Below are positions 1 to 64,000 of a DNA stretch of 64,000 nt, piece by piece. Location of the stretch: the NCBI RefSeq assembly GCF_034531395.1, contig NZ_JARVCO010000004.1:1-64000 (forward strand), read 5' to 3'. This DNA comes from Pontiella agarivorans. Its GTDB lineage: Bacteria > Verrucomicrobiota > Kiritimatiellia > Kiritimatiellales > Pontiellaceae. Position 1 is the stretch's first letter, and the number at the start of each line of letters is the position of its first letter. The notes under the pieces were generated by a model. That model had not been told where the DNA came from, made no database searches, and saw nothing but the letters and a program-made list of their open reading frames with translations. Made by a program: the position numbers and the translations under genes.

Positions 1-3000
1 ACTTCCCAGCCGTCCGGAAGTCCATCCGTATCCGTGTCCGCATCGAGCGGATCCGTACCCCGAATAAATTCATCGGAGTTTGAAAGCCCGTCACCATCCA
101 GATCCGCAGCGGAAGGGATCTGCAACGGATCAAGTCCCGCATCCAGCTCCCAGTCATCCGGAAGACCATCTGTATCCGTATCCGCCAGCTCGGGGGAAGT
201 TCCGGCGGAAAACTCCGCGGCATTATCCAGGCCATCGCCGTCGGGGTCCGCCGTCGGCTGTGCATCGACCCCATAGAGACCATATCCGCCGGCCCACATG
301 TCCATCGGCGTAATTTCCAGCATGTCCGTATAGACCGTTGATCCTTCTGCCGATATGGCAAGCCGCACATAAATATTTGAAAGAAAAACATCACTGAACC
401 AGTTCGTGACGGATTCGAATCCATTCTCCAAAACGCCATATTCCTCAACCGAACCGCCGCCCTGCGACCATTCCACGAAATAATCCAGCCCCGAAGTTCC
501 GGTATCTGAACGACGAAGGTAAACATACCCCACCCGATTCGATCCCCCCTGATCGGCGACTACAAAGAACGGAACCCAACCCGCATCGGCCGGATTGACC
601 GGATCTCCATTCACGGCAAATTCATAAAGGTCTGTCCGACCGTCAGCATCGGCATCGCCGAGCATATTGGTCGTCAGCGGATCGAGAGCAAACTGAATCT
701 CCCAAACATCCGGTAATACATCCCCGTCGGAATCATCATTCCAGGGATCCGTGCCATAGAGCGATACCTCCTCACCGTCGGACAGGCCGTCATCGTCACC
801 GTCCGGATCGAACGGATCCGTGCCTGCAGCGAACTCCTCAAGACAGGTCAGCCCATCCTCATCCATATCCAGCGAGGCCTCATCAACCCATGGATCAAGA
901 CCGGTCTCCACCTCCCAGAGATCCGGGAGCTGATCGTTATCGCTGTCAGCCGAAACCGGGCTGGTTCCATAAACTTCGATTTCATCTCCGTCTGTCAGAC
1001 CGTCTTCATCTGTATCCTGAATATGCGGACTGGTTCCATGTACATTAACTTCGTCACCATCCAGCAGACCATCGCCGTCTCCGTCCGGATCAAGCGGATC
1101 TGTTTTTTTCACCAGCGCAACGCTGAACTGCCGGCCCGCATCAATCGAGCATGCAAATTTAGCTCTTTCCGGCACATCAGGCAGTCCATAGAACGGATTG
1201 CCCCAGGAAATCACCTGTCCGTCATCCTGAATGGCGAGGCTGTGGTATTTCCCTGCTGCAATAGCAGTTACGTTGGTCAGTCCGGCGGGCACGCTCGACT
1301 GTCCGAAATTATCCAGTCCCCAGGCCACCACACGACCATCCTGCAAGAGAGCAAGACTGTGTCCGCCGCCTGCAGCAACAGCAACCGCATTGGAAACCGA
1401 CGCCGGCCCATCACATGCTCCGTCGGCATTGTCTCCCCAGGCCACCACACGACCATTCTGCAACAGAGCAAGATTATGATTATCTCCGGCAGAAATGGCG
1501 GATACATTCTGCGCAGAAAGCGGAATTTCCAACTGACCGCATGAATTATCCCCCCAGGCCATCACAGAAAGATTTGAGGTTAATGCAAGACTATGCGCAG
1601 CCCCCCCGGCCGTAAATGTGATATTTGTTGCAGACAACGGCACATTGCATTGGCTGGAATCATTATTCCCCCACGCGGCAACGGTACCGTCCGAACACAC
1701 TGCCAGACTGTGCGCCTCCCCGGCAGCAATGGAAACAATATTGGAAATGCCCGTAGGAATGGAAGACTGTCCATGTAAATCATCTCCCCATCCAGCCAAA
1801 CCAGCGCCGGACAATCCGATGCCGTGCATTCCACCGGCCGCAATATCAACAACACTCTGAAAATGAGCAGGAATAACGGTCTGTCGGTAATAGTTATCAC
1901 CCCAGGCGACAACATTCACCACTTCTTCATAATCGGAAAGGCCATCGGAATCGGAATCAGGATTGTTCAGATCGGTTCCCAGATTAAATTCCTGAAGGGC
2001 AGACAGCCCGTCACCATCCGCATCGCCATCCGAGACCGAAGGATCCGTTCCAAGCTTCCATTCATTGGCATTGCTCAATCCGTCACCATCGGAATCCGCT
2101 TCAGAGGCCGCATCCGCTCCGTATAAACCAAACGAACCTGCCCACACCTCCAATGCGGAAATTTCAAGAACAGAGGAAAAAACCGTATTACTGCCGCCTT
2201 CAACTGACAGCCGCACAAACAGATTGGACGAAATGAGCCGAGAGATCCGGTTGCTCACCCGTTCAAAGCCATTCCCGAGATCCATGATCCCGGACACAGA
2301 CACACCGGCATTGGTCCAGACATTCCCCTCCGACCATTCCACTCTATAGCTCAGCACCTGCGCTGCGCCCACACGCCGAACATGAAGATACTCCACCCGA
2401 TTTGTGCCGCTTTCATAGATAACCTGATAGTAGGGCTCCATACCGGCATCCACAGCGTTGGTGGGATCGCCCCCCATGGCGAATTCATACAGGTCCGGTG
2501 CACCATCCGCATCCGCATCCGCCAGCGCATTGGTGCTTAACGGATTAAGCTGATACGCTATTTCCCAGCCGTCCGGCATCAAATCGCCGTCCGAATCGGC
2601 AGAAAAAGGATCCGTGCCGGCCTGGTATTCCTGCATATTGGAAAGTCCGTCCAGATCCGGATCATCTCCCGCATTATCCACCATCGGATCCGTCCCGTTT
2701 ACCACCTCCCACAAATCAGGCAACCCGTCTGAATCACTGTCGGGGTCTCGCGGCGACGTTCCCAGCACAAGCTCATTACTGTTAAGCAAGCCGTCCCCGT
2801 CCGCATCTATCGAAAAATGAGCCTCGATGACTTTATCTTCATCCATCACGACATTTGTAACAGCGGATTCATACCCGCCCGTCACGCTGCCGGTCCATTC
2901 CGTAAAAAGCCAGCCGGCGTCGGGAACTGCTTCCAGCACCAGATTGGTCCCGGCATCATACCAGCCATTGGTCTGATTCACAGAACCGCCGCCAGACGCA

Positions 3001-3902
3001 GAAACCGTTAACTGGAACTGCCCTGATAAAACGGCCGCGACCCTAAATCCCACCAAAGAATGCTCTATCTCGGGGGCAAATGCATTGTGACGGTTACCGG
3101 CGGTCATGTGGGAACTGTTGTCTTCGTAAGAACCCGCACGGATCACCCGTCCTTCGTCCATAACATCAAGCGTGCCGTCATGAGCACTCTCCATCCACTC
3201 CCAGATATTGCCGTTCATATCATAGGTTCCGTTCTGCTCCGGCGCTCCGGTCCCCCCCGGCCACATATAGTCGGGGCCCTCTTTGACGAAAAACTTATCA
3301 AAATGATTTTCTTCGGTATTCCACTGCCAATCGGCATAGTTCCAGCCGTTTGTACCTCGCGGCGGAGCAGCATCTGTTCCGCTGCTGTACTGCGTGTAGT
3401 CCCCACTGTTATCCGGGTTATAATAAGCGGCCTTATACCATTCATCCTCCGTCGGCAGCACATAGACAACCGGATAAGCAACCGCTGAACGATTGACAGC
3501 AACCAGCACCCCGTTGGTATCGAACTGATATGCACCGGAATATGCATCCCCGCTCGTCAGCCAATTGGCAAACCGGGCCGCTTCATACCAGGAGACATAA
3601 CTCGCCGGAGCCCCGGAACCACAGTTCCGGACACCGTCGTTCCAATAATCTTCCCCGCCATCTGCAATGCGGGGATCGGCAGCGCAGGCATTCATAAACT
3701 GATCGACCGACACCTCGTGCAGACCGATTCGGTATTCATAATCCACCGCACCGAAACCGGAGTTATCCGCAGGATTGTTCGTCATCCCGATAACAGCAAA
3801 TTCGATGGAGAACTGGTTGGTTCCCGTTCCGAATACAGCAGCAACAGCCTGCATCGCAAAAAAGACTGCGCATATCAACGCAAGTTGAAATGTGAACTTC
3901 AC
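1..3902 (-). CDS. Secreted SUMF1-like / InlB / TSP3 / RCC1 mosaic protein (3' end outside window)
   Basis: Continuous minus-strand frame that runs off the left edge; at least 1300 residues are present. I place the start at the GTG ending at 3902, behind GAGGGG with an 8-base spacer, followed by a signal peptide of about 22 residues. Domains in order: a SUMF1/formylglycine-enzyme-like fold (about 25-265, with the GNIWEW and GFRVA motifs); an InlB-B/Listeria-Bacteroides-like repeat (about 270-340); TSP3 calcium repeats of the DxDxDGL type; a GGDPTN module; more TSP3; seven AWG-type RCC1 repeats of about 39 residues (bases about 1920-1110), enough for a seven-bladed propeller; TSP3; a second GGDPTN-like module; TSP3. 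The catalytic Cys pair of true formylglycine-generating enzymes is not seen: the RAGSYEDNSSH stretch has none. A lectin-like role is therefore more likely than sulfatase activation. Extracellular or surface location is inferred; the function is unknown. Confidence 0.8.
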   Translation of the reverse strand, partial: MKFTFQLALICAVFFAMQAVAAVFGTGTNQFSIEFAVIGMTNNPADNSGFGAVDYEYRIGLHEVSVDQFMNACAADPRIADGGEDYWNDGVRNCGSGAPASYVSWYEAARFANWLTSGDAYSGAYQFDTNGVLVAVNRSAVAYPVVYVLPTEDEWYKAAYYNPDNSGDYTQYSSGTDAAPPRGTNGWNYADWQWNTEENHFDKFFVKEGPDYMWPGGTGAPEQNGTYDMNGNIWEWMESAHDGTLDVMDEGRVIRAGSYEDNSSHMTAGNRHNAFAPEIEHSLVGFRVAAVLSGQFQLTVSASGGGSVNQTNGWYDAGTNLVLEAVPDAGWLFTEWTGSVTGGYESAVTNVVMDEDKVIEAHFSIDADGDGLLNSNELVLGTSPRDPDSDSDGLPDLWEVVNGTDPMVDNAGDDPDLDGLSNMQEYQAGTDPFSADSDGDLMPDGWEIAYQLNPLSTNALADADADGAPDLYEFAMGGDPTNAVDAGMEPYYQVIYESGTNRVEYLHVRRVGAAQVLSYRVEWSEGNVWTNAGVSVSGIMDLGNGFERVSNRISRLISSNLFVRLSVEGGSNTVFSSVLEISALEVWAGSFGLYGADAASEADSDGDGLSNANEWKLGTDPSVSDGDADGDGLSALQEFNLGTDLNNPDSDSDGLSDYEEVVNVVAWGDNYYRQTVIPAHFQSVVDIAAGGMHGIGLSGAGLAGWGDDLHGQSSIPTGISNIVSIAAGEAHSLAVCSDGTVAAWGNNDSSQCNVPLSATNITFTAGGAAHSLALTSNLSVMAWGDNSCGQLEIPLSAQNVSAISAGDNHNLALLQNGRVVAWGDNADGACDGPASVSNAVAVAAGGGHSLALLQDGRVVAWGLDNFGQSSVPAGLTNVTAIAAGKYHSLAIQDDGQVISWGNPFYGLPDVPERAKFACSIDAGRQFSVALVKKTDPLDPDGDGDGLLDGDEVNVHGTSPHIQDTDEDGLTDGDEIEVYGTSPVSADSDNDQLPDLWEVETGLDPWVDEASLDMDEDGLTCLEEFAAGTDPFDPDGDDDGLSDGEEVSLYGTDPWNDDSDGDVLPDVWEIQFALDPLTTNMLGDADADGRTDLYEFAVNGDPVNPADAGWVPFFVVADQGGSNRVGYVYLRRSDTGTSGLDYFVEWSQGGGSVEEYGVLENGFESVTNWFSDVFLSNIYVRLAISAEGSTVYTDMLEITPMDMWAGGYGLYGVDAQPTADPDGDGLDNAAEFSAGTSPELADTDTDGLPDDWELDAGLDPLQIPSAADLDGDGLSNSDEFIRGTDPLDADTDTDGLPDGWE

Positions 3903-3928
3903 CGTCGATACCCCTCAAATAATCAGTC

Positions 3929-5098
3929 TTAAAGTCCCAGCATCTGCGGATGCAGTCCCCGACCGGCAAGATCTTTCTGAATTTCGTTCATATAGACCGA
4001 ATTCATGACGATCACCACATCCGGCTTATACTCTTCCAGAAAGTCGGGACCCACATACTGTTTTCCAATGCCCGGAATAAAGTTCCCCTGCATATGCGGA
4101 TTGATATCACAGACATGCTCAATCACATCAAGGTCCGCAAACTGCGTAAGGAATCCGACCGATTTAGAGCCGCCGCCCCAGACCACGACCTTTTTCCCTT
4201 CCGCTTTAAACCCGGAAAGCCGCTCGCGCCATTCACCGAGCTGAATATTGATCTGTTCAACAAAATGTTTTGTTTTTGCCTTCAGTTCCTCGATGGATTC
4301 TTCCAAGGGATGGACCTTTTCTGAAATACCGTCCGCCGCTTTTGCCTCGATAAACAGATACTGCTTATCGTATTCAAGATACATATCGAGCACTTCGAAG
4401 CCCGTCTGACGGAACAGGCGGGCCAGTGATCCCGGACTGAAATAAGTACAGTGTTCATAGAAGATATCCCAAAAGGCCTGAATATCGAGAATACGAACAA
4501 TACTCGGCACCTCGAAGAATAGAACCGGATCGGCCTCTTTGATCGATGACTTCACCGTTTCCATGAACCCCTTGGTATCATGTATATGCTCCATAGTATG
4601 GCGGCATGTAATAAGGTCGGCCTGAAGATCGCCATGTTTATCAGAATAGAACTCCTTGATAAAACGAACGCCTTCGACCTCTTCCCCGCGCCCCGGAACG
4701 TAGGCCGGATCAATCCCGACACCCCGGTTGTTTCCAAGCTTGCTCAGCAGCCGGATAAAGTCCCCTTTACCGCAGCCGATCTCAATAACCTGCTTGTTGC
4801 GGATATCGTAGCGGTCAATGACCCGGTTTGTAACTTCGGTGATGAATTTTACAAACGTCGGCGAAAATCCCTGCTGATCCTCGTAGCCCTGCGTGTAGTA
4901 ATCAATCGAGGTATCAAACTCGCCGTTAAAAATAAACCCGCAGGAATTGCAGAAGGTCAGCACAATATCCTTACGGGGAATTGCCAGCGCCTCTTCGCGG
5001 TTTTTGATCGTTACGAGGCTCTGCGTCGGCGCATTCGGAATCGTAAAAAATTCCTCCAGATCCTTTTTTCCGCAGTTGGGACACGCTGTATGTTTCAT
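3929..5098 (-). CDS. Sugar C-methyltransferase (zinc-binding, SAM-dependent)
   Basis: 389 residues. The N-terminus carries a CPNCG and a CNSCG pair, the zinc-binding domain of the Methyltransf_13 family. The SAM motif VIEIGCGKGDF follows at about residue 105, and the C-terminus has a second Rossmann-like part with VVWGGGSKSVGF (Methyltransf_14). This three-part layout is that of NDP-hexose C-methyltransferases such as TylCIII/NovU, which methylate a sugar-nucleotide carbon next to a keto group. The ATG at 5098 overlaps the stop of the upstream epimerase gene as ATGA and has GGAG eight bases upstream; a GTG nine bases earlier is less likely. With the neighbouring SDR gene it probably makes a branched or methylated sugar for the exopolysaccharide. 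The exact substrate cannot be read from sequence. Confidence 0.82.
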   Translation of the reverse strand: MKHTACPNCGKKDLEEFFTIPNAPTQSLVTIKNREEALAIPRKDIVLTFCNSCGFIFNGEFDTSIDYYTQGYEDQQGFSPTFVKFITEVTNRVIDRYDIRNKQVIEIGCGKGDFIRLLSKLGNNRGVGIDPAYVPGRGEEVEGVRFIKEFYSDKHGDLQADLITCRHTMEHIHDTKGFMETVKSSIKEADPVLFFEVPSIVRILDIQAFWDIFYEHCTYFSPGSLARLFRQTGFEVLDMYLEYDKQYLFIEAKAADGISEKVHPLEESIEELKAKTKHFVEQINIQLGEWRERLSGFKAEGKKVVVWGGGSKSVGFLTQFADLDVIEHVCDINPHMQGNFIPGIGKQYVGPDFLEEYKPDVVIVMNSVYMNEIQKDLAGRGLHPQMLGL

Positions 5099-6141
5099 CG
5101 GACCCACTCCAGATTTTTATTCAGCCGCCCCTGTTCCATGTGACGCGCCAGCACCCGGAGGCGAATGAACTGGGATGTCCGGAACTCCGGATCGTTGAAT
5201 TCCATGGCCTCAAGATTATCCTTCAGTTCACAGATCGTACTTTCCAGATCGCACTGCGGCTGATGATCGGGAGCAAGCTTTTTGAACAGGTCGAAGTTTA
5301 CGCGATACGAACGTTTATCCGGCGGCGCATCCGGATTCGTGCTGACTCTGGCATCGGGAATCTGTACAGCCACGGCATCAGCCAGCGGCTTGATCTGATT
5401 ATTCCACTCATTGGAACCGGTATTCACCGCCAGAAAGGCCCCGCCGTTTTCCGGTTCCCGGATGGCTCCCCATTCAAATGCCCTCGCCATATCCTTGGTA
5501 TTGATCATCGGACGCCACGGCGTGCCGTCGCTGAGAATACCGATCTCTTTGTTGACCAGTGCTCCGGCCACAAAATCATTGAGCACCAGATCCAGACGCA
5601 ACCGACTCGTAAAACCGCAGGCGGTCGCAAAACGCAGACAAGTGACCGTAAATCCGTCGCCGGCCAGCGGTTCGAGTTCTTTTTCCGCCGCCACTTTGGA
5701 GCGCGCATAGGCCGTCAGAGGATTAAGCTCATCGTCCTCTTTCTTTGCATATTCACTCGCCGCGCCATACATACTGCAACTCGAAGCATAAACAAAATTT
5801 TTCACTCCGGCCTGCTTGCACATTTTCGCCAGGCGGACCGCGGCGCGATAGTTCACATCCATGGTAACCTCTTCAAACTCGTTGCCCATGGGATCGTTTG
5901 AAATCGCGGCCAGGTCGACCACCGCATCGACACCGCTCAACAGTTCTTCGGGAAATGTACGGACATCGCCGTAAATCTGTTTATTCAACAGGGTCTCAGG
6001 AGAATAAGCCGCATTGCTCAGACTGTGCGCAAAATATCCGATATCAAAACCGATCAGTTCCGCATCCGGCAAACTCCCCCGGAATTGTTCCGCCACACTC
6101 GGACCGATATAGCCCAGATTACCCACAATAATAATTCTCAT
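5095..6141 (-). CDS. NAD-dependent sugar epimerase/dehydratase (extended SDR)
   Basis: 348 residues. The N-terminal nucleotide-binding motif is GNLGYIG. An SSCSMYG strand precedes the catalytic YARSK (YxxxK), as in extended short-chain dehydrogenases acting on sugar nucleotides. Length is normal for the family. It overlaps the downstream methyltransferase gene by four bases (ATGA), so the pair is probably translationally coupled, and both enzymes likely act on the same nucleotide sugar. It could be an epimerase, dehydratase or 4-ketoreductase; the sequence alone does not decide. Confidence 0.85.
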   Translation of the reverse strand: MRIIIVGNLGYIGPSVAEQFRGSLPDAELIGFDIGYFAHSLSNAAYSPETLLNKQIYGDVRTFPEELLSGVDAVVDLAAISNDPMGNEFEEVTMDVNYRAAVRLAKMCKQAGVKNFVYASSCSMYGAASEYAKKEDDELNPLTAYARSKVAAEKELEPLAGDGFTVTCLRFATACGFTSRLRLDLVLNDFVAGALVNKEIGILSDGTPWRPMINTKDMARAFEWGAIREPENGGAFLAVNTGSNEWNNQIKPLADAVAVQIPDARVSTNPDAPPDKRSYRVNFDLFKKLAPDHQPQCDLESTICELKDNLEAMEFNDPEFRTSQFIRLRVLARHMEQGRLNKNLEWVR

Positions 6142-6159
6142 TTTTTCTCTCCTGTTTCC

Positions 6160-7152
6160 TTATAAAACAACTCTGTAACTGCGCATATAAATCAGCAATA
6201 AAATACAGCCGATTATAGTTCCTAACACATTATATGCCAAGTCCGTCAGACACGGCACCCGACCTTCAACAAAACGCTGGCTAAACTCAAAAAAGGCGCT
6301 GATTAGCGCCCCCGCAAACAACGGCAGAGAGAATACGGACAGGGCCCTGTGCTTTTGTATGCTTACTGGAAAAGAAAAAAAGAAAAGAAACGCCAATGGG
6401 ATAAACCCCGCAATATTCGCAATAACGTCATGTCCGTTGTAAACAGAATCATGGCTAACAAACAGATTCCGATAACGCAGCGACTTCAAAGCCCGCCCTT
6501 TTTCACAGTACGCATAGACAGAACTTTCCGGAAATTCCCCGCCGATTGCATCACCGATTTCTTCAGCGGTCAGTACGCGGTTATACACCGCAACCCGGGC
6601 AACCTCCCCAGTCCACGGACGCCCTCCGGGAATCTCATCTCCGATCGCGAACATATGATTTCGTCCCCAGTTATCAAACGTGCCGCCGTTAAAGGGGGAT
6701 TCGCTGTAAAACTCACCATCCACAAACAGGCGGCTAACTGCTCCGTCGTATGTCAGCACCAGGCACAGCTGTTTCCCTGCAGTAAAAATGCCGGGAACTA
6801 CAAGATGAGGATTCATCCCGTTATGATCTGTTGTCGTTGTACGCAACCGGAACACCAAATCCCTCCCGGCCTGACCCACCATAAAATTCTGATGCAGTAT
6901 ATCGCGCGAATAAGTAACAATCCGGGCCGGACCCGCCTGCATTACGTTCCCCGGCTTGAGCTGAATCAACAGACTCAGCTCATCGACCTCTCTCAGATGC
7001 TCCCGAAACAGAACAGCAGCCCGACGATCTTCAAGCGCCGAATTGCGCGAGGAATATTGTAAGCCTGGAATCAGCCGAAACGGCTTGAAGGCAAAAAAAA
7101 CAAGTCCCGAAAGATAACTTATAAGAAGGAATCTGAAAAACAGAGCCCTCAT
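6160..7152 (-). CDS. LamG-VanZ fusion membrane protein
   Basis: 330 residues. A first membrane segment (about 5-22) is followed by an extracytoplasmic concanavalin/LamG-like domain (about 60-215) with the family pattern of an SRLFVDGEFY strand and a W-G-x-VARVAVYNRVLTAEEI end. The C-terminal 100 residues hold three hydrophobic segments resembling VanZ, beginning with the HDVIANIAGFIPLAFL motif. The start codon overlaps the stop of the NRPS-like gene (TAATG), so the two are coupled. VanZ-like proteins occur in many exopolysaccharide loci, but their job there is not settled. The LamG part would place a glycan-binding surface outside the membrane; that role is inferred. Confidence 0.8.
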   Translation of the reverse strand: MRALFFRFLLISYLSGLVFFAFKPFRLIPGLQYSSRNSALEDRRAAVLFREHLREVDELSLLIQLKPGNVMQAGPARIVTYSRDILHQNFMVGQAGRDLVFRLRTTTTDHNGMNPHLVVPGIFTAGKQLCLVLTYDGAVSRLFVDGEFYSESPFNGGTFDNWGRNHMFAIGDEIPGGRPWTGEVARVAVYNRVLTAEEIGDAIGGEFPESSVYAYCEKGRALKSLRYRNLFVSHDSVYNGHDVIANIAGFIPLAFLFFFSFPVSIQKHRALSVFSLPLFAGALISAFFEFSQRFVEGRVPCLTDLAYNVLGTIIGCILLLIYMRSYRVVL

Positions 7153-9899
7153 TAATCTTCACCCTGAAGAGCCTGCCTTACAATTGCGCTCATTTCCGGA
7201 ATATCCAGTACATCGGTATGCCCGCCCCCGACTGCGTAGCCGCGGAATGATCCACCGCATAGCTCGCCGAAACCAAGAAATGGATCCTCCCACCAGCCGG
7301 ACAGTCCGAAATACTGCGACACCACACAATCCGACCTGAAATAGAGGACATCCCCCGGAAATGGACTGCCTCGATGCCTTTTCACTGCTTTGACCATACA
7401 GTCCAGACAATACTCCGCCCGTTCCTCGTGGGGAAGAGGTCCGCCGCTGGCCAGAATGCGCGCCACCATAATACGGCGAGGAAGCTCTTTTTTCGTTTTC
7501 CGCAAAGACTTCCCCATCCGCAAAACAGAAATCAACCCTGGAATTTTCCGAATTGCCGCTCCGCGGCCGGAAGGCGGTTTAAAATCTGACTGAGGCACAT
7601 TTGAACCATCAACATCCGTATCCATACGAATCTGTTTAAGGGCCTCTTTCATCCGGTTGAAATCATCAATGGTCTTTGCGCTGTCCCAAGGCTCTTCAGC
7701 CCGATAGCTGGCAGCAGCAAGATTAGGCGAATCCCAAACAAACAAGGGAGACAGCACCGTTCTGTTCTGCTCTCTCAGTATCCGGCCCATCTCCACGGCA
7801 ATAAGGCCTCCAATACAATATCCCCCCAGCCGGATTCCACCTTCGGGATAAAATCGGTTCAGCTCATCCACATACAGGCGAGCCAGCCGGATCACATCTG
7901 CATCTCCACGGAATCCGTCCCATCCCGGCCACTGAAATGCGAAAACCGGCTGCTGACGGCCAAGCTGACGGGCCAGTTCATTGAAAACCAAAACATTCCC
8001 TTGGCCGCCGTGCACCAGAAACATGGGGATCTCTCCATCCACCCCTTTCTGAACCAGCGTCAACGCTCGGAAGTCCGAAAGGTCAGGCCCGTCAGCCTCG
8101 CCATCAATCAGGCGGGCCAACTCCCCGATCGTCGACGCATGCATCAGCGTCGCCAGCGGGAATTCCTGATCAAACCGCTGCTGAATTTTTAAAAACAGAG
8201 TAACAGCCCGCAGAGAATCGCCGCCGAGTTCAAAAAAGTCCGCAGAAACCGGAATACCTTTCAGGCCCAGCAGCCCCTCCCATATTTCCGCCAATTCGCG
8301 TTCCGTATCGGAGGCATAGCTGATCGTCTCCTGCGCGTAACGGCTGTTTTCTATGGACGGTTTCGGCAACGATTTTAAATCCACTTTACCGCTTGGGGTA
8401 TAGGGAAGCTCATCAAGTTCGATGAGAAAAGCCGGCACCATATAATCCGGAAGCTTCGAATCCAGGTGCGCTCTCAGTTCCGCATATGAAATGGATGCAC
8501 CAGCTTTTCGCGTATAATAGGAAGCCAGCCTCAAGACCCCTTCCTCATTTTTAAAGGCATGAGTCAGGCACTGCCCGACTTCATCCCGCTGGGCAATGGC
8601 ATTGTTGATTTCCCCGGGCTCGATCCGGTGCCCGAGAATTTTTATCTGATGGTCCCGGCGTCCCAGAAATTCGATAGAACCGTCGGCATTATATTTTGCC
8701 AGATCTCCGCTTTTATAGAGTCTCGGGCGTTCAGGGACCTGAAACGGATTCAGAATAAAGGCTTCAGCCGTCAAATCCTCCCGACCGATATATCCGTGAG
8801 CCAGGTTTCGCCCGGCCAGATACAACTCGCCCTCTTCCCCCTCTTTAACCGGATTCATCTGTTCATCCAGAATCACCGTCCCGCAGTTTTTAACGGGTTT
8901 ACCAATCGCCGGAAGATCCGGCCAGCCGGCGGGATCTTCGGTTAAAAGCTCCCCGGTAATAACATGCGTTTCGGACGGCCCATACTGATTATCCAGAGAT
9001 GCCCCCGGTATCTGCGCGAAGAAATCACGGACAGACTGATCAACCCGAAGTTGCTCCCCCGCCGTTATAATCTCCTTTAAATCACCAGGATACATACCTG
9101 TTACATGCGCCGCCTCAATCATACTTCGCATCGCCACATAGGGCAGGAACAACCGGCCGATCTGCTGATCGATCAATTGGCCCAGCAGTTTTCTGGGATC
9201 CTTGCGGTCTTCATTGGAAATCAGATACAGCGTTCCGCCCGAAGCCAGCGTGGTCGCAATTTCCTGAAAAGAAACATCAAAACTGATACTGGAATACTGC
9301 AGAACATGGGTCGACGGCTTAAATGTTTCCCGCTCAAGCTGCCACTCGATCAGGTTCGCCAGCGCACGGTGCGGCATCTCAATTCCTTTAGGCCGACCGG
9401 TTGACCCCGAAGTGAAAATGATATACGCCGCCTGATCGGGCAACACCGGACGGCCGCACGGCAAAGCAGGAGCCCGCCCGACCCCCTCTTCAATCTCTTC
9501 CCAAACCAGCGGCTGATCAAAAAGATCCGCGTGTTCCTCATGCACCACCAGCCCCGACAGCTGCGCATCTTCCTGCATCATCTTTAACCGGTCTTTCGGA
9601 TAAGCCGGATCAAGAGGAACATAGGCCGCTCCCGCTTTGAGGATACCGATCAGCACCGCAATAAGCTCGATGGACCGGTCCAGACAGATTCCAACCCGCC
9701 CGCCAGACGGGACCCCCTGCTCCACCAGATAGTTTGCAATGCGATTAGAAAACATATCCAGTTCGGAGCAGGACAATACCTCGCCTTCAAAAACCAGTGC
9801 AGCAGCCTCGCCTCCGGATTGAAAACCGGCATTCAGCCATGCTGCAACAGAATCATATTTCGGTGGGGTATCAGCAATAGGAAGCAGTGAATTCATCAT
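7152..9899 (-). CDS. NRPS-like protein: adenylation - carrier - thioesterase
   Basis: 915 residues with no condensation domain. The A domain spans about 15-515 (core A3 FTSGSTGRPKG; A10 lysine in TPSGKVD). A carrier domain has the phosphopantetheine serine in LGGDSL (about 559). A type-I thioesterase covers about 625-915, with the nucleophile elbow GYCIGG (about 694, Cys in place of the usual Ser) and the catalytic His in GGGHTD (about 893). Aligned by eye to GrsA, the pocket residues read D-V-Q-F-I-A-Q-V-I-K, close to known proline codes of the DVQ-x-IAHVVK type. The protein should activate one amino acid (Pro or similar) and release or transfer it. Its position inside a glycan locus suggests an aminoacyl decoration; that is inference. 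Confidence 0.87.
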   Translation of the reverse strand: MMNSLLPIADTPPKYDSVAAWLNAGFQSGGEAAALVFEGEVLSCSELDMFSNRIANYLVEQGVPSGGRVGICLDRSIELIAVLIGILKAGAAYVPLDPAYPKDRLKMMQEDAQLSGLVVHEEHADLFDQPLVWEEIEEGVGRAPALPCGRPVLPDQAAYIIFTSGSTGRPKGIEMPHRALANLIEWQLERETFKPSTHVLQYSSISFDVSFQEIATTLASGGTLYLISNEDRKDPRKLLGQLIDQQIGRLFLPYVAMRSMIEAAHVTGMYPGDLKEIITAGEQLRVDQSVRDFFAQIPGASLDNQYGPSETHVITGELLTEDPAGWPDLPAIGKPVKNCGTVILDEQMNPVKEGEEGELYLAGRNLAHGYIGREDLTAEAFILNPFQVPERPRLYKSGDLAKYNADGSIEFLGRRDHQIKILGHRIEPGEINNAIAQRDEVGQCLTHAFKNEEGVLRLASYYTRKAGASISYAELRAHLDSKLPDYMVPAFLIELDELPYTPSGKVDLKSLPKPSIENSRYAQETISYASDTERELAEIWEGLLGLKGIPVSADFFELGGDSLRAVTLFLKIQQRFDQEFPLATLMHASTIGELARLIDGEADGPDLSDFRALTLVQKGVDGEIPMFLVHGGQGNVLVFNELARQLGRQQPVFAFQWPGWDGFRGDADVIRLARLYVDELNRFYPEGGIRLGGYCIGGLIAVEMGRILREQNRTVLSPLFVWDSPNLAAASYRAEEPWDSAKTIDDFNRMKEALKQIRMDTDVDGSNVPQSDFKPPSGRGAAIRKIPGLISVLRMGKSLRKTKKELPRRIMVARILASGGPLPHEERAEYCLDCMVKAVKRHRGSPFPGDVLYFRSDCVVSQYFGLSGWWEDPFLGFGELCGGSFRGYAVGGGHTDVLDIPEMSAIVRQALQGED

Positions 9900-9929
9900 A
9901 GATTAAAACCCTACAAAAGCAGCCGCGTA

Positions 9930-10703
9930 TCAACGTCTGAAAAACTGCTGCAGTTTACTTAAATTTTTCCAGGCCAGCGTATGAGGCCCACCGATTTTAT
10001 TCTCACGAATGACCCGCCAGTCCTCCTTGGATTTGGTAATGATATGCTTCAGACTGCGGTTGCTGATTCCTCCGACACGCATCTGCACCAGAACCATCCG
10101 CAGATAAGCCGGTTCCACTTCATACTTTCCGAGAATGCGCATCATAAAATCATAGTCCGCCGCACAGGTGTATGAGGTATCGAAATACTCTCCGTTCGAA
10201 AGCCGGGCCTGCTCATATATTTCCCGTTTTAAATACAGCGACGGATGCGGCGGCATCCAGCCCCACTTCAGTTTTCGGCGGAAATAGATCCCGCTGGTCC
10301 AGTGGCGTACAATGCCGAAACCGCCCTGCTCCAGCGGGCGTACATACTGCAGGTCACCATACACCGCATCCGCACCGGAATTCTTCTGGGCACAGCCGAT
10401 ATGGTATAAAATCCCAGGACCTGCAAGCATGTCGTCTGCATGCAGAAACCCGACAAAATCGCCCGTCGCCATCCGCACCCCTTTATTGAGCGCATCATAA
10501 ATTCCGTTGTCCTTTTCCGAAACCCACTGGTCCGGATGAAAATCCTGCGCTTCAATCAGTTCCAACGTCCGGTCCGTTGAACCGCCGTCCACCAGAATCC
10601 ATTCAATATCCTCCCGCGGAATGGTCTGTTCCCGAAGCGACTTCACCGTATCCAGGATACTCGCCTCACAATTGTAGGTCGCTGTAATCACCGAAAATTT
10701 CAT
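9930..10703 (-). CDS. Glycosyltransferase family 2
   Basis: 257 residues. The N-terminus (SVITATYN, then LVDGGSTD) and the metal-binding FLHADD motif at about 90-95 are those of the GT-A fold GT2 family. No membrane helices are evident, so it is probably a cytoplasmic enzyme that extends the lipid-linked repeat unit. The ATG overlaps the stop of the upstream epimerase gene (TGATG). The donor sugar cannot be read from sequence. Confidence 0.88.
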   Translation of the reverse strand: MKFSVITATYNCEASILDTVKSLREQTIPREDIEWILVDGGSTDRTLELIEAQDFHPDQWVSEKDNGIYDALNKGVRMATGDFVGFLHADDMLAGPGILYHIGCAQKNSGADAVYGDLQYVRPLEQGGFGIVRHWTSGIYFRRKLKWGWMPPHPSLYLKREIYEQARLSNGEYFDTSYTCAADYDFMMRILGKYEVEPAYLRMVLVQMRVGGISNRSLKHIITKSKEDWRVIRENKIGGPHTLAWKNLSKLQQFFRR

Positions 10704-11662
10704 CAGGATTTCTTCCAGTCCTTATACCAGCTTACAAATTTTTCCAATCCACTCTCCAGATCTGTGCAGGGATTGTAGCCCAGTTTTATTTTCGCTTTTC
10801 CGATATCCGCATAGGTAACCGGCACATCGCCCGCCTGCATCGGAAGCATTTCCATCTGCGGCTCAATATCGAGTGCTTTACCCAGATAGCGGATCATATC
10901 CATCAGCAGTTCCGGCTGATTATTCCCGAGGTTGAAAATTTCATACGGATCCAGCCCCTCGGCAAAAAGCGCTCCCGATACGCCCTGCACCACATCATCG
11001 ATATAGGTAAAATCACGTTTCATGTCGCCGTGATTAAACACCTTAATCGCTCGGCCCTGCAGCATCGCATCGGTGAACAACCAATAGGCCATATCCGGCC
11101 GGCCGGCCGGCCCGTATACGGTGAAGAAACGAAGACCAATGGTTTGAAAACCGTAAAGGTCGGTATAAGCATGGCTCATTAATTCATTGGCCTTTTTGGT
11201 TGCGGCATAGAGACTCACCGGATGATCCACCGGATCGCTTTCCGAAAAAGGCACTTTTTTATTACCTCCGTACACACTGGAACTGGAGGCATAGACCAGC
11301 CGCGACACATTAAAATTACGGCAGCATTCCAACACATTCAGATGCCCGGCCAGGTTCGATTGTTCATATGCATGCGGATTTTCCAGCGAATATCGCACAC
11401 CGGCCTGAGCCCCCAGATGACAGACCCGCTCAAACCGATGTTTTCCGAAAAGCTCATTCATCAGATCCAGATCAGAGAAATCACCGCGTATGCCGATATA
11501 CCCTTTTCTTTTTTCCAATGCCGAATGCCGCATCTCTTTGATCGCCACCGGATAGTAATCATTAAAATTATCAATCCCGACCACCTCATGCCCCGCATCC
11601 AGCAGTGCATGCGCCACATTCGACCCGATAAACCCCGCCACACCTGTAACCAAAACTTTCAA
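10703..11662 (-). CDS. UDP-glucuronate 4-epimerase-like SDR
   Basis: 319 residues. It has the GVAGFIGSN nucleotide motif, the GIDNFNDYYP strand typical of the UDP-glucuronate/UDP-glucose 4-epimerase branch, SSSSVYGGN, the catalytic YAATK, and RFFTVYGPAGRPDMA. That set points to formation of UDP-galacturonate from UDP-glucuronate (LspL/Cap1J-like). The start codon is TTG at 11662, with AAAGGA eight bases upstream, and it overlaps the stop of the preceding gene (TTGA). It would supply an acidic sugar to the polymer. A UDP-GlcNAc or UDP-Glc 4-epimerase remains possible. Confidence 0.82.
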   Translation of the reverse strand: MKVLVTGVAGFIGSNVAHALLDAGHEVVGIDNFNDYYPVAIKEMRHSALEKRKGYIGIRGDFSDLDLMNELFGKHRFERVCHLGAQAGVRYSLENPHAYEQSNLAGHLNVLECCRNFNVSRLVYASSSSVYGGNKKVPFSESDPVDHPVSLYAATKKANELMSHAYTDLYGFQTIGLRFFTVYGPAGRPDMAYWLFTDAMLQGRAIKVFNHGDMKRDFTYIDDVVQGVSGALFAEGLDPYEIFNLGNNQPELLMDMIRYLGKALDIEPQMEMLPMQAGDVPVTYADIGKAKIKLGYNPCTDLESGLEKFVSWYKDWKKS

Positions 11663-12498
11663 AGTGTAGATCCTTTCCCTTCAGATTCTGTATAACGATA
11701 TTCGACCACTTTCAGATCGATCATATACTCATACATCGAACGCATGATCGAATAGCGAAGCCCCGGCAGCCCGTCGAGCAGACCCAGTCGGAAAAAATAA
11801 AGATACATAAACATTAAAACCGGCCGGCCCGGCATTTTATAGGCCAGTGTTTTAAGCGCCCGTCTTTTCACTGCAGCATCTCTGGAGAAAAAATCAGCCC
11901 AATTAATTTTTTCGGCAACCTCCGTAACCAGGTCCGCCGCTTCCATCTGAGAATATTTATTATGCCGGTCAAACCAATGGCCGACGCCATGAGAAAACGG
12001 ATAGTGGATAATGTGCCCATCGAGTTTTCCCGTCTCACCGGCCACTGTGGCAACCGGATTCACCAGCCGTTCATACCGGATTTTTTCCGGCCGGAATACC
12101 CGGGTAATCCAGGTTGGATAGAGCTGTGACCGTTTCAGCCAGCGCCCCATAAAATAGTCTTTCCGCCGCACTTGAAATGCTGAAAACGATTCCCCGTTTT
12201 TCTCCAGTGCCAACAGCTCATCGCGCAGTTGATCATCACAGGTTTCATCCGCGTCGGTATAGTAAACCCAGGGATGCTTGAATTTAATATTTTCCACGCC
12301 CCAGTTCTGATGGGCGGACCAGTTATCAAATTTACGCTGGATTACCCGGGCTCCAAGCTGCTCCGCTAATTCAACCGTCCGGTCATCACTGAATGAATCA
12401 AACACCACAATATCATCCGACCAGGAAACGGAACGGATACACCGCTCAATATTGATCTCTTCATTTTTTGTAAGAATAAGAACCGATACGCCAGCCAT
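11659..12498 (-). CDS. Glycosyltransferase family 2, WaaE/KdtX-like
   Basis: 279 residues. The N-terminus VSVLILTKNEEINI, the VVFDSFSDD strand and the YYTDADE metal site match the WaaE/KdtX-like branch of GT2, which transfers glucose-type sugars in LPS core or exopolysaccharide assembly. Length is normal. It lies one base after the acyltransferase gene stop. Donor and acceptor are unknown. Confidence 0.83.
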   Translation of the reverse strand: MAGVSVLILTKNEEINIERCIRSVSWSDDIVVFDSFSDDRTVELAEQLGARVIQRKFDNWSAHQNWGVENIKFKHPWVYYTDADETCDDQLRDELLALEKNGESFSAFQVRRKDYFMGRWLKRSQLYPTWITRVFRPEKIRYERLVNPVATVAGETGKLDGHIIHYPFSHGVGHWFDRHNKYSQMEAADLVTEVAEKINWADFFSRDAAVKRRALKTLAYKMPGRPVLMFMYLYFFRLGLLDGLPGLRYSIMRSMYEYMIDLKVVEYRYTESEGKGSTL

Positions 12499-12499
12499 C

Positions 12500-13057
12500 T
12501 CAATTTACCTGTTTCAATTCGCGTGTTTTTATAAATTCCGCCGGGTTTCCAGCAACAACCGACCAGGCTTCAACATTCTTAACCGCAACCGCCCGGGCAC
12601 CGACCACCGCCCCTTCACCCACCGTCACATTCGGCCCGATGAATGCATCAGCACAAACCCACACCTGTGATTCAATGGTAATAGGCGGTGTCAGCAGCGG
12701 CGTGGCCGGATCTGAAAAATCATGAGTCCCCGCACACAGATGCGCACCCTGCGATACCGTCGCCCGTTCACCGATAGTTACTTTTCCCAGATTATAAATC
12801 ATCGCCCGTTCGCCAATTGATGACCAGTCCCCGATTTCAAGATTCCAGGGAAAATAGATGGTAGCCGTATTCGCAATATTTGCATGGTGTCCCACCCGGG
12901 CCCCGAAGACCCGCAGAATCATCCGGCGCGGTGCATAGAACGGACGAGGAATCAGCCTGAACACCACTTTTCCGAAGCCCCACAGCACTCGCCGAATTTG
13001 TATCACCGGCGAATACTTCTGTGCTTTTCGGTTTTCACTGATATCCAGTCCGCTCAC
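12500..13057 (-). CDS. Hexapeptide-repeat acyltransferase (WcaF-like)
   Basis: 185 residues from a GTG start at 13057. This start gives a four-base GTGA overlap with the upstream SGNH gene and has AGGTGG five bases before it; the longer upstream ATG would overlap that gene by 76 bases. The protein shows left-handed beta-helix hexapeptide repeats from about residue 55 onward (GARVGHHANI, IGDWSSIGE, VTVGEGAVVGARAV), a central CAGTHDF, and a terminal AGNPAEFIKTR, the signature of WcaF/CysE-type acetyltransferases. It probably O-acetylates a sugar of the repeat unit in the cytoplasm, separately from the membrane MBOAT system encoded next to it. Confidence 0.85.
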   Translation of the reverse strand: MSGLDISENRKAQKYSPVIQIRRVLWGFGKVVFRLIPRPFYAPRRMILRVFGARVGHHANIANTATIYFPWNLEIGDWSSIGERAMIYNLGKVTIGERATVSQGAHLCAGTHDFSDPATPLLTPPITIESQVWVCADAFIGPNVTVGEGAVVGARAVAVKNVEAWSVVAGNPAEFIKTRELKQVN

Positions 13058-14076
13058 TTGATCCACCTGCCTAATTCCTTCGATATCCGCTCTGCATCGC
13101 GATAATCCAAGTGACTGCCATCCGGACATTCGAACGGGGTCCCCATGGCGGTTTCCAAATCTGTAAAATGAATGGCCCGATCACCAAACCGCTGTTTAAA
13201 CGCCGCCCAGTATTTTTCTTTGGGATATTCTCGGCATTCAACCTCGTAGACTTTTCCATACGACGGCATGCGTATTAACACCAGCTTCCCACCGCGTTTT
13301 TCCAACCGATCCGCCAATGCGGCCACATGATTAACCAGCTTCTTCAGACTTCCGTCCTTCATCGGAGCACCCGACGCGACCATATCAGCAAAGCCGTCGA
13401 GCAACGAATCGAGCTCATCACATCTGGAATAGTCGGCCGCGATATATCGACTGGGATGAAATGCGGCATAGGTTTTGTTCGGCCAGTTTCCGCGCACCAG
13501 ACCATTTCCCGCCAGTTTCCACGAAAGAGTGGTGTTGTTCAGACAGAGAACAGACTGTATGCGATAGATTAAGCGTTCTTCCAGCGGAGCATAAAACGGG
13601 CGGTTTTCACGTTGCGCCAATGCGGCCTCCAACGGCTTTCTTTGCCGCTGCAGCTCATCAAATACAACACCGGGCGTTATTCCGCATAGCACCGTCCCGC
13701 GGTAATCAGTTTGGTTGACAATATACTCGAGCACCGGAACCGGCGATCCCGCCGCCCGGGCCAGCTGCACCACTTCGGAAAACCCGTGATTTTCCTTCAG
13801 CACAGCCGGATCAAGACCGAGTTGAACGCGCGAACTGCCCACGATAACCAGCGCATCGGAATTCAGTTTCGACACTTTATCGACGTGCAGCCCCCATAGA
13901 TTCGCCGTATCAGATGCAACCGGATGATATCCCCGTGAGCGCCAGAGCAGCTCCAGACCGCCCCCCGCCAACAGCAGCAGAACCAGAACCGCCAGCACAA
14001 AACGCCCTCCATCCAGATGCGAAGGATGGCGGCCTACGGAAGTATTAGAATTGAAAGTATATGAAGGCACGATCAC
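13054..14076 (-). CDS. SGNH-like membrane-anchored acetyltransferase partner (AlgJ/AlgX-like)
   Basis: 340 residues with one N-terminal membrane helix (about 25-42). The extracytoplasmic domain has VIVGSSR, equivalent to the SGNH nucleophile block, and a late DGSHLDY, equivalent to the catalytic Asp-x-x-His. It follows the MBOAT gene directly, overlapping it by 32 bases. That is the arrangement of AlgI with AlgJ/AlgX and of PatA/PatB, where MBOAT passes acetyl across the membrane and the SGNH partner places it on the polymer. The start is uncertain: GTG at 14076 or 14070, since no ATG lies nearby. Confidence 0.72.
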   Translation of the reverse strand: MIVPSYTFNSNTSVGRHPSHLDGGRFVLAVLVLLLLAGGGLELLWRSRGYHPVASDTANLWGLHVDKVSKLNSDALVIVGSSRVQLGLDPAVLKENHGFSEVVQLARAAGSPVPVLEYIVNQTDYRGTVLCGITPGVVFDELQRQRKPLEAALAQRENRPFYAPLEERLIYRIQSVLCLNNTTLSWKLAGNGLVRGNWPNKTYAAFHPSRYIAADYSRCDELDSLLDGFADMVASGAPMKDGSLKKLVNHVAALADRLEKRGGKLVLIRMPSYGKVYEVECREYPKEKYWAAFKQRFGDRAIHFTDLETAMGTPFECPDGSHLDYRDAERISKELGRWIK

Positions 14077-15460
14077 TCACCGGGGACATTATTATCATCA
14101 ACACCATAAACACGACAGCCGCCGCCACCAGCAGCATCGGCATCTTTCTGCCGATGTGCTCCAACCGGTGATTTTTCATCAGGCCGTGGAATACAAACAG
14201 GACTGCGGCCAGTCCAACCACCATAAATTCACTGAACCAATGAACCGAAAGAGTTCCATGCGCAAAACCGAACATGGCCTTCAGCAGCGTAGAGCAATCC
14301 CCAAACGAGGCCGCACGAAACGGAACCCAGGCCAGCATGACCAGAAACAGCGTTCCGAACATCCAGCCGATTCTGAAAAAAAGCGATTTCGCCGCCGCTG
14401 ATTCCAGTTTTTTTCGGAACGGACGTTCAATGGCCAGATAGGCCCCGTGCAGTCCTCCCCAGAAAACAAACGTCCAGTTTGCCCCGTGCCAGAGCCCCCC
14501 CAGTAACATGGTCACAAAAAGGTTGGCATACGTCCTTCTGCTCCCCTTCTTATTTCCACCCAATGGAATATAAAGATAATCACGCAACCACGATGAAAGC
14601 GAAATATGCCAGCGTTGCCAGAAATCTCCGAATCCCAGCGCCCCATAGGGCGCCCGAAAGTTGTCAGGCAGTTCAAAACCCATCAGCATCGCAATACCAA
14701 TGGCACAGGTGGAATATCCGGCAAAATCAAAATAAATCTGCCCCGTAAAAGCCAGCACCCCCATCCACGCGGAGCGGAATCCCGCCTCGCCCGCGGAACT
14801 GAAGACCGAGTCGGCCACCGGTGCCATGATGGTATCGGCTAGTACAATCTTTTCAAACAGCCCGAAAACCACCAGGACAATCCCCCAGGAGACCATGAAC
14901 GGCCGGATTACCGGACGCTGCCGCAGCTGAGGCAGAAATTCATTCGAACGGACAATCGGTCCGGCCACCAGCTGAGGAAAAAATGTGACGTATAACGCGA
15001 AATCGAGCATCGAATCAGAAGGCAGCTCTTTTTTGCGATATACATCCAGAGTATAGGAAAGCGTCTGAAACGTGTAAAATGAGATCCCCATCGGCAGAAT
15101 AATCGACCAGCGCGGCAACACCATTTCAATGCCGACAAGACCCAGCACCCCGTTCAGAGTTTCCATCAACATCGGCGAATATTTGAAAAAGAACAGAAAC
15201 CCGAGGTTTACCCCGAGACTGCAGGCCAGAAACAGCTTCCGCATGCCCTGCGATTCCGCACGGGCAATTCGTTTGGCCGCCCACCAGTCCACCCCGGTTG
15301 AAATCAGCAACAGCAAAACAAACGGCGGATTCCACGCCATATAGAACAAATAACTGGCGATCAGCAGAATAACCTTATGCACCTTCCATTTAAACGGAAC
15401 CGCATAAAGCGCAAGAAATACTGCAAAAAAAACAAGGAACGTTAACGAATTAAAAATCAT
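14045..15460 (-). CDS. MBOAT family O-acyltransferase (AlgI-like)
   Basis: 471 residues, polytopic. The MBOAT core FWQRWHISLSSWLRDYLY and the following LLGGLWHGANW, with the presumed catalytic His, are intact. The N-terminus FNSLTFLVFF is typical of AlgI. It is expected to move acetyl groups from cytoplasmic acetyl-CoA across the inner membrane for O-acetylation of the polysaccharide, together with the SGNH-like protein encoded just downstream. Confidence 0.93.
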   Translation of the reverse strand: MIFNSLTFLVFFAVFLALYAVPFKWKVHKVILLIASYLFYMAWNPPFVLLLLISTGVDWWAAKRIARAESQGMRKLFLACSLGVNLGFLFFFKYSPMLMETLNGVLGLVGIEMVLPRWSIILPMGISFYTFQTLSYTLDVYRKKELPSDSMLDFALYVTFFPQLVAGPIVRSNEFLPQLRQRPVIRPFMVSWGIVLVVFGLFEKIVLADTIMAPVADSVFSSAGEAGFRSAWMGVLAFTGQIYFDFAGYSTCAIGIAMLMGFELPDNFRAPYGALGFGDFWQRWHISLSSWLRDYLYIPLGGNKKGSRRTYANLFVTMLLGGLWHGANWTFVFWGGLHGAYLAIERPFRKKLESAAAKSLFFRIGWMFGTLFLVMLAWVPFRAASFGDCSTLLKAMFGFAHGTLSVHWFSEFMVVGLAAVLFVFHGLMKNHRLEHIGRKMPMLLVAAAVVFMVLMIIMSPVSDRAFIYFQF

Positions 15461-15467
15461 GGTCGAC

Positions 15468-16589
15468 CTATATCAGCTCCAAACACTCGGGCGGATTTTT
15501 TCCCGTCAGACACCAATCGTAAACCCGTCGCATATTTCCAGCAATTTTCGACCAGGTGAATTTCTCCTCCACCAGAGAACGGCCCGCCGAGCCCATTGCC
15601 GCTCTTTCCTCATCGGACATTGTTGCCATCGTTTCCAGGCCTCGGACAATCGAATCGGCCCGAGGCTCAATCCGAACTGCGGCATCGGATTCAAATCCTT
15701 CAGGCAGGTTACAGAAATCCGTAATCACAGCCGGCAGACCGTACGACCAGGCCTCCAGCACGGACATCGGAAGTCCCTCGGAAAAAGACGGAAGAATAAA
15801 CGCATCCACACTGCGCAGCAGTTCGTCCTTTTCTTCGCCGTATTTCGGTCCGATAAATTCAATATTTTTCAGCCCCAAGGTAGCCGCTTTCGCTTGAAGT
15901 CCTTCATTATGCCCTCCGTCATCCCAGCCCGCGACCAACAATTTCCAGTCGCCACGAAAGCGGCTCCAGGCCTCCAGCAGTTCCGCAATTCCTTTCTTCG
16001 GATGAATCCGGCCGAGGAACAAAATCGTTTTCCGGTCTGCAATGGGCGGCAAACGTCCCGGCTCAGGCAGTTCAACGCCATTGGGAATCAAAGCAACTGG
16101 GTTTGTCAGGCCATACGCCCGAATGGAATCCACCTCTGATCGGCATAACGCATGAATACAAGTCGCTTCCTGCAACGCTTTCTTTGCAAACAGGGCCTCC
16201 ACCAGCGTTTTCTTCCAGGCGGAATTCTGCACCGCCCACGGATCCAGCATGCCGCGCGGCGAAACCACTACCGGTACATCATTTTTCCGCTGGTACTGCA
16301 TCGCCGCCCATTGGTTATCCATCCAGATTCCATGCAGATGAATCAGATCTGCTCCGGATGCCTTCAGCATCCTGCGCAATTGAAGAGAAGTTTGCATCGG
16401 TCCGGCAGCCTGGTAAAGCGCCACCTTCAGCGGATCCCAAACCGGCAGATCCTCCTTTGAATATTCATCCTCCGGACTGAAAATTTCCGGAACACAGCCT
16501 TCATCCGCCAAAGCCTTTGAAAGCCAGCGGACGGAATAAAACAAACCGCCCGCCTTACGCGAGCTGGTGGTTAAAACCGAAACGTTCAT
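15468..16589 (-). CDS. Glycosyltransferase family 4
   Basis: 373 residues. I use the ATG at 16589, which overlaps the previous stop as ATGA and has GGAG upstream; an ATG 12 bases earlier lacks a ribosome site. It has the GT-B fold with a Gly-rich N-terminus (SRKAGGLFYSV), the hinge LFLGRIHPKKG, and the donor-site motif EGLPMSVLE (E-x7-E) at about residue 285. It is a retaining transferase using a nucleotide sugar. The sugar is unknown. Confidence 0.9.
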   Translation of the reverse strand: MNVSVLTTSSRKAGGLFYSVRWLSKALADEGCVPEIFSPEDEYSKEDLPVWDPLKVALYQAAGPMQTSLQLRRMLKASGADLIHLHGIWMDNQWAAMQYQRKNDVPVVVSPRGMLDPWAVQNSAWKKTLVEALFAKKALQEATCIHALCRSEVDSIRAYGLTNPVALIPNGVELPEPGRLPPIADRKTILFLGRIHPKKGIAELLEAWSRFRGDWKLLVAGWDDGGHNEGLQAKAATLGLKNIEFIGPKYGEEKDELLRSVDAFILPSFSEGLPMSVLEAWSYGLPAVITDFCNLPEGFESDAAVRIEPRADSIVRGLETMATMSDEERAAMGSAGRSLVEEKFTWSKIAGNMRRVYDWCLTGKNPPECLELI

Positions 16590-17716
16590 TGTGCTCCCCA
16601 TAGCTTCAGGCTAGTGACAAAACGCTCAGCGTTTCGAGCCGGAGTAAATTCAGCAGAAAACAGCGCTTTCGCAGCCTGTCCATGCACTTCAGCATCAGCC
16701 GGATGATTGATGTATTTGCGCAATGCATCACTCATCGATTTTGCTGACGCGGCACGGACCCGGTACCCGGTCCGGCCCTCCCGGATTAAATGCCATGATC
16801 CCCCGCACAGATCGGTTCCAATGAGTGGAACCCCCAGCGACGCCGCTTCGTTGAAAACCGTACCCCAGCCATCGAAGCGCGAAGGCAGCACAAACACATC
16901 CGCCGCACAATACACTTCAGAAATACGTTCAATCGGATAAGCCCCGAGAAAAAGCACCTGATCCTGAATACCCAGTTTCTCTGAAAGCGCCTTATAAGCG
17001 CCGTCAGCTTTGTCTAAGCCGCAGAAAACAATGCACCACTCCCGGTTGTTTTCAATTCGTGAAAATGCTTTAAGCAGCACATCAATGCCTTTGCGTTTAC
17101 ACAAAGCCCCGACCATAAGAAAGATCTTCCGCCCGGCGGCAAAATCCATCATCTGCCGGCACGGCTCAGCCGGCGAGAGCGGCCCCGGCGAGTAGTAAAG
17201 ATCAGCGGTCTTTGCTGCCGGAACGCCCATACGCTGAAAAGCACTTTTTGCCAAATGCCCCTGCCCGAATGCCCCTAGAGCATAGTTGCGAATTCGCGCA
17301 CCGTAAGAACGTTTAGCCAACAGTTGAAACGGATACAACAGGCGAAAGAGAGACATATGATATCCCAGCAGCTCCGCCAAACGAATTCCCGGCTTTTCAG
17401 ACCAATGGCACCAGCGCACGTCCCTTTTACAGAAAAAATCGATCAGCGCTTCATTGAAATAGCCACAGATGATGTGCACCCGGTTAGACCAGTCCTCAAC
17501 CCGTTCCACCTGTTTTTGCGGTTCTGTATTCCCTTCCGCAAAAATTTCATAGGCTTTCTGCTCATGCCCCGAATTCCAGCCTTCGGCCGCCCGATCCGAT
17601 GAAGCCCCGTTAAAATACACCACGCTTAAATCGACATCATCACGGGCATCCAAAGCCTGGAAAAATGCGGATTGATAGTGCGATGGAATATTCATCCAGA
17701 TACACGTTTTAATCAC
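16586..17716 (-). CDS. Glycosyltransferase family 4
   Basis: 376 residues, GTG start at 17716 with GAGGGG seven bases upstream, overlapping the preceding gene by eight bases. GT-B fold. The hinge FLMVGALCKRKGID and the donor motif DGWGTVFNE follow the GT4 pattern, except that the first Glu of E-x7-E is Asp, a known variant. N-terminal WMNIPSHYQSAFFQAL is typical of transferases in exopolysaccharide loci. The substrate is unknown. Confidence 0.87.
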   Translation of the reverse strand: MIKTCIWMNIPSHYQSAFFQALDARDDVDLSVVYFNGASSDRAAEGWNSGHEQKAYEIFAEGNTEPQKQVERVEDWSNRVHIICGYFNEALIDFFCKRDVRWCHWSEKPGIRLAELLGYHMSLFRLLYPFQLLAKRSYGARIRNYALGAFGQGHLAKSAFQRMGVPAAKTADLYYSPGPLSPAEPCRQMMDFAAGRKIFLMVGALCKRKGIDVLLKAFSRIENNREWCIVFCGLDKADGAYKALSEKLGIQDQVLFLGAYPIERISEVYCAADVFVLPSRFDGWGTVFNEAASLGVPLIGTDLCGGSWHLIREGRTGYRVRAASAKSMSDALRKYINHPADAEVHGQAAKALFSAEFTPARNAERFVTSLKLWGAQ

Positions 17717-18770
17717 GACGTAACCCCTCCATCACCTTCAACATGGCATCAGCGCGATCGGCCCAGGTGATGCCTTCGATACGGCCCGGCCTGTCACCGG
17801 AAGCCAATGCACATCGCAAGCGCTCGATAAATTGCGTGTGGTTCCCGGCCGCTTGCACATGGCTTCTGAATTTTTGTACCTGATCACAGGCCTCCGTCGC
17901 AATCACCGGGGCTCCGCTCGCAAGATGATCAAACAGACGCATCGGAGAACAGAAATGATTGAACTCACTTTCGACATAAGGAACCAGTCCGACATCCAGA
18001 CATTGGAACCACTGATGTATCATCTCATGCGGCTGCGCACCGACCGCCCTGCATTTCGGTTGCTCCAGCAGTTTATTCAAACCGGAAGAGGAATTACCGG
18101 TCAGCGGTCCCACCAACAGCAACGTCCCCAGCTCCGGCAACTGCGCACATGCTATAAGCAGTTCAAAATCCAGCCGTTCGTTAATCCCGCCGACAATCCC
18201 CGCAATCGGGCGTTCGAGACCTTCAAGTGGCGGCTGAGCTGGCTGCATGGGGTCATCCTGAAAAAAACGAGATTCCGTTGCATTCATGCTCACGGAAAGC
18301 TTCGAGGCTTCAACTCCATATTCGCGCTGCGCCCGATTCATCAGACCTTCCGAAACAAAAAATGAATGATCCACCCGCTGAACCAATTGCTTTTCCTGCC
18401 GCACGACGGCGTCCCATCCATCGTAGTTCCGGTAATCATCAGAAGCGTAATAGATGGTCTTTATGTCCGGAGAAATATAATCCAACATCGGAAGATAATG
18501 GGGACTGGTAACCACCAGGGTCTCTACATCCGGGCACTGTTTCTGAATCTTCCGCCAGAGCATGCGCTGCCCCAGCCAAGCCGTTCTGGAAGCCCAGCCT
18601 GGCGGTAAGACCACCGGAAAAATATCCAGTTTATTATCCGATTCCGGCCACCCGCGCTTGCGGGCAACCATCCAGTCGGCAGGAGCAACCCCCTGCACTT
18701 CGGCCCTTTCAGCCAGAGCAGCAAACGGTTTTTCCCGCCAGATTTCATTGGTATCACAAATAACAATCAT
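17709..18770 (-). CDS. GT-B glycosyltransferase (TuaH-like)
   Basis: 353 residues from the ATG at 18770, which overlaps the stop of the next gene upstream by one base (TGATG); a TTG just before it is less likely. The C-terminal half shows PIAGIVGGINERLDFELL and PMRLFDHLASGAPVIATE, a GT-B donor site without the classical E-x7-E. This resembles TuaH-type transferases. It is part of the contiguous glycosyltransferase run. The sugar donor is unknown. Confidence 0.8.
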   Translation of the reverse strand: MIVICDTNEIWREKPFAALAERAEVQGVAPADWMVARKRGWPESDNKLDIFPVVLPPGWASRTAWLGQRMLWRKIQKQCPDVETLVVTSPHYLPMLDYISPDIKTIYYASDDYRNYDGWDAVVRQEKQLVQRVDHSFFVSEGLMNRAQREYGVEASKLSVSMNATESRFFQDDPMQPAQPPLEGLERPIAGIVGGINERLDFELLIACAQLPELGTLLLVGPLTGNSSSGLNKLLEQPKCRAVGAQPHEMIHQWFQCLDVGLVPYVESEFNHFCSPMRLFDHLASGAPVIATEACDQVQKFRSHVQAAGNHTQFIERLRCALASGDRPGRIEGITWADRADAMLKVMEGLRRD

Positions 18771-19903
18771 CAATTCACAACATCCCGGAAAATATCCTCG
18801 AGTTTTCGAGCGGATTTCGACCAGGTAAACTGTCCGGCCTGCTCCAGCCCCCGCTCTCTCAGCTCATTCCGTGCCGAATCGGATTCAAGCAGCGACTGCA
18901 GGGCCTCAACATGTTCCCCGGGGGTATCCACGTCACAGAGCAGGGCCGCCTTTCCGGCCACTTCAGGAATCGATGCCACCTTGCTGGCCACGACCGCAGC
19001 TCCGGAAACCATTGCTTCAATGACCGGCATGCCGAACCCTTCATAACGCGAAGGAAACCATACCGCCGCTGCATCCTGATACAGAACATTCAGCAACTCA
19101 TCCGACACATAGCCGGCCAATGTAATATTGTCCGCATTCAAAGCATTCAGCTGACCGAGATAGGGCTGTTCATTTTTCCCGGCAATAATCAGCCGGACTC
19201 CCGGCAAACGCTTCGCAAGAAGCGGAACTGATTTGAGGATAAGCTCCGCATTCTTTCTCAGCGATAAACCTCCGGGCACCAGAATATAGGGCTTCCCTCC
19301 GCTCAGCGTCTTCACGTCCCCCTGCAATTCCTCAGTCGTAGCCGTTCCGAACACATGATGCGGTGCATTGTAAACCACCCTAAGTTTTTTTTCCAAGGCC
19401 GGAAAAAAATGGGCAATACGCGAAGCTGAAAATTCGGAAACGGTAATGACCGCATCTGCATGCCGGGCCATACTACCGAACAAAAAACGCCATTTGCGAC
19501 AATGCAGACGACGGCTGAGCGTCTGCGGATAGAGGGATTCCTCAAAGCCCGCCACATCATGTATTGTGCAGACCAGGTTCGCCTTCCGTGTCGGAACATA
19601 GGACTCTGCCGGACAATAGACCACATCGACCTCATCCCAATACTGCTCAGCAAAGGGTTTATTACGCCAGATCCAGCCAGCCTGCTGCCAGGATGTAGAA
19701 CGTGAATACGGAATAAATGAGGCCTTTTTCCAGAACGTATCCAGCTTTCTGTACACATCATCGTATAACCCCCTTTCAACCAGCATACGGTGCCGGGCCG
19801 CCGGGAATTTTTCAGCATGCGTCTTCAATAACTGATCGATAACACGTCCCACACCGGAAGGGTTGGGAAGTCTATGGATATGAATGTAAGAGAGTATATT
19901 CAC
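18770..19903 (-). CDS. Glycosyltransferase family 4 (mannosyltransferase-like)
   Basis: 377 residues, GTG start at 19903. N-terminal HRLPNPSGVGRVIDQLL, the hinge ILVPGGLSLRKN and the donor motif EGFGMPVIE at about 300 are classic GT4 features. Closest resemblance by eye is to the mannosyltransferases of O-antigen clusters; this is not proof of the donor. It overlaps its downstream neighbour by one base. Confidence 0.88.
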   Translation of the reverse strand: MNILSYIHIHRLPNPSGVGRVIDQLLKTHAEKFPAARHRMLVERGLYDDVYRKLDTFWKKASFIPYSRSTSWQQAGWIWRNKPFAEQYWDEVDVVYCPAESYVPTRKANLVCTIHDVAGFEESLYPQTLSRRLHCRKWRFLFGSMARHADAVITVSEFSASRIAHFFPALEKKLRVVYNAPHHVFGTATTEELQGDVKTLSGGKPYILVPGGLSLRKNAELILKSVPLLAKRLPGVRLIIAGKNEQPYLGQLNALNADNITLAGYVSDELLNVLYQDAAAVWFPSRYEGFGMPVIEAMVSGAAVVASKVASIPEVAGKAALLCDVDTPGEHVEALQSLLESDSARNELRERGLEQAGQFTWSKSARKLEDIFRDVVN

Positions 19904-19908
19904 TATAT

Positions 19909-21000
19909 TTAAAGTTTTCTAATTAAAGCAATTTTGTACACATCCATCACGCTCGCTACGATGGAGCCCCAAGAAAAAATTTCCAAAGCCCGGGCCCGAT
20001 GTTCCAATACCTGTGCCGAACGCTCTTCCGATCGTTGCAACATCGCGGTCAGCATGTCATCCGCAGCATCGTCTTCCAGCATCAAGGCGTCGAACTCCTG
20101 GAGCAGACACACGGCTCCGCCTCCACCGGTTACGGGAAAAGCGGTGATGGGCAATCCTGATGCAACCGCCTCAAGAATGACCAAACCGAACGGTTCGTGG
20201 TAAGAGGTAAAGAGAAACTCATCAGCGGCTTTATAGTAGTTTTCCGGCATACTGCAGGAACCTGCCATAATCAAACGTCCGGCAGTAATCTCCGCACTGC
20301 AGCGCTCCAGCATCCCCGCATACTCCGGTCCATTTCCAACCACCACCAAAATCGTGTCATCCGGGAGCAACCGGGCCACACGCTCAACCCGATCTGATCC
20401 TTTCATGCTGCGATGAACGCGCCCAACCCACAGTAGAATACGTTTATGCTCCGGCAGATTCAGTTTTTTCCGCAGATCCTTCTTTTCACTTTGTGCCACA
20501 AGCTTGAAGCGTTGGAAATCCACCCCATTAGGCACATAATGAATCCGAGACGGCGGAAACCGGTCTTCCACCCAGGAATCGATCGTATGCAGGGAAATGC
20601 CGACGAGCAGTTTCGTCGTATGTTTCACCAGAAAACGTCCCAGGCCACTGTCGTTACTGCGCAACGGAAGATGCGAATGCATCACCACCGGAATACGGAA
20701 CTGCATAATCGCCAGGCGCGGCCAGATGATGCCGTCATGGGAATGAATAATATCCGGATTCACCTTCCGAATCGTCGAACAGAAACTCCGAACACCACGA
20801 AAGGCCTGTTTTGAAGAATCCAGATTCAGACAAATGGCCCGGTCTTTGAACTCTTCGCATACATGAGACCGGGGACCATACAAAAAAAGCACCCAGACAT
20901 CGACCCCAGCGGCCCGCTGTTCAAGGCCCAGAGCCTCTGCGACACGCAGTGATCCTCCGGAGTCCGGATCGTCCCGCTGGCATATATGGATTACCTTCAT
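19909..21000 (-). CDS. Glycosyltransferase family 4
   Basis: 363 residues. N-terminus HICQRDDPDSGGSLRVA, an RVHRSMKGSDR hinge and the donor motif EPFGLVILE identify a GT4 retaining transferase. SHDGIIWPRLA and HSHLPLRSND fit the N-terminal acceptor domain of this family. It sits 12 bases after the sulfotransferase gene. The donor is unknown. Confidence 0.9.
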   Translation of the reverse strand: MKVIHICQRDDPDSGGSLRVAEALGLEQRAAGVDVWVLFLYGPRSHVCEEFKDRAICLNLDSSKQAFRGVRSFCSTIRKVNPDIIHSHDGIIWPRLAIMQFRIPVVMHSHLPLRSNDSGLGRFLVKHTTKLLVGISLHTIDSWVEDRFPPSRIHYVPNGVDFQRFKLVAQSEKKDLRKKLNLPEHKRILLWVGRVHRSMKGSDRVERVARLLPDDTILVVVGNGPEYAGMLERCSAEITAGRLIMAGSCSMPENYYKAADEFLFTSYHEPFGLVILEAVASGLPITAFPVTGGGGAVCLLQEFDALMLEDDAADDMLTAMLQRSEERSAQVLEHRARALEIFSWGSIVASVMDVYKIALIRKL

Positions 21001-21012
21001 GATCTACCTTAT

Positions 21013-21960
21013 TCAGGGGTCCAGTGTACGCTTTACCGGGCGTGCATCCGATCCATACAGGTCGACACCCACCTGGATAACAACATCCATCACCGCCTCA
21101 ACCTGTTCCGGCTTCAGCTTTTTTTTCCACCCTGCCAAATCCGCCTTGCCGTTCTTCAGATTATTCGAATCTTTATACGCCGTTTTAGATGGTTTTGTAA
21201 TTTTTCTTTTTACTCCGGCCGGCATCTGCATTTCCAGAAAATCAAAAATCCGGCCGAGTTCCTGCTCCGGATGGTCCACAAGATCCTCATAAAAGACTGT
21301 AATCCCTTTAAAACCCTCTTTCAAGGGCACATAGTTCTGGATCGCCCAGTCAAAGGCCAGACTCTCTTCCCGCGTATTAATTCGATCATACACATCCTGG
21401 AGATGAGGATAGCGGCTGAACAGCGACTCGTGGAAACATTTGGATTTCGAATGATCCGCCCATGCGCCATAGGAGTGCCGGAGCTGCGATGAAACAACAG
21501 CGCAGGGATGCCGGACCAGATAGATCAGTTTGATTCCAAACCGATGCGTCATCCACGGTAACAGCATATTTGCATTTACAAACTTATGAATGTAGCGCTT
21601 AAAGAAAATCACGTTCCATGGATTAAAGTACAACTGACTGCGTAAACCAGTCCCCAATACCCCGCCTTTAAGCATAAATTCAATATAGTCCGTCTCCCGA
21701 GCCCCTGCAAAATCCACCGGAAGATAACGCGGTCTTCCAAAGCCGTACTCCAGCGAGGCTGGATTTGTTGCGGAATGGAGCTGCTCCCATAAAATCAGTG
21801 ATCCGGGAACCGCAGTCATCAACTGGGCCAGCCAGGTGGTCCCGCCCCGCCCCGTGCCGCTCAGAACAATAGTTCGATTCAGGTCATAGGATGAGCGCCG
21901 CATATTGCCCAGGGCTGTTAACCCTGCATTGCCCAGTCGCCTCAGACTTGTCGTGACCAT
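21013..21960 (-). CDS. Sulfotransferase (PAPS-dependent)
   Basis: 315 residues. The 5'-phosphosulfate loop is LSGTGRGGTTWLAQL near residue 35. The 3'-phosphate site is LVRHPCAVVSSQLRHS near 150, with the conserved Arg and Ser. These are the two PAPS-binding blocks of the Sulfotransfer superfamily. It overlaps the upstream GT2 gene by 19 bases within the glycan operon, so it most likely sulfates the exopolysaccharide or its lipid-linked intermediate. Protein or small-molecule targets are less likely given the context. Confidence 0.85.
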   Translation of the reverse strand: MVTTSLRRLGNAGLTALGNMRRSSYDLNRTIVLSGTGRGGTTWLAQLMTAVPGSLILWEQLHSATNPASLEYGFGRPRYLPVDFAGARETDYIEFMLKGGVLGTGLRSQLYFNPWNVIFFKRYIHKFVNANMLLPWMTHRFGIKLIYLVRHPCAVVSSQLRHSYGAWADHSKSKCFHESLFSRYPHLQDVYDRINTREESLAFDWAIQNYVPLKEGFKGITVFYEDLVDHPEQELGRIFDFLEMQMPAGVKRKITKPSKTAYKDSNNLKNGKADLAGWKKKLKPEQVEAVMDVVIQVGVDLYGSDARPVKRTLDP

Positions 21961-22910
21961 GCCTGACTCCCTTCAGGAATACCACCGGGCCGCGCCCCAA
22001 ATGCTTCGATTCTCTGGTGTTTCAACCTTCGGTAAATTCGATAAAAATCCCGATATCCATCCCGATAAGCGCGCTTATAGAAATTTTTTAAACAACGAAG
22101 TCCCTGCACCCGGAGTTCCTTGCGCAACATCCGGAATAAAAACTGCTGATCCTGCCTTAGCAGTTGTTTACACCGGGCCACCCGAAACTTTGTATATAAA
22201 CCCTGTTGCGGGAAAAAGTAGGGTTTATCCAGCATCTCTTCAGTCAGACTTCCGCCCCACACGCCCACATAACAAAGCGTCGTATCCACAGCAACCACCC
22301 GCCGATGGATACAGGCCTCAATAAAAAGATCCCAATCGGCCGTTATGGTTTTGGCATCATAGCCGCCAAGCTCTTCAAAAAGCCGACGCGAATAGATCGT
22401 TGCCGAGGGGATGGAGCTCGCGGAAAAAGGCAGCTTCCAGATATCTGTTCCATACCCGGCATCTCGACGGACCGTAGGAAGTGTTTCCGGAAGCGATTTT
22501 TTCAATCCTTCCGGATCATTCCCCACCAGAAATTTCTCCACGCCAGCAACGACCATTGTCTCATCATCAATCAGCGGAACGGTTGCGGACAAAAAGCCGG
22601 GATGCAACAGATCATCATCACACAGCGGTTTGATAATGTCATGGGCACAATGCTCAACACAGCGGTTCAGATTTCCGGCAAATCCGGTGTTTTCACCATT
22701 CGTACAGATCCTCAGACGCGGATCATCAATTCCTTTAAGAGCCTCATGAACAGAAACCGGGCTGCAGTTATCAGACACAACCACCTCAAATTCCGGATAA
22801 TCCTGTCGAAGAGCACATTCAACGGTATGGCGCAACACCGGGTATCGCTGCTCAGACGTCATATAGGTTATGACGTAAATTGAAACTGCTGCTGTATTTC
22901 CCGTATTCAT
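21942..22910 (-). CDS. Glycosyltransferase family 2
   Basis: 322 residues. The N-terminus VSIYVITYMTSEQRYPVL, the VVVSDNCSP strand, GENTGFAGNLNRC and the metal site LCDDDLL are those of GT2. The C-terminal basic tail (residues about 270-322) has no membrane helix. It transfers one sugar in the repeat unit; donor unknown. Confidence 0.87.
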   Translation of the reverse strand: MNTGNTAAVSIYVITYMTSEQRYPVLRHTVECALRQDYPEFEVVVSDNCSPVSVHEALKGIDDPRLRICTNGENTGFAGNLNRCVEHCAHDIIKPLCDDDLLHPGFLSATVPLIDDETMVVAGVEKFLVGNDPEGLKKSLPETLPTVRRDAGYGTDIWKLPFSASSIPSATIYSRRLFEELGGYDAKTITADWDLFIEACIHRRVVAVDTTLCYVGVWGGSLTEEMLDKPYFFPQQGLYTKFRVARCKQLLRQDQQFLFRMLRKELRVQGLRCLKNFYKRAYRDGYRDFYRIYRRLKHQRIEAFGARPGGIPEGSQAWSRQV

Positions 22911-22932
22911 ACTTTAACCGTTTCTGTTCAGG

Positions 22933-24060
22933 TTAATTTTTTAATTCTGTCAATGCCCGGGCGAGATATTCTTTCGATTGACTACGCTCCTCCATAAGCA
23001 AAGAACGTACTGCCTCCCAATTTATCGGTGCCCGCAGCTTCTCGGTCCACAACTCGGGATCATACTGATTGAGCAACTGATTTTCCACCCCCAGTTTGGA
23101 GGCCAAATTGAGTACCCTCGTATTCCGGTTTGCAATTCCCTGTTCATCACTCAACAGACTGACAAAAGGCGTTTCAAATAAGGTGGAAAAAACCGTTCCA
23201 TGAAATGAATTCGTAACAACCGCAGATGCACCCTGAAAAGCACCCAGCCATTCGGCCGGAGAGTTACATGATATAATTCTGCACCCATCAAAAACAGCTG
23301 ATGGTGAATCGCTGATCACTGCCGGTATAAGCCCCAGATTCCGCGCCGTTTTCTTTAATGTATCAACTTCGGCTTCCAAAGGATGGAAGAGGTAGGCCAG
23401 CAGACACCCTTGCGCATCCACCGACCGGACAAATGGCGTATAATCTTCCAGAAGCAAAGTCGGATCTACAACCGTCTCTACCTGCTGTGTTCCGGGCAAC
23501 AGCCTTTTCGCGATTTCAGCTCCGCTGCTTTCCCGCACCGCTAAATGAGAAAATTCAGAAAGCAGGATTCCGATCTCCGCATCATATTTTTGCTCATTGT
23601 TTGCAGAACCAAAGCTGCTGGCATATGAAATCCGGGCTTTAGGAGTCCCAAAGTCCAGAAAATAGGCTCTATAGAGTTCTCCGTGGAAAATCTGCGTATT
23701 CCATATCTGGTCACTGCCGGCTAAATAGATATCCGCTTCCGGAGGATTTGCCCGCAATGCCTCCAGACTGGTATACCGGTTCCGACTCAAATAACCGTGC
23801 GTTCGCAAGAATTCTTCAAACCCTTTTCGTTTCGCAGCTGGAATTCTTCTGGAAACTTTCCACCGGAAAATACGACGATAAACAGAACGGAATACATCGT
23901 TCGCAGGTAGAGGTTCCGGGATATAATCGATTAACTGCACCGGGAACCCCATCTCCGCCACCACACGGGCCAGCGCAAAGGCCTGCAAGGTTGCACCATA
24001 GTTCAGATTACCGTTAATCCATAAATGGAATGTAATAATTGCTACTGAATGATTATTCAT
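22933..24060 (-). CDS. Polysaccharide pyruvyltransferase (CsaB/WcaK family)
   Basis: 375 residues from the ATG at 24060. The longer reading from 24138 would overlap the upstream gene by 65 bases and adds residues not typical of the family. N-terminal LNYGATLQAFALAR, the AGSDQIWN strand and the C-terminal NSFHGTVFS motif with the conserved His are hallmarks of this family. It adds a ketal-linked pyruvate from phosphoenolpyruvate to a sugar, giving the polymer negative charge. No strong ribosome site precedes the chosen ATG, so the start is the uncertain part. Confidence 0.87.
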   Translation of the reverse strand: MNNHSVAIITFHLWINGNLNYGATLQAFALARVVAEMGFPVQLIDYIPEPLPANDVFRSVYRRIFRWKVSRRIPAAKRKGFEEFLRTHGYLSRNRYTSLEALRANPPEADIYLAGSDQIWNTQIFHGELYRAYFLDFGTPKARISYASSFGSANNEQKYDAEIGILLSEFSHLAVRESSGAEIAKRLLPGTQQVETVVDPTLLLEDYTPFVRSVDAQGCLLAYLFHPLEAEVDTLKKTARNLGLIPAVISDSPSAVFDGCRIISCNSPAEWLGAFQGASAVVTNSFHGTVFSTLFETPFVSLLSDEQGIANRNTRVLNLASKLGVENQLLNQYDPELWTEKLRAPINWEAVRSLLMEERSQSKEYLARALTELKN

Positions 24061-24073
24061 AGGATCATCATAT

Positions 24074-25231
24074 TTAAAGTTTTTCAACGACTTCCACAAG
24101 GCGGGACCGCCATACTTTCGGAGCAAACTCCCGCTCAAAAAAGTAACGCCCCTGAGCGCCTATTCGATCTCTGAACCCCCGGTCCACGACCATCGTTTTA
24201 ATGGCGTCGGCAAGCTGAGCGGCTGAACGCGACTCCACAAGCATACCATTTTCATTCGTGATCAGATCCACACCGGACTCCCGGGTCGCTGCAACCGGGC
24301 AACCATGTGACAACGCCTCCAGAATAACTCCGGCCTGACCCTCGGCCAGCGAAGGCAGAACAAACAGATCAGCTCGCTCATACTCTTGACTCATCTTATC
24401 CATCGGAACAATCCCCAGGAATTCAAGATGATCAGCATAGGGCATCCAATCACACTCCTTACGAGTTAACCCAGCCACACGAGCCTGCAAAGACAGCCCC
24501 GAACTTTTCAACTGCGCAACCGCTTCGGCCAAATACGGAAGCCCTTTTCGCAATGCATCTCGACCGGCAAAAAGAAGTCTGCCCGGTTCCACATCGACCT
24601 GTCGCTTCGGCTCAATACTTGAACCATAGGGCACTACGCGAATCTTGTGCGCATGATCAGGCGCAAAATCCCGGACCCCGTCTGCAACCCACTCGGAAGG
24701 ACAAAGCAGAATATCCGCAAGAGGAGCATACGCACCGATTCCCCGGTGCTCTGCGCGTCGGCAGTCCGCTTCCGAAAGCCCCCCCTTTTCTCCAGCCCCT
24801 TTAAACCGTTGCTGTTCAGCATATAAATTTTGATTGGCCTTAGGACTGATAAAAACATCCACAATTATCTTTGCACCATGCGCTCGAGCATATTTAAGAA
24901 AAGGAATATCCTCCCCATTCATATTGTAAACTACCGATGCGCCGCGAAGCCCCCGTTTTTCAAAAACCGTACTGAGTTTTCCCCGGTGCAAAAGCTCTCG
25001 ATCCGATGAAAATATTTTATCTGCCGGTATACCCTCCGGCACACGTAAAGCCAATGCTTTCAGTTTGTGAACGCCAAGCCCTATTTTACACAGAACACCC
25101 GCCATACGCCCGACCGGACTATAAACCGTTGAATCTGTATACAGCGCCGCAAGTAACCCCGCCTCTTCCAGCATACGCGGAATCTGATAACGATGCCGCG
25201 CTCCTCTTTGTGTCACAATTACCCGACTCAT
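24074..25231 (-). CDS. Glycosyltransferase family 4
   Basis: 385 residues. It has the hinge RLLFAGRDALRKGLP and the donor motif EGQAGVILE at about 300, with ILLCPSEWVADG in the middle; these are typical GT4 features. The start at 25231 is the first gene after a 149-base gap, the only sizeable break in this glycan gene run. The donor is unknown. Confidence 0.88.
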   Translation of the reverse strand: MSRVIVTQRGARHRYQIPRMLEEAGLLAALYTDSTVYSPVGRMAGVLCKIGLGVHKLKALALRVPEGIPADKIFSSDRELLHRGKLSTVFEKRGLRGASVVYNMNGEDIPFLKYARAHGAKIIVDVFISPKANQNLYAEQQRFKGAGEKGGLSEADCRRAEHRGIGAYAPLADILLCPSEWVADGVRDFAPDHAHKIRVVPYGSSIEPKRQVDVEPGRLLFAGRDALRKGLPYLAEAVAQLKSSGLSLQARVAGLTRKECDWMPYADHLEFLGIVPMDKMSQEYERADLFVLPSLAEGQAGVILEALSHGCPVAATRESGVDLITNENGMLVESRSAAQLADAIKTMVVDRGFRDRIGAQGRYFFEREFAPKVWRSRLVEVVEKL

Positions 25232-25346
25232 ATCGCCACTAAGACATCTCTCTTTTTGTACTTGTATGCATAAAATTTATTCAGAAGAAGTAATCTCAAT
25301 CCCTGTTCTGACCCTGCAATGTTCGGGGAAGCAACCTGCCAAATGC

Positions 25347-25360
25347 GTTATTATAATAAC
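25347..25360. promoter_or_regulatory. Perfect 14-base palindrome in the only large gap of the glycan operon
   Basis: GTTATTATAATAAC reads the same on both strands and contains a TATAAT on the minus strand. It lies in the 149-base gap upstream of the GT4 gene that starts at 25231. No good -35 element is visible at the usual distance, so it may be an operator or part of an internal promoter. Nothing else was recognised in bases 25232-25380. Confidence 0.35.
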
Positions 25361-25380
25361 AAAGTAATATACTTCTCTTC

Positions 25381-26664
25381 TTAATACTCAGCTTCAACTC
25401 TTGCCCATCGCAAAACCGGATAGCCCAGCGCAAAAAAATAAACCCATATTGAAAACAGGATCATATGAGTTCCATGCGAAATCGCATGCATCGCTTGAGA
25501 CAGCACATATACATACAACAGTTGGCCTAAAAATAAACCCTGCATCGCGTGTCTGTAAAGAATTCCCATAAGTAATCCTATCACGTAAAATTTCACAAAG
25601 CCCAACCAGCCGAACGAAGCAAACGCATCCAAATATCCCGTAGCCGTTGTTCCCGTAAAAAAAACATGCCCATACATCTCATTGGCCAATTTAATTTCAT
25701 TTAAGACTGGAAACATTAGCGCTTTTTTAGTGCCACGCCCTATCAACTGACCGGGAACATAATTAAAGACCAGCCCGTTCCAATGCTTAACCCCCCAATC
25801 AAATTTTCCTAAATCAACATGTACCTGACGCAGATATATATAGTTATTAAACTCTGCTCCCCCCTTCTCAATAACTTCCTCCGATTCGCGGGTGAAGTCT
25901 GCTGCAGCAATCTGTTTCAATCGGGTCAAAAAACTCTCGTCACTGTTTTTCATTATTGATCGATATATTCCGATTGAGTTAACCAGCAAAAGCCCGACGC
26001 ATAATCCCGAAACAAGCAGCCACCGCGGCAGTACCATTCGCCGGACAAACCAAGGGGCCACAAATAAATACGACACCAGGTTCATCATTGCCCGTCTGCG
26101 CCCATTAATAATGGCCGCCTGAAAGAGCATCAATAATGAGGGAATTAAAAATAACAGGTATTGAACCACAATGATTCGATTCTGACTCAAATATAAAAGC
26201 CATATACTCAAAAAACCGAAAACAAATATACTCGCCAGAAAAAGATATTTAACCGCCGCACCGGACCATTGCGCTACTCCCAGCACTTCTTCCGGCAAAG
26301 ACATTAGTTTATATCGGAAGTAAAAACCTCCCAGGCACAATATAGCTCCTGCAACGTATAACTTTTTACGGTCAAATTTCATATTTAGCCATACAGGACT
26401 ATAATCCATCTTTTCATGGCCGGTATAAAACCCCATCCACAAAGCCACACTGCAGAAAGTCGCAAAAACAAGTCCGGAAGCATAAGCATTTCCCGGATAT
26501 TGATCCGCAATACGGAACCCTCCGACACACTGAGGGAAAAACCATCCCAAAGCAATCGCTGCCGCCCAAAACGGAAATTGGTAAATCCGGTTTTTACCTA
26601 GCAGATGAAACAGGAACATAAAAATGTTCACCCCCCCATATGCTATGAGCGCGACCAGATTCAT
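25381..26664 (-). CDS. Wzy-like oligosaccharide repeat-unit polymerase
   Basis: 427 residues, strongly hydrophobic, with about ten membrane segments by eye and a long extracytoplasmic loop near residues 250-340 (between LTRLKQIAAADF and FFTGTTATGYLDAFASFGWLG). No catalytic motif is universal in this group; the call rests on topology, length and position among transferases with a Wzx gene in the same run. It would polymerise flipped repeat units on the periplasmic face. An O-antigen ligase-like role is the alternative. Its codons are visibly more AT-rich than those of the genes below 25 kb. Confidence 0.7.
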   Translation of the reverse strand: MNLVALIAYGGVNIFMFLFHLLGKNRIYQFPFWAAAIALGWFFPQCVGGFRIADQYPGNAYASGLVFATFCSVALWMGFYTGHEKMDYSPVWLNMKFDRKKLYVAGAILCLGGFYFRYKLMSLPEEVLGVAQWSGAAVKYLFLASIFVFGFLSIWLLYLSQNRIIVVQYLLFLIPSLLMLFQAAIINGRRRAMMNLVSYLFVAPWFVRRMVLPRWLLVSGLCVGLLLVNSIGIYRSIMKNSDESFLTRLKQIAAADFTRESEEVIEKGGAEFNNYIYLRQVHVDLGKFDWGVKHWNGLVFNYVPGQLIGRGTKKALMFPVLNEIKLANEMYGHVFFTGTTATGYLDAFASFGWLGFVKFYVIGLLMGILYRHAMQGLFLGQLLYVYVLSQAMHAISHGTHMILFSIWVYFFALGYPVLRWARVEAEY

Positions 26665-27743
26665 ACTTTACCAACTAAATCCCGAAATATGTCCGCATAC
26701 TGATTGGCTACGGTTTCTCTGTCATAATCCTCCTTATAACTTTCCAAAATAGATTCCGGAGAAATCGGCTGATTTTCCTCCAACCATTCCTGAATAACCG
26801 ATACCGCCTCCTTCGAATTTCCCTGAGGGATTAATGCCCCGCGAGCGGGTGTACATAAAATATCAGGCAACGCCCCGACTGCAGTAGCAAAGAGCGGCCG
26901 GCCTCCTGCCAAAACCTCCAGCGCGACGATGCACTGCCCTTCCGATACGGACGAAATTAAAAAACAGTCATTCTCCGCGACAATGCTCGGAACATCTTTA
27001 CGCTGATAGGCTCCATGAAACGAAACCGTAACCCCTTGCTGATCAGCTAAAACTTTCGCCTCTTCCAATAGCGTTCCCGATCCATATACATGAAACTCAA
27101 CTCCAGTGCCGGACTGCTTTAACTGATGAAAAAGCCCCTCTACAATTTCTATCGCATAAACCGGATTTTTTTGTGGCTCAACCCTCCCCATCATCGCAAT
27201 ACGTAACACACCGTTTCCTTTAAAAGGCAGTGGTGAAAAAGAAATCCCCTGTGGAGGTGTATACGGCAGAACTGAAACAGAACAATTCACCCCAGCCCTG
27301 CGAAGATCTCCCTTGAATAAAGTCGCCTGCGTAAAAATATGGTCAAACCGGGAGAAAAAATCTTTCAGAATACCGGCATCCCGAAATTGCTCACCAGGAC
27401 GATAGGCCGTGATATACACATGTTTCGGTTTTCTGGAAAACAGTTTGTAAAACCAGTTTTTAAATGGCTTTTGATGCACGACTACATCTGCTTTTCTCAA
27501 TTGGTATAGAGCAAAAGGGAATAACACAAAATCCGGTAAATTCCATCGGCACCCCCAACAAAACGGTATCCGCTTTACCTTAACTCCAACACGCTCCATT
27601 TCATCAAGAATCGGACTTTTCAATGAAGCACACACAATGCTGACATCCATCCCATGAGCGCAAAGCACCGAAGCCAGATCTTTAGTGAACTCTTCGATGC
27701 CTCCGATGCGGGCAAAAACACCGAAATAAAATAATACCTTCAT
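26661..27743 (-). CDS. Glycosyltransferase family 4
   Basis: 360 residues. N-terminal FGVFARIGGIEEFTKDLASVL, the hinge IAMMGRVEPQKNP and the donor motif EGQCIVALE at about 270 mark GT4. It overlaps the Wzy-like gene by four bases (stop/ATG), so the two are probably coupled. The donor is unknown. Confidence 0.88.
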   Translation of the reverse strand: MKVLFYFGVFARIGGIEEFTKDLASVLCAHGMDVSIVCASLKSPILDEMERVGVKVKRIPFCWGCRWNLPDFVLFPFALYQLRKADVVVHQKPFKNWFYKLFSRKPKHVYITAYRPGEQFRDAGILKDFFSRFDHIFTQATLFKGDLRRAGVNCSVSVLPYTPPQGISFSPLPFKGNGVLRIAMMGRVEPQKNPVYAIEIVEGLFHQLKQSGTGVEFHVYGSGTLLEEAKVLADQQGVTVSFHGAYQRKDVPSIVAENDCFLISSVSEGQCIVALEVLAGGRPLFATAVGALPDILCTPARGALIPQGNSKEAVSVIQEWLEENQPISPESILESYKEDYDRETVANQYADIFRDLVGKV

Positions 27744-27750
27744 AAAACCA

Positions 27751-28641
27751 CTACTTTTTTATAAATCTGACCAACCTGTACAGCAAAGACTGATCAGATG
27801 AAAGAAACCGTTTTTTTATAATTCCCCAGTACTTTCGACCTGCGAATGGGGTGCTAGCAAGATATTCCCAATACTCCAACCAAAAGGGATGAGCTGTATA
27901 GGTCATAGTCCATGGTTTTATGTTCGTAAAATGGCAAATGTATGGATCACATTTTGCTGCGAATAATTCTTCAGTACTATTAATGGCAGCATTCCTCTCC
28001 TGCTCGAATATGTGACTCATAGCATTCCACTTCGGCGGAATTATCTTTTTTTCCGCATCAAACATTATATTGATCCAGTCTTGATCGGGAAATTCCGGAT
28101 TCGGCAAGCGCATACCGGCATCTTTCAGTTTTCTCTCATAATCTCCACTGCGAATACGGTCGAGATTCCAGAGCATAACACCCGAATTAAGGTATTCATT
28201 CTCCAGTTGCACACCATACTGTGCCAACCGCTTTTTATGACCGAACCCGTCGTCCGGAACGCCGGCAATGGAAGACTCCTTCATCGGAAGGTTCCACAGC
28301 TCATCGAGTGACTTTCTAACAATCGTATCGCAATCCAGATAAATAATTCGCGAATCCGATTCACATAACGAAGGCAGCAATAAACGATAATATACGGCCA
28401 CCGGCCACCGGCACTCAGCATCAATTTCCATATGCTCGTGTACCAGCTCGGCAGCATTTATCACCCGTACTCCATACGAACGGCTTAAGCTTATTCCATT
28501 CAGACAGTCTGGATGAATACTTCCATCTGTAAGCACAGTAAACTCCAATGGCTCCTCGGGATTAGAGTTTATGATTACGGATGCCATCGTGACAATGAGG
28601 TGTTGCAGGTAGTTCGCATCGGCCGCCAAACAAATTTTCAT
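27751..28641 (-). CDS. Glycosyltransferase family 8
   Basis: 296 residues. N-terminal CLAADANYLQHLIVTM, the metal-binding YLDCDTIV (DxD) at about 100, YLNSGVMLWNL and a late HFTNIKPW are the ordered motifs of GT8 (WaaJ/LgtC-like galactosyl- or glucosyltransferases). It is a retaining enzyme, probably cytoplasmic, adding a hexose to the repeat unit. Confidence 0.9.
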   Translation of the reverse strand: MKICLAADANYLQHLIVTMASVIINSNPEEPLEFTVLTDGSIHPDCLNGISLSRSYGVRVINAAELVHEHMEIDAECRWPVAVYYRLLLPSLCESDSRIIYLDCDTIVRKSLDELWNLPMKESSIAGVPDDGFGHKKRLAQYGVQLENEYLNSGVMLWNLDRIRSGDYERKLKDAGMRLPNPEFPDQDWINIMFDAEKKIIPPKWNAMSHIFEQERNAAINSTEELFAAKCDPYICHFTNIKPWTMTYTAHPFWLEYWEYLASTPFAGRKYWGIIKKRFLSSDQSLLYRLVRFIKK

Positions 28642-28665
28642 AAGAGTTATAATCCTGTATTCTGA

Positions 28666-29631
28666 CTAACAGCCGAGGCCTCGCATTCGGTGATACCATT
28701 TATCCATAGCATATAGCCGTTTTTTAATTCCCTGCGATATACTCCGCTCATGAATGTTCCAATGATTAAAGGCAGGAACAACATTCTCTTCAATAAAGTT
28801 AATCCAGCGGTATGTAGTAGACTCAGCAGTAAAATGCTCTCCACGCTTCAACCCTGATTCTACGATACGATTATACAATTCCGAATTTTTCTTAAGTTGT
28901 GAAACCGCATCTAATAATTCCGGATAAGTCGAGACTCTAAGAAAATCGATTTCCGGACGCCCTACCTGTTCATAAGCGGAATCATAGCCCCCAATAAAGG
29001 GTATCCTGGACTGCCAGGCATTAAACAATTTCGTCGGCGGCTTACTATGGTATTTTCTTTTCGATAAAGAACGAATACCCAACAGCACATCAACCTCTCG
29101 CATGTCCTGCCACTCACCGCAGTCCCGAAACACCAGCTTGCACCCTAATTTTTCCAGATCCTTACCTAACCGATCTTTATCAATGCAAAAATTGTTCGGC
29201 TGTCCACTGAAACATACATTTTCAACTCGAGTCCTATCTTTCATTCGCGGCAACAAACCGGGTTGCGGATAATGCGGCATGTAAATTCTTCGAGATCCCG
29301 CAGCACAATGCTTATTCTGAACGATTTCAAACCTCCCGAATGGAAAACTCCGATAATCAGCACGAATGATAACCACAAAATATTTGTTCAACTCACTGGG
29401 ACTCAAAATAACCCTCGCCACCTGAGCATGTACAAAATTGACCGCATCTGCTTGCAATTCATAACTGAATGAAACAGGCAATCCTTTCATCTTGAGCTGA
29501 CAATACAGAGGCCACACCCAGGCATGCCGAGCACACATAACAGTCCCCTCATCCCAAGAGAGCTGACACAACTCGTTAAGATCATCCCCGCTATCTGGAT
29601 TGCCGACAAAATTATACATCAACATCTTCAT
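28666..29631 (-). CDS. GT-B-like glycosyltransferase, family unassigned
   Basis: 321 residues from the ATG at 29631, with AAAGG nine bases upstream; the preceding GTG is less likely. No E-x7-E motif is seen, but the C-terminal half contains KPPTKLFNAWQSRIPFIGG, the arrangement of a GT-B donor site where the nucleotide sugar sits. VDVLLGIRSLSKRKYH precedes it. Given the flanking transferases, a glycosyltransferase is the likely reading. I do not recognise a characterised relative. Confidence 0.6.
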   Translation of the reverse strand: MKMLMYNFVGNPDSGDDLNELCQLSWDEGTVMCARHAWVWPLYCQLKMKGLPVSFSYELQADAVNFVHAQVARVILSPSELNKYFVVIIRADYRSFPFGRFEIVQNKHCAAGSRRIYMPHYPQPGLLPRMKDRTRVENVCFSGQPNNFCIDKDRLGKDLEKLGCKLVFRDCGEWQDMREVDVLLGIRSLSKRKYHSKPPTKLFNAWQSRIPFIGGYDSAYEQVGRPEIDFLRVSTYPELLDAVSQLKKNSELYNRIVESGLKRGEHFTAESTTYRWINFIEENVVPAFNHWNIHERSISQGIKKRLYAMDKWYHRMRGLGC

Positions 29632-29663
29632 CACAAATTGCCTTTAATCTGACATTGAGCCTA

Positions 29664-30617
29664 CTAAGTGATTTTTGTGGCATTATAGTCTGTCCGTCCT
29701 AATGGGTTACTCAACTTCCTGCCAACGCGCTTTAACCACCGTGTTTTATATTGATTAAAGCGATAACCGAGATCCAACCCATGCTTACCAAATACGCCGT
29801 AACAATTAATCCAGTAGCTCTCAGGCACCTGACTCCAATGCCATTTGGGATAGGTATAAACCGAGCGGCCTTTATTGTGCAGGTGATGATAGTGAATATA
29901 GGATTGTCCATTCATCAGAACCCGCCCGTTATCCACCGATACCGTCCCCTTGAACCCCTTGGGAGGCTCCAGCGAAAGGTTCTTAAAATGGGCCGAAACC
30001 TCTCCTCTGTTCTGCGCCTTTACAATAACCTCCGTCATACTCTCAATTTCAGTATCCACCTCAAGAATAGACTGGCCTGCAAGAAGCCTCGACCAAGCGA
30101 ATGAACATTCATCAAAGCAATAGTGTTTCTCAGAGCTCATAACTTTTTCAACATCTTTGCTCATGGAATACAACTTGTTGATTCGCTCTGTATTTCTGAA
30201 AAAAAACAACGGTCCACTTAGATATTCCCTGCTGGTACTGAAGATGTCATACGATTCCAGATCCCCCAGAAATGACATCACATCCCCCAGCACAATATCG
30301 GTATCGCAAAACCCCCAATAATCAAACCCGGAAAGCTCTCGCCCAAAAATTTCTCCAAGAACCGGCTTATAATCACACAATTTATACGGTGATGAAAACC
30401 CGGGCATAATACCCGTGGCCTTATAAGCCCGTTCCTTAAATTCATCCAGCCCGATCCCAAGTACGCGACAATTTTCCGGAACATCTCCATCAAGAGTCAA
30501 CCAGGCATCACCCAATAACAGAAAATCGATTGCAGGATTACTTGCACATGAAGATAGAAACAATGGAACAAAAGGCGGGAGATTTCCGAAATAAACAACG
30601 AATATGGAGATATTCAT
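29664..30617 (-). CDS. DUF6625-like putative glycosyltransferase
   Basis: 317 residues. N-terminus FVVYFGNLPPFVPLFLSSC, a middle block with YKLCDYKPVLGEIF and DYWGFCDTDIVLGDV, whose DTD resembles a GT-A metal site. This pattern matches the DUF6625 group often found in capsule and exopolysaccharide clusters. It overlaps the Wzx gene by four bases. Transferase function is inferred from context and the DTD motif. Confidence 0.68.
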   Translation of the reverse strand: MNISIFVVYFGNLPPFVPLFLSSCASNPAIDFLLLGDAWLTLDGDVPENCRVLGIGLDEFKERAYKATGIMPGFSSPYKLCDYKPVLGEIFGRELSGFDYWGFCDTDIVLGDVMSFLGDLESYDIFSTSREYLSGPLFFFRNTERINKLYSMSKDVEKVMSSEKHYCFDECSFAWSRLLAGQSILEVDTEIESMTEVIVKAQNRGEVSAHFKNLSLEPPKGFKGTVSVDNGRVLMNGQSYIHYHHLHNKGRSVYTYPKWHWSQVPESYWINCYGVFGKHGLDLGYRFNQYKTRWLKRVGRKLSNPLGRTDYNATKIT

Positions 30618-32161
30618 TTTTTTGCTCCTATCGGCAAGTTATTCTGAACTGCTTTTGTAAAGGCCTGTTTTTCATTATTGGTTGACATAAGTATGATAAG
30701 AGCAAGAAGAGCCAGTCCACTTAGAGGCATTACATAACCCAGTTGCCATATCGACATCTCGACAGGCTTTGAAATCAGAAGCTGGCTCACCAGAATAACC
30801 AACACACATCCGGCTCCAGCACGAAGGTAAATTAATAAAAACCGCCAAAACGGAATTCCAACTTCTTTGGATATCCAAAACGGGAAAAGAATATTTTCTT
30901 TTAAGACCAGAGCGGCCATTGACGCGTAAATAACACCCAGAGCACCATAACCGAAATGTACCAGCAATAATGAGAAGGATATATTCAACACTCCCGGAAT
31001 AAGATTGCCCAATCCCATGTATTTTGTTTCTCCGATTGTTACAAAAATCCTCCAAAAAACTGAACCGCTGATCGTAAAAACCAACAAGCCCAGCAAAAGG
31101 CGAATCCATAACGCATACTGAATAAAGCTCTCATCAAGCCACAGTCTGATCAATCCCGGAGCCAATGCAATGAATATTCCACACAACAATGATGCTGCAT
31201 AGGCCACGAACTGAGCGGAAACCATCAGACTATCGACCATACGTTCATTTCGCCCATGTGCGAAATCAATCGTAAAGACCGGTGCCACCAATCCCCCCAA
31301 TACAGACCCCACCTGCTTGATAAGATTAGGCCACACCAATAATGCGGCATACACCCCTGCCATCTCCTTACTCACAAACCGATTGATAATCCACACATCA
31401 GTTTTCACAAACAACGAAAACCCGAGCATTGAAACCAAAGACCAGCCAGCCATCGATAAAATAGGCTTTACCCACTTGGTTGTAATATATTCCCGCTTGA
31501 AAATAAGGTTTTCCTGTACAAGCTTGTGGTATATGGATACTCCGATTAAAAACACACAAATTGAAAGGCTCAGATCAACTGCCCCGACAATCCACAGCCT
31601 TGCACCACAGCACTTGATTAAACCAAACAGAAGCACCATTCTGGCAATCTGCGATCCAATCATGAATTTTTCACTGATATCTAAACGGTTTGCAGCCTGA
31701 ATGGGAGTAAACAGTACTCCCTTCATAATGTTTAAGAAAAACAGCAGAATATTACACGCGACCAGAATACGGAAATCACTTGCGAGCTCCTCGGGGAAAT
31801 CAATTAACCAATCTAATTTCCACACCCCTAAGGCAAACAAAGGAAGTTGCAATAAGATAAACCCGGCATTCGCTACAATAGCCGTTGTAAAGATTTCATT
31901 GGCCTGTTTCCAATCATTGCTATTAAGAGCTATATTTAAATAGCGGGCAACTGCCGTGCCCACACAACTGGAAATCATGCCGATATACTGAGTAAGGAAT
32001 CCTCCAAGGGCAAGCAGTCCATAAGAACCACTACCGAATTCTTTTACCAAAAAAGGGATAAATAGAATTCCGGAAATGGCATATATACCGAATCGACTAA
32101 CCGTATAAACACCATTACTCAGAATCCGTCTCAAGCTGCTGTCAGACTTAAATTCAGGCAT
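30614..32161 (-). CDS. Wzx-like polysaccharide flippase
   Basis: 515 residues with 12-14 hydrophobic segments, of the MATE/MVF-like Polysacc_synt fold (SNGVYTVSRFGIYAISGILF, then PFLVKEFGSGSYGLLAL at the N-terminus; QAANRLDISEKF in a loop). It would flip undecaprenyl-linked repeat units across the inner membrane. It is the first gene of the long assembly operon and lies in its AT-rich section. A TATAAT-type -10 lies about 25 bases upstream of its ATG. Confidence 0.88.
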   Translation of the reverse strand: MPEFKSDSSLRRILSNGVYTVSRFGIYAISGILFIPFLVKEFGSGSYGLLALGGFLTQYIGMISSCVGTAVARYLNIALNSNDWKQANEIFTTAIVANAGFILLQLPLFALGVWKLDWLIDFPEELASDFRILVACNILLFFLNIMKGVLFTPIQAANRLDISEKFMIGSQIARMVLLFGLIKCCGARLWIVGAVDLSLSICVFLIGVSIYHKLVQENLIFKREYITTKWVKPILSMAGWSLVSMLGFSLFVKTDVWIINRFVSKEMAGVYAALLVWPNLIKQVGSVLGGLVAPVFTIDFAHGRNERMVDSLMVSAQFVAYAASLLCGIFIALAPGLIRLWLDESFIQYALWIRLLLGLLVFTISGSVFWRIFVTIGETKYMGLGNLIPGVLNISFSLLLVHFGYGALGVIYASMAALVLKENILFPFWISKEVGIPFWRFLLIYLRAGAGCVLVILVSQLLISKPVEMSIWQLGYVMPLSGLALLALIILMSTNNEKQAFTKAVQNNLPIGAKK

Positions 32162-32186
32162 CTGCTACAAATTTTCCTTGCGCTAT

Positions 32187-32192
32187 ATTATA
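32187..32192 (-). promoter_or_regulatory. Possible -10 element for the wzx-led assembly operon
   Basis: A perfect TATAAT on the minus strand, with the first gene (ATG at 32161) about 25 bases downstream. The -35 at a 17-base spacer would be TTCCTA, a poor match. This is the only promoter-like signal I see in the 107-base gap between the beta-helix gene and the flippase gene. Confidence 0.4.
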
Positions 32193-32268
32193 TCTTTAAT
32201 TTTTGTGAGTAGGAAAATTGAAGACACTACCTTTGATACAATTCAATTTAATAGACAATCAGTATGAG

Positions 32269-35200
32269 TTATTTTCTCGGACAGAACCAGAACTCGGCAT
32301 GCGCTTTTTTCCACATCCCCGTTTTCTCTTCATACTCCTCCAATAAAACTTTGTACCACCGCCCGTTTACCAGGTGATCTATCTGAAGCTCGACTGGAGA
32401 TTTTTTTGCCCAAAGTATTTCCCACTCTTCCGCGACCTCATCCCACACACTGGCCCTGATCAGTTTCCCCTCAAACCCTCGTAAAGGATAGGTGATACTA
32501 TCAGTCAATATGGTCGTTTCTGGTTCATAAATCAGTGTTATAATTATCGTCTCCCCATCTTCAGACTGAAGCTTTATCTGTGCCTCTGTCCCTTCTTCGG
32601 GAACATTTACAATTTCAAAATTTACCTGTGCATCCTCCTCTGCAGACAGCACCCCCCGGGCAGCTTCGAGAGAAATCCAACCCGCCTGCGAAATTGCACT
32701 CCATGAAAGCTCCGCTGATCCCGCATTAAAAATATTAAAGTTTTTAGCCGACTCATTAATCAGAATAACCCGGTGCGGCACAACTAAAACACTCCGCTTA
32801 ACCACCAAATTCTCGTACGGAACTAATGAACTCCATTGATTTCCATATAGAACCGGAACATTGTCAACCTCAATATTTATTTCACCCTCTTCAACATTCT
32901 GATGAACGCTTCTGTTATTAACAATTACACTGCTCCTGTTCCCTTGGCCTTGAGCAAGGAACGCCCCACAATTAACAGCTACGTTTCCATCGTATATATT
33001 CAGATGGATTGACGGATCAGAGAATGTAGATCCGGAACGGAATACTGTGGAAACGATATTACTAAATATATTTCTTCTCCACAGATTGCCTAAAACGCCG
33101 ATATCTCCACCCTGAATCGGCAAGTTGCTTTTCGGACAATAAAGAGAGTTTGGAGCCCCGAAAAAGCACGTTTCGACTAAATTGGATTCAAAAACATTGA
33201 AATAATTCGGGGCTACAGTGCTATGGATCCCGTCAAACTCAAAAGATCCATATCCAAAATTATTGAAACCACTCTCCAGCTCAGTAAAAACATTACCATA
33301 CACGATAAAATCGGATGCCCCACCATAGGCCTGCGCTCCCGTTGATGCTGTTTTATCAGTTGTTGCTCCATATGGTCTTCCGTCCAGCGCATTGCCATAG
33401 ACAACAACCCGGCTTAAATAATTCCCTACCGTCAAAACACTCTCTGTATCAGGAATAACATTCCACGGTTCTTCTAAAATTACCTCTCCTGTTGTTTCGT
33501 CCAGAGACATGATTCTACGAGACTGACCAACTCCTTTTCCCTGAACAACAGAAACCATCCGCGGACCGTTACTGACGGATAAACGATCAAACCGGACCTT
33601 ATAATCCGATACTTCAACTGGATTCCCCCGAAATCTGGTTACCAACCCCTCAAACATAATTTGCTCACCCGAGTTCTGATCAACCGTATCGCGCAACTCG
33701 ACTTTACAGTTTAAATCGGAAGGCTTTTTTGAAACCCAATCCTCAACAGCGAGAATCAGTTCTCCAGTAGAAGTATCAATTCTCTCTTTTATTTCATAAC
33801 TTCTAAGAAGATCACCATCAGGACTCTCTGTGATATGCAAACGCCCTTTTCTTCCATTTGCAACTTCTGGCAGATTGTCGAATCTCCAAATCTGCTGTCC
33901 CAAACGATCATCAACCTTCTCATAAGCCCCAATATATGAAGGAGAAATACCTTCAACATAAGGAGTTGACTGTCTCGGGAGCATATTTTCCGTTTGATTT
34001 AGCCCGAAATAACAATCTTTAGATGGACCGGCACCGGTTAACCATCGTCCCTTGCACCACCCAAAGCTGCCGGAGGCATCTGTTTCATCATAATTCCCTG
34101 CAAAACATTCGCTGAAATCAATATATTGCGACCCTTTCAGAGTAACCATCTGATTGCAGTCTTCAGTCCCTAAAAAAGTACATCCGCGAAATCTAGCCTG
34201 CGTAGCTCCTGTTAAATTCACATCATTAACTTGAATAAATCGACATTCTGTAATCGTTGTATAAATGGACCCTGTAATATCAAGTATTGACCGGCGCTCC
34301 TCGTCACGCAACGCAGAAAACTCCACCCTGAGAAAAGAGGTGCCGCTCCCCCCTACGGTAACTGCGTCCGCCCCGTCCAAAACAGCAGTACATTCAATAG
34401 TCAGATCCCGTATAACAGCATTATCCTTTGCAGCAAGCACGGGTTTCCACGCCGGAAATGCTCCGGCGGATCGAATCACACTTTTCCCCATTCCATCACC
34501 GCAAACAATTTTATCACTTCTACATTCTACAACAGAATCTACCAAATATATTCCTTCGGGAAAATAGACCGTAGACCCCGGAACTTTTTCAGCTGCAGAC
34601 AGAGCTTTCCCTATAGCTTCACTATCTGAAAATGAATCACCACCATCAGCCCCGAAATCTATTACATTGAAAATCTTCGAGCTCCATTCTTTGGCAGGTT
34701 CAACCTCTATACTGGCTTCAGCCGACCAACCGAATGCTCGACCATGACCATTGTGCAACCAGATCCGGCGGCTACCTTCCTCCAATTCTTCAGGAACAAC
34801 AAAAGTTGCTTTAAACGGGTTTGCAGAAACACTCTCAATCCATCCATAGTTCTCCACAAAGAGGTAACTTTTTCCACCTCCTAGAGAAACATTTCTCCCG
34901 TAAACAGAAAAATAATCTCCCGCAACGACTTTATCAAAACCAACCCACCACAGCTCAGCCTTATTAATAGCCACAGGGCGACCATAACCTTCAGCATTAC
35001 ACGGCCACATTAGATACATGTCGTTCTTCGGAAGCGTTTCGGGTAGCATTATAGAACAAAGCCTCCCATCCAATCGAAGAATGGAAGCATCAATTAGAGA
35101 CTCATCACCTGCATAAACTGTAAAGCAAGTCTTCCCCCCCTCTTCACCAGCTGCTTTTAAACTGAAATTTTCCCCCGTCAAAGCCAAAGTATCACCAGGC

Positions 35201-35427
35201 TGATTGGCCCGTATCCACTCAGCAATCTGGGGGGCTCCATCGGGAATCACATAGTCCGCATCGACAGGAGGGTTAAACGCTGCAAATTCTTTAGGGAACT
35301 GGTCGGTTGGACCAGATACCTGCATATCTGGATATCCCCCGACAGCACAGACCGTCCTCGTAAGAACAGCAGTTAGTGTAAAAAGGAAACTCAACTTTAA
35401 AAAATTATACTGCACTGTATTCATCAT
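32269..35427 (-). CDS. Secreted beta-helix (pectate-lyase-3-like) protein with Trp-rich C-terminal domain
   Basis: 1052 residues with an N-terminal signal peptide; GGAG lies five bases before the ATG. At about residue 255 begins the Pectate_lyase_3 pattern (FNVIDFGADGGDS, then GSTVYFPEGIYLV and CGDGMGKSVIR), followed by a long right-handed beta-helix up to about 880. A BACON-like stretch (WISLEAARGVLS, about 905-980) follows. The last 70 residues carry the VWDEVAEEW ... WYKVLL pattern shared with two other proteins of this locus. It could be a lyase/hydrolase for the cluster's own polymer or a surface matrix protein; catalytic residues cannot be assigned by eye. A near-consensus sigma-54 promoter lies about 105 bases upstream. 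Confidence 0.8.
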   Translation of the reverse strand: MMNTVQYNFLKLSFLFTLTAVLTRTVCAVGGYPDMQVSGPTDQFPKEFAAFNPPVDADYVIPDGAPQIAEWIRANQPGDTLALTGENFSLKAAGEEGGKTCFTVYAGDESLIDASILRLDGRLCSIMLPETLPKNDMYLMWPCNAEGYGRPVAINKAELWWVGFDKVVAGDYFSVYGRNVSLGGGKSYLFVENYGWIESVSANPFKATFVVPEELEEGSRRIWLHNGHGRAFGWSAEASIEVEPAKEWSSKIFNVIDFGADGGDSFSDSEAIGKALSAAEKVPGSTVYFPEGIYLVDSVVECRSDKIVCGDGMGKSVIRSAGAFPAWKPVLAAKDNAVIRDLTIECTAVLDGADAVTVGGSGTSFLRVEFSALRDEERRSILDITGSIYTTITECRFIQVNDVNLTGATQARFRGCTFLGTEDCNQMVTLKGSQYIDFSECFAGNYDETDASGSFGWCKGRWLTGAGPSKDCYFGLNQTENMLPRQSTPYVEGISPSYIGAYEKVDDRLGQQIWRFDNLPEVANGRKGRLHITESPDGDLLRSYEIKERIDTSTGELILAVEDWVSKKPSDLNCKVELRDTVDQNSGEQIMFEGLVTRFRGNPVEVSDYKVRFDRLSVSNGPRMVSVVQGKGVGQSRRIMSLDETTGEVILEEPWNVIPDTESVLTVGNYLSRVVVYGNALDGRPYGATTDKTASTGAQAYGGASDFIVYGNVFTELESGFNNFGYGSFEFDGIHSTVAPNYFNVFESNLVETCFFGAPNSLYCPKSNLPIQGGDIGVLGNLWRRNIFSNIVSTVFRSGSTFSDPSIHLNIYDGNVAVNCGAFLAQGQGNRSSVIVNNRSVHQNVEEGEINIEVDNVPVLYGNQWSSLVPYENLVVKRSVLVVPHRVILINESAKNFNIFNAGSAELSWSAISQAGWISLEAARGVLSAEEDAQVNFEIVNVPEEGTEAQIKLQSEDGETIIITLIYEPETTILTDSITYPLRGFEGKLIRASVWDEVAEEWEILWAKKSPVELQIDHLVNGRWYKVLLEEYEEKTGMWKKAHAEFWFCPRK

Positions 35428-36009
35428 ACATGCTCCATTGTATCACACACTAAGCCGGGCACTGATCAATCCTGTAGTATCAGGTTCATCCCCGTTACCT
35501 CGGTGTAAGCTTTTCTGTTACAGACATTTTAGCAACAGCTATGCCATAAGCAGAAGGAAAAAAATCACAGCGGCAAAACTCCGCCAATCCGCGTCAGGAA
35601 TTCAATACCTTAAGTCTCTCAACACGCTGCCGCCATTGGTCACTCTCAACCCCGCCCGGGAAGAAACCAGCAATAGTATTTTTAATCGATTTGTAATTTT
35701 TGCCGCTCATGCAACAAGAATGCGTTACAGAAGCGAAATTGCGCAAAGAACACAACCTCCGACTCAACAAAACAAGGGAGGCTTAATGTAAAAAGCTCCT
35801 TTAATGCATAACAACATATCTGCAATATTTTCAGCCGGAAACATGCCACCCTACAAAAGCTGTGCAAAGGAATACGAAAGCTCATCGGGAGAACACCAAC
35901 CAACACCCAATAATTTTCTCGAATTGCAGAATCCGGAAGTTTTCCTGCATAAAAACGGAAACCAATCATGATTTTCCTAAACAAACCAAAGACGATATTT
36001 TCGCCGGTG
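35428..36009. other. 582-base intergenic region with a sigma-54 promoter
   Basis: No convincing gene is seen. Reading frames on both strands lack ribosome sites and recognisable domains. The region holds a strong -24/-12 site at 35531-35546 and a weaker look-alike at 35833-35848, both pointing toward the beta-helix gene. The rest would have room for enhancer sites of a sigma-54 activator, but no clear dyad was found. Confidence 0.5.
35531..35546 (-). promoter_or_regulatory. Sigma-54 (-24/-12) promoter of the beta-helix gene
   Basis: On the minus strand the site reads TGGCATAGCTGTTGCT. Against the consensus TGGCAC-N5-TTGCW it matches 10 of 11 defined positions, with GG and GC exactly ten bases apart. 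Transcription would start near 35519, leaving a leader of about 90 bases before the ATG at 35427. Confidence 0.7.
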
Positions 36010-37173
36010 TTAATACATATAAAGTAGCCGTAGCGATACGGTAGAACGGGAAACCGGCTCCTGGTCATTAGCATAATTCACAATCAGAGCAAGGTTCAGC
36101 CTGCGCGTCAGATCATATCCGCATTGCAGCGTGAAAAAATGCTGAACACTGCCATAGATGGAATCATCATCTCCATTAATGCCATCCTCATAATTGTGTA
36201 ATACTGATCCTCCGATGCTGAACCTGCTCGTCGGCAGCCAACTTGCACCGTATCCCACACGATAAAGCATGCGGGCTTCACCGCCTCCGTAACCGGGCTC
36301 GTACGTATTTCCACCGGAAACATAGAGAGCAAGTTTGGGAGTCGCCTGCCAGTTCATCTGAAGATCAATCAGCCCTGATGTATCCGATCCGGACAGATCA
36401 TAATCCGCATATCCAACACCGCCCCGCAGACTGGCCGATGTTTTGTCGGTGATCCGGGTATCAAACCCTCCACCGAGCACAGCAATCGACCCATCTTCGT
36501 CATCATTGACCTGCATGGAATAATAGCCGCCAATGTTAATGATCGTGTTTTGCGATACCCCATAGGTTGAAATGAGTGAGACCTGATGCGTCTGCCACTC
36601 CGCCGTATCCGAGCCCTCAAATTCCTGATAGTAGTGCTGCACCGAATATGAGGGAACGAAAGCTGTTTTTTCGGATATCTGCGCGGTATAATCGAGATTT
36701 CCATTGAGAGTCCACTGCGTATTGACTTCATCCGATATAATGGATCCGGAATTATTAACTGCTTCATTTTCCAAATTCCACGTATATCCAAGCATTTTGG
36801 CTACGTCCGTCGCCAGTCTCCAGCGTAATGCATAAGCATCGGAACCGATCTCACCGCCGGCATTGTAGAAATCATCATTATTTTCTACATAGTCATCATA
36901 ATAGCGATAACCGTAGTTTGCTCGGACAGAAACATTAACCTGAGCATCCTGATTGGAAAGCTCTCCGCCGGCAGTCGTTTCTGCATAGACGTCGTGTGTT
37001 GCGCTATCGGTCGCTTCATTATACTCAAGCCGGTCATCGTATACCAACGAGCCGGACACCGACGGTCGGAGCACAAAACCGCCCAGATTAATTCCCGTTT
37101 GAGCCTCTTCCTGAGCAAGTACTCCTACAGAAAGGAAGCCATATAGAGCAAAGAAACTACAAATTCGTTTCAT
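36010..37173 (-). CDS. Outer-membrane beta-barrel partner of the OPX protein (Wzp-like)
   Basis: 387 residues with a signal peptide (about 1-20). The mature part alternates polar and aromatic residues in strands typical of an outer-membrane barrel and ends in an aromatic residue (RLLYMY). The ATG overlaps the stop of the Wza-like gene (TAATG), so the two are coupled. Short OPX proteins that lack the helical pore of E. coli Wza pair with such barrels in other bacteria, so this is likely the outer-membrane exit for the polymer. Function is inferred from context; no enzyme motif is seen. Confidence 0.75.
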   Translation of the reverse strand: MKRICSFFALYGFLSVGVLAQEEAQTGINLGGFVLRPSVSGSLVYDDRLEYNEATDSATHDVYAETTAGGELSNQDAQVNVSVRANYGYRYYDDYVENNDDFYNAGGEIGSDAYALRWRLATDVAKMLGYTWNLENEAVNNSGSIISDEVNTQWTLNGNLDYTAQISEKTAFVPSYSVQHYYQEFEGSDTAEWQTHQVSLISTYGVSQNTIINIGGYYSMQVNDDEDGSIAVLGGGFDTRITDKTSASLRGGVGYADYDLSGSDTSGLIDLQMNWQATPKLALYVSGGNTYEPGYGGGEARMLYRVGYGASWLPTSRFSIGGSVLHNYEDGINGDDDSIYGSVQHFFTLQCGYDLTRRLNLALIVNYANDQEPVSRSTVSLRLLYMY

Positions 37174-37829
37174 TAGAAAATCCGTTGGGGAACATACACA
37201 ATATCGCCTTGAAACAGGCTGATATCCGAATCGGCGTCACCGTCCTGCCCAATATCATTATAATTAATGGTTACTCGTATTTTTCGTCCGTCTTCCACCT
37301 TTCGGGTGATGCGGATATCGGATTTCTTCGCACTGGGCGCAAACCCTCCGGAACGGCTGATCACAGCGGTCAGCTTGATACCCTGCGCAGAAGGAATACT
37401 CACCCGGCCGGGCTGCGCCACGGCTCCGGTGACCGTGACAAATCCCCATTCGGTACTGGCCAGGTCATTCACCCGGTTAATAATGATCACAGGCCGGCTG
37501 ACAAAATATTTCCCGTAGGCCGCAGTGATTCCCGAGCGAGCCTCCTCCACACTCAAACCGGAAATCGCTACATCACCGACCAGCGGCAGGGTGACCCGGC
37601 CGGTCGAACTGATCTCAGTCTGATAGGCCGCCACTTCCATGTTGCCGTCAACCTCCACCGAAATCTCCAGAGCATCACCGGCGACCAAATCAGGAATCTG
37701 CTCCGACCCGGCCGAACCGGGTACAGGTTTAAAGTCCTTTGCAGAAACCTCTTTTGTATCCGGGGAGACACAGCCCGATAACATGCACGCGGTTAATAGA
37801 ACTGCAGCAACTGTAAATTTACCAAACAT
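37173..37829 (-). CDS. Polysaccharide export OPX lipoprotein (Wza-like, short)
   Basis: 218 residues. The signal peptide ends in the lipobox LSGC (Cys 20). A Poly_export domain follows (VAGDALEISVEVDGNMEV, then STGRVTLPLVGDVAISGLSVEEA), and then one SLBB domain (VTVTGAVAQPGRVSIP ... GIKLTAVISRSGGF). At 218 residues it is much shorter than E. coli Wza (about 380) and has no room for its C-terminal alpha-helical pore. This fits a class that needs a separate barrel, here encoded by the next gene. It sits in the outer membrane facing the periplasm. Confidence 0.92.
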   Translation of the reverse strand: MFGKFTVAAVLLTACMLSGCVSPDTKEVSAKDFKPVPGSAGSEQIPDLVAGDALEISVEVDGNMEVAAYQTEISSTGRVTLPLVGDVAISGLSVEEARSGITAAYGKYFVSRPVIIINRVNDLASTEWGFVTVTGAVAQPGRVSIPSAQGIKLTAVISRSGGFAPSAKKSDIRITRKVEDGRKIRVTINYNDIGQDGDADSDISLFQGDIVYVPQRIF

Positions 37830-37855
37830 AACTTCACGACTCCGCTTACAAACAA

Positions 37856-37881
37856 AGAACAGCCGGATTTAAGACTGTTCT
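37856..37881 (-). terminator. Hairpin between the 98-residue gene and the OPX gene
   Basis: A seven-base inverted repeat AGAACAG ... CTGTTCT lies in the 105-base gap. On the minus strand it is followed by TTGTTTG, a weak T-rich tail. It may act as a partial terminator or processing site that lowers expression of the export genes relative to the two secreted-protein genes upstream. Confidence 0.35.
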
Positions 37882-37934
37882 CGCAAGAATACAATCCATT
37901 CACCACTGAACAAGCGGTTTCATCTATGAAAGAA

Positions 37935-38231
37935 TTAATCCGTCAGGAAATGACCAACCCATTTCCCGTAGACATATTCGCCTTTCGAGGAATCCCAGAG
38001 GCCGATCCAGTACCATTTGCCCCACTCCGGAACCTGAAATTCGTAAACTCCAGCATGATCATAGGTCTCAAAACTGCCCATCCAGTTCTGGGCCGCATCA
38101 TCCCAGACACAGACCAGATGTGTACCGCTGACAGCCGGCAGTGCCAATCTCTCGGTCGGCAGACCGATTTCTCCCGTGAACGCCTGCAGACAGAAAAATG
38201 CTGCAATCCATGTTATCCATATTTTTTTCAT
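37935..38231 (-). CDS. Small secreted protein consisting of the Trp-rich C-terminal domain
   Basis: 98 residues from the ATG at 38231, which has AAGGAG seven bases upstream and lies 25 bases after the preceding stop. A longer frame reaching back over the preceding gene is an artefact. MKKIWITWIAAFFCLQAFTG is a signal peptide; nearly all of the mature protein is the domain with VWDDAAQNW and WGKWYWIGLWD, also found at the C-termini of the beta-helix and Ig-repeat proteins. It is probably exported. Its role is unknown; a matrix component or adaptor is an inference. Confidence 0.8.
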   Translation of the reverse strand: MKKIWITWIAAFFCLQAFTGEIGLPTERLALPAVSGTHLVCVWDDAAQNWMGSFETYDHAGVYEFQVPEWGKWYWIGLWDSSKGEYVYGKWVGHFLTD

Positions 38232-38256
38232 TGCGTACTCCTTAATCATTAAACGG

Positions 38257-40176
38257 TTATAAGTGCATCCAGCCGGCCTGTATCTCGGTTGATTCACCGC
38301 TGACGGTGTTGGTTTCATAGATCGAAATCCAATACCACTGCGTCGGATCTTTACGTTCGAAGATAATTTCCTCTTCAAAAGGCCCCACAGTATACCACTG
38401 ATCTGCAGTCTGTTCATACACCGTAGCCATCACCGTCTTTCCCTCAAGATCAATCAGCGGGTAAGTGATCGTGGTATCGACATAGCGCACATTCATCTCA
38501 TGCCCGGCCTGGAAACCGGCGTACGATGCCGTAACAGAGAGCAGCGAGTCCTCTTCAACATTCCCTGCAGACAGAATGCCGGATGAAATCGAGGCATTGC
38601 CCGAAGCCACCGACCACGAGGCAGAAACCGTATTCGTCGTGCCATCAGAGAATGAAGCCATGCAGATAAGTTCTGCATCGTCGAGCTCCCACATCGTATT
38701 CGTACCCTCAATCCATATTCCCGTGACCACAACCGGCGGTGGGACAAATTTTATGCTCACAGCGATAGAATCGGAAAGATTCCCGACATTTGCCGTCACA
38801 ATGATGCCCTCATCCTCCAAAACATTGCCCGCCGTCAGCCAACCGTCAGCACCGATCACCGCATTTGAAGAATTCACACTCCAGACCGGAACTACCGTGC
38901 CGGATGTCCCATCGGCGTAGTATCCGATACAGGTATAGCGGGTGGAAACGCCTTCATCCACAATGACCGCCCCGGACACCACAATGGACTCCAGATCGGG
39001 CTCAACATAAAGTACCGATATATTCAGCTGCGCGGTTTTTCCTCCGTAGGATGCGGAAAGTCGGGCACTGCGATCTTCCGTTACATCTCCCGTACTGACC
39101 AACCCGCCGCCGCTGACCGAAATATAGGATGACGATTCCTTCCAGGAAGGCGAAACTGTTTTCTGCGTACCGTCTGAATAATAAGCCGTGCAAGCGTATT
39201 GAGCAGACGACTCCTCGAATATGGAGGTCGGGCCGGCAATTGAAATGCTTTCGAGCGCAGGTGCCACATACGTGATCAAAACGGAATGCGTATCCGCAAA
39301 ACCTCCATAGCTGGCCCCAACCGTTACCGCCTGATCGCTTAGCACATTTCCGCCGGTTAGAACGCCGGTGGATGATAACGACGCATAGGGAGAATTAACA
39401 CTCCAGACCGGCTCCACAATGCTCGAACTACCATCCGAAAACTGAGCCACACAACTCAGATCAATAGAAGACCCTTCGGATACCGATACACCGCCGGCAA
39501 TCATGATACCGACCAATTCCGGCGGAATATATTTAATGGTTAACGCCACATTAGCTGATTTTCCACCAAATGCGGCATAGACCAGCATCTGCGAATCGGA
39601 ACTCACATCGCCGGCGGTCAACCGTCCGGCGGAATCAATCACGGCAGCCGAAGATGAAACACTCCAGTCCGCATCCACCGTCCGGGAACTGCCGTCTGAA
39701 TAGGAGCCATTACAGGTGAATGTCGCGTTGGCCTGCTCATAAATCTGGGCCGGTCCCTGAATGGTTAATCCGGTAAGGGTAGGCACAGAGTCAATGACGG
39801 TGATTTCGAGACTCGCTGTTTCGCCATCATATATTGCGGTTACAGTGACCGTTTGATCTTCAATAAGATCATCAGAAGTCAGGGTGCCGCTACTATTGAT
39901 GGCTGCGAAATCGGCATCCACAGACCAAACGGGTGTTATTATTGCGCTGCTGAGATCGGAGTATTTTGCCGTACAACTGAACTCGGCGGCTCCATCCTCA
40001 TCCATCGAAGCAGGTCCGGAGATTTCAATTCCTGTAAGCACCGGCGCAGGCGGACCACCCGCTGGCGGAGACGGAATATCGATCGCCCACGCTTCAGTGC
40101 CCAGAATAAAAACCGATAGCGTGAGTAATCTGACGGCACCAGCCCCGAACCGCCCTTTCATTATCTTTTTATACAT
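38257..40176 (-). CDS. Secreted six-repeat Ig-like (BIG-type) protein with Trp-rich C-terminal domain
   Basis: 639 residues; signal peptide at about 1-32 and AGGAAG six bases before the ATG. Six tandem Ig-like repeats of about 85-90 residues follow, each opening with a G-x-x-x-x-G block (GIEISGPAS, GLTIQGPAQ, GIMIAGGVS, SISIAGPTS, SIVVSGAVI, GIWIEGTNT) and containing W-S-V-x-S and G-x-L-x-x-G-x-V. The last 70 residues are the shared domain (VYEQTADQW ... WYWISIY). Such stacked Ig-like repeats usually form rods on the surface. It is the first gene of the operon leading into the OPX and barrel genes, behind a sigma-54 promoter. An adhesin or matrix protein is likely. Confidence 0.82.
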   Translation of the reverse strand: MYKKIMKGRFGAGAVRLLTLSVFILGTEAWAIDIPSPPAGGPPAPVLTGIEISGPASMDEDGAAEFSCTAKYSDLSSAIITPVWSVDADFAAINSSGTLTSDDLIEDQTVTVTAIYDGETASLEITVIDSVPTLTGLTIQGPAQIYEQANATFTCNGSYSDGSSRTVDADWSVSSSAAVIDSAGRLTAGDVSSDSQMLVYAAFGGKSANVALTIKYIPPELVGIMIAGGVSVSEGSSIDLSCVAQFSDGSSSIVEPVWSVNSPYASLSSTGVLTGGNVLSDQAVTVGASYGGFADTHSVLITYVAPALESISIAGPTSIFEESSAQYACTAYYSDGTQKTVSPSWKESSSYISVSGGGLVSTGDVTEDRSARLSASYGGKTAQLNISVLYVEPDLESIVVSGAVIVDEGVSTRYTCIGYYADGTSGTVVPVWSVNSSNAVIGADGWLTAGNVLEDEGIIVTANVGNLSDSIAVSIKFVPPPVVVTGIWIEGTNTMWELDDAELICMASFSDGTTNTVSASWSVASGNASISSGILSAGNVEEDSLLSVTASYAGFQAGHEMNVRYVDTTITYPLIDLEGKTVMATVYEQTADQWYTVGPFEEEIIFERKDPTQWYWISIYETNTVSGESTEIQAGWMHL

Positions 40177-40277
40177 CGAATTCTTCCTATATTGATGTTC
40201 ACACGTATTCCACTCTGCCCCAAGAGTCTCGACGGGACGGTTTGGTTGCCCGCCGAAGAAATACGTATGACTTCTAC

Positions 40278-40293
40278 AGCATTCACTATGCCA
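40278..40293 (-). promoter_or_regulatory. Sigma-54 (-24/-12) promoter of the Ig-repeat/export operon
   Basis: Minus-strand TGGCATAGTGAATGCT matches TGGCAC-N5-TTGCW at 9 of 11 defined positions, with GG and GC ten bases apart. The leader to the ATG at 40176 would be about 90 bases, similar to the other two sites in this locus. Confidence 0.6.
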
Positions 40294-40483
40294 ATCTAGT
40301 CGGGGTATGTGTGCTGCGGAGGAAGAATTCAGTCGTTCTCAGATCAGGCTCTAAAATACACCTGCAGATATACCCTACAGCGGATCGCGTTCTGATCCGG
40401 CGGCTTCGCTATCTTAACAACTTCTAAATAATCTATTGAATGTCAGCAAATTTTTGTTTTGGCAAATATGAGAAAAATTAGTG

Positions 40484-40530
40484 TACGCCAAAAAACCTAT
40501 AATACGTCATGTTTATACGCCCAAAAACCT
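40484..40530. repeat. Two 15-base direct repeats, 32 bases apart
   Basis: TACGCCAAAAAACCT (40484-40498) and TACGCCCAAAAACCT (40516-40530) differ at one base. The start-to-start distance is 32 bases, three helical turns. They lie about 200-240 bases upstream of the -12/-24 site, the usual position of enhancer sites for sigma-54 activators. Confidence 0.5.
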
Positions 40531-40595
40531 GCGCACAAACTCTTTAAAACACCGTAAACTTGTTCCATTCTCCCTTAATCCATAAGGACTTACGC

Positions 40596-40636
40596 GTAAA
40601 CAGACATACCCCAGTCTGTTAAGCGGATGTGTTTAC
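40596..40636. promoter_or_regulatory. Overlapping dyads, possible activator site
   Basis: AACAGAC and GTCTGTT (40599-40620) form a seven-base dyad around an eight-base centre. The wider GTAAACA (40596-40602) and TGTTTAC (40630-40636) form a second one. No T-run follows on either strand, which argues against a terminator. An operator or enhancer is more likely. Confidence 0.4.
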
Positions 40637-40813
40637 TAAACCGTCCACTACACGTCAATTTTTAAAATCGATTAGTTGCCGGTCCCCTCTCATACTCGGC
40701 ATAAAAAGGCTCTCAATCCTTCTTCCGAACCCGTTCAGAGAATCCAGAATCCATCATATGCAAGCTGTACGGATGCTGTTCGCATACGAAAAAAGATGGA
40801 AGAACTGATATTA

Positions 40814-41842
40814 TTACAGCCTCAAATGATTCCGGATATATCTCATCTGGAACAGCACAGCAACAACAGGGCGGAACAGCGCACTCCGGTTGATCCTGAA
40901 AAGCAACTTTTCAACCCCTTCAAATGCGTTGCTGTGCGAAGCATGCAGCTTTTCCAGCTCATGGATATCTCCACTAAGCATGGCGTATCGATTGGAGTTT
41001 TTAACCTTATAGGCCATCAACTCCCGATTGGGCAGGTTATAGCGGCTGATCAGCCTGAGCCCCAGATCGGCAGTATCATTAACAAATTCAAATTTTTTTA
41101 ACGCTGACAACGAATTAGAGGTCGATTCCTTGGTAATTCTGTAAAGAGCCAGCGCTTCGTCCATATAATGGAACCTGCCCCGCCGCAACAACTCACACCA
41201 TGTTTGGGTATCCCCCATCGGGTAAGTAAGAAAAAGCTCTTCACTTGAATCAAAAATATCCAGAACATCTGACGTGCGGGCCACCACAGAACTGGCGGCA
41301 ATTGCATAGCGACACAACAAAAGGTCAATGATCGCCTTCTCTTTCTCCTGTTTTACGCAGGGTTTTATCCCGCGCTTTGAATTAAATCCATGAATCTGCT
41401 TCCCTGTAACCTCATTTGACTTATCAAAATCTGAATGAACGAGCGATACACCGGGATCCGCCGCCAAAAGATCAACCTGCTTCTGCAGCTTTTTCTTGCA
41501 GATCCAAGCATCATCCCCATCGCAAAAGGCAACATATGTTCCGCAGCACTCCCGGGTGGTTTCAATGTAGTTATACACCCCCTGGGATTTAAAACGCTCC
41601 CGTCCTGCATCCTCTTGTGTCCGGAGAAACAAACGGATTTTTTCCGGATGGCGCTCCGCGTATTCAATACAGATTTCCCGCGTCCCATCCGTCGATCCGT
41701 CCTCTCCAAGACAGATTTCATACGAAAAATCGGTCTCCTGATCCAGAATACTGTCCAGACATTCACGAATGTACGGGCCGTTGTTATATGTAATAACCGA
41801 AACACTGACTTCCGGTTTATCTGTACGAATATCAAAATTCAT
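40814..41842 (-). CDS. Glycosyltransferase family 2
   Basis: 342 residues from the ATG at 41842, which overlaps the wzc-like stop by one base (TGATG); a GTG just before it is less likely. The N-terminal VSVSVITYNNGPYIRECLDSI, LGEDGSTDGT and the metal site FCDGDDAW are GT2 motifs. It is cotranscribed with the wzc-like gene and may start or extend the repeat unit. Donor unknown. Confidence 0.88.
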   Translation of the reverse strand: MNFDIRTDKPEVSVSVITYNNGPYIRECLDSILDQETDFSYEICLGEDGSTDGTREICIEYAERHPEKIRLFLRTQEDAGRERFKSQGVYNYIETTRECCGTYVAFCDGDDAWICKKKLQKQVDLLAADPGVSLVHSDFDKSNEVTGKQIHGFNSKRGIKPCVKQEKEKAIIDLLLCRYAIAASSVVARTSDVLDIFDSSEELFLTYPMGDTQTWCELLRRGRFHYMDEALALYRITKESTSNSLSALKKFEFVNDTADLGLRLISRYNLPNRELMAYKVKNSNRYAMLSGDIHELEKLHASHSNAFEGVEKLLFRINRSALFRPVVAVLFQMRYIRNHLRL

Positions 41843-44079
41843 CACTCTGCAGTGTCACTCACATAACTTTTATAGCTGTGGCCATAACCGTATCCCTCTG
41901 CACCGGAAAATTTTCCGGCCAACGAATAGGGCACATCATTGGCAATACAGCCCAGGATCAGCACATCAACTTCCAGCAGACGCGACAGCATCGACTTCAG
42001 ACTCCTCATATTGGTTTTTCCTACACGGGACACCACAATAACAGAATCCACATACGAAGCCAGAACCACACCATCCCCCACCGGTCCAATCGGAGGTGTA
42101 TCAATGATCACCCGGTCATATTCACTCCGTGCCCATTCAACCAGCTCCGCCAACTCTTTGCGCCCCAGCATTTCTGCCGGATTTACATTTTTCAAAGGCC
42201 GACTGGTAATCACATCCAGATTTTCAATCATATTGTGTGAAACCAACTGACGGTGCTCCATTCCCTCGTGGCGGGAAGAGAGCCACTCCAGCAAAGAAGG
42301 ATGCTCTGAAGGAATCTCAAATATATTTCCCACCTGAGGACGCCGCAAATCCGCATCAATCAACAGTGTTTTCAACCCATTGCGGGCCAGACTGATCGCC
42401 AGATTACACGAAGAAATAGTCTTCCCCTCGCCGGGGCCCGCACTGCTGACCATCAAAACCTCTGACTGTTCTTTAAATTTTTCAGAAAGAATATAGCCAT
42501 TAATTCCAACAAATACTTCAACCATGGCCCCGAAGCTGTCCACAATACCCGATTTCGCAATATCCGCACGGGTCATATATTTACTTTCACGGGGAAGAAT
42601 ACCCAGCACATGCAGCCCAAGATCCTTCAAATCGGTCACACTGCCGACCCGGTTCATCAAGAACTCCATCGCTACCGCCAGCCCTGCACCCAGCACACCG
42701 AACAGAAAAACGGTGATGATCACAATTTTCTTTTTATCCGGAGCAATCGGAATACGCGGCACCGCCGCTTCCCGCAATACCTTCACAAACGCAGTATCCT
42801 GCTCTGCCGCCAACCGGGTATTTTCCGTACGTTGCAGCACCGAGCGGTACGATGCCTCTGCAGTATCCCGCTTGCGCTCCAGCTTCAGCAATTTCCGCTT
42901 CCCGTCGGCAATCTTTTTATCCAGGTCACGCAATTCCGTTTCAATTTTCACCACCCGGCCTTGCATCTGACCGATTTTTGTTTTCAGCAGCGTCAATTCA
43001 TTCTGAATCGCCTTCCAGGACACTTCAATAAACTGATCCAGTCTCGCAAGTGCCCGCTCCTCCGCTCTTTTCGCCTCCTGATACCGCGGATGTTTCTGTG
43101 TATATTTTTCAGAAACACGCTGAAATTCATCCAATGCCGTCTGCCAGGTTCCGAGCAATTCGTAGAGTTGCTGCTCTTTCGGAAGTCCCGTCGGCAACGT
43201 TTCAATACTGCGGCCCGACTCCTCCCATTCGGAAAGGTAATTATATTCCGTCTGCCTTAAAGCCAGCTGGTTTTCAAGTCCCGCTTTCTGCGCTTCCAAA
43301 TCGGCCAGAATTGCCCCCAGACTCTCCCGCCGCTGCTCCAGCGTCGTAATCTGAAAAGCCTGCCGTTTATCCGCCAGCTCCAGTTCGACGCCCTCCAACT
43401 CCTTACGAAGCACCTCCGTCTGATCCACCAGCCATTTCACGGCGCCGTCAGAAAGTTCTTTATTATCCCGCTCCATCAAAAGACCGGCCGACTCAATCAT
43501 CACATTCACCAGTTGTGCGGCAAATTCGGGATCCGGGCAGCGGAATGAAACATGCACAATATTGGCATTGCCCTGCTTATACCAGCCGACCTGACGCACC
43601 CAATACGCCAAATCCTGAACCCCGCTCCACGCAGTACGCTGCAAATACTCTTCTTTAGAATATTTGCTGAAATAAACCTCCGAAGCGATCTCCTCCATAG
43701 CCGGTGACCCGAACTTGGCAAAACGTGTATTGAAAATCACATCTTCACTCAGCGTGCCCCCGCCCTCTTCCAGGTTCACCTCCGTCTGAATGAACTGCGG
43801 CCGCTGAATACTCATTTCAATCTCAGCCTTCGCCTGATAGACGGGAACCGCAAATATCGCCCGGATGATACCAACCAGGATGCCGAGCACGCCGAAAATC
43901 ACAGGGACATACCAGCGGCGCAATACCATAAAGAGCAAGCGCATCGGCTTTAACCCGCCGCTTCCTTTCAGATTTAACGGTGCAGGTTGATGCGGAGCTC
44001 CATAGGGCCCGGCCGGGTCCCCCGGCGGCGGAGTGTGCGGCGCCCCATAGGCCGGAGGCGGCTCATTTCCAGAAAACAT
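41842..44079 (-). CDS. Wzc-like BY-kinase / chain-length regulator
   Basis: 745 residues. A Pro/Gly/Tyr-rich cytoplasmic N-terminus (about 1-45) is followed by membrane helix 1 (about 57-77), a long periplasmic Wzz-type coiled-coil region (about 80-445) and helix 2 (about 455-475). The CpsD/CapB kinase domain then shows Walker A GPGEGKT (about 549), Walker A' LLIDADLRRP and Walker B VIIDTPP. The C-terminal tail holds a Tyr cluster (YGYGHSYKSY), the usual autophosphorylation site. It controls polymerisation and export together with the OPX protein. A 10/11 sigma-54 match lies about 90 bases upstream. Confidence 0.94.
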   Translation of the reverse strand: MFSGNEPPPAYGAPHTPPPGDPAGPYGAPHQPAPLNLKGSGGLKPMRLLFMVLRRWYVPVIFGVLGILVGIIRAIFAVPVYQAKAEIEMSIQRPQFIQTEVNLEEGGGTLSEDVIFNTRFAKFGSPAMEEIASEVYFSKYSKEEYLQRTAWSGVQDLAYWVRQVGWYKQGNANIVHVSFRCPDPEFAAQLVNVMIESAGLLMERDNKELSDGAVKWLVDQTEVLRKELEGVELELADKRQAFQITTLEQRRESLGAILADLEAQKAGLENQLALRQTEYNYLSEWEESGRSIETLPTGLPKEQQLYELLGTWQTALDEFQRVSEKYTQKHPRYQEAKRAEERALARLDQFIEVSWKAIQNELTLLKTKIGQMQGRVVKIETELRDLDKKIADGKRKLLKLERKRDTAEASYRSVLQRTENTRLAAEQDTAFVKVLREAAVPRIPIAPDKKKIVIITVFLFGVLGAGLAVAMEFLMNRVGSVTDLKDLGLHVLGILPRESKYMTRADIAKSGIVDSFGAMVEVFVGINGYILSEKFKEQSEVLMVSSAGPGEGKTISSCNLAISLARNGLKTLLIDADLRRPQVGNIFEIPSEHPSLLEWLSSRHEGMEHRQLVSHNMIENLDVITSRPLKNVNPAEMLGRKELAELVEWARSEYDRVIIDTPPIGPVGDGVVLASYVDSVIVVSRVGKTNMRSLKSMLSRLLEVDVLILGCIANDVPYSLAGKFSGAEGYGYGHSYKSYVSDTAE

Positions 44080-44166
44080 AAATTATCACCTTATTCATCG
44101 ACTCAATCCCTAAACAAAAAATATGTGCAAAATGCTCAAGTAAACGGTCCCAAAAAACAACATTAA

Positions 44167-44182
44167 AGCAACATCTTTGCCA
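44167..44182 (-). promoter_or_regulatory. Sigma-54 (-24/-12) promoter of the wzc-like gene
   Basis: Minus-strand TGGCAAAGATGTTGCT matches TGGCAC-N5-TTGCW at 10 of 11 defined positions, with GG and GC exactly ten bases apart. Transcription would begin near 44156, about 77 bases before the ATG at 44079. Confidence 0.7.
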
Positions 44183-44199
44183 AATCAAAAAAACGAGCA

Positions 44200-44721
44200 T
44201 TATTCAACCAGTTCCGACAACATCCGCTCCACATGCCGTTTCAACTTCACCGGCGGCTTATCCATCAGCACAAAAACGCCCTCGGCATTCATCCGGGCAT
44301 ACGATTTCCACCCGTTGGAAGTCCGCCACGGCATCGTAACATTCTCCAAAGCAAGCCCTGCACACTCCTCACCCAGCCCCAGCTGTCCGCAGGTCCAAAT
44401 GCATTTTTCCTGCGTCATACCGATCCGCTGCACACACTCAAACGCAAAATATTCCGATGCCTGCTCATCCATCACCTTTTTCGGATTCAAATAAGGATTC
44501 CTCGGCGGCGGCAGTCCCGCCGGCTTCATATTTTCATGCGCATACCTGTAAAAACCCCTCATCAACTGAATCGCCCGGTCAATCACTTCCGATTTTTCAA
44601 CCAGCAGATCGGGCTCCATACCCGCCCGTTGAGCAATCACCTCGTAATCCGTCACCCCATCCATTACCGCCTTCAACACACGGTCCGCCTGCACACTCTT
44701 CATAAAATTCATTCTAATCAT
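44200..44721 (-). CDS. Conserved-looking hypothetical protein
   Basis: 173 residues from the ATG at 44721, which has GGAG six bases upstream; a TTG 72 bases earlier lacks a site. The first 60 residues look helical and could form a winged-helix-like unit (RVLKAVMDGVTDYEVIAQRAGM). A middle part contains Cys residues (ECVQRIGM, CIWTCGQLGLGEEC). I do not recognise the family. It is divergent from the DUF2851 gene and its stop lies 120 bases upstream of the wzc-like start, so it probably has a separate promoter. Confidence 0.6.
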   Translation of the reverse strand: MIRMNFMKSVQADRVLKAVMDGVTDYEVIAQRAGMEPDLLVEKSEVIDRAIQLMRGFYRYAHENMKPAGLPPPRNPYLNPKKVMDEQASEYFAFECVQRIGMTQEKCIWTCGQLGLGEECAGLALENVTMPWRTSNGWKSYARMNAEGVFVLMDKPPVKLKRHVERMLSELVE

Positions 44722-44758
44722 CAAAGGCTCCGAATCAACGCTTTTACCATTAAACCCA

Positions 44759-44787
44759 TTGCCAGCTTTATAAGTTTTATTTATTCT
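44759..44787 (+). promoter_or_regulatory. Candidate promoter giving a leaderless DUF2851 transcript
   Basis: TTGCCA (44759-44764, five of six to TTGACA), a 17-base spacer, then TATTCT (44782-44787, four of six to TATAAT). The expected start falls at about 44794, the A of the ATG, and no ribosome site precedes that ATG. A leaderless mRNA would explain both facts. Confidence 0.4.
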
Positions 44788-44793
44788 GCGCAA

Positions 44794-46179
44794 ATGAGTC
44801 TAAGCCTCCAGACATTGGAAACCGTATTCCCCCGGTCGGCACTTTACCGAAACGGGAATACCGCCGATGCCGTACACGAATCCTCCCTTCCCTTCGGCCG
44901 CTTTCCCTGGCGCGAACGCCACCTCCAATGCCTCTGGGCCGACTCCCGGAACCGCCCCGCCAAACTCACAACCTCCGATGGTGAGCCGGTTACCATCGAA
45001 CACCCCGGCCACTGGAATCTCGAACCCGGTCCCGACTTTCTCAACGCGGTCCTGCTCATCGGCCAGGAAAAACGCCGCATCACCGGTGACCTCGAAATTC
45101 ACATCCACCCCAACGGCTGGAAACAGCACGGCCACGCCCACGATCCAAATTTCGATCAGGTCCGCTTCCACATCGTCTACTTCCAGGGCCTGGAAATTCC
45201 CGGCCTTATCCAGATTCCCCTACAGGAAACCCTCGCCGCCAACCCACACTTCTCCTTCGAAAACATCGACACCGCCGCCTTCCCCTACTCCATTCCCGCC
45301 GGCGACTTCCCCCTGCACGGCATCGACCCCGACCGGAAAACCGAATTTCTCGAAGCCGCCGGCGAAGAACGCCTCCTACTCAAAGCCGAACGCCTCGCTC
45401 TCGCCATGCAATCCCGCGATCCCGAACAGGTCCTCTGGGAAGAACTCATGGCCAGCCTCGGCTATAAAAACAACAAAGCCCCTTTCCGCAAACTCGCCGC
45501 CCTCCTGCCTCCCGCCCGTCTGCAATCCCTCGCCGAAACCCCCGACCAGGCCTATGCCCTGCTCCTCGGACTCTCCGGCCTCCTGCCCAAAAACCCCGAC
45601 CCGCAATGGACCCCCGCTTCCAGAACCTTCATACGCTCCGTCTGGGATTTCTGGTGGAAACAAGCCGACGAACTTCATGAACGCACCCTGAATAAATCCG
45701 ACTGGACCCTCGCCGGTATCCGCCCCGCCAACCATCCCGTCAGAAGATTAATGGCCGCCGCCCACTACGCATTTAACATCGCTGACTTTAAAGACAATTT
45801 TAAAAAACTGACTCCGTCAGCCTCCAACCATTGGAACACCCACATCAGCTGGAAAACCCCATGCAAACCCACCGCACTCGTCGGCCAGGCCCGCGCCAAC
45901 GCCATCATCACGAATATTCTCATCCCTTTCCGGGCCGCCACGGAAAATTCCTTCGACCTCAATCAACTCCCGCCCGAACCCGGCAACAGCATCATCCGCC
46001 AAACCGCCTACACCCTCTTCGGCCCCGACCACACCGCAAAAGTCTATAAGTCCGCCCTCGCCCGCCAGGGCCTCATCCAGATCTTCCACGATTACATAAT
46101 CACCCACCGCCTTGATGAACTGAAAATGCTGTTTAGAGAAACGCAGCCCTCCATGCCTGATCAACCGCAGGGAGAATGA
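44794..46179 (+). CDS. DUF2851 family protein
   Basis: 461 residues from the ATG at 44794. A longer upstream in-frame extension reads antisense to the neighbouring gene and is not credible. Motifs include PFGRFPWRERHLQCLW, HPGHWNLEPGPDFLNAVL and GDLEIHIHPNGWKQHGH, the conserved N-terminal block of DUF2851. That block carries an E/D/H-rich nuclease-like look (GPDF ... GDLEIH), but the family is uncharacterised. Very GC-rich: one sampled 60-base line has 39 G+C. The gene is convergent with the U32 gene. No function is assigned. Confidence 0.85.
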   Translation: MSLSLQTLETVFPRSALYRNGNTADAVHESSLPFGRFPWRERHLQCLWADSRNRPAKLTTSDGEPVTIEHPGHWNLEPGPDFLNAVLLIGQEKRRITGDLEIHIHPNGWKQHGHAHDPNFDQVRFHIVYFQGLEIPGLIQIPLQETLAANPHFSFENIDTAAFPYSIPAGDFPLHGIDPDRKTEFLEAAGEERLLLKAERLALAMQSRDPEQVLWEELMASLGYKNNKAPFRKLAALLPPARLQSLAETPDQAYALLLGLSGLLPKNPDPQWTPASRTFIRSVWDFWWKQADELHERTLNKSDWTLAGIRPANHPVRRLMAAAHYAFNIADFKDNFKKLTPSASNHWNTHISWKTPCKPTALVGQARANAIITNILIPFRAATENSFDLNQLPPEPGNSIIRQTAYTLFGPDHTAKVYKSALARQGLIQIFHDYIITHRLDELKMLFRETQPSMPDQPQGE

Positions 46180-46215
46180 CCCCCTCAGCTTTCAATACCT
46201 TAAGCTCCGCTGAGC

Positions 46216-47469
46216 TCAAGCCACAACCGGCTGCAACAGAAAGACCTTATCATTGCGGCGGACTTTTTCAGGAACCCTGAACGTCACCATGTCATTTTTC
46301 ACAGCACGGTCCGCCGGCTTTCCATCGACGCGCAGCTCATTCAAATTAAACTGCACAGCCCCGGTGGTGGGTCCTTCGATCAGAATTTCACACCCCGGCT
46401 TCAGCTCGTGCTGCCAAAGCCTGAATTCCGCAATGCCGATTTTCGCAAAGTAATTGGTGACCAGCCCCTGCTCAACGCGCTTGTGCGTCGCCTGCGAATG
46501 GCCGCTCGCCGCCCACTCGCCCATTTTTTCACCGCAATAATAGCCGCCGTCCCAGAAGCCGCGATTGAACACCTCGGCCAGACCTGCTTCCAAAGGTTGG
46601 AAATGTTCGGGCTCAAACGTTCCGTCTTCGACCGCATCCAGACCGCGGCGGTACGCCTTGGTCACTGTGCTCACATACTGCGCCGTACGCGCACGCCCTT
46701 CCAGCTTGAACACCGTCACGCCGGCCTCCGCCAGTTTGTCGAGATGCGGCAGGGTGCACAGGTCCTTCGGCGACATAATATATCGGTTCTGCACTTCCAG
46801 CTCATCGCCCGTATCCACATCCACCAGCCGGTAGGCCCGCCGGCAGTTCTGAAAACAGGAGCCGCGGTTGGCCGATTGGTTGTAGCAGCCCAGACTCATA
46901 TAACACTTGCCGGAAATCGCCACGCACAGCGCCCCGTGCGCAAACAGCTCAAGCTGTACCGGCTCGCCGCCGGGCCCGCGGACATCATCCTTGATAATCC
47001 CGTTCCGGATCGCCGCAATCTGCGCAAGCGTCAGTTCACGCGCCAGCACCATCACGTCGGCATAGCGTGCAAAAAACTTCACCGCACCGATATTCGAAAT
47101 ATTCGCCTGCACCGAAATATGAACTTCCAGCCCGATCGAATGCGCATACTCAATGGCCGATATATCGGACGCGATAATCGCCGACAGGTTCGCCGCTTTC
47201 GCCGCGTCGCAGAGGGTCCGCATGATCTCAAGCTCTTCGTCATAAACGATCACATTCAGCGCGAGGTACGACTTCACTCCGCACCACCGGCAGATGCGCG
47301 CGATACGCCTGAGATCGTCCAGCGTGAACGGGCTCGCCGCGCGCGAACGCATATTAAGCTGGTCCACCCCGAAATAGACCGAGTCCGCCCCGCCGCGGAT
47401 CGCCGCCGCCAGCGAAGCATACGACCCCGCCGGCGCCATCAGTTCAAATCTGGAATTCTTTTTATTCAT
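46216..47469 (-). CDS. U32 family peptidase-like protein (TrhP/YegQ type)
   Basis: 417 residues. The N-terminus ELMAPAGSYASLAAAIRGGAD and the exact U32 signature ELFAHGALCVAISGKCYMS (about residues 173-191, with its two Cys) are present, followed by further Cys in SLGCYNQSANRGSCFQNCRR that would complete a metal or Fe-S site. Members such as TrhP and RlhA hydroxylate RNA bases rather than cut protein. A role in tRNA or rRNA modification is therefore likelier than collagenase activity, which is the old family name. Single gene, convergent with DUF2851 and divergent from EF-G-2. Confidence 0.88.
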   Translation of the reverse strand: MNKKNSRFELMAPAGSYASLAAAIRGGADSVYFGVDQLNMRSRAASPFTLDDLRRIARICRWCGVKSYLALNVIVYDEELEIMRTLCDAAKAANLSAIIASDISAIEYAHSIGLEVHISVQANISNIGAVKFFARYADVMVLARELTLAQIAAIRNGIIKDDVRGPGGEPVQLELFAHGALCVAISGKCYMSLGCYNQSANRGSCFQNCRRAYRLVDVDTGDELEVQNRYIMSPKDLCTLPHLDKLAEAGVTVFKLEGRARTAQYVSTVTKAYRRGLDAVEDGTFEPEHFQPLEAGLAEVFNRGFWDGGYYCGEKMGEWAASGHSQATHKRVEQGLVTNYFAKIGIAEFRLWQHELKPGCEILIEGPTTGAVQFNLNELRVDGKPADRAVKNDMVTFRVPEKVRRNDKVFLLQPVVA

Positions 47470-47600
47470 GGGCGGGACACCATAGAAGCTGCCCGCGTTT
47501 CATTGCAACTCATCTGAACATTGAAAAGGCATCAGGTCATACGGGATTTGATTTGATTAAAATGTACACTTCGGTATTTTTTGAAGCATCCCGCTTCAGA

Positions 47601-47616
47601 AGCCGCGGGGGCGGCT
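47601..47616 (+). promoter_or_regulatory. GC-rich hairpin in the EF-G-2 leader
   Basis: AGCCGC-GGGG-GCGGCT is a perfect six-base stem with a four-base loop, about 40 bases before the EF-G-2 ATG. It is followed by purine-rich sequence rather than a T-run, so it is not a terminator. It may affect translation of the leader. Confidence 0.3.
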
Positions 47617-47655
47617 AGGAGGACCGGGGAGGCAAACACCAACCGGAGAGGAAAT

Positions 47656-49689
47656 ATGAAAAATATTCCCATTGATAACGTCCGCAACTTCGCTCTAATG
47701 GGCCACACGGGTAGCGGGAAAACCTCACTGATCGACAGCATCCTGTTCAAGCTCGGTCAGGTTGATCGGGTGGGTTCTCCGGAAAACGGTACCAGTGTGG
47801 CAGATTGGACCGAGGAAGAAAAAACACATGGTATGACCATCTGGGCCAAACCCTTCGATGGCGTCTACACCGCAGCATCCCGAAAAATCCGCCGGCTCGT
47901 CATGATCGACACGCCCGGCTTTGCCGACTTTATCGGCCATAAAATCTGCGCCGCCGAAATTACTGATGCGGCACTCATCACCATCGATGCCGCCGCCGGC
48001 ATCCAGGTCGGCACACAGCGCGCATGGAAATCTGCAGAAAAACGAAACCTGCCCCGCGGCATTGCCATTACCTGCCTCGATAAAGACGACACCAGTTTTG
48101 ATGATATGCTGATGGAAATCAAAGAGCGCTGGGGCGATGAGCGCTGCATTCCGATGGTGCTGCCCACGTCCGACGGCAAAGCCGTTGATATTCTCAACAC
48201 CCCGTTCAGCGAAATCCCCGACGAACTCAAAGAACGCGTAAAATCGATTAAAGACCACCTCATCGAACTCGCCGCCGAAACCGACGATGCTCTCATCGAA
48301 AAATATTTCAACGGCGAAGAACTCAGTGCCGACGAATTTTCCGAAGGTCTGCGCAAATCCGTTCACGACGCGCATCTTATTCCGGTATTCGCCACTTCCG
48401 TTAAAGCCGATATGGGCGTAAAGGAAACCATGGATTCCATCAGCCGCCTCTTCCCCTCCCCGCACGACTATCCCGTCAGCTGTGCCGAGGGCAATGAAAT
48501 TTCGGCCGACGAAGACCAGCCCTTCTCCGCCCAGATCTGGCGTTGCTTCAACGATCCATTCGTGGGTCAGATGACCTTCATCCGCATCTATTCCGGTGTG
48601 CTGAAACCCGGCATGGAAGTCTACAATCCCGTTAAAGATCAGAAGGAAAAAATCAGCGCCATTCTGTACGTCGACGGCAAAAAAACAACCGAAGCGCAGG
48701 AGGCCAAGGCCGGCGATATTGTAGCCCTCACCAAATTGAAGAACACCTTTCTCAATGATTCCCTCTGTGCAGTTGGCTCCAGTATTAAATTCGAACCGAT
48801 TGTCTTCCCCTCGCCTGTCACCGCCTACGCAGTGGAACCGAAAAACAAAGCCGACGCCGACAAAATCGGCCAGGCCCTGCACCGTGCGACCGACGAAGAT
48901 CCCTCCATCCGTCTCGAGCATAATACCGAAACGCACGAACTGGTACTCTGGGGTATGGGCGATATGCATCTTGAGGTCACGCTCGAGCACATTAAAAACC
49001 GTTCCAATGTGGACATGACGCACCACACCCCGAAAGTCGCCTATAAGGAAACCATTACGGGTTCCGGCGAGGGCCATTACAAACACAAGAAACAGTCCGG
49101 CGGCCGCGGCCAGTATGGAGAATGCTATATCCGCATCCGCCCTAAATCCGAAGAGGAGCCCAAATGGTTTCTCAATAAAATCGTCGGCGGTGCCATCCCC
49201 GGCGGTTTTATTCCCGCCTGCGAAAAAGGCTTTGTGGAAGGTCTCCAAAACGGCCCGCTGGTTGGTTCAAAAGTGATTAATGTACAGGTCGAACTCTACG
49301 ACGGCTCCTACCACGACGTCGATTCCTCCGAAGTCGCATTTAAAATTGCCGGCTCAAAAGCGTTACACGAAGCGATTGAAAAATCATCGCCGGTTCTGCT
49401 AGAACCGATCATGACCGTAAAAGTAGTTGTGCCCGATCAATTCATGGGTGACATCTCAGGACTTTTGAACACGAAACGCGGCCGTATTCTCGGAATGGGT
49501 CCCGAGGACGGATTGCAGGTCATCAATGCAGATGTCCCGCAGGCTGAAATGTTCAGATTCTGCTCGGAACTCCGCTCGCTTACGAGCGGACAGGGCTCGT
49601 TCGAAATGGACTTCGCCCGCTACGAGCAGGTACCGGCTCACTTGGCCTCGAAAGTCATCAGTGACGCAAAGGCCGCCAAAGAGGAGTGA
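47656..49689 (+). CDS. EF-G-2-type translation factor with altered GTPase motifs
   Basis: 677 residues from the ATG at 47656, behind GAGAGGA; the upstream extension is rejected. The full EF-G domain order is present and resembles Thermus EF-G-2: G1 GHTGSGKT (about 16), G2 around THGMTIW, domain II from about 300, domain IV near GSGEGHYKHKKQSGGRGQYGE, domain V to the end. Two key sites deviate from canonical EF-G. G3 reads DTPGFADF, so the catalytic His of DTPGHVDF is Phe. G4 reads TCLD where NKxD is expected, losing the Asn and Lys that read guanine. It may be a slow or regulatory GTPase acting on ribosomes, not the housekeeping EF-G. Confidence 0.9.
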   Translation: MKNIPIDNVRNFALMGHTGSGKTSLIDSILFKLGQVDRVGSPENGTSVADWTEEEKTHGMTIWAKPFDGVYTAASRKIRRLVMIDTPGFADFIGHKICAAEITDAALITIDAAAGIQVGTQRAWKSAEKRNLPRGIAITCLDKDDTSFDDMLMEIKERWGDERCIPMVLPTSDGKAVDILNTPFSEIPDELKERVKSIKDHLIELAAETDDALIEKYFNGEELSADEFSEGLRKSVHDAHLIPVFATSVKADMGVKETMDSISRLFPSPHDYPVSCAEGNEISADEDQPFSAQIWRCFNDPFVGQMTFIRIYSGVLKPGMEVYNPVKDQKEKISAILYVDGKKTTEAQEAKAGDIVALTKLKNTFLNDSLCAVGSSIKFEPIVFPSPVTAYAVEPKNKADADKIGQALHRATDEDPSIRLEHNTETHELVLWGMGDMHLEVTLEHIKNRSNVDMTHHTPKVAYKETITGSGEGHYKHKKQSGGRGQYGECYIRIRPKSEEEPKWFLNKIVGGAIPGGFIPACEKGFVEGLQNGPLVGSKVINVQVELYDGSYHDVDSSEVAFKIAGSKALHEAIEKSSPVLLEPIMTVKVVVPDQFMGDISGLLNTKRGRILGMGPEDGLQVINADVPQAEMFRFCSELRSLTSGQGSFEMDFARYEQVPAHLASKVISDAKAAKEE

Positions 49690-49762
49690 GTTTGGAAAGA
49701 GGAGAAAGAGAAGAAAAAGTAAAAGAGGAAAACTGAAACAAACGTTCCGAATGGAACACCCC

Positions 49763-49799
49763 GCGGGCGCCCCGGATTATCCGGGGCGCCCGCCTTTTT
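49763..49799 (+). terminator. Rho-independent terminator of the EF-G-2 gene
   Basis: A 14-base GC-rich stem (49763-49776 with 49780-49793) and a three-base loop, followed by CTTTTTG. It lies 74 bases after the EF-G-2 stop. Confidence 0.9.
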
Positions 49800-49867
49800 G
49801 CCGCATTGCAAATTCCCAATGTATGGAATCCGGCAACAGGCCACTCTCGGAACGACATATGAACGCG

Positions 49868-52345
49868 TTACGGCAGGACGAATACCGTTTCGTAATGCGG
49901 CATACTGTTGTTCTTCCAGTCCGTTTCCTGCGATGGATTATTCCACCACAGCGGCTGCACATGAGAGGAACTCCAGCTTGCACCTTCAGAAACCAGATTG
50001 CTGAGCACCGCGGAATTGGCTCCACTGACATCGACGGTTTCGCTGATATCACTGGCTACGTCATAAAGGGCCCAACTGCTGTTACCGATCCTGAGCGCTT
50101 TCCATTGATCCTGCCGGATACCGACACTGGCGGCCGTTGTACTATAGGTTACCGTATAAATCGGCTCGCCGGGCCGGGAATGTTCAGCCGCCATCAGCGT
50201 ATCCCACAGATCTTTCCCCGCCACCTCCTGACCCACGGGAATCTCCGTTCCCGCAAGACGGGCAAAGGTGGGATAAAAATCCAGCGCCGTTACCGGATAA
50301 TCATACGTCACACCGGAAGGAATCATATTCGGCCAATGCATAAACATCGGCACGCGAAACCCGCCCTCGGTTACGTCACCTTTCCGACCGCGCAGTACGC
50401 CGTTATCGCCCCAGCCGCCAACCTCGTCCGAACGGCCTCCGTTATCACTGAGAAAAATAATCAGCGTATTCTCATACTGCCCGGTATCCTTCAACGCCTG
50501 TACCAGCTGCCCGACACCGCGGTCCATGCCTCGGATCAGCCCGAGCAGATTTCTTCTATAGCGATCCGGCACGTCGGCAAAAACCGCAAGATCTTCCGCT
50601 TTGGCCTGATCACGATCATTGCGTCCATCCACCATAATGGAGTGCGGTGCATTATAGGACATGAACAGAAAGAAAGGATCCGCCGTAGCAACCGCCTGTT
50701 CGATAAAATCAATCCCCTTATCGGTCAGCACATCGGTAATGTGATCCTCCGATCCAAGTGAAGTGTCCGCCACTCCGTTATACTGAGGATAACGCAGGTA
50801 ATCCCAGCCACTGGCCTGGTAGGGGCCCCAATAGAGAATACCGCCTCCGAGAAAACCGTAGAACGCATCAAATCCGCGATTGTTCGGGTGAAATTCGGGT
50901 TCCTGACCGAGGTGCCATTTTCCCATCAGTCCGGTGTAATAGCCCGCATCCTGCAACATACTGCTGAGCAGCACCTCATTCGTGCTGATACCCTGGGTGG
51001 TGTAATTACCGGAACTGTCATCCGGCAGATTGAACGGTCCGCCAAAATCATGTGGATAGCGACCGGAAAGGAGGCCCATGCGGCTCGGCCCGCAAAACGG
51101 ATGCACGACATACGCCGACGTGAAGATGGTGCCGTTATCAGCCAGTCGATCAAGTTCGGGTGTGGAAACCTGTGCCGTCCCATTATAGGCATTGTTTTGA
51201 TTCGGCCCCGAATAGGGATGGTTGAAACCGACATCCGCATAGCCTAGATCATCGGCCAGAATGAGCAGTATATTCGGTCTCGATGATGGCGGAAACACCC
51301 GGTTCCGGAAAAAGCCCCCTTCTTCCATCCCGCCGTTTTTCTGATAGACCACTTGATTATAGTTCGGTGTATCGGAAGATTCACGGTTGGTCGCCGCCCA
51401 GATCCGCTGCCATTTCCCGGTTATCAGATTATCGGTCCATTCCGCGGTGTAGTGGATACCTGTATTCGTACCGGCAACTTCCAGACTGAAAAAATCCACA
51501 GCGGCATGACTTACCGCGAGCTCGGGAAGCTGCCCCGCATCCGCCGGATTAGTCGGATTTCCTCCGTGCGCAAACTCCATACGGTCCGAAACCCCGTCCT
51601 TATCAGCATCCGCAAGGTAATACCCGCTCAGCCCATACTGCTCAACATATACATCCCAATCGGTTTTCCCTGCTTCGATTGGAGGATTCGCAACCCCGCC
51701 TTCAACGGTTAGCATTATATTTTCCACCCGGGGATTTCCTGTGCCCGACCCGTCATCCACAAACACCAAGGCAAGATACACGGTTTTCCCGATATCCGCC
51801 GCAGTGCTGGTATAAAGAGCACTGTTCGTATGATAAGTCCACTGGCCGTTCAACGCCCGGTTTATGGAATAATCATCCGTTTCACCAATCTGCGTCATGC
51901 TCCCCGAAGTCAGCGAAGCGTCCACCGGCGCATCCGTGGTAAACAGATAGGCCCGCAGAAAATCATTGCCGCTTTCCCAGTTCGATTCTCCGCCGCCGGC
52001 ACCGAACTGATACGACAGCGAAAACGTCTCACCTGCAGCCGCAATCGTGTACCCCATATCATTCACCGTCAGCCGATTATGAAAGGTATAGGCTCCGCCC
52101 GATGAAGAGTCGTCACTGCCGATCATCCCCGACGTAAAAACAAAATTCCAGGATTCATCGCCCGCCGCATGATGCCAATGCGGCGTTTCTGCATAGGTCA
52201 GTGTAATCCCGGAACCGGCCGACGCACCGTTACCGTTGAAATTTCCATTACCCCGCGTTCCACCGATAATCGTAGTTTGGGCCCATGAAGCACTGCCGGC
52301 CAACATAGCCAGACCGACCCCGGATAACTTTATAAAATCAAGCAT
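49868..52345 (-). CDS. Secreted S1 sulfatase with N-terminal accessory domains
   Basis: 825 residues from the ATG at 52345, directly behind AGGAGG; a start 39 bases earlier is less likely. A signal peptide (about 1-22) precedes a beta-rich domain of about 190 residues, then a calcium-type DADKDGVSD and GGNPTN module (about 235-345), then the sulfatase domain from about 350 (NILLILADDLGYADVG). The formylglycine site is CGPSR in VHPFCGPSRMGLLSGR. GKWHLG, NAPHS and LSDNGG supply the other metal and substrate residues. It should desulfate an extracellular glycan. Activation needs a formylglycine-generating or anSME enzyme not found in this window; the SUMF1-like domain at bases 1-3902 lacks its catalytic Cys. 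Confidence 0.92.
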   Translation of the reverse strand: MLDFIKLSGVGLAMLAGSASWAQTTIIGGTRGNGNFNGNGASAGSGITLTYAETPHWHHAAGDESWNFVFTSGMIGSDDSSSGGAYTFHNRLTVNDMGYTIAAAGETFSLSYQFGAGGGESNWESGNDFLRAYLFTTDAPVDASLTSGSMTQIGETDDYSINRALNGQWTYHTNSALYTSTAADIGKTVYLALVFVDDGSGTGNPRVENIMLTVEGGVANPPIEAGKTDWDVYVEQYGLSGYYLADADKDGVSDRMEFAHGGNPTNPADAGQLPELAVSHAAVDFFSLEVAGTNTGIHYTAEWTDNLITGKWQRIWAATNRESSDTPNYNQVVYQKNGGMEEGGFFRNRVFPPSSRPNILLILADDLGYADVGFNHPYSGPNQNNAYNGTAQVSTPELDRLADNGTIFTSAYVVHPFCGPSRMGLLSGRYPHDFGGPFNLPDDSSGNYTTQGISTNEVLLSSMLQDAGYYTGLMGKWHLGQEPEFHPNNRGFDAFYGFLGGGILYWGPYQASGWDYLRYPQYNGVADTSLGSEDHITDVLTDKGIDFIEQAVATADPFFLFMSYNAPHSIMVDGRNDRDQAKAEDLAVFADVPDRYRRNLLGLIRGMDRGVGQLVQALKDTGQYENTLIIFLSDNGGRSDEVGGWGDNGVLRGRKGDVTEGGFRVPMFMHWPNMIPSGVTYDYPVTALDFYPTFARLAGTEIPVGQEVAGKDLWDTLMAAEHSRPGEPIYTVTYSTTAASVGIRQDQWKALRIGNSSWALYDVASDISETVDVSGANSAVLSNLVSEGASWSSSHVQPLWWNNPSQETDWKNNSMPHYETVFVLP

Positions 52346-52474
52346 TCCCTCCTCCTTTTTCTCGGGCTTCGCTCTATCTGACACCGCCCAATTTCACATA
52401 TCAACACACATCCGATAACCGAGATTTTTGTAATTCATGTATCACCCATTACACTCCTCGCAGAACTCCTGTGC

Positions 52475-52516
52475 AAAAAAAACTTCCAACCATCGGATTT
52501 CTCCAATGGCTGGAAG
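52475..52516 (-). terminator. Terminator after the SHD1-like/TonB-like operon
   Basis: Arms CTTCCAACCAT (52483-52493) and ATGGCTGGAAG (52506-52516) pair with one mismatch. On the minus strand the hairpin is followed by eight T. It contains two copies of the TCCA-N5-TGGA element described in the findings. Confidence 0.8.
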
Positions 52517-52577
52517 CTGTTGCTGAGATGAGAATGTCTACCCGTCCGGAATCGCGGTCTCCCGCTGGATAAAACCT

Positions 52578-53348
52578 CTATTTGAACAACCAGGGATTGC
52601 CCCTATCAATGACCTCTTTCGGCCGTGAGGCCGCCACACGCACCCCTTCGTCATTGAACCGGTTCGGGTAGTGAAGCTTTTTTATATTTTCAATGTGGGC
52701 GAAAAATATTTTTTTCGACGCTTCGTACTGAATGATTTCTCCGCGCTCATCTCTTAAAATAACTACATACCCCTCATACTCAGTCCCGCGGAGTGAAGCC
52801 TGATCGGTGAGCGCCTTGGTTTGAGTCCGTACCGGATCATCGGCCCGAAAGGAATAGATGCCCTGATTTTCTTTGGTCGGCGTAAAACTGCTTTTTTCCT
52901 TACTCAGAAAAACATAATGATCGCCGCCGACTTCTTTTCCCATAGCATAGTATTCAATGAAAATTTGATGTCCGTAGTCAAATTTTGCGTCTTTCTGTTT
53001 CACCCTCACTCCAAAGGTCCAGTCAAAACTGCGACTGGGAAATACCAGATCCACAAATGGAGTCGGAGGCGGTTCGGGAACTTTTTCACTGATACGGATA
53101 AATTCGATATCAAACTCCGGCGGTTGCTCCAGCTGGATATACGCTCTGTCTTCTTCGGACAACCCGCTCAAAGGAACTTTAGCCTGTTTCCCTTTTGCTG
53201 TTTTTAAAACAATCGTAGGTCCAAGACGGTGAACATATTCCGCTTCAAAGGTCTTTCCCTCCGATGTGGTCCACATACGGACCTCCGCATAAACAGAACC
53301 GGAAAACAGCGCAGCACTCAGAACCAATAATGTACGTTTATATTTCAT
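52578..53348 (-). CDS. Secreted SHD1-like domain protein
   Basis: 256 residues from the ATG at 53348; signal peptide at about 1-21. The next 50 residues (MWTTSEGKTFEAEYV ... KVPLSGLSEEDRAYI) are the SHD1-like domain common in secreted proteins of Planctomycetes, Verrucomicrobia and Kiritimatiellota. The remaining 180 residues form a beta-rich unknown part. It lies 19 bases downstream of the TonB-like gene and shares its terminator, so the two are probably one operon. Function unknown. Confidence 0.72.
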   Translation of the reverse strand: MKYKRTLLVLSAALFSGSVYAEVRMWTTSEGKTFEAEYVHRLGPTIVLKTAKGKQAKVPLSGLSEEDRAYIQLEQPPEFDIEFIRISEKVPEPPPTPFVDLVFPSRSFDWTFGVRVKQKDAKFDYGHQIFIEYYAMGKEVGGDHYVFLSKEKSSFTPTKENQGIYSFRADDPVRTQTKALTDQASLRGTEYEGYVVILRDERGEIIQYEASKKIFFAHIENIKKLHYPNRFNDEGVRVAASRPKEVIDRGNPWLFK

Positions 53349-53367
53349 CACGAATGCACCCTATCGA

Positions 53368-54483
53368 TTAATAATCTTTAAAAACGGGTCCGTTGGTTAC
53401 CGAAGCATCGCCTTCGGCCAGCATAAAGTGAATGGAGTCCACCATGTCCTGACTCAACTCTTCGGTTTTAAAAATCGGCAGCGTCGGTCCCAGCATGAAA
53501 GGATTGTTTGGATATTCTTCACCCTCAACCTCCACACAGAGCATGGCGGTGAACAAACCGCCGCCGCCCTCACCGATCAACACCTCCATATCCAGCGGCT
53601 CTCCGGCCTTCAGGTCAATCCAATCTCCAACCACCGAAAGGTTATTGCCCATGGCATATTTACGGTTATCCACAGAGTCAGAATCCCACAGTGAAATCAG
53701 ATAGGGCTCCGGACCTTGCGGCCAGGTTGCAAGCAGGACAACCTCCCCGTCAACCCGAACAATCATATAGTCATCCCCCTGCCCCCAGAAACGGATACGG
53801 ATATCTTCAGGATAAACCAATTGCCCTTTGTAGTGGGCCAGCCAGCACCAGGAAGCTCCCCCTTCCTGACCGAAAGCGGCAGGACCTAACGTGGAGAGTT
53901 CGGTCGGAACACAGAAATGCGTGGTAAACAACCTCTTCGGAGCTTGGTAATATCTGGAAAAAACACTGCTTTTCCAGCCTTTGATCAGAAAGTTTTTCAC
54001 AATATTGGCCATGGTATCGGGATCCATCGGGACCGCTCTTCCACTACGGTCACGATTCATATCATAATACGTACCGACAAAGTCATTCCCGATCGAATGC
54101 TCCGATCCGAAGAAGCTGACCTCTTCCAGATCCGGAGCCATATCAAACCCCCCGATATCTCCGGCCAGACCTTCCCCGATACCACTCATTTCCGGCAATT
54201 GAATGTCCGGCATACTCGCTTTCTGCACTTTAGTGACAATACGGGTAGTGGATTTCGGCTTGGTGCTTTTCTTCACCTTCACTTTCGGCTTTTTCAGCTT
54301 CATTTTCGGACGGTCGACCGGCTTGGGAGGTATAAACTTCTTCTCCTCTTTCTTCACAACGTTGAACACCACCAGCATACCGGCCAGCGCGAAGGCTGCC
54401 GCATGAATCGCAATACTGATTACAAATCCACTCGGGGCACCTTTCACCACCCCATTCCCTTTTTTGACGTTGCTCTTTTTCAT
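53368..54483 (-). CDS. TonB-like N-terminus fused to a PA14-like domain
   Basis: 371 residues from the ATG at 54483. It has a single membrane helix (about 18-42), then a Lys/Pro-rich stretch typical of TonB (about 45-85), then a Gly/acidic linker. Instead of a TonB C-terminal domain it carries a PA14-like beta-sandwich (about 210-330; LVYPEDIRIRFWGQGDDYMIVRVDG). The protein is thus anchored in the inner membrane with a periplasmic ligand-binding head. It is cotranscribed with the SHD1-like gene. The role is unknown; energising an outer-membrane transporter is unlikely without the TonB C-terminus. Confidence 0.68.
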   Translation of the reverse strand: MKKSNVKKGNGVVKGAPSGFVISIAIHAAAFALAGMLVVFNVVKKEEKKFIPPKPVDRPKMKLKKPKVKVKKSTKPKSTTRIVTKVQKASMPDIQLPEMSGIGEGLAGDIGGFDMAPDLEEVSFFGSEHSIGNDFVGTYYDMNRDRSGRAVPMDPDTMANIVKNFLIKGWKSSVFSRYYQAPKRLFTTHFCVPTELSTLGPAAFGQEGGASWCWLAHYKGQLVYPEDIRIRFWGQGDDYMIVRVDGEVVLLATWPQGPEPYLISLWDSDSVDNRKYAMGNNLSVVGDWIDLKAGEPLDMEVLIGEGGGGLFTAMLCVEVEGEEYPNNPFMLGPTLPIFKTEELSQDMVDSIHFMLAEGDASVTNGPVFKDY

Positions 54484-54792
54484 GTTCCCTCTCACCTCTC
54501 AGAGTTTCCCTTCTCTCACAACATCTTGAATATGACCCGGATCTGAAAGGGGGCACATAGTCATTCCTGCAATAGAATCCGCTTTAATTGCACTTCTTTT
54601 TGCCTGAACTGCACTGCGGAGAAGGAGGACGCCGGAGCATTGGCCGATGGCCACGGTGTCCTGCCCTTACCGACGATCCGGCTCAACAGAGTATTCCCGA
54701 ACTGCGCCGTCACAAAACGAGTATAAAAAAGGCCTCCGGAGATTGGAAATTTCCAACCTCTGGAGGCCTGCGTGTGATGATGAAAAAACGGA
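54484..54792. other. 309-base intergenic region with terminator
   Basis: It holds the terminator of the PEP-CTERM gene (54725-54769). A frame of 123 codons crossing this region also crosses that terminator and the PEP-CTERM gene, and shows no domain, so I do not call it. The promoter of the TonB-like gene must lie here but is not obvious. Confidence 0.45.
54725..54769 (-). terminator. Rho-independent terminator of the PEP-CTERM gene
   Basis: A 20-base near-perfect stem, arms AGGCCTCCGGAGATTGGAAA and its partner, at 54730-54769. On the minus strand it is followed by a run of six T. It lies 24 bases after the gene stop. Confidence 0.9.
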
Positions 54793-55575
54793 TTACATGG
54801 TGAAACGGCGGCGAATGAAGAGTACCGCTCCGCCAAAGGCCGCCACCAGTCCCAAAGTGGCCGGTTCCGGAATGGCGTGCACTTCAAAATTATCCACCTG
54901 TACGACCCCTTGAGCAACATCGACAGTATCACCGCGTACCCACAGCGTCAGATAATCCACGGCCGAGTTATCGGCAGCCGTAAAATTGCTTCCGCCGGCT
55001 TCAAGCGAACCATCAATGTAGATTGCATAACTGCCTGCAGAAATCGTCCCGCCCACACTCGGAGCGTCCGCATCGGAGGTACTGTTATTGATGACATATT
55101 CTATGGTGTGTACCGTATCAAATGACACATCCCCCGCACTGATATCAAACCGTGCGGTATCATCGGTACCGGTACCGGCATAAGATGCATCACGACCCCG
55201 CAACCGAAACTGGCCATTCGTAAACGTTGCCGAATTCATGCGAAAGTCGAATTTGAATGTGGTTACCGCATTCCAGCCAGGATTCGGAGTCACCCCGTCG
55301 CCGCCGTCAAACAGAGCAAATCCATAACTTCCATTATCGCTTCGTGACGAAATCTCCAAATGCTGTGAGGCAAAATTTGCATTGCCAGCCACCACATTGG
55401 CATCCGCTCCAGGGCCGCCGACATCGCCGAAAGCCGAAACCCCCGCTCCGACTGCACCCACATTGCCCAGGGCCTCAGTATCGAAGTTATTGGAATATAT
55501 AAGCTCCGCCGAAACCGACTGCACCAGTAACATGCAAACGGCAACCGACGGTATAATCATTCTTCTCTTCTTCAT
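54793..55575 (-). CDS. PEP-CTERM sorted surface protein
   Basis: 260 residues, with AAGGAG before the ATG and a signal peptide (about 1-23). The body is a beta-rich LamG/concanavalin-like domain (IYSNNFDTEALG ... VQVDNFEVHA). The C-terminus is IPEPATLGLVAAFGGAVLFI followed by RRRF: the PEP motif, a membrane helix and a basic tail, a textbook PEP-CTERM signal cleaved by an exosortase. No exosortase gene lies in the window. The body resembles the N-terminal modules of the next two genes upstream, so it likely binds a related glycan at the surface. Confidence 0.9.
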   Translation of the reverse strand: MKKRRMIIPSVAVCMLLVQSVSAELIYSNNFDTEALGNVGAVGAGVSAFGDVGGPGADANVVAGNANFASQHLEISSRSDNGSYGFALFDGGDGVTPNPGWNAVTTFKFDFRMNSATFTNGQFRLRGRDASYAGTGTDDTARFDISAGDVSFDTVHTIEYVINNSTSDADAPSVGGTISAGSYAIYIDGSLEAGGSNFTAADNSAVDYLTLWVRGDTVDVAQGVVQVDNFEVHAIPEPATLGLVAAFGGAVLFIRRRFTM

Positions 55576-55717
55576 CTCTTCTCCTTATTTCGCCGGCGAT
55601 TCCACTTCCACCGGTATTGTCATTGAAAATGAACTTTCACGCCGACAGCGAACACCGTGATTCCCGCAATAAAGAAGGCCGTCATTGCACTGCACTTCGC
55701 AGTCAAGCCCAACCGAC

Positions 55718-57553
55718 TTAATCGATTTCCAACTTCACAAATAGATTTTTGCCGTCCGTTCCGAACGTATGAGCGTAGGAATTGAGCATTCCATTTGTTG
55801 CAGACACCCATACCGTATTATTCGTAATCCACGGACCCTGTTTCAGATCGGTTGTACTGACGATCCGGGCAACCACCGAGTCATCCCCAATCAGACTGAA
55901 ACTATACTCACCGGTATCCACATCAAATGACGGCAGAACACCGAAATCATCCCCGTTGGTGGGATTTCCCCCGAATACATATTCCCCCCAGTCATTCAAC
56001 CGGTCAGAATCGGAGTGATTGGTTTTCACCCCGCTCAGCAGATATTTCTCTGCAAAATTATGCCATGCAGTCGGAGTGCCTTTTTCCCAGACCCGGATAT
56101 ATTCAACCTCGAATTCCGCCGGCAGACTGGATGGATCCGGGGTACCCCACCACGGAAAGATCTCTGCATCCGCCCAGATATGCTGACTGCCCGGCAAAGG
56201 CCACTGGGTTGAATGAATGCCATTGGTTTCCACCCAGCTGCGGGTCGTTGAATGAATGAGCTGTCCGTCGGCATAGATTTTCAGGTTCTCTTCGTCCCAC
56301 TCCGCGGCATAGGTGTGAAAGCCGTCTTTGAAGTTAAAAGGAAGCTCTGTGGTTTCAGTCCACGGCGAGTTGGGGATCGGTTTCGACCAGTCATGAAGTG
56401 ATGACCACATTTTATTGGTTCGGGAATAATTGGATGACGGGCTTCCAATGGCTTCAAAAACATCAATCTCACAGGCCGGACCTTCAGGCCCGGCTGTCGT
56501 CCAGAATGCCGCAACCGTACTCGCATCCGGATGTTTGCATCGGATTTCCATATATCCGGTTTCGCCGGAGAGCGCCTTCGACCACATCCCGCCCGTGGTG
56601 AATTCGTTATATCCATACGGATCGTTCACCCAGTTAAAAGAGGGATCGTATTCCGTTCTGATCTTCAGCATTCCATTGGTCACCTGCAGGTTATCCGGAC
56701 TGTATTCCCAACCGGTATCCCAGTTATCGCCATTCGTCGTGGAATATGAGCGGCCTGAAAACTGATTATTCCAGTAAACGCCATCCCGACCGCAGATCTG
56801 CCATTTGGTTTCGTCGAGATGAGTGCCTTCAAATTCATCACTGACGGCTTCGAGCAAAACCCAGTTCCCCGTATTCTCCGGATCGGTATGAGGATAATAC
56901 GCCGGAGCAGGTTTCTCATAAACATAGGCTTCATCACGAACCGTCACATTATCGATGTAAACCGCGGAAGAAGCACTGCCTGCGTTCATCCACATTCCAA
57001 TATCTGAAATCACCGTGTTCGTTTCCGATCCGCTCTGATCCATGGCATCCTGAAGCACCCGGGTTCCATCGATCCATACAGCAAATTCATCGTGTGCCAG
57101 ACTGCTTCCATCATAGGTCACCGGCGATCCGCTCATATTCATGACCACATCAACGTGCTGAACGGTATCCAGCGCAAATTCACTGCCTTTACGCATGTCC
57201 CAGCTTTTCCCCCAGTCCAACCGGTTCAAAACACCGTAGTTTCCCTTCATATTCATCCGAAGATAACCGTCCCCGAAGGCCGCACTCCCGAAATAGGCAT
57301 CGAATGAAAGCGTCATTACCGCCGCATCCGGCGGATTCAGCGCTCCAAAAGACCAGGCGGTATCGGACTTCATCTCCAGCCACCTGGTACCCAGCGGAAC
57401 ACCTTCCGCAATATTCATTCCCTCTGTGTTCGTCCACTCCACAGCTGACGGAATCGCCCCCACGGCATCTCCTTCAAACGTATCCTCAAACACAATCCCG
57501 GCTGAGGCCGAATATACCGTCAGAGCTGACACGGCAATAAACAATCCCTTCAT
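55718..57553 (-). CDS. Secreted GH16 family glycoside hydrolase
   Basis: 611 residues, AAAGGAGG before the ATG, signal peptide at about 1-18. Domains: an N-terminal LamG-like module (about 20-205); a GH16 catalytic domain (about 225-485) with EIDVFE at about 360-366, the E-x-D-x-x-E active site; and a C-terminal calcium-type GGNPTN module (about 515-611). The first Glu is the nucleophile and the last the acid/base in GH16. Typical targets are laminarin, agar, porphyran or kappa-carrageenan; the subfamily cannot be fixed by eye. It lies near the sulfatase, which suits a sulfated galactan. Confidence 0.92.
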   Translation of the reverse strand: MKGLFIAVSALTVYSASAGIVFEDTFEGDAVGAIPSAVEWTNTEGMNIAEGVPLGTRWLEMKSDTAWSFGALNPPDAAVMTLSFDAYFGSAAFGDGYLRMNMKGNYGVLNRLDWGKSWDMRKGSEFALDTVQHVDVVMNMSGSPVTYDGSSLAHDEFAVWIDGTRVLQDAMDQSGSETNTVISDIGMWMNAGSASSAVYIDNVTVRDEAYVYEKPAPAYYPHTDPENTGNWVLLEAVSDEFEGTHLDETKWQICGRDGVYWNNQFSGRSYSTTNGDNWDTGWEYSPDNLQVTNGMLKIRTEYDPSFNWVNDPYGYNEFTTGGMWSKALSGETGYMEIRCKHPDASTVAAFWTTAGPEGPACEIDVFEAIGSPSSNYSRTNKMWSSLHDWSKPIPNSPWTETTELPFNFKDGFHTYAAEWDEENLKIYADGQLIHSTTRSWVETNGIHSTQWPLPGSQHIWADAEIFPWWGTPDPSSLPAEFEVEYIRVWEKGTPTAWHNFAEKYLLSGVKTNHSDSDRLNDWGEYVFGGNPTNGDDFGVLPSFDVDTGEYSFSLIGDDSVVARIVSTTDLKQGPWITNNTVWVSATNGMLNSYAHTFGTDGKNLFVKLEID

Positions 57554-57710
57554 TTTCCCTCCTTTGAAACACCTGATAAACTACCTGAAATTTTCTGCAT
57601 TGGATCAATATGCCGCGTTCCCCTGCATTACAACATGGTCAATACAGCACAAAGCTGATCTCTGGTTGACCGTTTTATTCAACGATGATTATCCCGGGAA
57701 CGCATTCTGC

Positions 57711-57749
57711 AGAAGAAAAGAGGCCCCCTTTGCAACGCCGGGCACCTCT
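57711..57749 (-). terminator. Probable terminator of the GH16-related gene
   Basis: Arms AGAGGCCCCC (57719-57728) and GGGCACCTCT (57740-57749) pair with one wobble and one mismatch. On the minus strand a T-rich tail (TTTTCTTCT) follows. It lies 24 bases after the gene stop. Confidence 0.55.
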
Positions 57750-57772
57750 CTCCATTCAATCCGTTCAATATG

Positions 57773-59632
57773 TTAATCAACAAGCAGCTTCAGGAACTTT
57801 TTGTTTTCCGCGGACCCTGTGTTGTTGGTATAGGCATTCAGAACCCTGTTGGTTTCCGAAACCGCCACCGTGCCAATAGTCGACCAAGTGCCGAGCACCA
57901 GATCATCGGTCTCCTGAACATGGGCAATCACCGAATGATCTCCGATCAGGTGGAAGATATAATTTCCGGTATCCGCATCAAACACAGGCTGGGTTCCCAC
58001 ATCGTTTCCATTGGTTGGATTTCCGCCGAACACATATTCCCCCCAGTTATTCAGACCATCCGCATCGCCGTCAGCGGTTTTACTTTCGCCCAGAATACCG
58101 TAGGTGATCAGGAAGTCTTCGTAGGCGGTGTAAACCGGCTCGGCCTCATCCAGAATCCGCAGCCGCATGTTGTCCATTTCCGCCCCTTCTTCACCTTCTG
58201 CGTTGTGATACGCATACATTCCGAAGTAAATATCAACGGCATCATAGAGAACCTGATTGGTATAGCTGCTGTCGCTGTACGACTGCAACACGCCCCCGTT
58301 GGCATCCAGCACCTCAACACCCACGCGCCAGATGCCTGAATTGGTGGTTTTCTGAGCCGTATAGGTAATCGTCATCGGAGTGCTTTCGATATCCGCAGCC
58401 CCGCCGGTAAGATTGCTAACACCAATCGCATTCAGGCTCATGGAAACCTGCACATCACTGGCACGGGCAGGATCCAGCGAAACCCCGAATCCCCCATCCG
58501 GCCAATCGCCTCCGACATCCCAGTTGAGCTGTTTCGTGCGGAAGCCCATCTGCGCTTCGGGTTCACTGCCGAAATACTGCTGCGAAGCCTCATACGGAGC
58601 GGTATTATCCGCAAGTGCCGTATTATTGGTGGTCAGGAAAAAATCGATCCCGTTACGGGTTTCACGGGCAGGGTGGGCAAACAGGGTGTAATCCATTTTA
58701 AACTCAATCGTTTCATTGGTCACCACTGCACGACCCAAACCGTTGGTATGAAGCACCCCACGCCAGTTCCAGCCCTTTTTGTTGACTTCAAACTCCGGCT
58801 CTGTACTTCCCGGACGGTGCACCAGCCGCGCCCCGGCGGCATTCGTATTGATAAAACCGAAGCCCCACTGATTCAGACTGTCCCATCCCCCCAGATTCGA
58901 GAAAACCGTGTTGTCATCTGTACCGTCAAACTCATAATCAAACACCGTGTCCCACGGATACTGAATCACGTACGCTTCATCACGCACCTCGATATTATCA
59001 AACTGTACCGCCGCGGAATTAACCCAGAGCCCGATCCTGGTGATCAGCGTATTATTCTCCGAATCGGCCTGGTCCATGGTGTATTCCCCACCAGGACCGA
59101 CCGAACCGGCATTTGGGCTGGCCAGCGAACCCTCCACCCAGACGGCAAAGCTGTTATGATCAATGGTCGTTCCGTTATAGGCCACCGTTGCTCCGCTCTG
59201 ATTCATAACGACATCAAAATGCTGCACTTTATCCATACTGAATTCCGTGCCTTTTCGCATGTCCCAGTTTCTCCCCCAGTCCAGCCGGTTCAAATTCCCA
59301 AGATCTCCGACCATGTTCATGCGCATGTAACCGTCTCCGAAATCCGCCGTATCAAAATAAGCATCAAACGAAAGCGTCATCACTGCGGCATCCGGCATAT
59401 CGAGTGTTGCAAATCCCCAGCCGCCGGTGCTGACATTATTTACCCACTGCGATCCCCAAACCCCTCCGTTGGTCACCGTCATCGGCCCCGCATCAACCCA
59501 GACATTCGTAGGACTCGGTGTATCTCCGAGCGCATAGTTTTCAAAATCATCTTCAAACGTGATTCCTGCCTGTACCTGACTCGCGATCAGGCCGGCACCG
59601 AAAAGCGTGCATAGTGCATATCCTGTTTTCAT
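57773..59632 (-). CDS. Secreted GH16-associated paralogue with an unknown central domain
   Basis: 619 residues from the ATG at 59632, which has AGGAGG eight bases upstream; a longer frame is rejected. The signal peptide (about 1-22) and the N-terminal LamG-like module (about 23-215) are closely similar to those of the GH16 protein (shared runs such as DAAVMTLSFDAYF and RLDWG). The C-terminal calcium-type GGNPTN module is also shared. The central 280 residues (about 220-500; WDTVFDYEFDGTDDN to NMRLRILDEAEP) match nothing I recognise and have replaced the GH16 domain. It may be a new hydrolase, lyase or carbohydrate-binding domain for the same glycan; that is inference. Confidence 0.75.
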   Translation of the reverse strand: MKTGYALCTLFGAGLIASQVQAGITFEDDFENYALGDTPSPTNVWVDAGPMTVTNGGVWGSQWVNNVSTGGWGFATLDMPDAAVMTLSFDAYFDTADFGDGYMRMNMVGDLGNLNRLDWGRNWDMRKGTEFSMDKVQHFDVVMNQSGATVAYNGTTIDHNSFAVWVEGSLASPNAGSVGPGGEYTMDQADSENNTLITRIGLWVNSAAVQFDNIEVRDEAYVIQYPWDTVFDYEFDGTDDNTVFSNLGGWDSLNQWGFGFINTNAAGARLVHRPGSTEPEFEVNKKGWNWRGVLHTNGLGRAVVTNETIEFKMDYTLFAHPARETRNGIDFFLTTNNTALADNTAPYEASQQYFGSEPEAQMGFRTKQLNWDVGGDWPDGGFGVSLDPARASDVQVSMSLNAIGVSNLTGGAADIESTPMTITYTAQKTTNSGIWRVGVEVLDANGGVLQSYSDSSYTNQVLYDAVDIYFGMYAYHNAEGEEGAEMDNMRLRILDEAEPVYTAYEDFLITYGILGESKTADGDADGLNNWGEYVFGGNPTNGNDVGTQPVFDADTGNYIFHLIGDHSVIAHVQETDDLVLGTWSTIGTVAVSETNRVLNAYTNNTGSAENKKFLKLLVD

Positions 59633-59963
59633 TATGGGTTCCTCCTGTTTTCTGTTCAGAGAAGAGGCCCGGCACCTCCGTGACCTTTTCCCTATTTGAT
59701 TACGTTCAGGTTCCCACGGGATATCATTTTTTAGAACAGCCGATGTTTTACGATACATAACACGTATTGCACTAAATGGTTCGTTTGTGAAAAAACAGCA
59801 GCTGAAAATTTAACACGAAAAACCAAAAGGACCGGAAGCGGCCTACCGCTTAGCCGCATGCCGTTTCCGTTCGGCGCAAATTATACAATTCCGCCGCACT
59901 TCATTTATCCCGAAAAAAAGGAAGGCCGAAACCTTCCTTTTTCCAAACTCTGGAAAGAACAGA
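59633..59963. other. 331-base intergenic region
   Basis: It contains the terminator of the GH127 operon (59912-59943) and, on the minus strand, the leader of the GH16-related gene. The GAGGTGCCGGGCCTC stretch at about 59660 in that leader can fold into a small hairpin followed by TTCTCTG. No gene is seen. Confidence 0.45.
59912..59943 (-). terminator. Terminator of the GH127 operon
   Basis: AAGGAAGG ... CCTTCCTT arms around a six-base loop, with A-runs on one side and T-runs on the other, so it could work in both directions. It lies 20 bases after the GH127 stop. Confidence 0.8.
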
Positions 59964-61934
59964 TCAGGACCAGTTCATCGGCATGAATACGGTCATTTCC
60001 GCAGTTCCGCGATTGCTCCAGGCATAGTACGGAATCAACTGAGCTTTAAACGGTTTGAAGTCCGGCTTGGAAACCCGGTGATACATCCCGCTTGTATCGG
60101 TGTCATTGCGCAACAACACTTCAGTACTGATGGCTTTCATGCCGCCGAGCAGATCCGGCCGATCTTCCACCTTGAGCTCGGCATCCCCCTGCAGGTAGAC
60201 ATCGAGAATTGATTCCCCTTTCGGCAGATCCGGAGATTCAATGCAGTAGAGCAACGGCCCGCGTTTTACCGCCACCTGATTGCGCACCTCCTCGATATAC
60301 GGATGTCCTTCAATAAACACCGCGTCCATCGGCAGGTTCAGCTCAACCGTATCGCCCGTTTTCCATGCACGGCTCAGCACGGCAAACTCGCCGCCTTTAA
60401 CCGCCACACCGGCCGCTTCCCCATTCACGCTCAACGTCGCATTTTCCGCCCATTCCGGAATACGCAGATAGAGATCAAACGCATCGGCTTTACACTCCTC
60501 CATCGTAATCGTCACGGAACCATCCCACGGATAGTCCGTCTGCTGGCGCAGTTTAAGAGCAGAGCCATCCTGCAGATGAGTAGAGAGCTGATTCGCCCCA
60601 TAGAGATTCACCGACACCCCGTTGGGCGTCAGGCTGTACGCCCAGCCGGAAACCTTTGCAATGGTTCGCACCAGATTCGGCGGACAGCAAAAGCATTCCA
60701 AATAGGGTTCGCGGTGCGGCGATTCCGTCGCTTCGAGATCTTCGCCGTAATCACGCTGACCATGAACAAAGCGCAGCGGATTGGCATAGAAATAATCCTT
60801 CCCGCTGTGACCGATCCCCACCAGCGCACTGTTATGCAGCACCAGTTCCATGATGTCCGCATACTTTGACTCCCCTTTAATCCCCAGCATACGATAGCTG
60901 AACATGGCATTTGCAATATTGGCACAGGTTTCATTATACGACGTTGTATTCGGCATTTTGTAGTCATCAATAAAACCTTCTTCAATGAGCTGCCGACGCG
61001 GCGAAGAACCGAAATGGGTCTGCCCGACAGCGCCGGTGGCATACATCTTCCGATTCACCACGCTGTTCCACAACCGGTCAAGGGCATCCAGCAGCGCCTG
61101 TTCTCCGGTCTCAGCGGCAACATCAGCCGCTCCAGCATAGTAGTAAAGCGCCAATACGGCATGCCCTGCGGCCTCAGTCTCTTCGCGTATAGCAACCGTC
61201 TCCTGCACCATGTCGCCGATCGGATACCCCTCCGTTGTCGAATCATGCACCACCGGATATTTTCCCCGGTTGTTAATGAAGATTCCGGCCAGTTCGAGAT
61301 AGCGTGCATCTCTGGTGGTGCGGTACAGCTCGGACAACCCCATAATCTGCGACTGATTGAATCCGAAGCGTCCCAACTCCGGCGGCTGAGGCTGGAAAAG
61401 GCTGTAAAGCAGATCCGCATTTTTTACCGCAATGTCGAGAAAATTGGTTTTCCCGGTAACACGATGATGAATGCAGGCCGCGGTATAGAGATGGCCGCAG
61501 TTATACATCTCATGATATTTCCGGTTTGAAAAATGACCGATGTTATTAATCTGAATGTAGGTGTGCAGATATCCGTCGTCTTCCTGCACCTCCGCCATCA
61601 GCTGCAGGATTTCATCCAGTTCATCCATCAGCTTTTCGTCTTTGTTGATGGCATAAATATGAACACAGGCCTCCATCCATTTAAAAAAGTCGCCGTCGTG
61701 CCAGTAGAATCCTTTGTGTTCTCCCGCCATCAGTCCGGCAGCGATTTTAAAATTGTTGTAGGCATGGCCGACGTCGCCCTTCAGCACCTCGCCCATATAC
61801 GGGACCATCGTCTCTTCGCACTGCTTGAATTTGTCGGCCCAGAAACCACCTGTCCAGCGGCACTCGCCGATGCCGATCGATTTAAACTTCACAAACGGAC
61901 TGGCCGAATTGTCGGTCACTGCAGGAATACTCAT
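59964..61934 (-). CDS. GH127-type beta-L-arabinofuranosidase-like protein (DUF1680)
   Basis: 656 residues from the ATG at 61934; AGGA lies eight bases upstream, whereas the ATG nine bases earlier sits on the ribosome site. The (alpha/alpha)6 barrel shows FYWHDGDFFKWMEAC, a YNETCANIANAMFSYRML block (Glu and Cys about 334/336) and CFCCPPNLVRTIA (paired Cys about 414/415). These correspond to the Glu-Cys and Cys-Cys zinc ligands of HypBA1, including its Cys nucleophile. No signal peptide is seen, so it is probably cytoplasmic and acts on imported oligosaccharides. It is the third gene of an operon with the sugar porter. Related families GH142/146 are possible alternatives. Confidence 0.9.
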   Translation of the reverse strand: MSIPAVTDNSASPFVKFKSIGIGECRWTGGFWADKFKQCEETMVPYMGEVLKGDVGHAYNNFKIAAGLMAGEHKGFYWHDGDFFKWMEACVHIYAINKDEKLMDELDEILQLMAEVQEDDGYLHTYIQINNIGHFSNRKYHEMYNCGHLYTAACIHHRVTGKTNFLDIAVKNADLLYSLFQPQPPELGRFGFNQSQIMGLSELYRTTRDARYLELAGIFINNRGKYPVVHDSTTEGYPIGDMVQETVAIREETEAAGHAVLALYYYAGAADVAAETGEQALLDALDRLWNSVVNRKMYATGAVGQTHFGSSPRRQLIEEGFIDDYKMPNTTSYNETCANIANAMFSYRMLGIKGESKYADIMELVLHNSALVGIGHSGKDYFYANPLRFVHGQRDYGEDLEATESPHREPYLECFCCPPNLVRTIAKVSGWAYSLTPNGVSVNLYGANQLSTHLQDGSALKLRQQTDYPWDGSVTITMEECKADAFDLYLRIPEWAENATLSVNGEAAGVAVKGGEFAVLSRAWKTGDTVELNLPMDAVFIEGHPYIEEVRNQVAVKRGPLLYCIESPDLPKGESILDVYLQGDAELKVEDRPDLLGGMKAISTEVLLRNDTDTSGMYHRVSKPDFKPFKAQLIPYYAWSNRGTAEMTVFMPMNWS

Positions 61935-61965
61935 GGTTAACATCCTAAGGTTTCAGGTTTAAAAA

Positions 61966-63549
61966 TCAGTCCTCGTCTTTAATAACCAGCTTCTGCTGAA
62001 TCTCTTCAATCGAAAGACCTTTCGTCTCCTTGAAGGAGAAAAACAGAATCACCAGTCCAACGGCCACACAGACCGCATACGTCAGCAGCGTGGAAGCCAT
62101 GCCCAGCGTATCAAGCTGTACCGGAAAAAACTTCGCCACACTCCAGCTGATAAAAGTACTGATAAATCCAAAAAGCGGAATCGCAATCCCGCGCAGAGCA
62201 ATCGGAAAAATCTCCGAAAAAACAATCCACATAATCGGACCGATGGAAAAATGAAAGGCCGCAATGAAACTGAGCATGCAGATAAAAATCAGCATGGCAT
62301 TCATCTGAGCGGCTTTCTGAATCAACAGGCTCTGATTATTCCGTGCATCCTTTTCCCCGAGCACCTCTGCAATGGCGGCCTTAAACTCCACATCACTGTG
62401 GTATTCCACACCGGCAATCGCCCCCAGCCGTTCCGGTTGCGGAAACGTACCGGATTCCGCAAGCTCGACAACCGTGGTCTCCGGCAGGGTATAGGTCGCC
62501 TGTGAAAAACTGTAGGCGCCGACACCGAGACTCGCAATAATCCAGAGCATACCGCCGACGATCAGCGGACGGCGGCCGAGTTTATCGACCAGCAGCAGCG
62601 CCACAATAGTGAAGACCAGGCTCGCCACGCCAAACAGAACCGTCTGCGCAAAGGCGGCATCTGTGCCGAAACCCAACTGCTCCACCACCGTGGTAGCATA
62701 AAACATAATGGCATTAATTCCCGATGCCTGCTGCGCAATGGCAAACGTCACAGCAATCACCAGAATCAGACGCATACGCCGACCGAAGATCTCCCTGAAC
62801 TGCGTCAGGATATCGTGATCATGGGCATTTTCGGCCATACTTTCACGCATCTCATCAAGGTGATGGTCGATTTCATCATCGGGCAGCAGCTTTGTGAGTA
62901 CGTCACGCGCTTCCGCCTCACGCCCTTTATAAAACAGCCACGACGGACTTTCCGGAATGAAGAAAAGAAGAATCAGCCAGATCGCCGCCGCCGGAATTTC
63001 AGAACCCAGCATCCAGCGCCAGGTATGATCCGCAAACCCCAGCGATTCCGCCCAGCCGGTGCCGGAAACCGAAGCTTTGAAAATCGCGTCGTTGATGAAA
63101 TAAGCCAGCGTCAGACCGATCACAATATTGATCTGCGTCATCGCCACCAGCTTTCCGCGCCAGCTCGGCGGAGAAATTTCGCCGATATACATCGAGGCCA
63201 GCGTGATGGAGCTGAATGCCAGTCCGCCGATAAAACGAGCAATAAAAAGGGTCCAGTAGCCCGGCGCAAAAGTGGAGCCGACGGCCGAAATCAGATAGAG
63301 CGTTGCAATCATCTGTATGACCCGTTTTCGGCCGAAGCTGTTGCACATCGGCCCGACAAACGGCAGTGCAATCAGCACGCCGAGCAACGTGGAGGAAACC
63401 ACATTGCCCAGCATATCCGGTGTAAGACCGAACTCTTCAGTAATATAGCTGGTCGTGCCGGAAATGAGTACGGCATCAATCCCGAATACCAGCCCGCCGA
63501 TCGCCACAATCGTGGCAAAGACAAAAGCATTTCTCTGATAGTTTTTCAT
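61966..63549 (-). CDS. MFS sugar:proton symporter (sugar porter family)
   Basis: 527 residues, 12 membrane segments. It has the family motifs in order: GIDAVLISGTTSYI (helix 1), FGRKR in loop 2-3, PESPSWLFYKGR after helix 6, QQASGINAIMFYATTV (helix 7) and DKLGRRPLIVG in loop 8-9. It probably imports a mono- or disaccharide released outside. Its ribosome site GAGGGG lies right after the stop of the upstream gene, so the two are coupled, and GH127 follows 31 bases downstream. An insertion of about 50 residues in loop 9-10 (about 355-410) is longer than in most relatives. Confidence 0.92.
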   Translation of the reverse strand: MKNYQRNAFVFATIVAIGGLVFGIDAVLISGTTSYITEEFGLTPDMLGNVVSSTLLGVLIALPFVGPMCNSFGRKRVIQMIATLYLISAVGSTFAPGYWTLFIARFIGGLAFSSITLASMYIGEISPPSWRGKLVAMTQINIVIGLTLAYFINDAIFKASVSGTGWAESLGFADHTWRWMLGSEIPAAAIWLILLFFIPESPSWLFYKGREAEARDVLTKLLPDDEIDHHLDEMRESMAENAHDHDILTQFREIFGRRMRLILVIAVTFAIAQQASGINAIMFYATTVVEQLGFGTDAAFAQTVLFGVASLVFTIVALLLVDKLGRRPLIVGGMLWIIASLGVGAYSFSQATYTLPETTVVELAESGTFPQPERLGAIAGVEYHSDVEFKAAIAEVLGEKDARNNQSLLIQKAAQMNAMLIFICMLSFIAAFHFSIGPIMWIVFSEIFPIALRGIAIPLFGFISTFISWSVAKFFPVQLDTLGMASTLLTYAVCVAVGLVILFFSFKETKGLSIEEIQQKLVIKDED

Positions 63550-63558
63550 TGTTCCCCT

Positions 63559-64000
63559 CTATTGCGCCGCAACGTCCAGCAGCAGCACCCCGTTGGGTTC
63601 CAGCGAAAATGCAGAACCCATCGATTTCCCCGTAAGCACATCACCCGCATCCACCGGCTTTCCGTTCAGATCCTTCAGCTGCAGCTCGGCCGTGTGTTTC
63701 CCCAGATTAAGAATATTAACCAGATAACCTTCTCCGTTCGGATTTTTCACCACACGCCAGGTACAGCCTTTATGCGTTGATCCATTATCCTCCGAAACAA
63801 CTACCGGCAGTTTTGTTCCCGGGCTCAGGGCCAGAACCTTCTGCTGAATCTGCTCGACCGTTGCACTTTTCGGCAACATAACCAGCCGTCCTTTTCCGGC
63901 GGAAAGTTTTTCTGCACGGGGCTGCCCATACTGATTTTTTCCCAGGCTCAGGGCATCGACAATCACCGTACCGCCTCCGTCCAGATACTGCTGCAAAGCC
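63559..64000 (-). CDS. C-terminal part of a probable glycoside hydrolase (5' end outside window)
   Basis: 147 codons are visible. YLDGGGTVIVDALS fits the end of a glutaminase-like trimerisation domain of GH42-type beta-galactosidases. The last 60 residues (GYLVNILNLGKHTAELQL ... LEPNGVLLLDV) fit the small beta-sandwich that closes many such enzymes. It is the most upstream visible gene of the sugar porter - GH127 operon. The catalytic domain is outside the window, so the family is a guess. Confidence 0.5.
   Translation of the reverse strand, partial: ALQQYLDGGGTVIVDALSLGKNQYGQPRAEKLSAGKGRLVMLPKSATVEQIQQKVLALSPGTKLPVVVSEDNGSTHKGCTWRVVKNPNGEGYLVNILNLGKHTAELQLKDLNGKPVDAGDVLTGKSMGSAFSLEPNGVLLLDVAAQ

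Follow-up and report, generated by a model that had tools for sequence, protein, structure and literature searches.

How are the export and surface genes of an exopolysaccharide locus in Pontiella agarivorans switched on, and does one regulator control them all? We addressed this question in a 64,000-nucleotide stretch of DNA (the window) on contig C4 (140,593 bp) of strain NLcol2T, whose genome comprises 4,436,865 bp in 12 contigs (PMC10880615). One of these contigs measures 1,265,434 bases. Our overall reading, to which we assign a probability of roughly 0.86, is that three -24/-12 sites in the window are genuine RpoN promoters served by a candidate dyad-bound activator, that a folded leader probably controls or protects the message of an Ig-repeat gene, and that read-through from a beta-helix gene is possible.

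Genes of the locus and the three sigma-54 sites

All features described here lie on the minus strand. The first unit consists of a Wzc-like chain-length/tyrosine autokinase gene (41842..44079), assigned by Pfam AAA_31 and GNVR and by NCBIfam eps_fam over cut-off and found as an ortholog in 17 genomes of the genus, and of an overlapping GT2 glycosyltransferase gene (40814..41845; Pfam PF00535). A scan of named genomes for wzc relatives found none. The second unit opens with a gene for a secreted protein of bacterial Ig-like repeats of the Big_4 type (38257..40176; the Ig gene), Big_4 being detected in 10 of 12 orthologs. An AlphaFold model of this protein is made up of beta-sandwich repeats (mean pLDDT 83), with a pTM of 0.30 that makes the domain arrangement unreliable, and Foldseek returned matches to S-layer and LigA Ig-like domains. 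Between the Ig gene and the next one lies a small ORF of about 160 residues (37935..38417), whose true start is uncertain; it gave no Pfam match, and several relatives carry similar-sized ORFs in the same place. The unit continues with an OPX polysaccharide export lipoprotein (37173..37829; Poly_export and SLBB) and an outer-membrane beta-barrel (36010..37173; BBP2_2, marginally over cut-off). After the barrel gene, a terminator-like hairpin with a T tract (35568..35586, by consensus match only) precedes the promoter of the third unit, which encodes a secreted pectate-lyase-like beta-helix protein (32269..35427; PF12708). Further downstream is a near-contiguous transferase operon (3929..32161) with glycosyltransferases, a sulfotransferase, a pyruvyl transferase and a 515-residue gene product without assignment, the position of whose gene is conserved.

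The three sigma-54 sites are TGGCAAAGATGTTGCT (44167..44182), upstream of the wzc/GT2 unit, TGGCATAGTGAATGCT (40278..40293), upstream of the Ig/OPX/barrel unit, and TGGCATAGCTGTTGCT (35531..35546), upstream of the beta-helix unit. Their sequences, strands and coordinates are exactly those given in a first-pass annotation of this DNA, and rescoring against TGGCAC-N5-TTGCW reproduced its match counts of 10, 9 and 10 of 11 for the beta-helix, Ig and wzc sites, respectively. That annotation had also placed the sites about 90-105 bases before start codons; measured from the end of the -12 element to the ATG, the distances are 104 nt for the beta-helix gene (35427), 102 nt for the Ig gene (40176) and 88 nt for wzc (44079). 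As it had likewise recorded, the long transferase operon has no sigma-54 site of its own at its start.

Counting such sites did not separate them from chance. With one mismatch allowed, TGGC-N7-TTGCW matched the window 28 times against 33 expected, and TGGCA-N6-TTGCW matched the genome 17 times, as did the reversed-pattern control. The two sets of 17 differ in location, in that 15 of the reversed-pattern matches, versus 6 of the true ones, fall within frames that run for 200 codons or more without a stop. The genes behind the true matches include nifH, a nitrogenase-family gene, amtB (ammonium transporter), hsp20, an asparagine-synthase gene, a type IV pilin-like gene and a secretion ATPase. 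Since the counts equalled those of the controls, position and conservation were used as the test instead.

Conservation of the sites and a candidate activator-binding dyad

Orthologs of the wzc, Ig and beta-helix genes were gathered from genomes of the same genus, mostly drafts. The results showed that the Ig gene is preceded by a GG-N10-GC site in all 15 genomes with usable upstream DNA, ending 101-114 nt before the start codon, and that 14 of these sites score 9-11 of 11 and the remaining one 8. Such a site was also present before each of the nine scorable beta-helix orthologs, at a start-codon distance of 86-114 nt, with scores of 9 or 10 in six of them and 8 in three; a tenth ortholog (G003) has a 9/11 site and an uncertain start codon. 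As background, 18 of 376 ORFs at the same loci had a site scoring at least 9 in the 80-120 nt band, several of these being the Ig and beta-helix genes themselves, and the enrichment over background ORFs by Fisher's test was p = 4e-16 for the Ig gene (14/15) and p = 2e-6 for the beta-helix gene (6/9). Orthologs of the flippase and of other transferases at the same loci showed no consistent upstream site. A single long reading frame joins the beta-helix gene to the Ig gene in three genomes (G014, G024 and G026), with one sigma-54 promoter in front of it; this fusion speaks for a common role and common control of the two genes. Two irregular loci were also observed: in G025 a frame change and a stop break up the beta-helix gene (G025:C1:125311-128192), as a true interruption or an assembly error, and in G022 about 290 kb separate wzc (C2:996300-998444) from the beta-helix and Ig genes (1282478-1290300).

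The first-pass annotation had staked its promoter reading on the presence of rpoN, and the P. agarivorans genome contains two rpoN genes (198 and 179 bits) together with nine strong PF00158 AAA+ enhancer-binding proteins. The second rpoN gene (contig C2:320000-350000) is situated beside genes for flagellin, FlhB, a histidine kinase and an NtrC-type activator; P. agarivorans has been described as non-motile (PMC10880615). Two tandem NifA-like activators (C12:131568-136106) each score slightly below the NifA cut-off.

Farther upstream of the Ig promoter, a dyad of the TTCTC-N6-GAGAA type, TTCTCATATTTGCCAA (40459..40474), is located at -181, where its match was equalled by none of 200 shuffles. 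Of the 15 Ig promoters, 14 carry the dyad 177-200 bp ahead of the -24 element, compared with a mean of 0.17 and a maximum of 2 in the shuffle control for the 24-bp band, and a matrix built from 12 other genomes, leaving out the window's genome and G025, recovered the expected position in both omitted genomes. On this sequence pattern, the dyad is a probable candidate for the activator site of the Ig promoter: a putative AAA+ activator would bind there and would open RpoN polymerase at the promoter downstream. In G009, a V4R-type sigma-54 activator that is 78% identical to the P. agarivorans activator L022 is encoded upstream of the Ig gene at a distance of about 6 kb, and in G005 the activator near the Ig gene is unrelated to that V4R-type protein; an L022-like protein as the dyad's possible activator is only a lead. 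That one activator switches all of the export and matrix genes together is a hypothesis at this stage: the dyad is clear at the Ig promoter, is matched before the beta-helix gene only in G001 and G017, and gave no matrix match upstream of wzc.

Given that window and genome counts equal the controls, all three sites could be thought chance matches. We consider this highly improbable, because the Ig and beta-helix sites hold a fixed position across diverged orthologs and the Ig promoter has a phased upstream dyad; it is this positional conservation on which we judge the sigma-54 sites real, the counts alone being insufficient. A narrower version, which accepts the Ig and beta-helix sites but takes that of wzc for a chance match and has a sigma-70-type promoter drive the wzc/GT2 unit, is unlikely, with evidence on both sides. 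In most relatives the wzc ortholog lacks a strong site at a constant distance, and the dyad is absent upstream. Against this, the site is intergenic, scores 10/11 and is identical at 16 of 16 positions in the closest relative, G025, although the flanks have changed, and beyond G025 sites of 9-10 of 11 are present in four genomes only, at varying distances. For the Ig/OPX/barrel and beta-helix units, RpoN control is in our view well supported by conservation, rpoN and the activators, and for the wzc/GT2 unit it is probable; the earlier attribution of the export and surface genes to sigma-54 holds to that extent.

A gap of 107 bp separates the beta-helix gene from the transferase operon. It showed neither a terminator-like nor a sigma-70-like site and, since a terminator is lacking there, the beta-helix promoter may also feed the downstream transferase genes. 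Co-transcription of the operon with the beta-helix gene appears at least as likely as separate control, and the view that repeat-unit synthesis is controlled separately is unsupported.

A folded leader upstream of the Ig gene

The GC element predicts a transcription start for the Ig gene about 12 nt further downstream, where a folded leader of about 90-100 nt has its 5′ edge. Covariation, covariance models and single-sequence folding describe a structured RNA with a three-way junction at 40199..40270, in which P1 pairs 40259-40270 with 40199-40210 and encloses P2 (40229-40256) and P3 (40213-40226); the start of P1 is close to the expected transcription start. The folded leader is a likely reason for the constant distance between the Ig promoter and its start codon. 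In alignment A2, which comprises six sequences aligned by sequence only, 84.6% of cells were paired over P1, P2 and P3, two-sided changes were seen at 13 of 24 pairs, 0 of 500 shuffles did as well, and the signal was lost when the pairing partners were slid. A 14-sequence alignment showed two-sided changes at 19 of 24 pairs, a figure that leans towards the structure because the alignment was fitted to it. Unconstrained folding produced a similar junction in about 9 of the 15 leaders, and the single-sequence folding energies were not uniformly low (mean z -1.5). RNAalifold returned no pairs for a 15-sequence MAFFT alignment, probably because variation in stem and linker length is misaligned by sequence alone.

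Covariance model R2, built from 11 leaders, recovered the leaders of G007 and G008, which had not been used in building it, at E values of about 1e-5, and that of G026 at 0.02; the leader of G002 gave no match to the models. When 346 genomes of the class were scanned with R2, 13 had a match, all of them Pontiella, in single copy and always before the Ig gene, and under stricter filters none of 318 genomes outside the genus contained the Ig leader RNA. None of the 4227 Rfam families matched the leader region or the 15 Ig leaders. A weak c-di-GMP-I match (42146-42197) was rejected as a known riboswitch, as it is inside wzc and far below cut-off. The models did not find the Ig leader structure in the beta-helix leaders; the beta-helix leaders of G005 and G004 contain hairpin loops resembling those of the Ig leader (GGCGAU, UUGGGG), again without a model match.

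Taken from comparative sequence evidence, the Ig leader is a previously undescribed folded RNA that probably forms a second layer of control, and through P1, P2 and P3 it would probably give the Ig/OPX/barrel message post-initiation control or protection. What the fold does is a more tentative matter. It may constitute a new regulatory RNA class, so far seen in Pontiella only, that senses a metabolite or a protein and gates the message, an idea that we hold with somewhat less than even confidence. The loop CGGYGAUCG of P2 is conserved in most members, but neither in the window's genome nor in G025, and the loop UUGGGG of P3 is conserved in most leaders; together with the covarying stems, these loops suggest recognition. 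They count against the other option, also short of an even chance in our judgement, that the fold merely caps and stabilises the 5′ end of the message or arises as a by-product of a long UTR, with no regulatory input. That option is consistent with a single copy per genome invariably before the same gene, with a beta-helix leader of similar length that has no such structure, and with predicted folds that leave the ribosome-binding region mostly unpaired, for which reason simple sequestration is not an obvious mechanism. If the leader does gate a message that already needs a sigma-54 activator, export of the matrix would be under two-step (AND-type) control.

Relation to known sigma-54 systems and exopolysaccharide clusters

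The first-pass annotation had read the locus in the light of exosortase/PEP-CTERM systems of other Gram-negatives that use RpoN with a PrsK/PrsR pair; in a regulon of the proteobacterial type, the same activator would switch PEP-CTERM matrix proteins together with export genes. The genome does encode an exosortase along with 13 PEP-CTERM genes, and in Proteobacteria some PEP-CTERM genes, such as pepA of Aquincola (PMC9850573), are known to depend on sigma-54 (PMC1569441, PMC9850573). However, the sole exosortase gene is outside the window (C2:488594-489340), and the genes behind the three sites carry no PEP-CTERM tails. A PrsR-like activator and an enrichment of RpoN sites before PEP-CTERM genes had been suggested as checks. 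With the PrsR profile (TIGR02915), the best of the genome's activators reached 437.8 bits against a cut-off of 502.6, and with the PrsK profile (TIGR02916) the best kinase reached 89.5 bits against 300. Convincing sigma-54 sites were found before 0 of the 13 PEP-CTERM genes; a 10/11 site near one of them (L117) was rejected, being 448 nt away within a coding frame. A Prs regulon of the proteobacterial type is thus largely refuted here and retains very little probability, and the Prs motif had already been confined to Proteobacteria by Haft et al. (2006; PMC1569441).

The Pontiella arrangement, read as RpoN promoters with a candidate activator dyad and a folded leader, resembles the Prs regulon in having -24/-12 promoters and an upstream activator motif before exopolysaccharide-associated surface-protein genes, with long leaders. 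In the proteobacterial PEP-CTERM genes the sigma-54 leaders average 71 nt and about 63 nt separate the motifs (Haft et al., 2006; PMC1569441), whereas the Pontiella dyad is different in sequence and farther upstream (about 180-200 bp) and the leader is structured. The targets differ as well, being Wzc, OPX, the barrel and surface proteins that are not of the PEP-CTERM type, without PrsK/PrsR. With classical sigma-54 promoters of the nifH and amtB types, sites of which occur in the same genome, the locus shares the GG-N10-GC core, rpoN and AAA+ activators, but its Ig leader is about 100 nt long and structured, versus mostly 30-78 nt in the genome's classical-type matches. The leader is similar to c-di-GMP-I-type three-way-junction leaders in its closing stem, two hairpins, conserved loops and position upstream of an exopolysaccharide gene, and differs from them in lacking an Rfam match and in being found before one gene in one genus. 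These predictions take exopolysaccharide export under sigma-54 beyond the Prs system of Proteobacteria, and they point out a new folded leader RNA that is open to direct probing.

The Kiritimatiellota literature that we found covers the sulfated exopolymers of Pontiella but not their regulation, for which promoter-level predictions are now available in a cultured nitrogen-fixing isolate. The sulfated glycosaminoglycan-like cluster of P. sulfatireligans (PMC7356697) belongs to the same genus and likewise combines GT2/GT4 transferases with a sulfotransferase; the likeness is by gene types only, and the text of PMC7356697 makes no mention of Wzc or sigma-54. The product of the P. agarivorans locus is probably a sulfated exopolysaccharide. 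At the end of its transferase operon (window 6160-9899), an AMP-binding/carrier/thioesterase gene is followed by a LamG-VanZ gene, which is unusual for an exopolysaccharide cluster.
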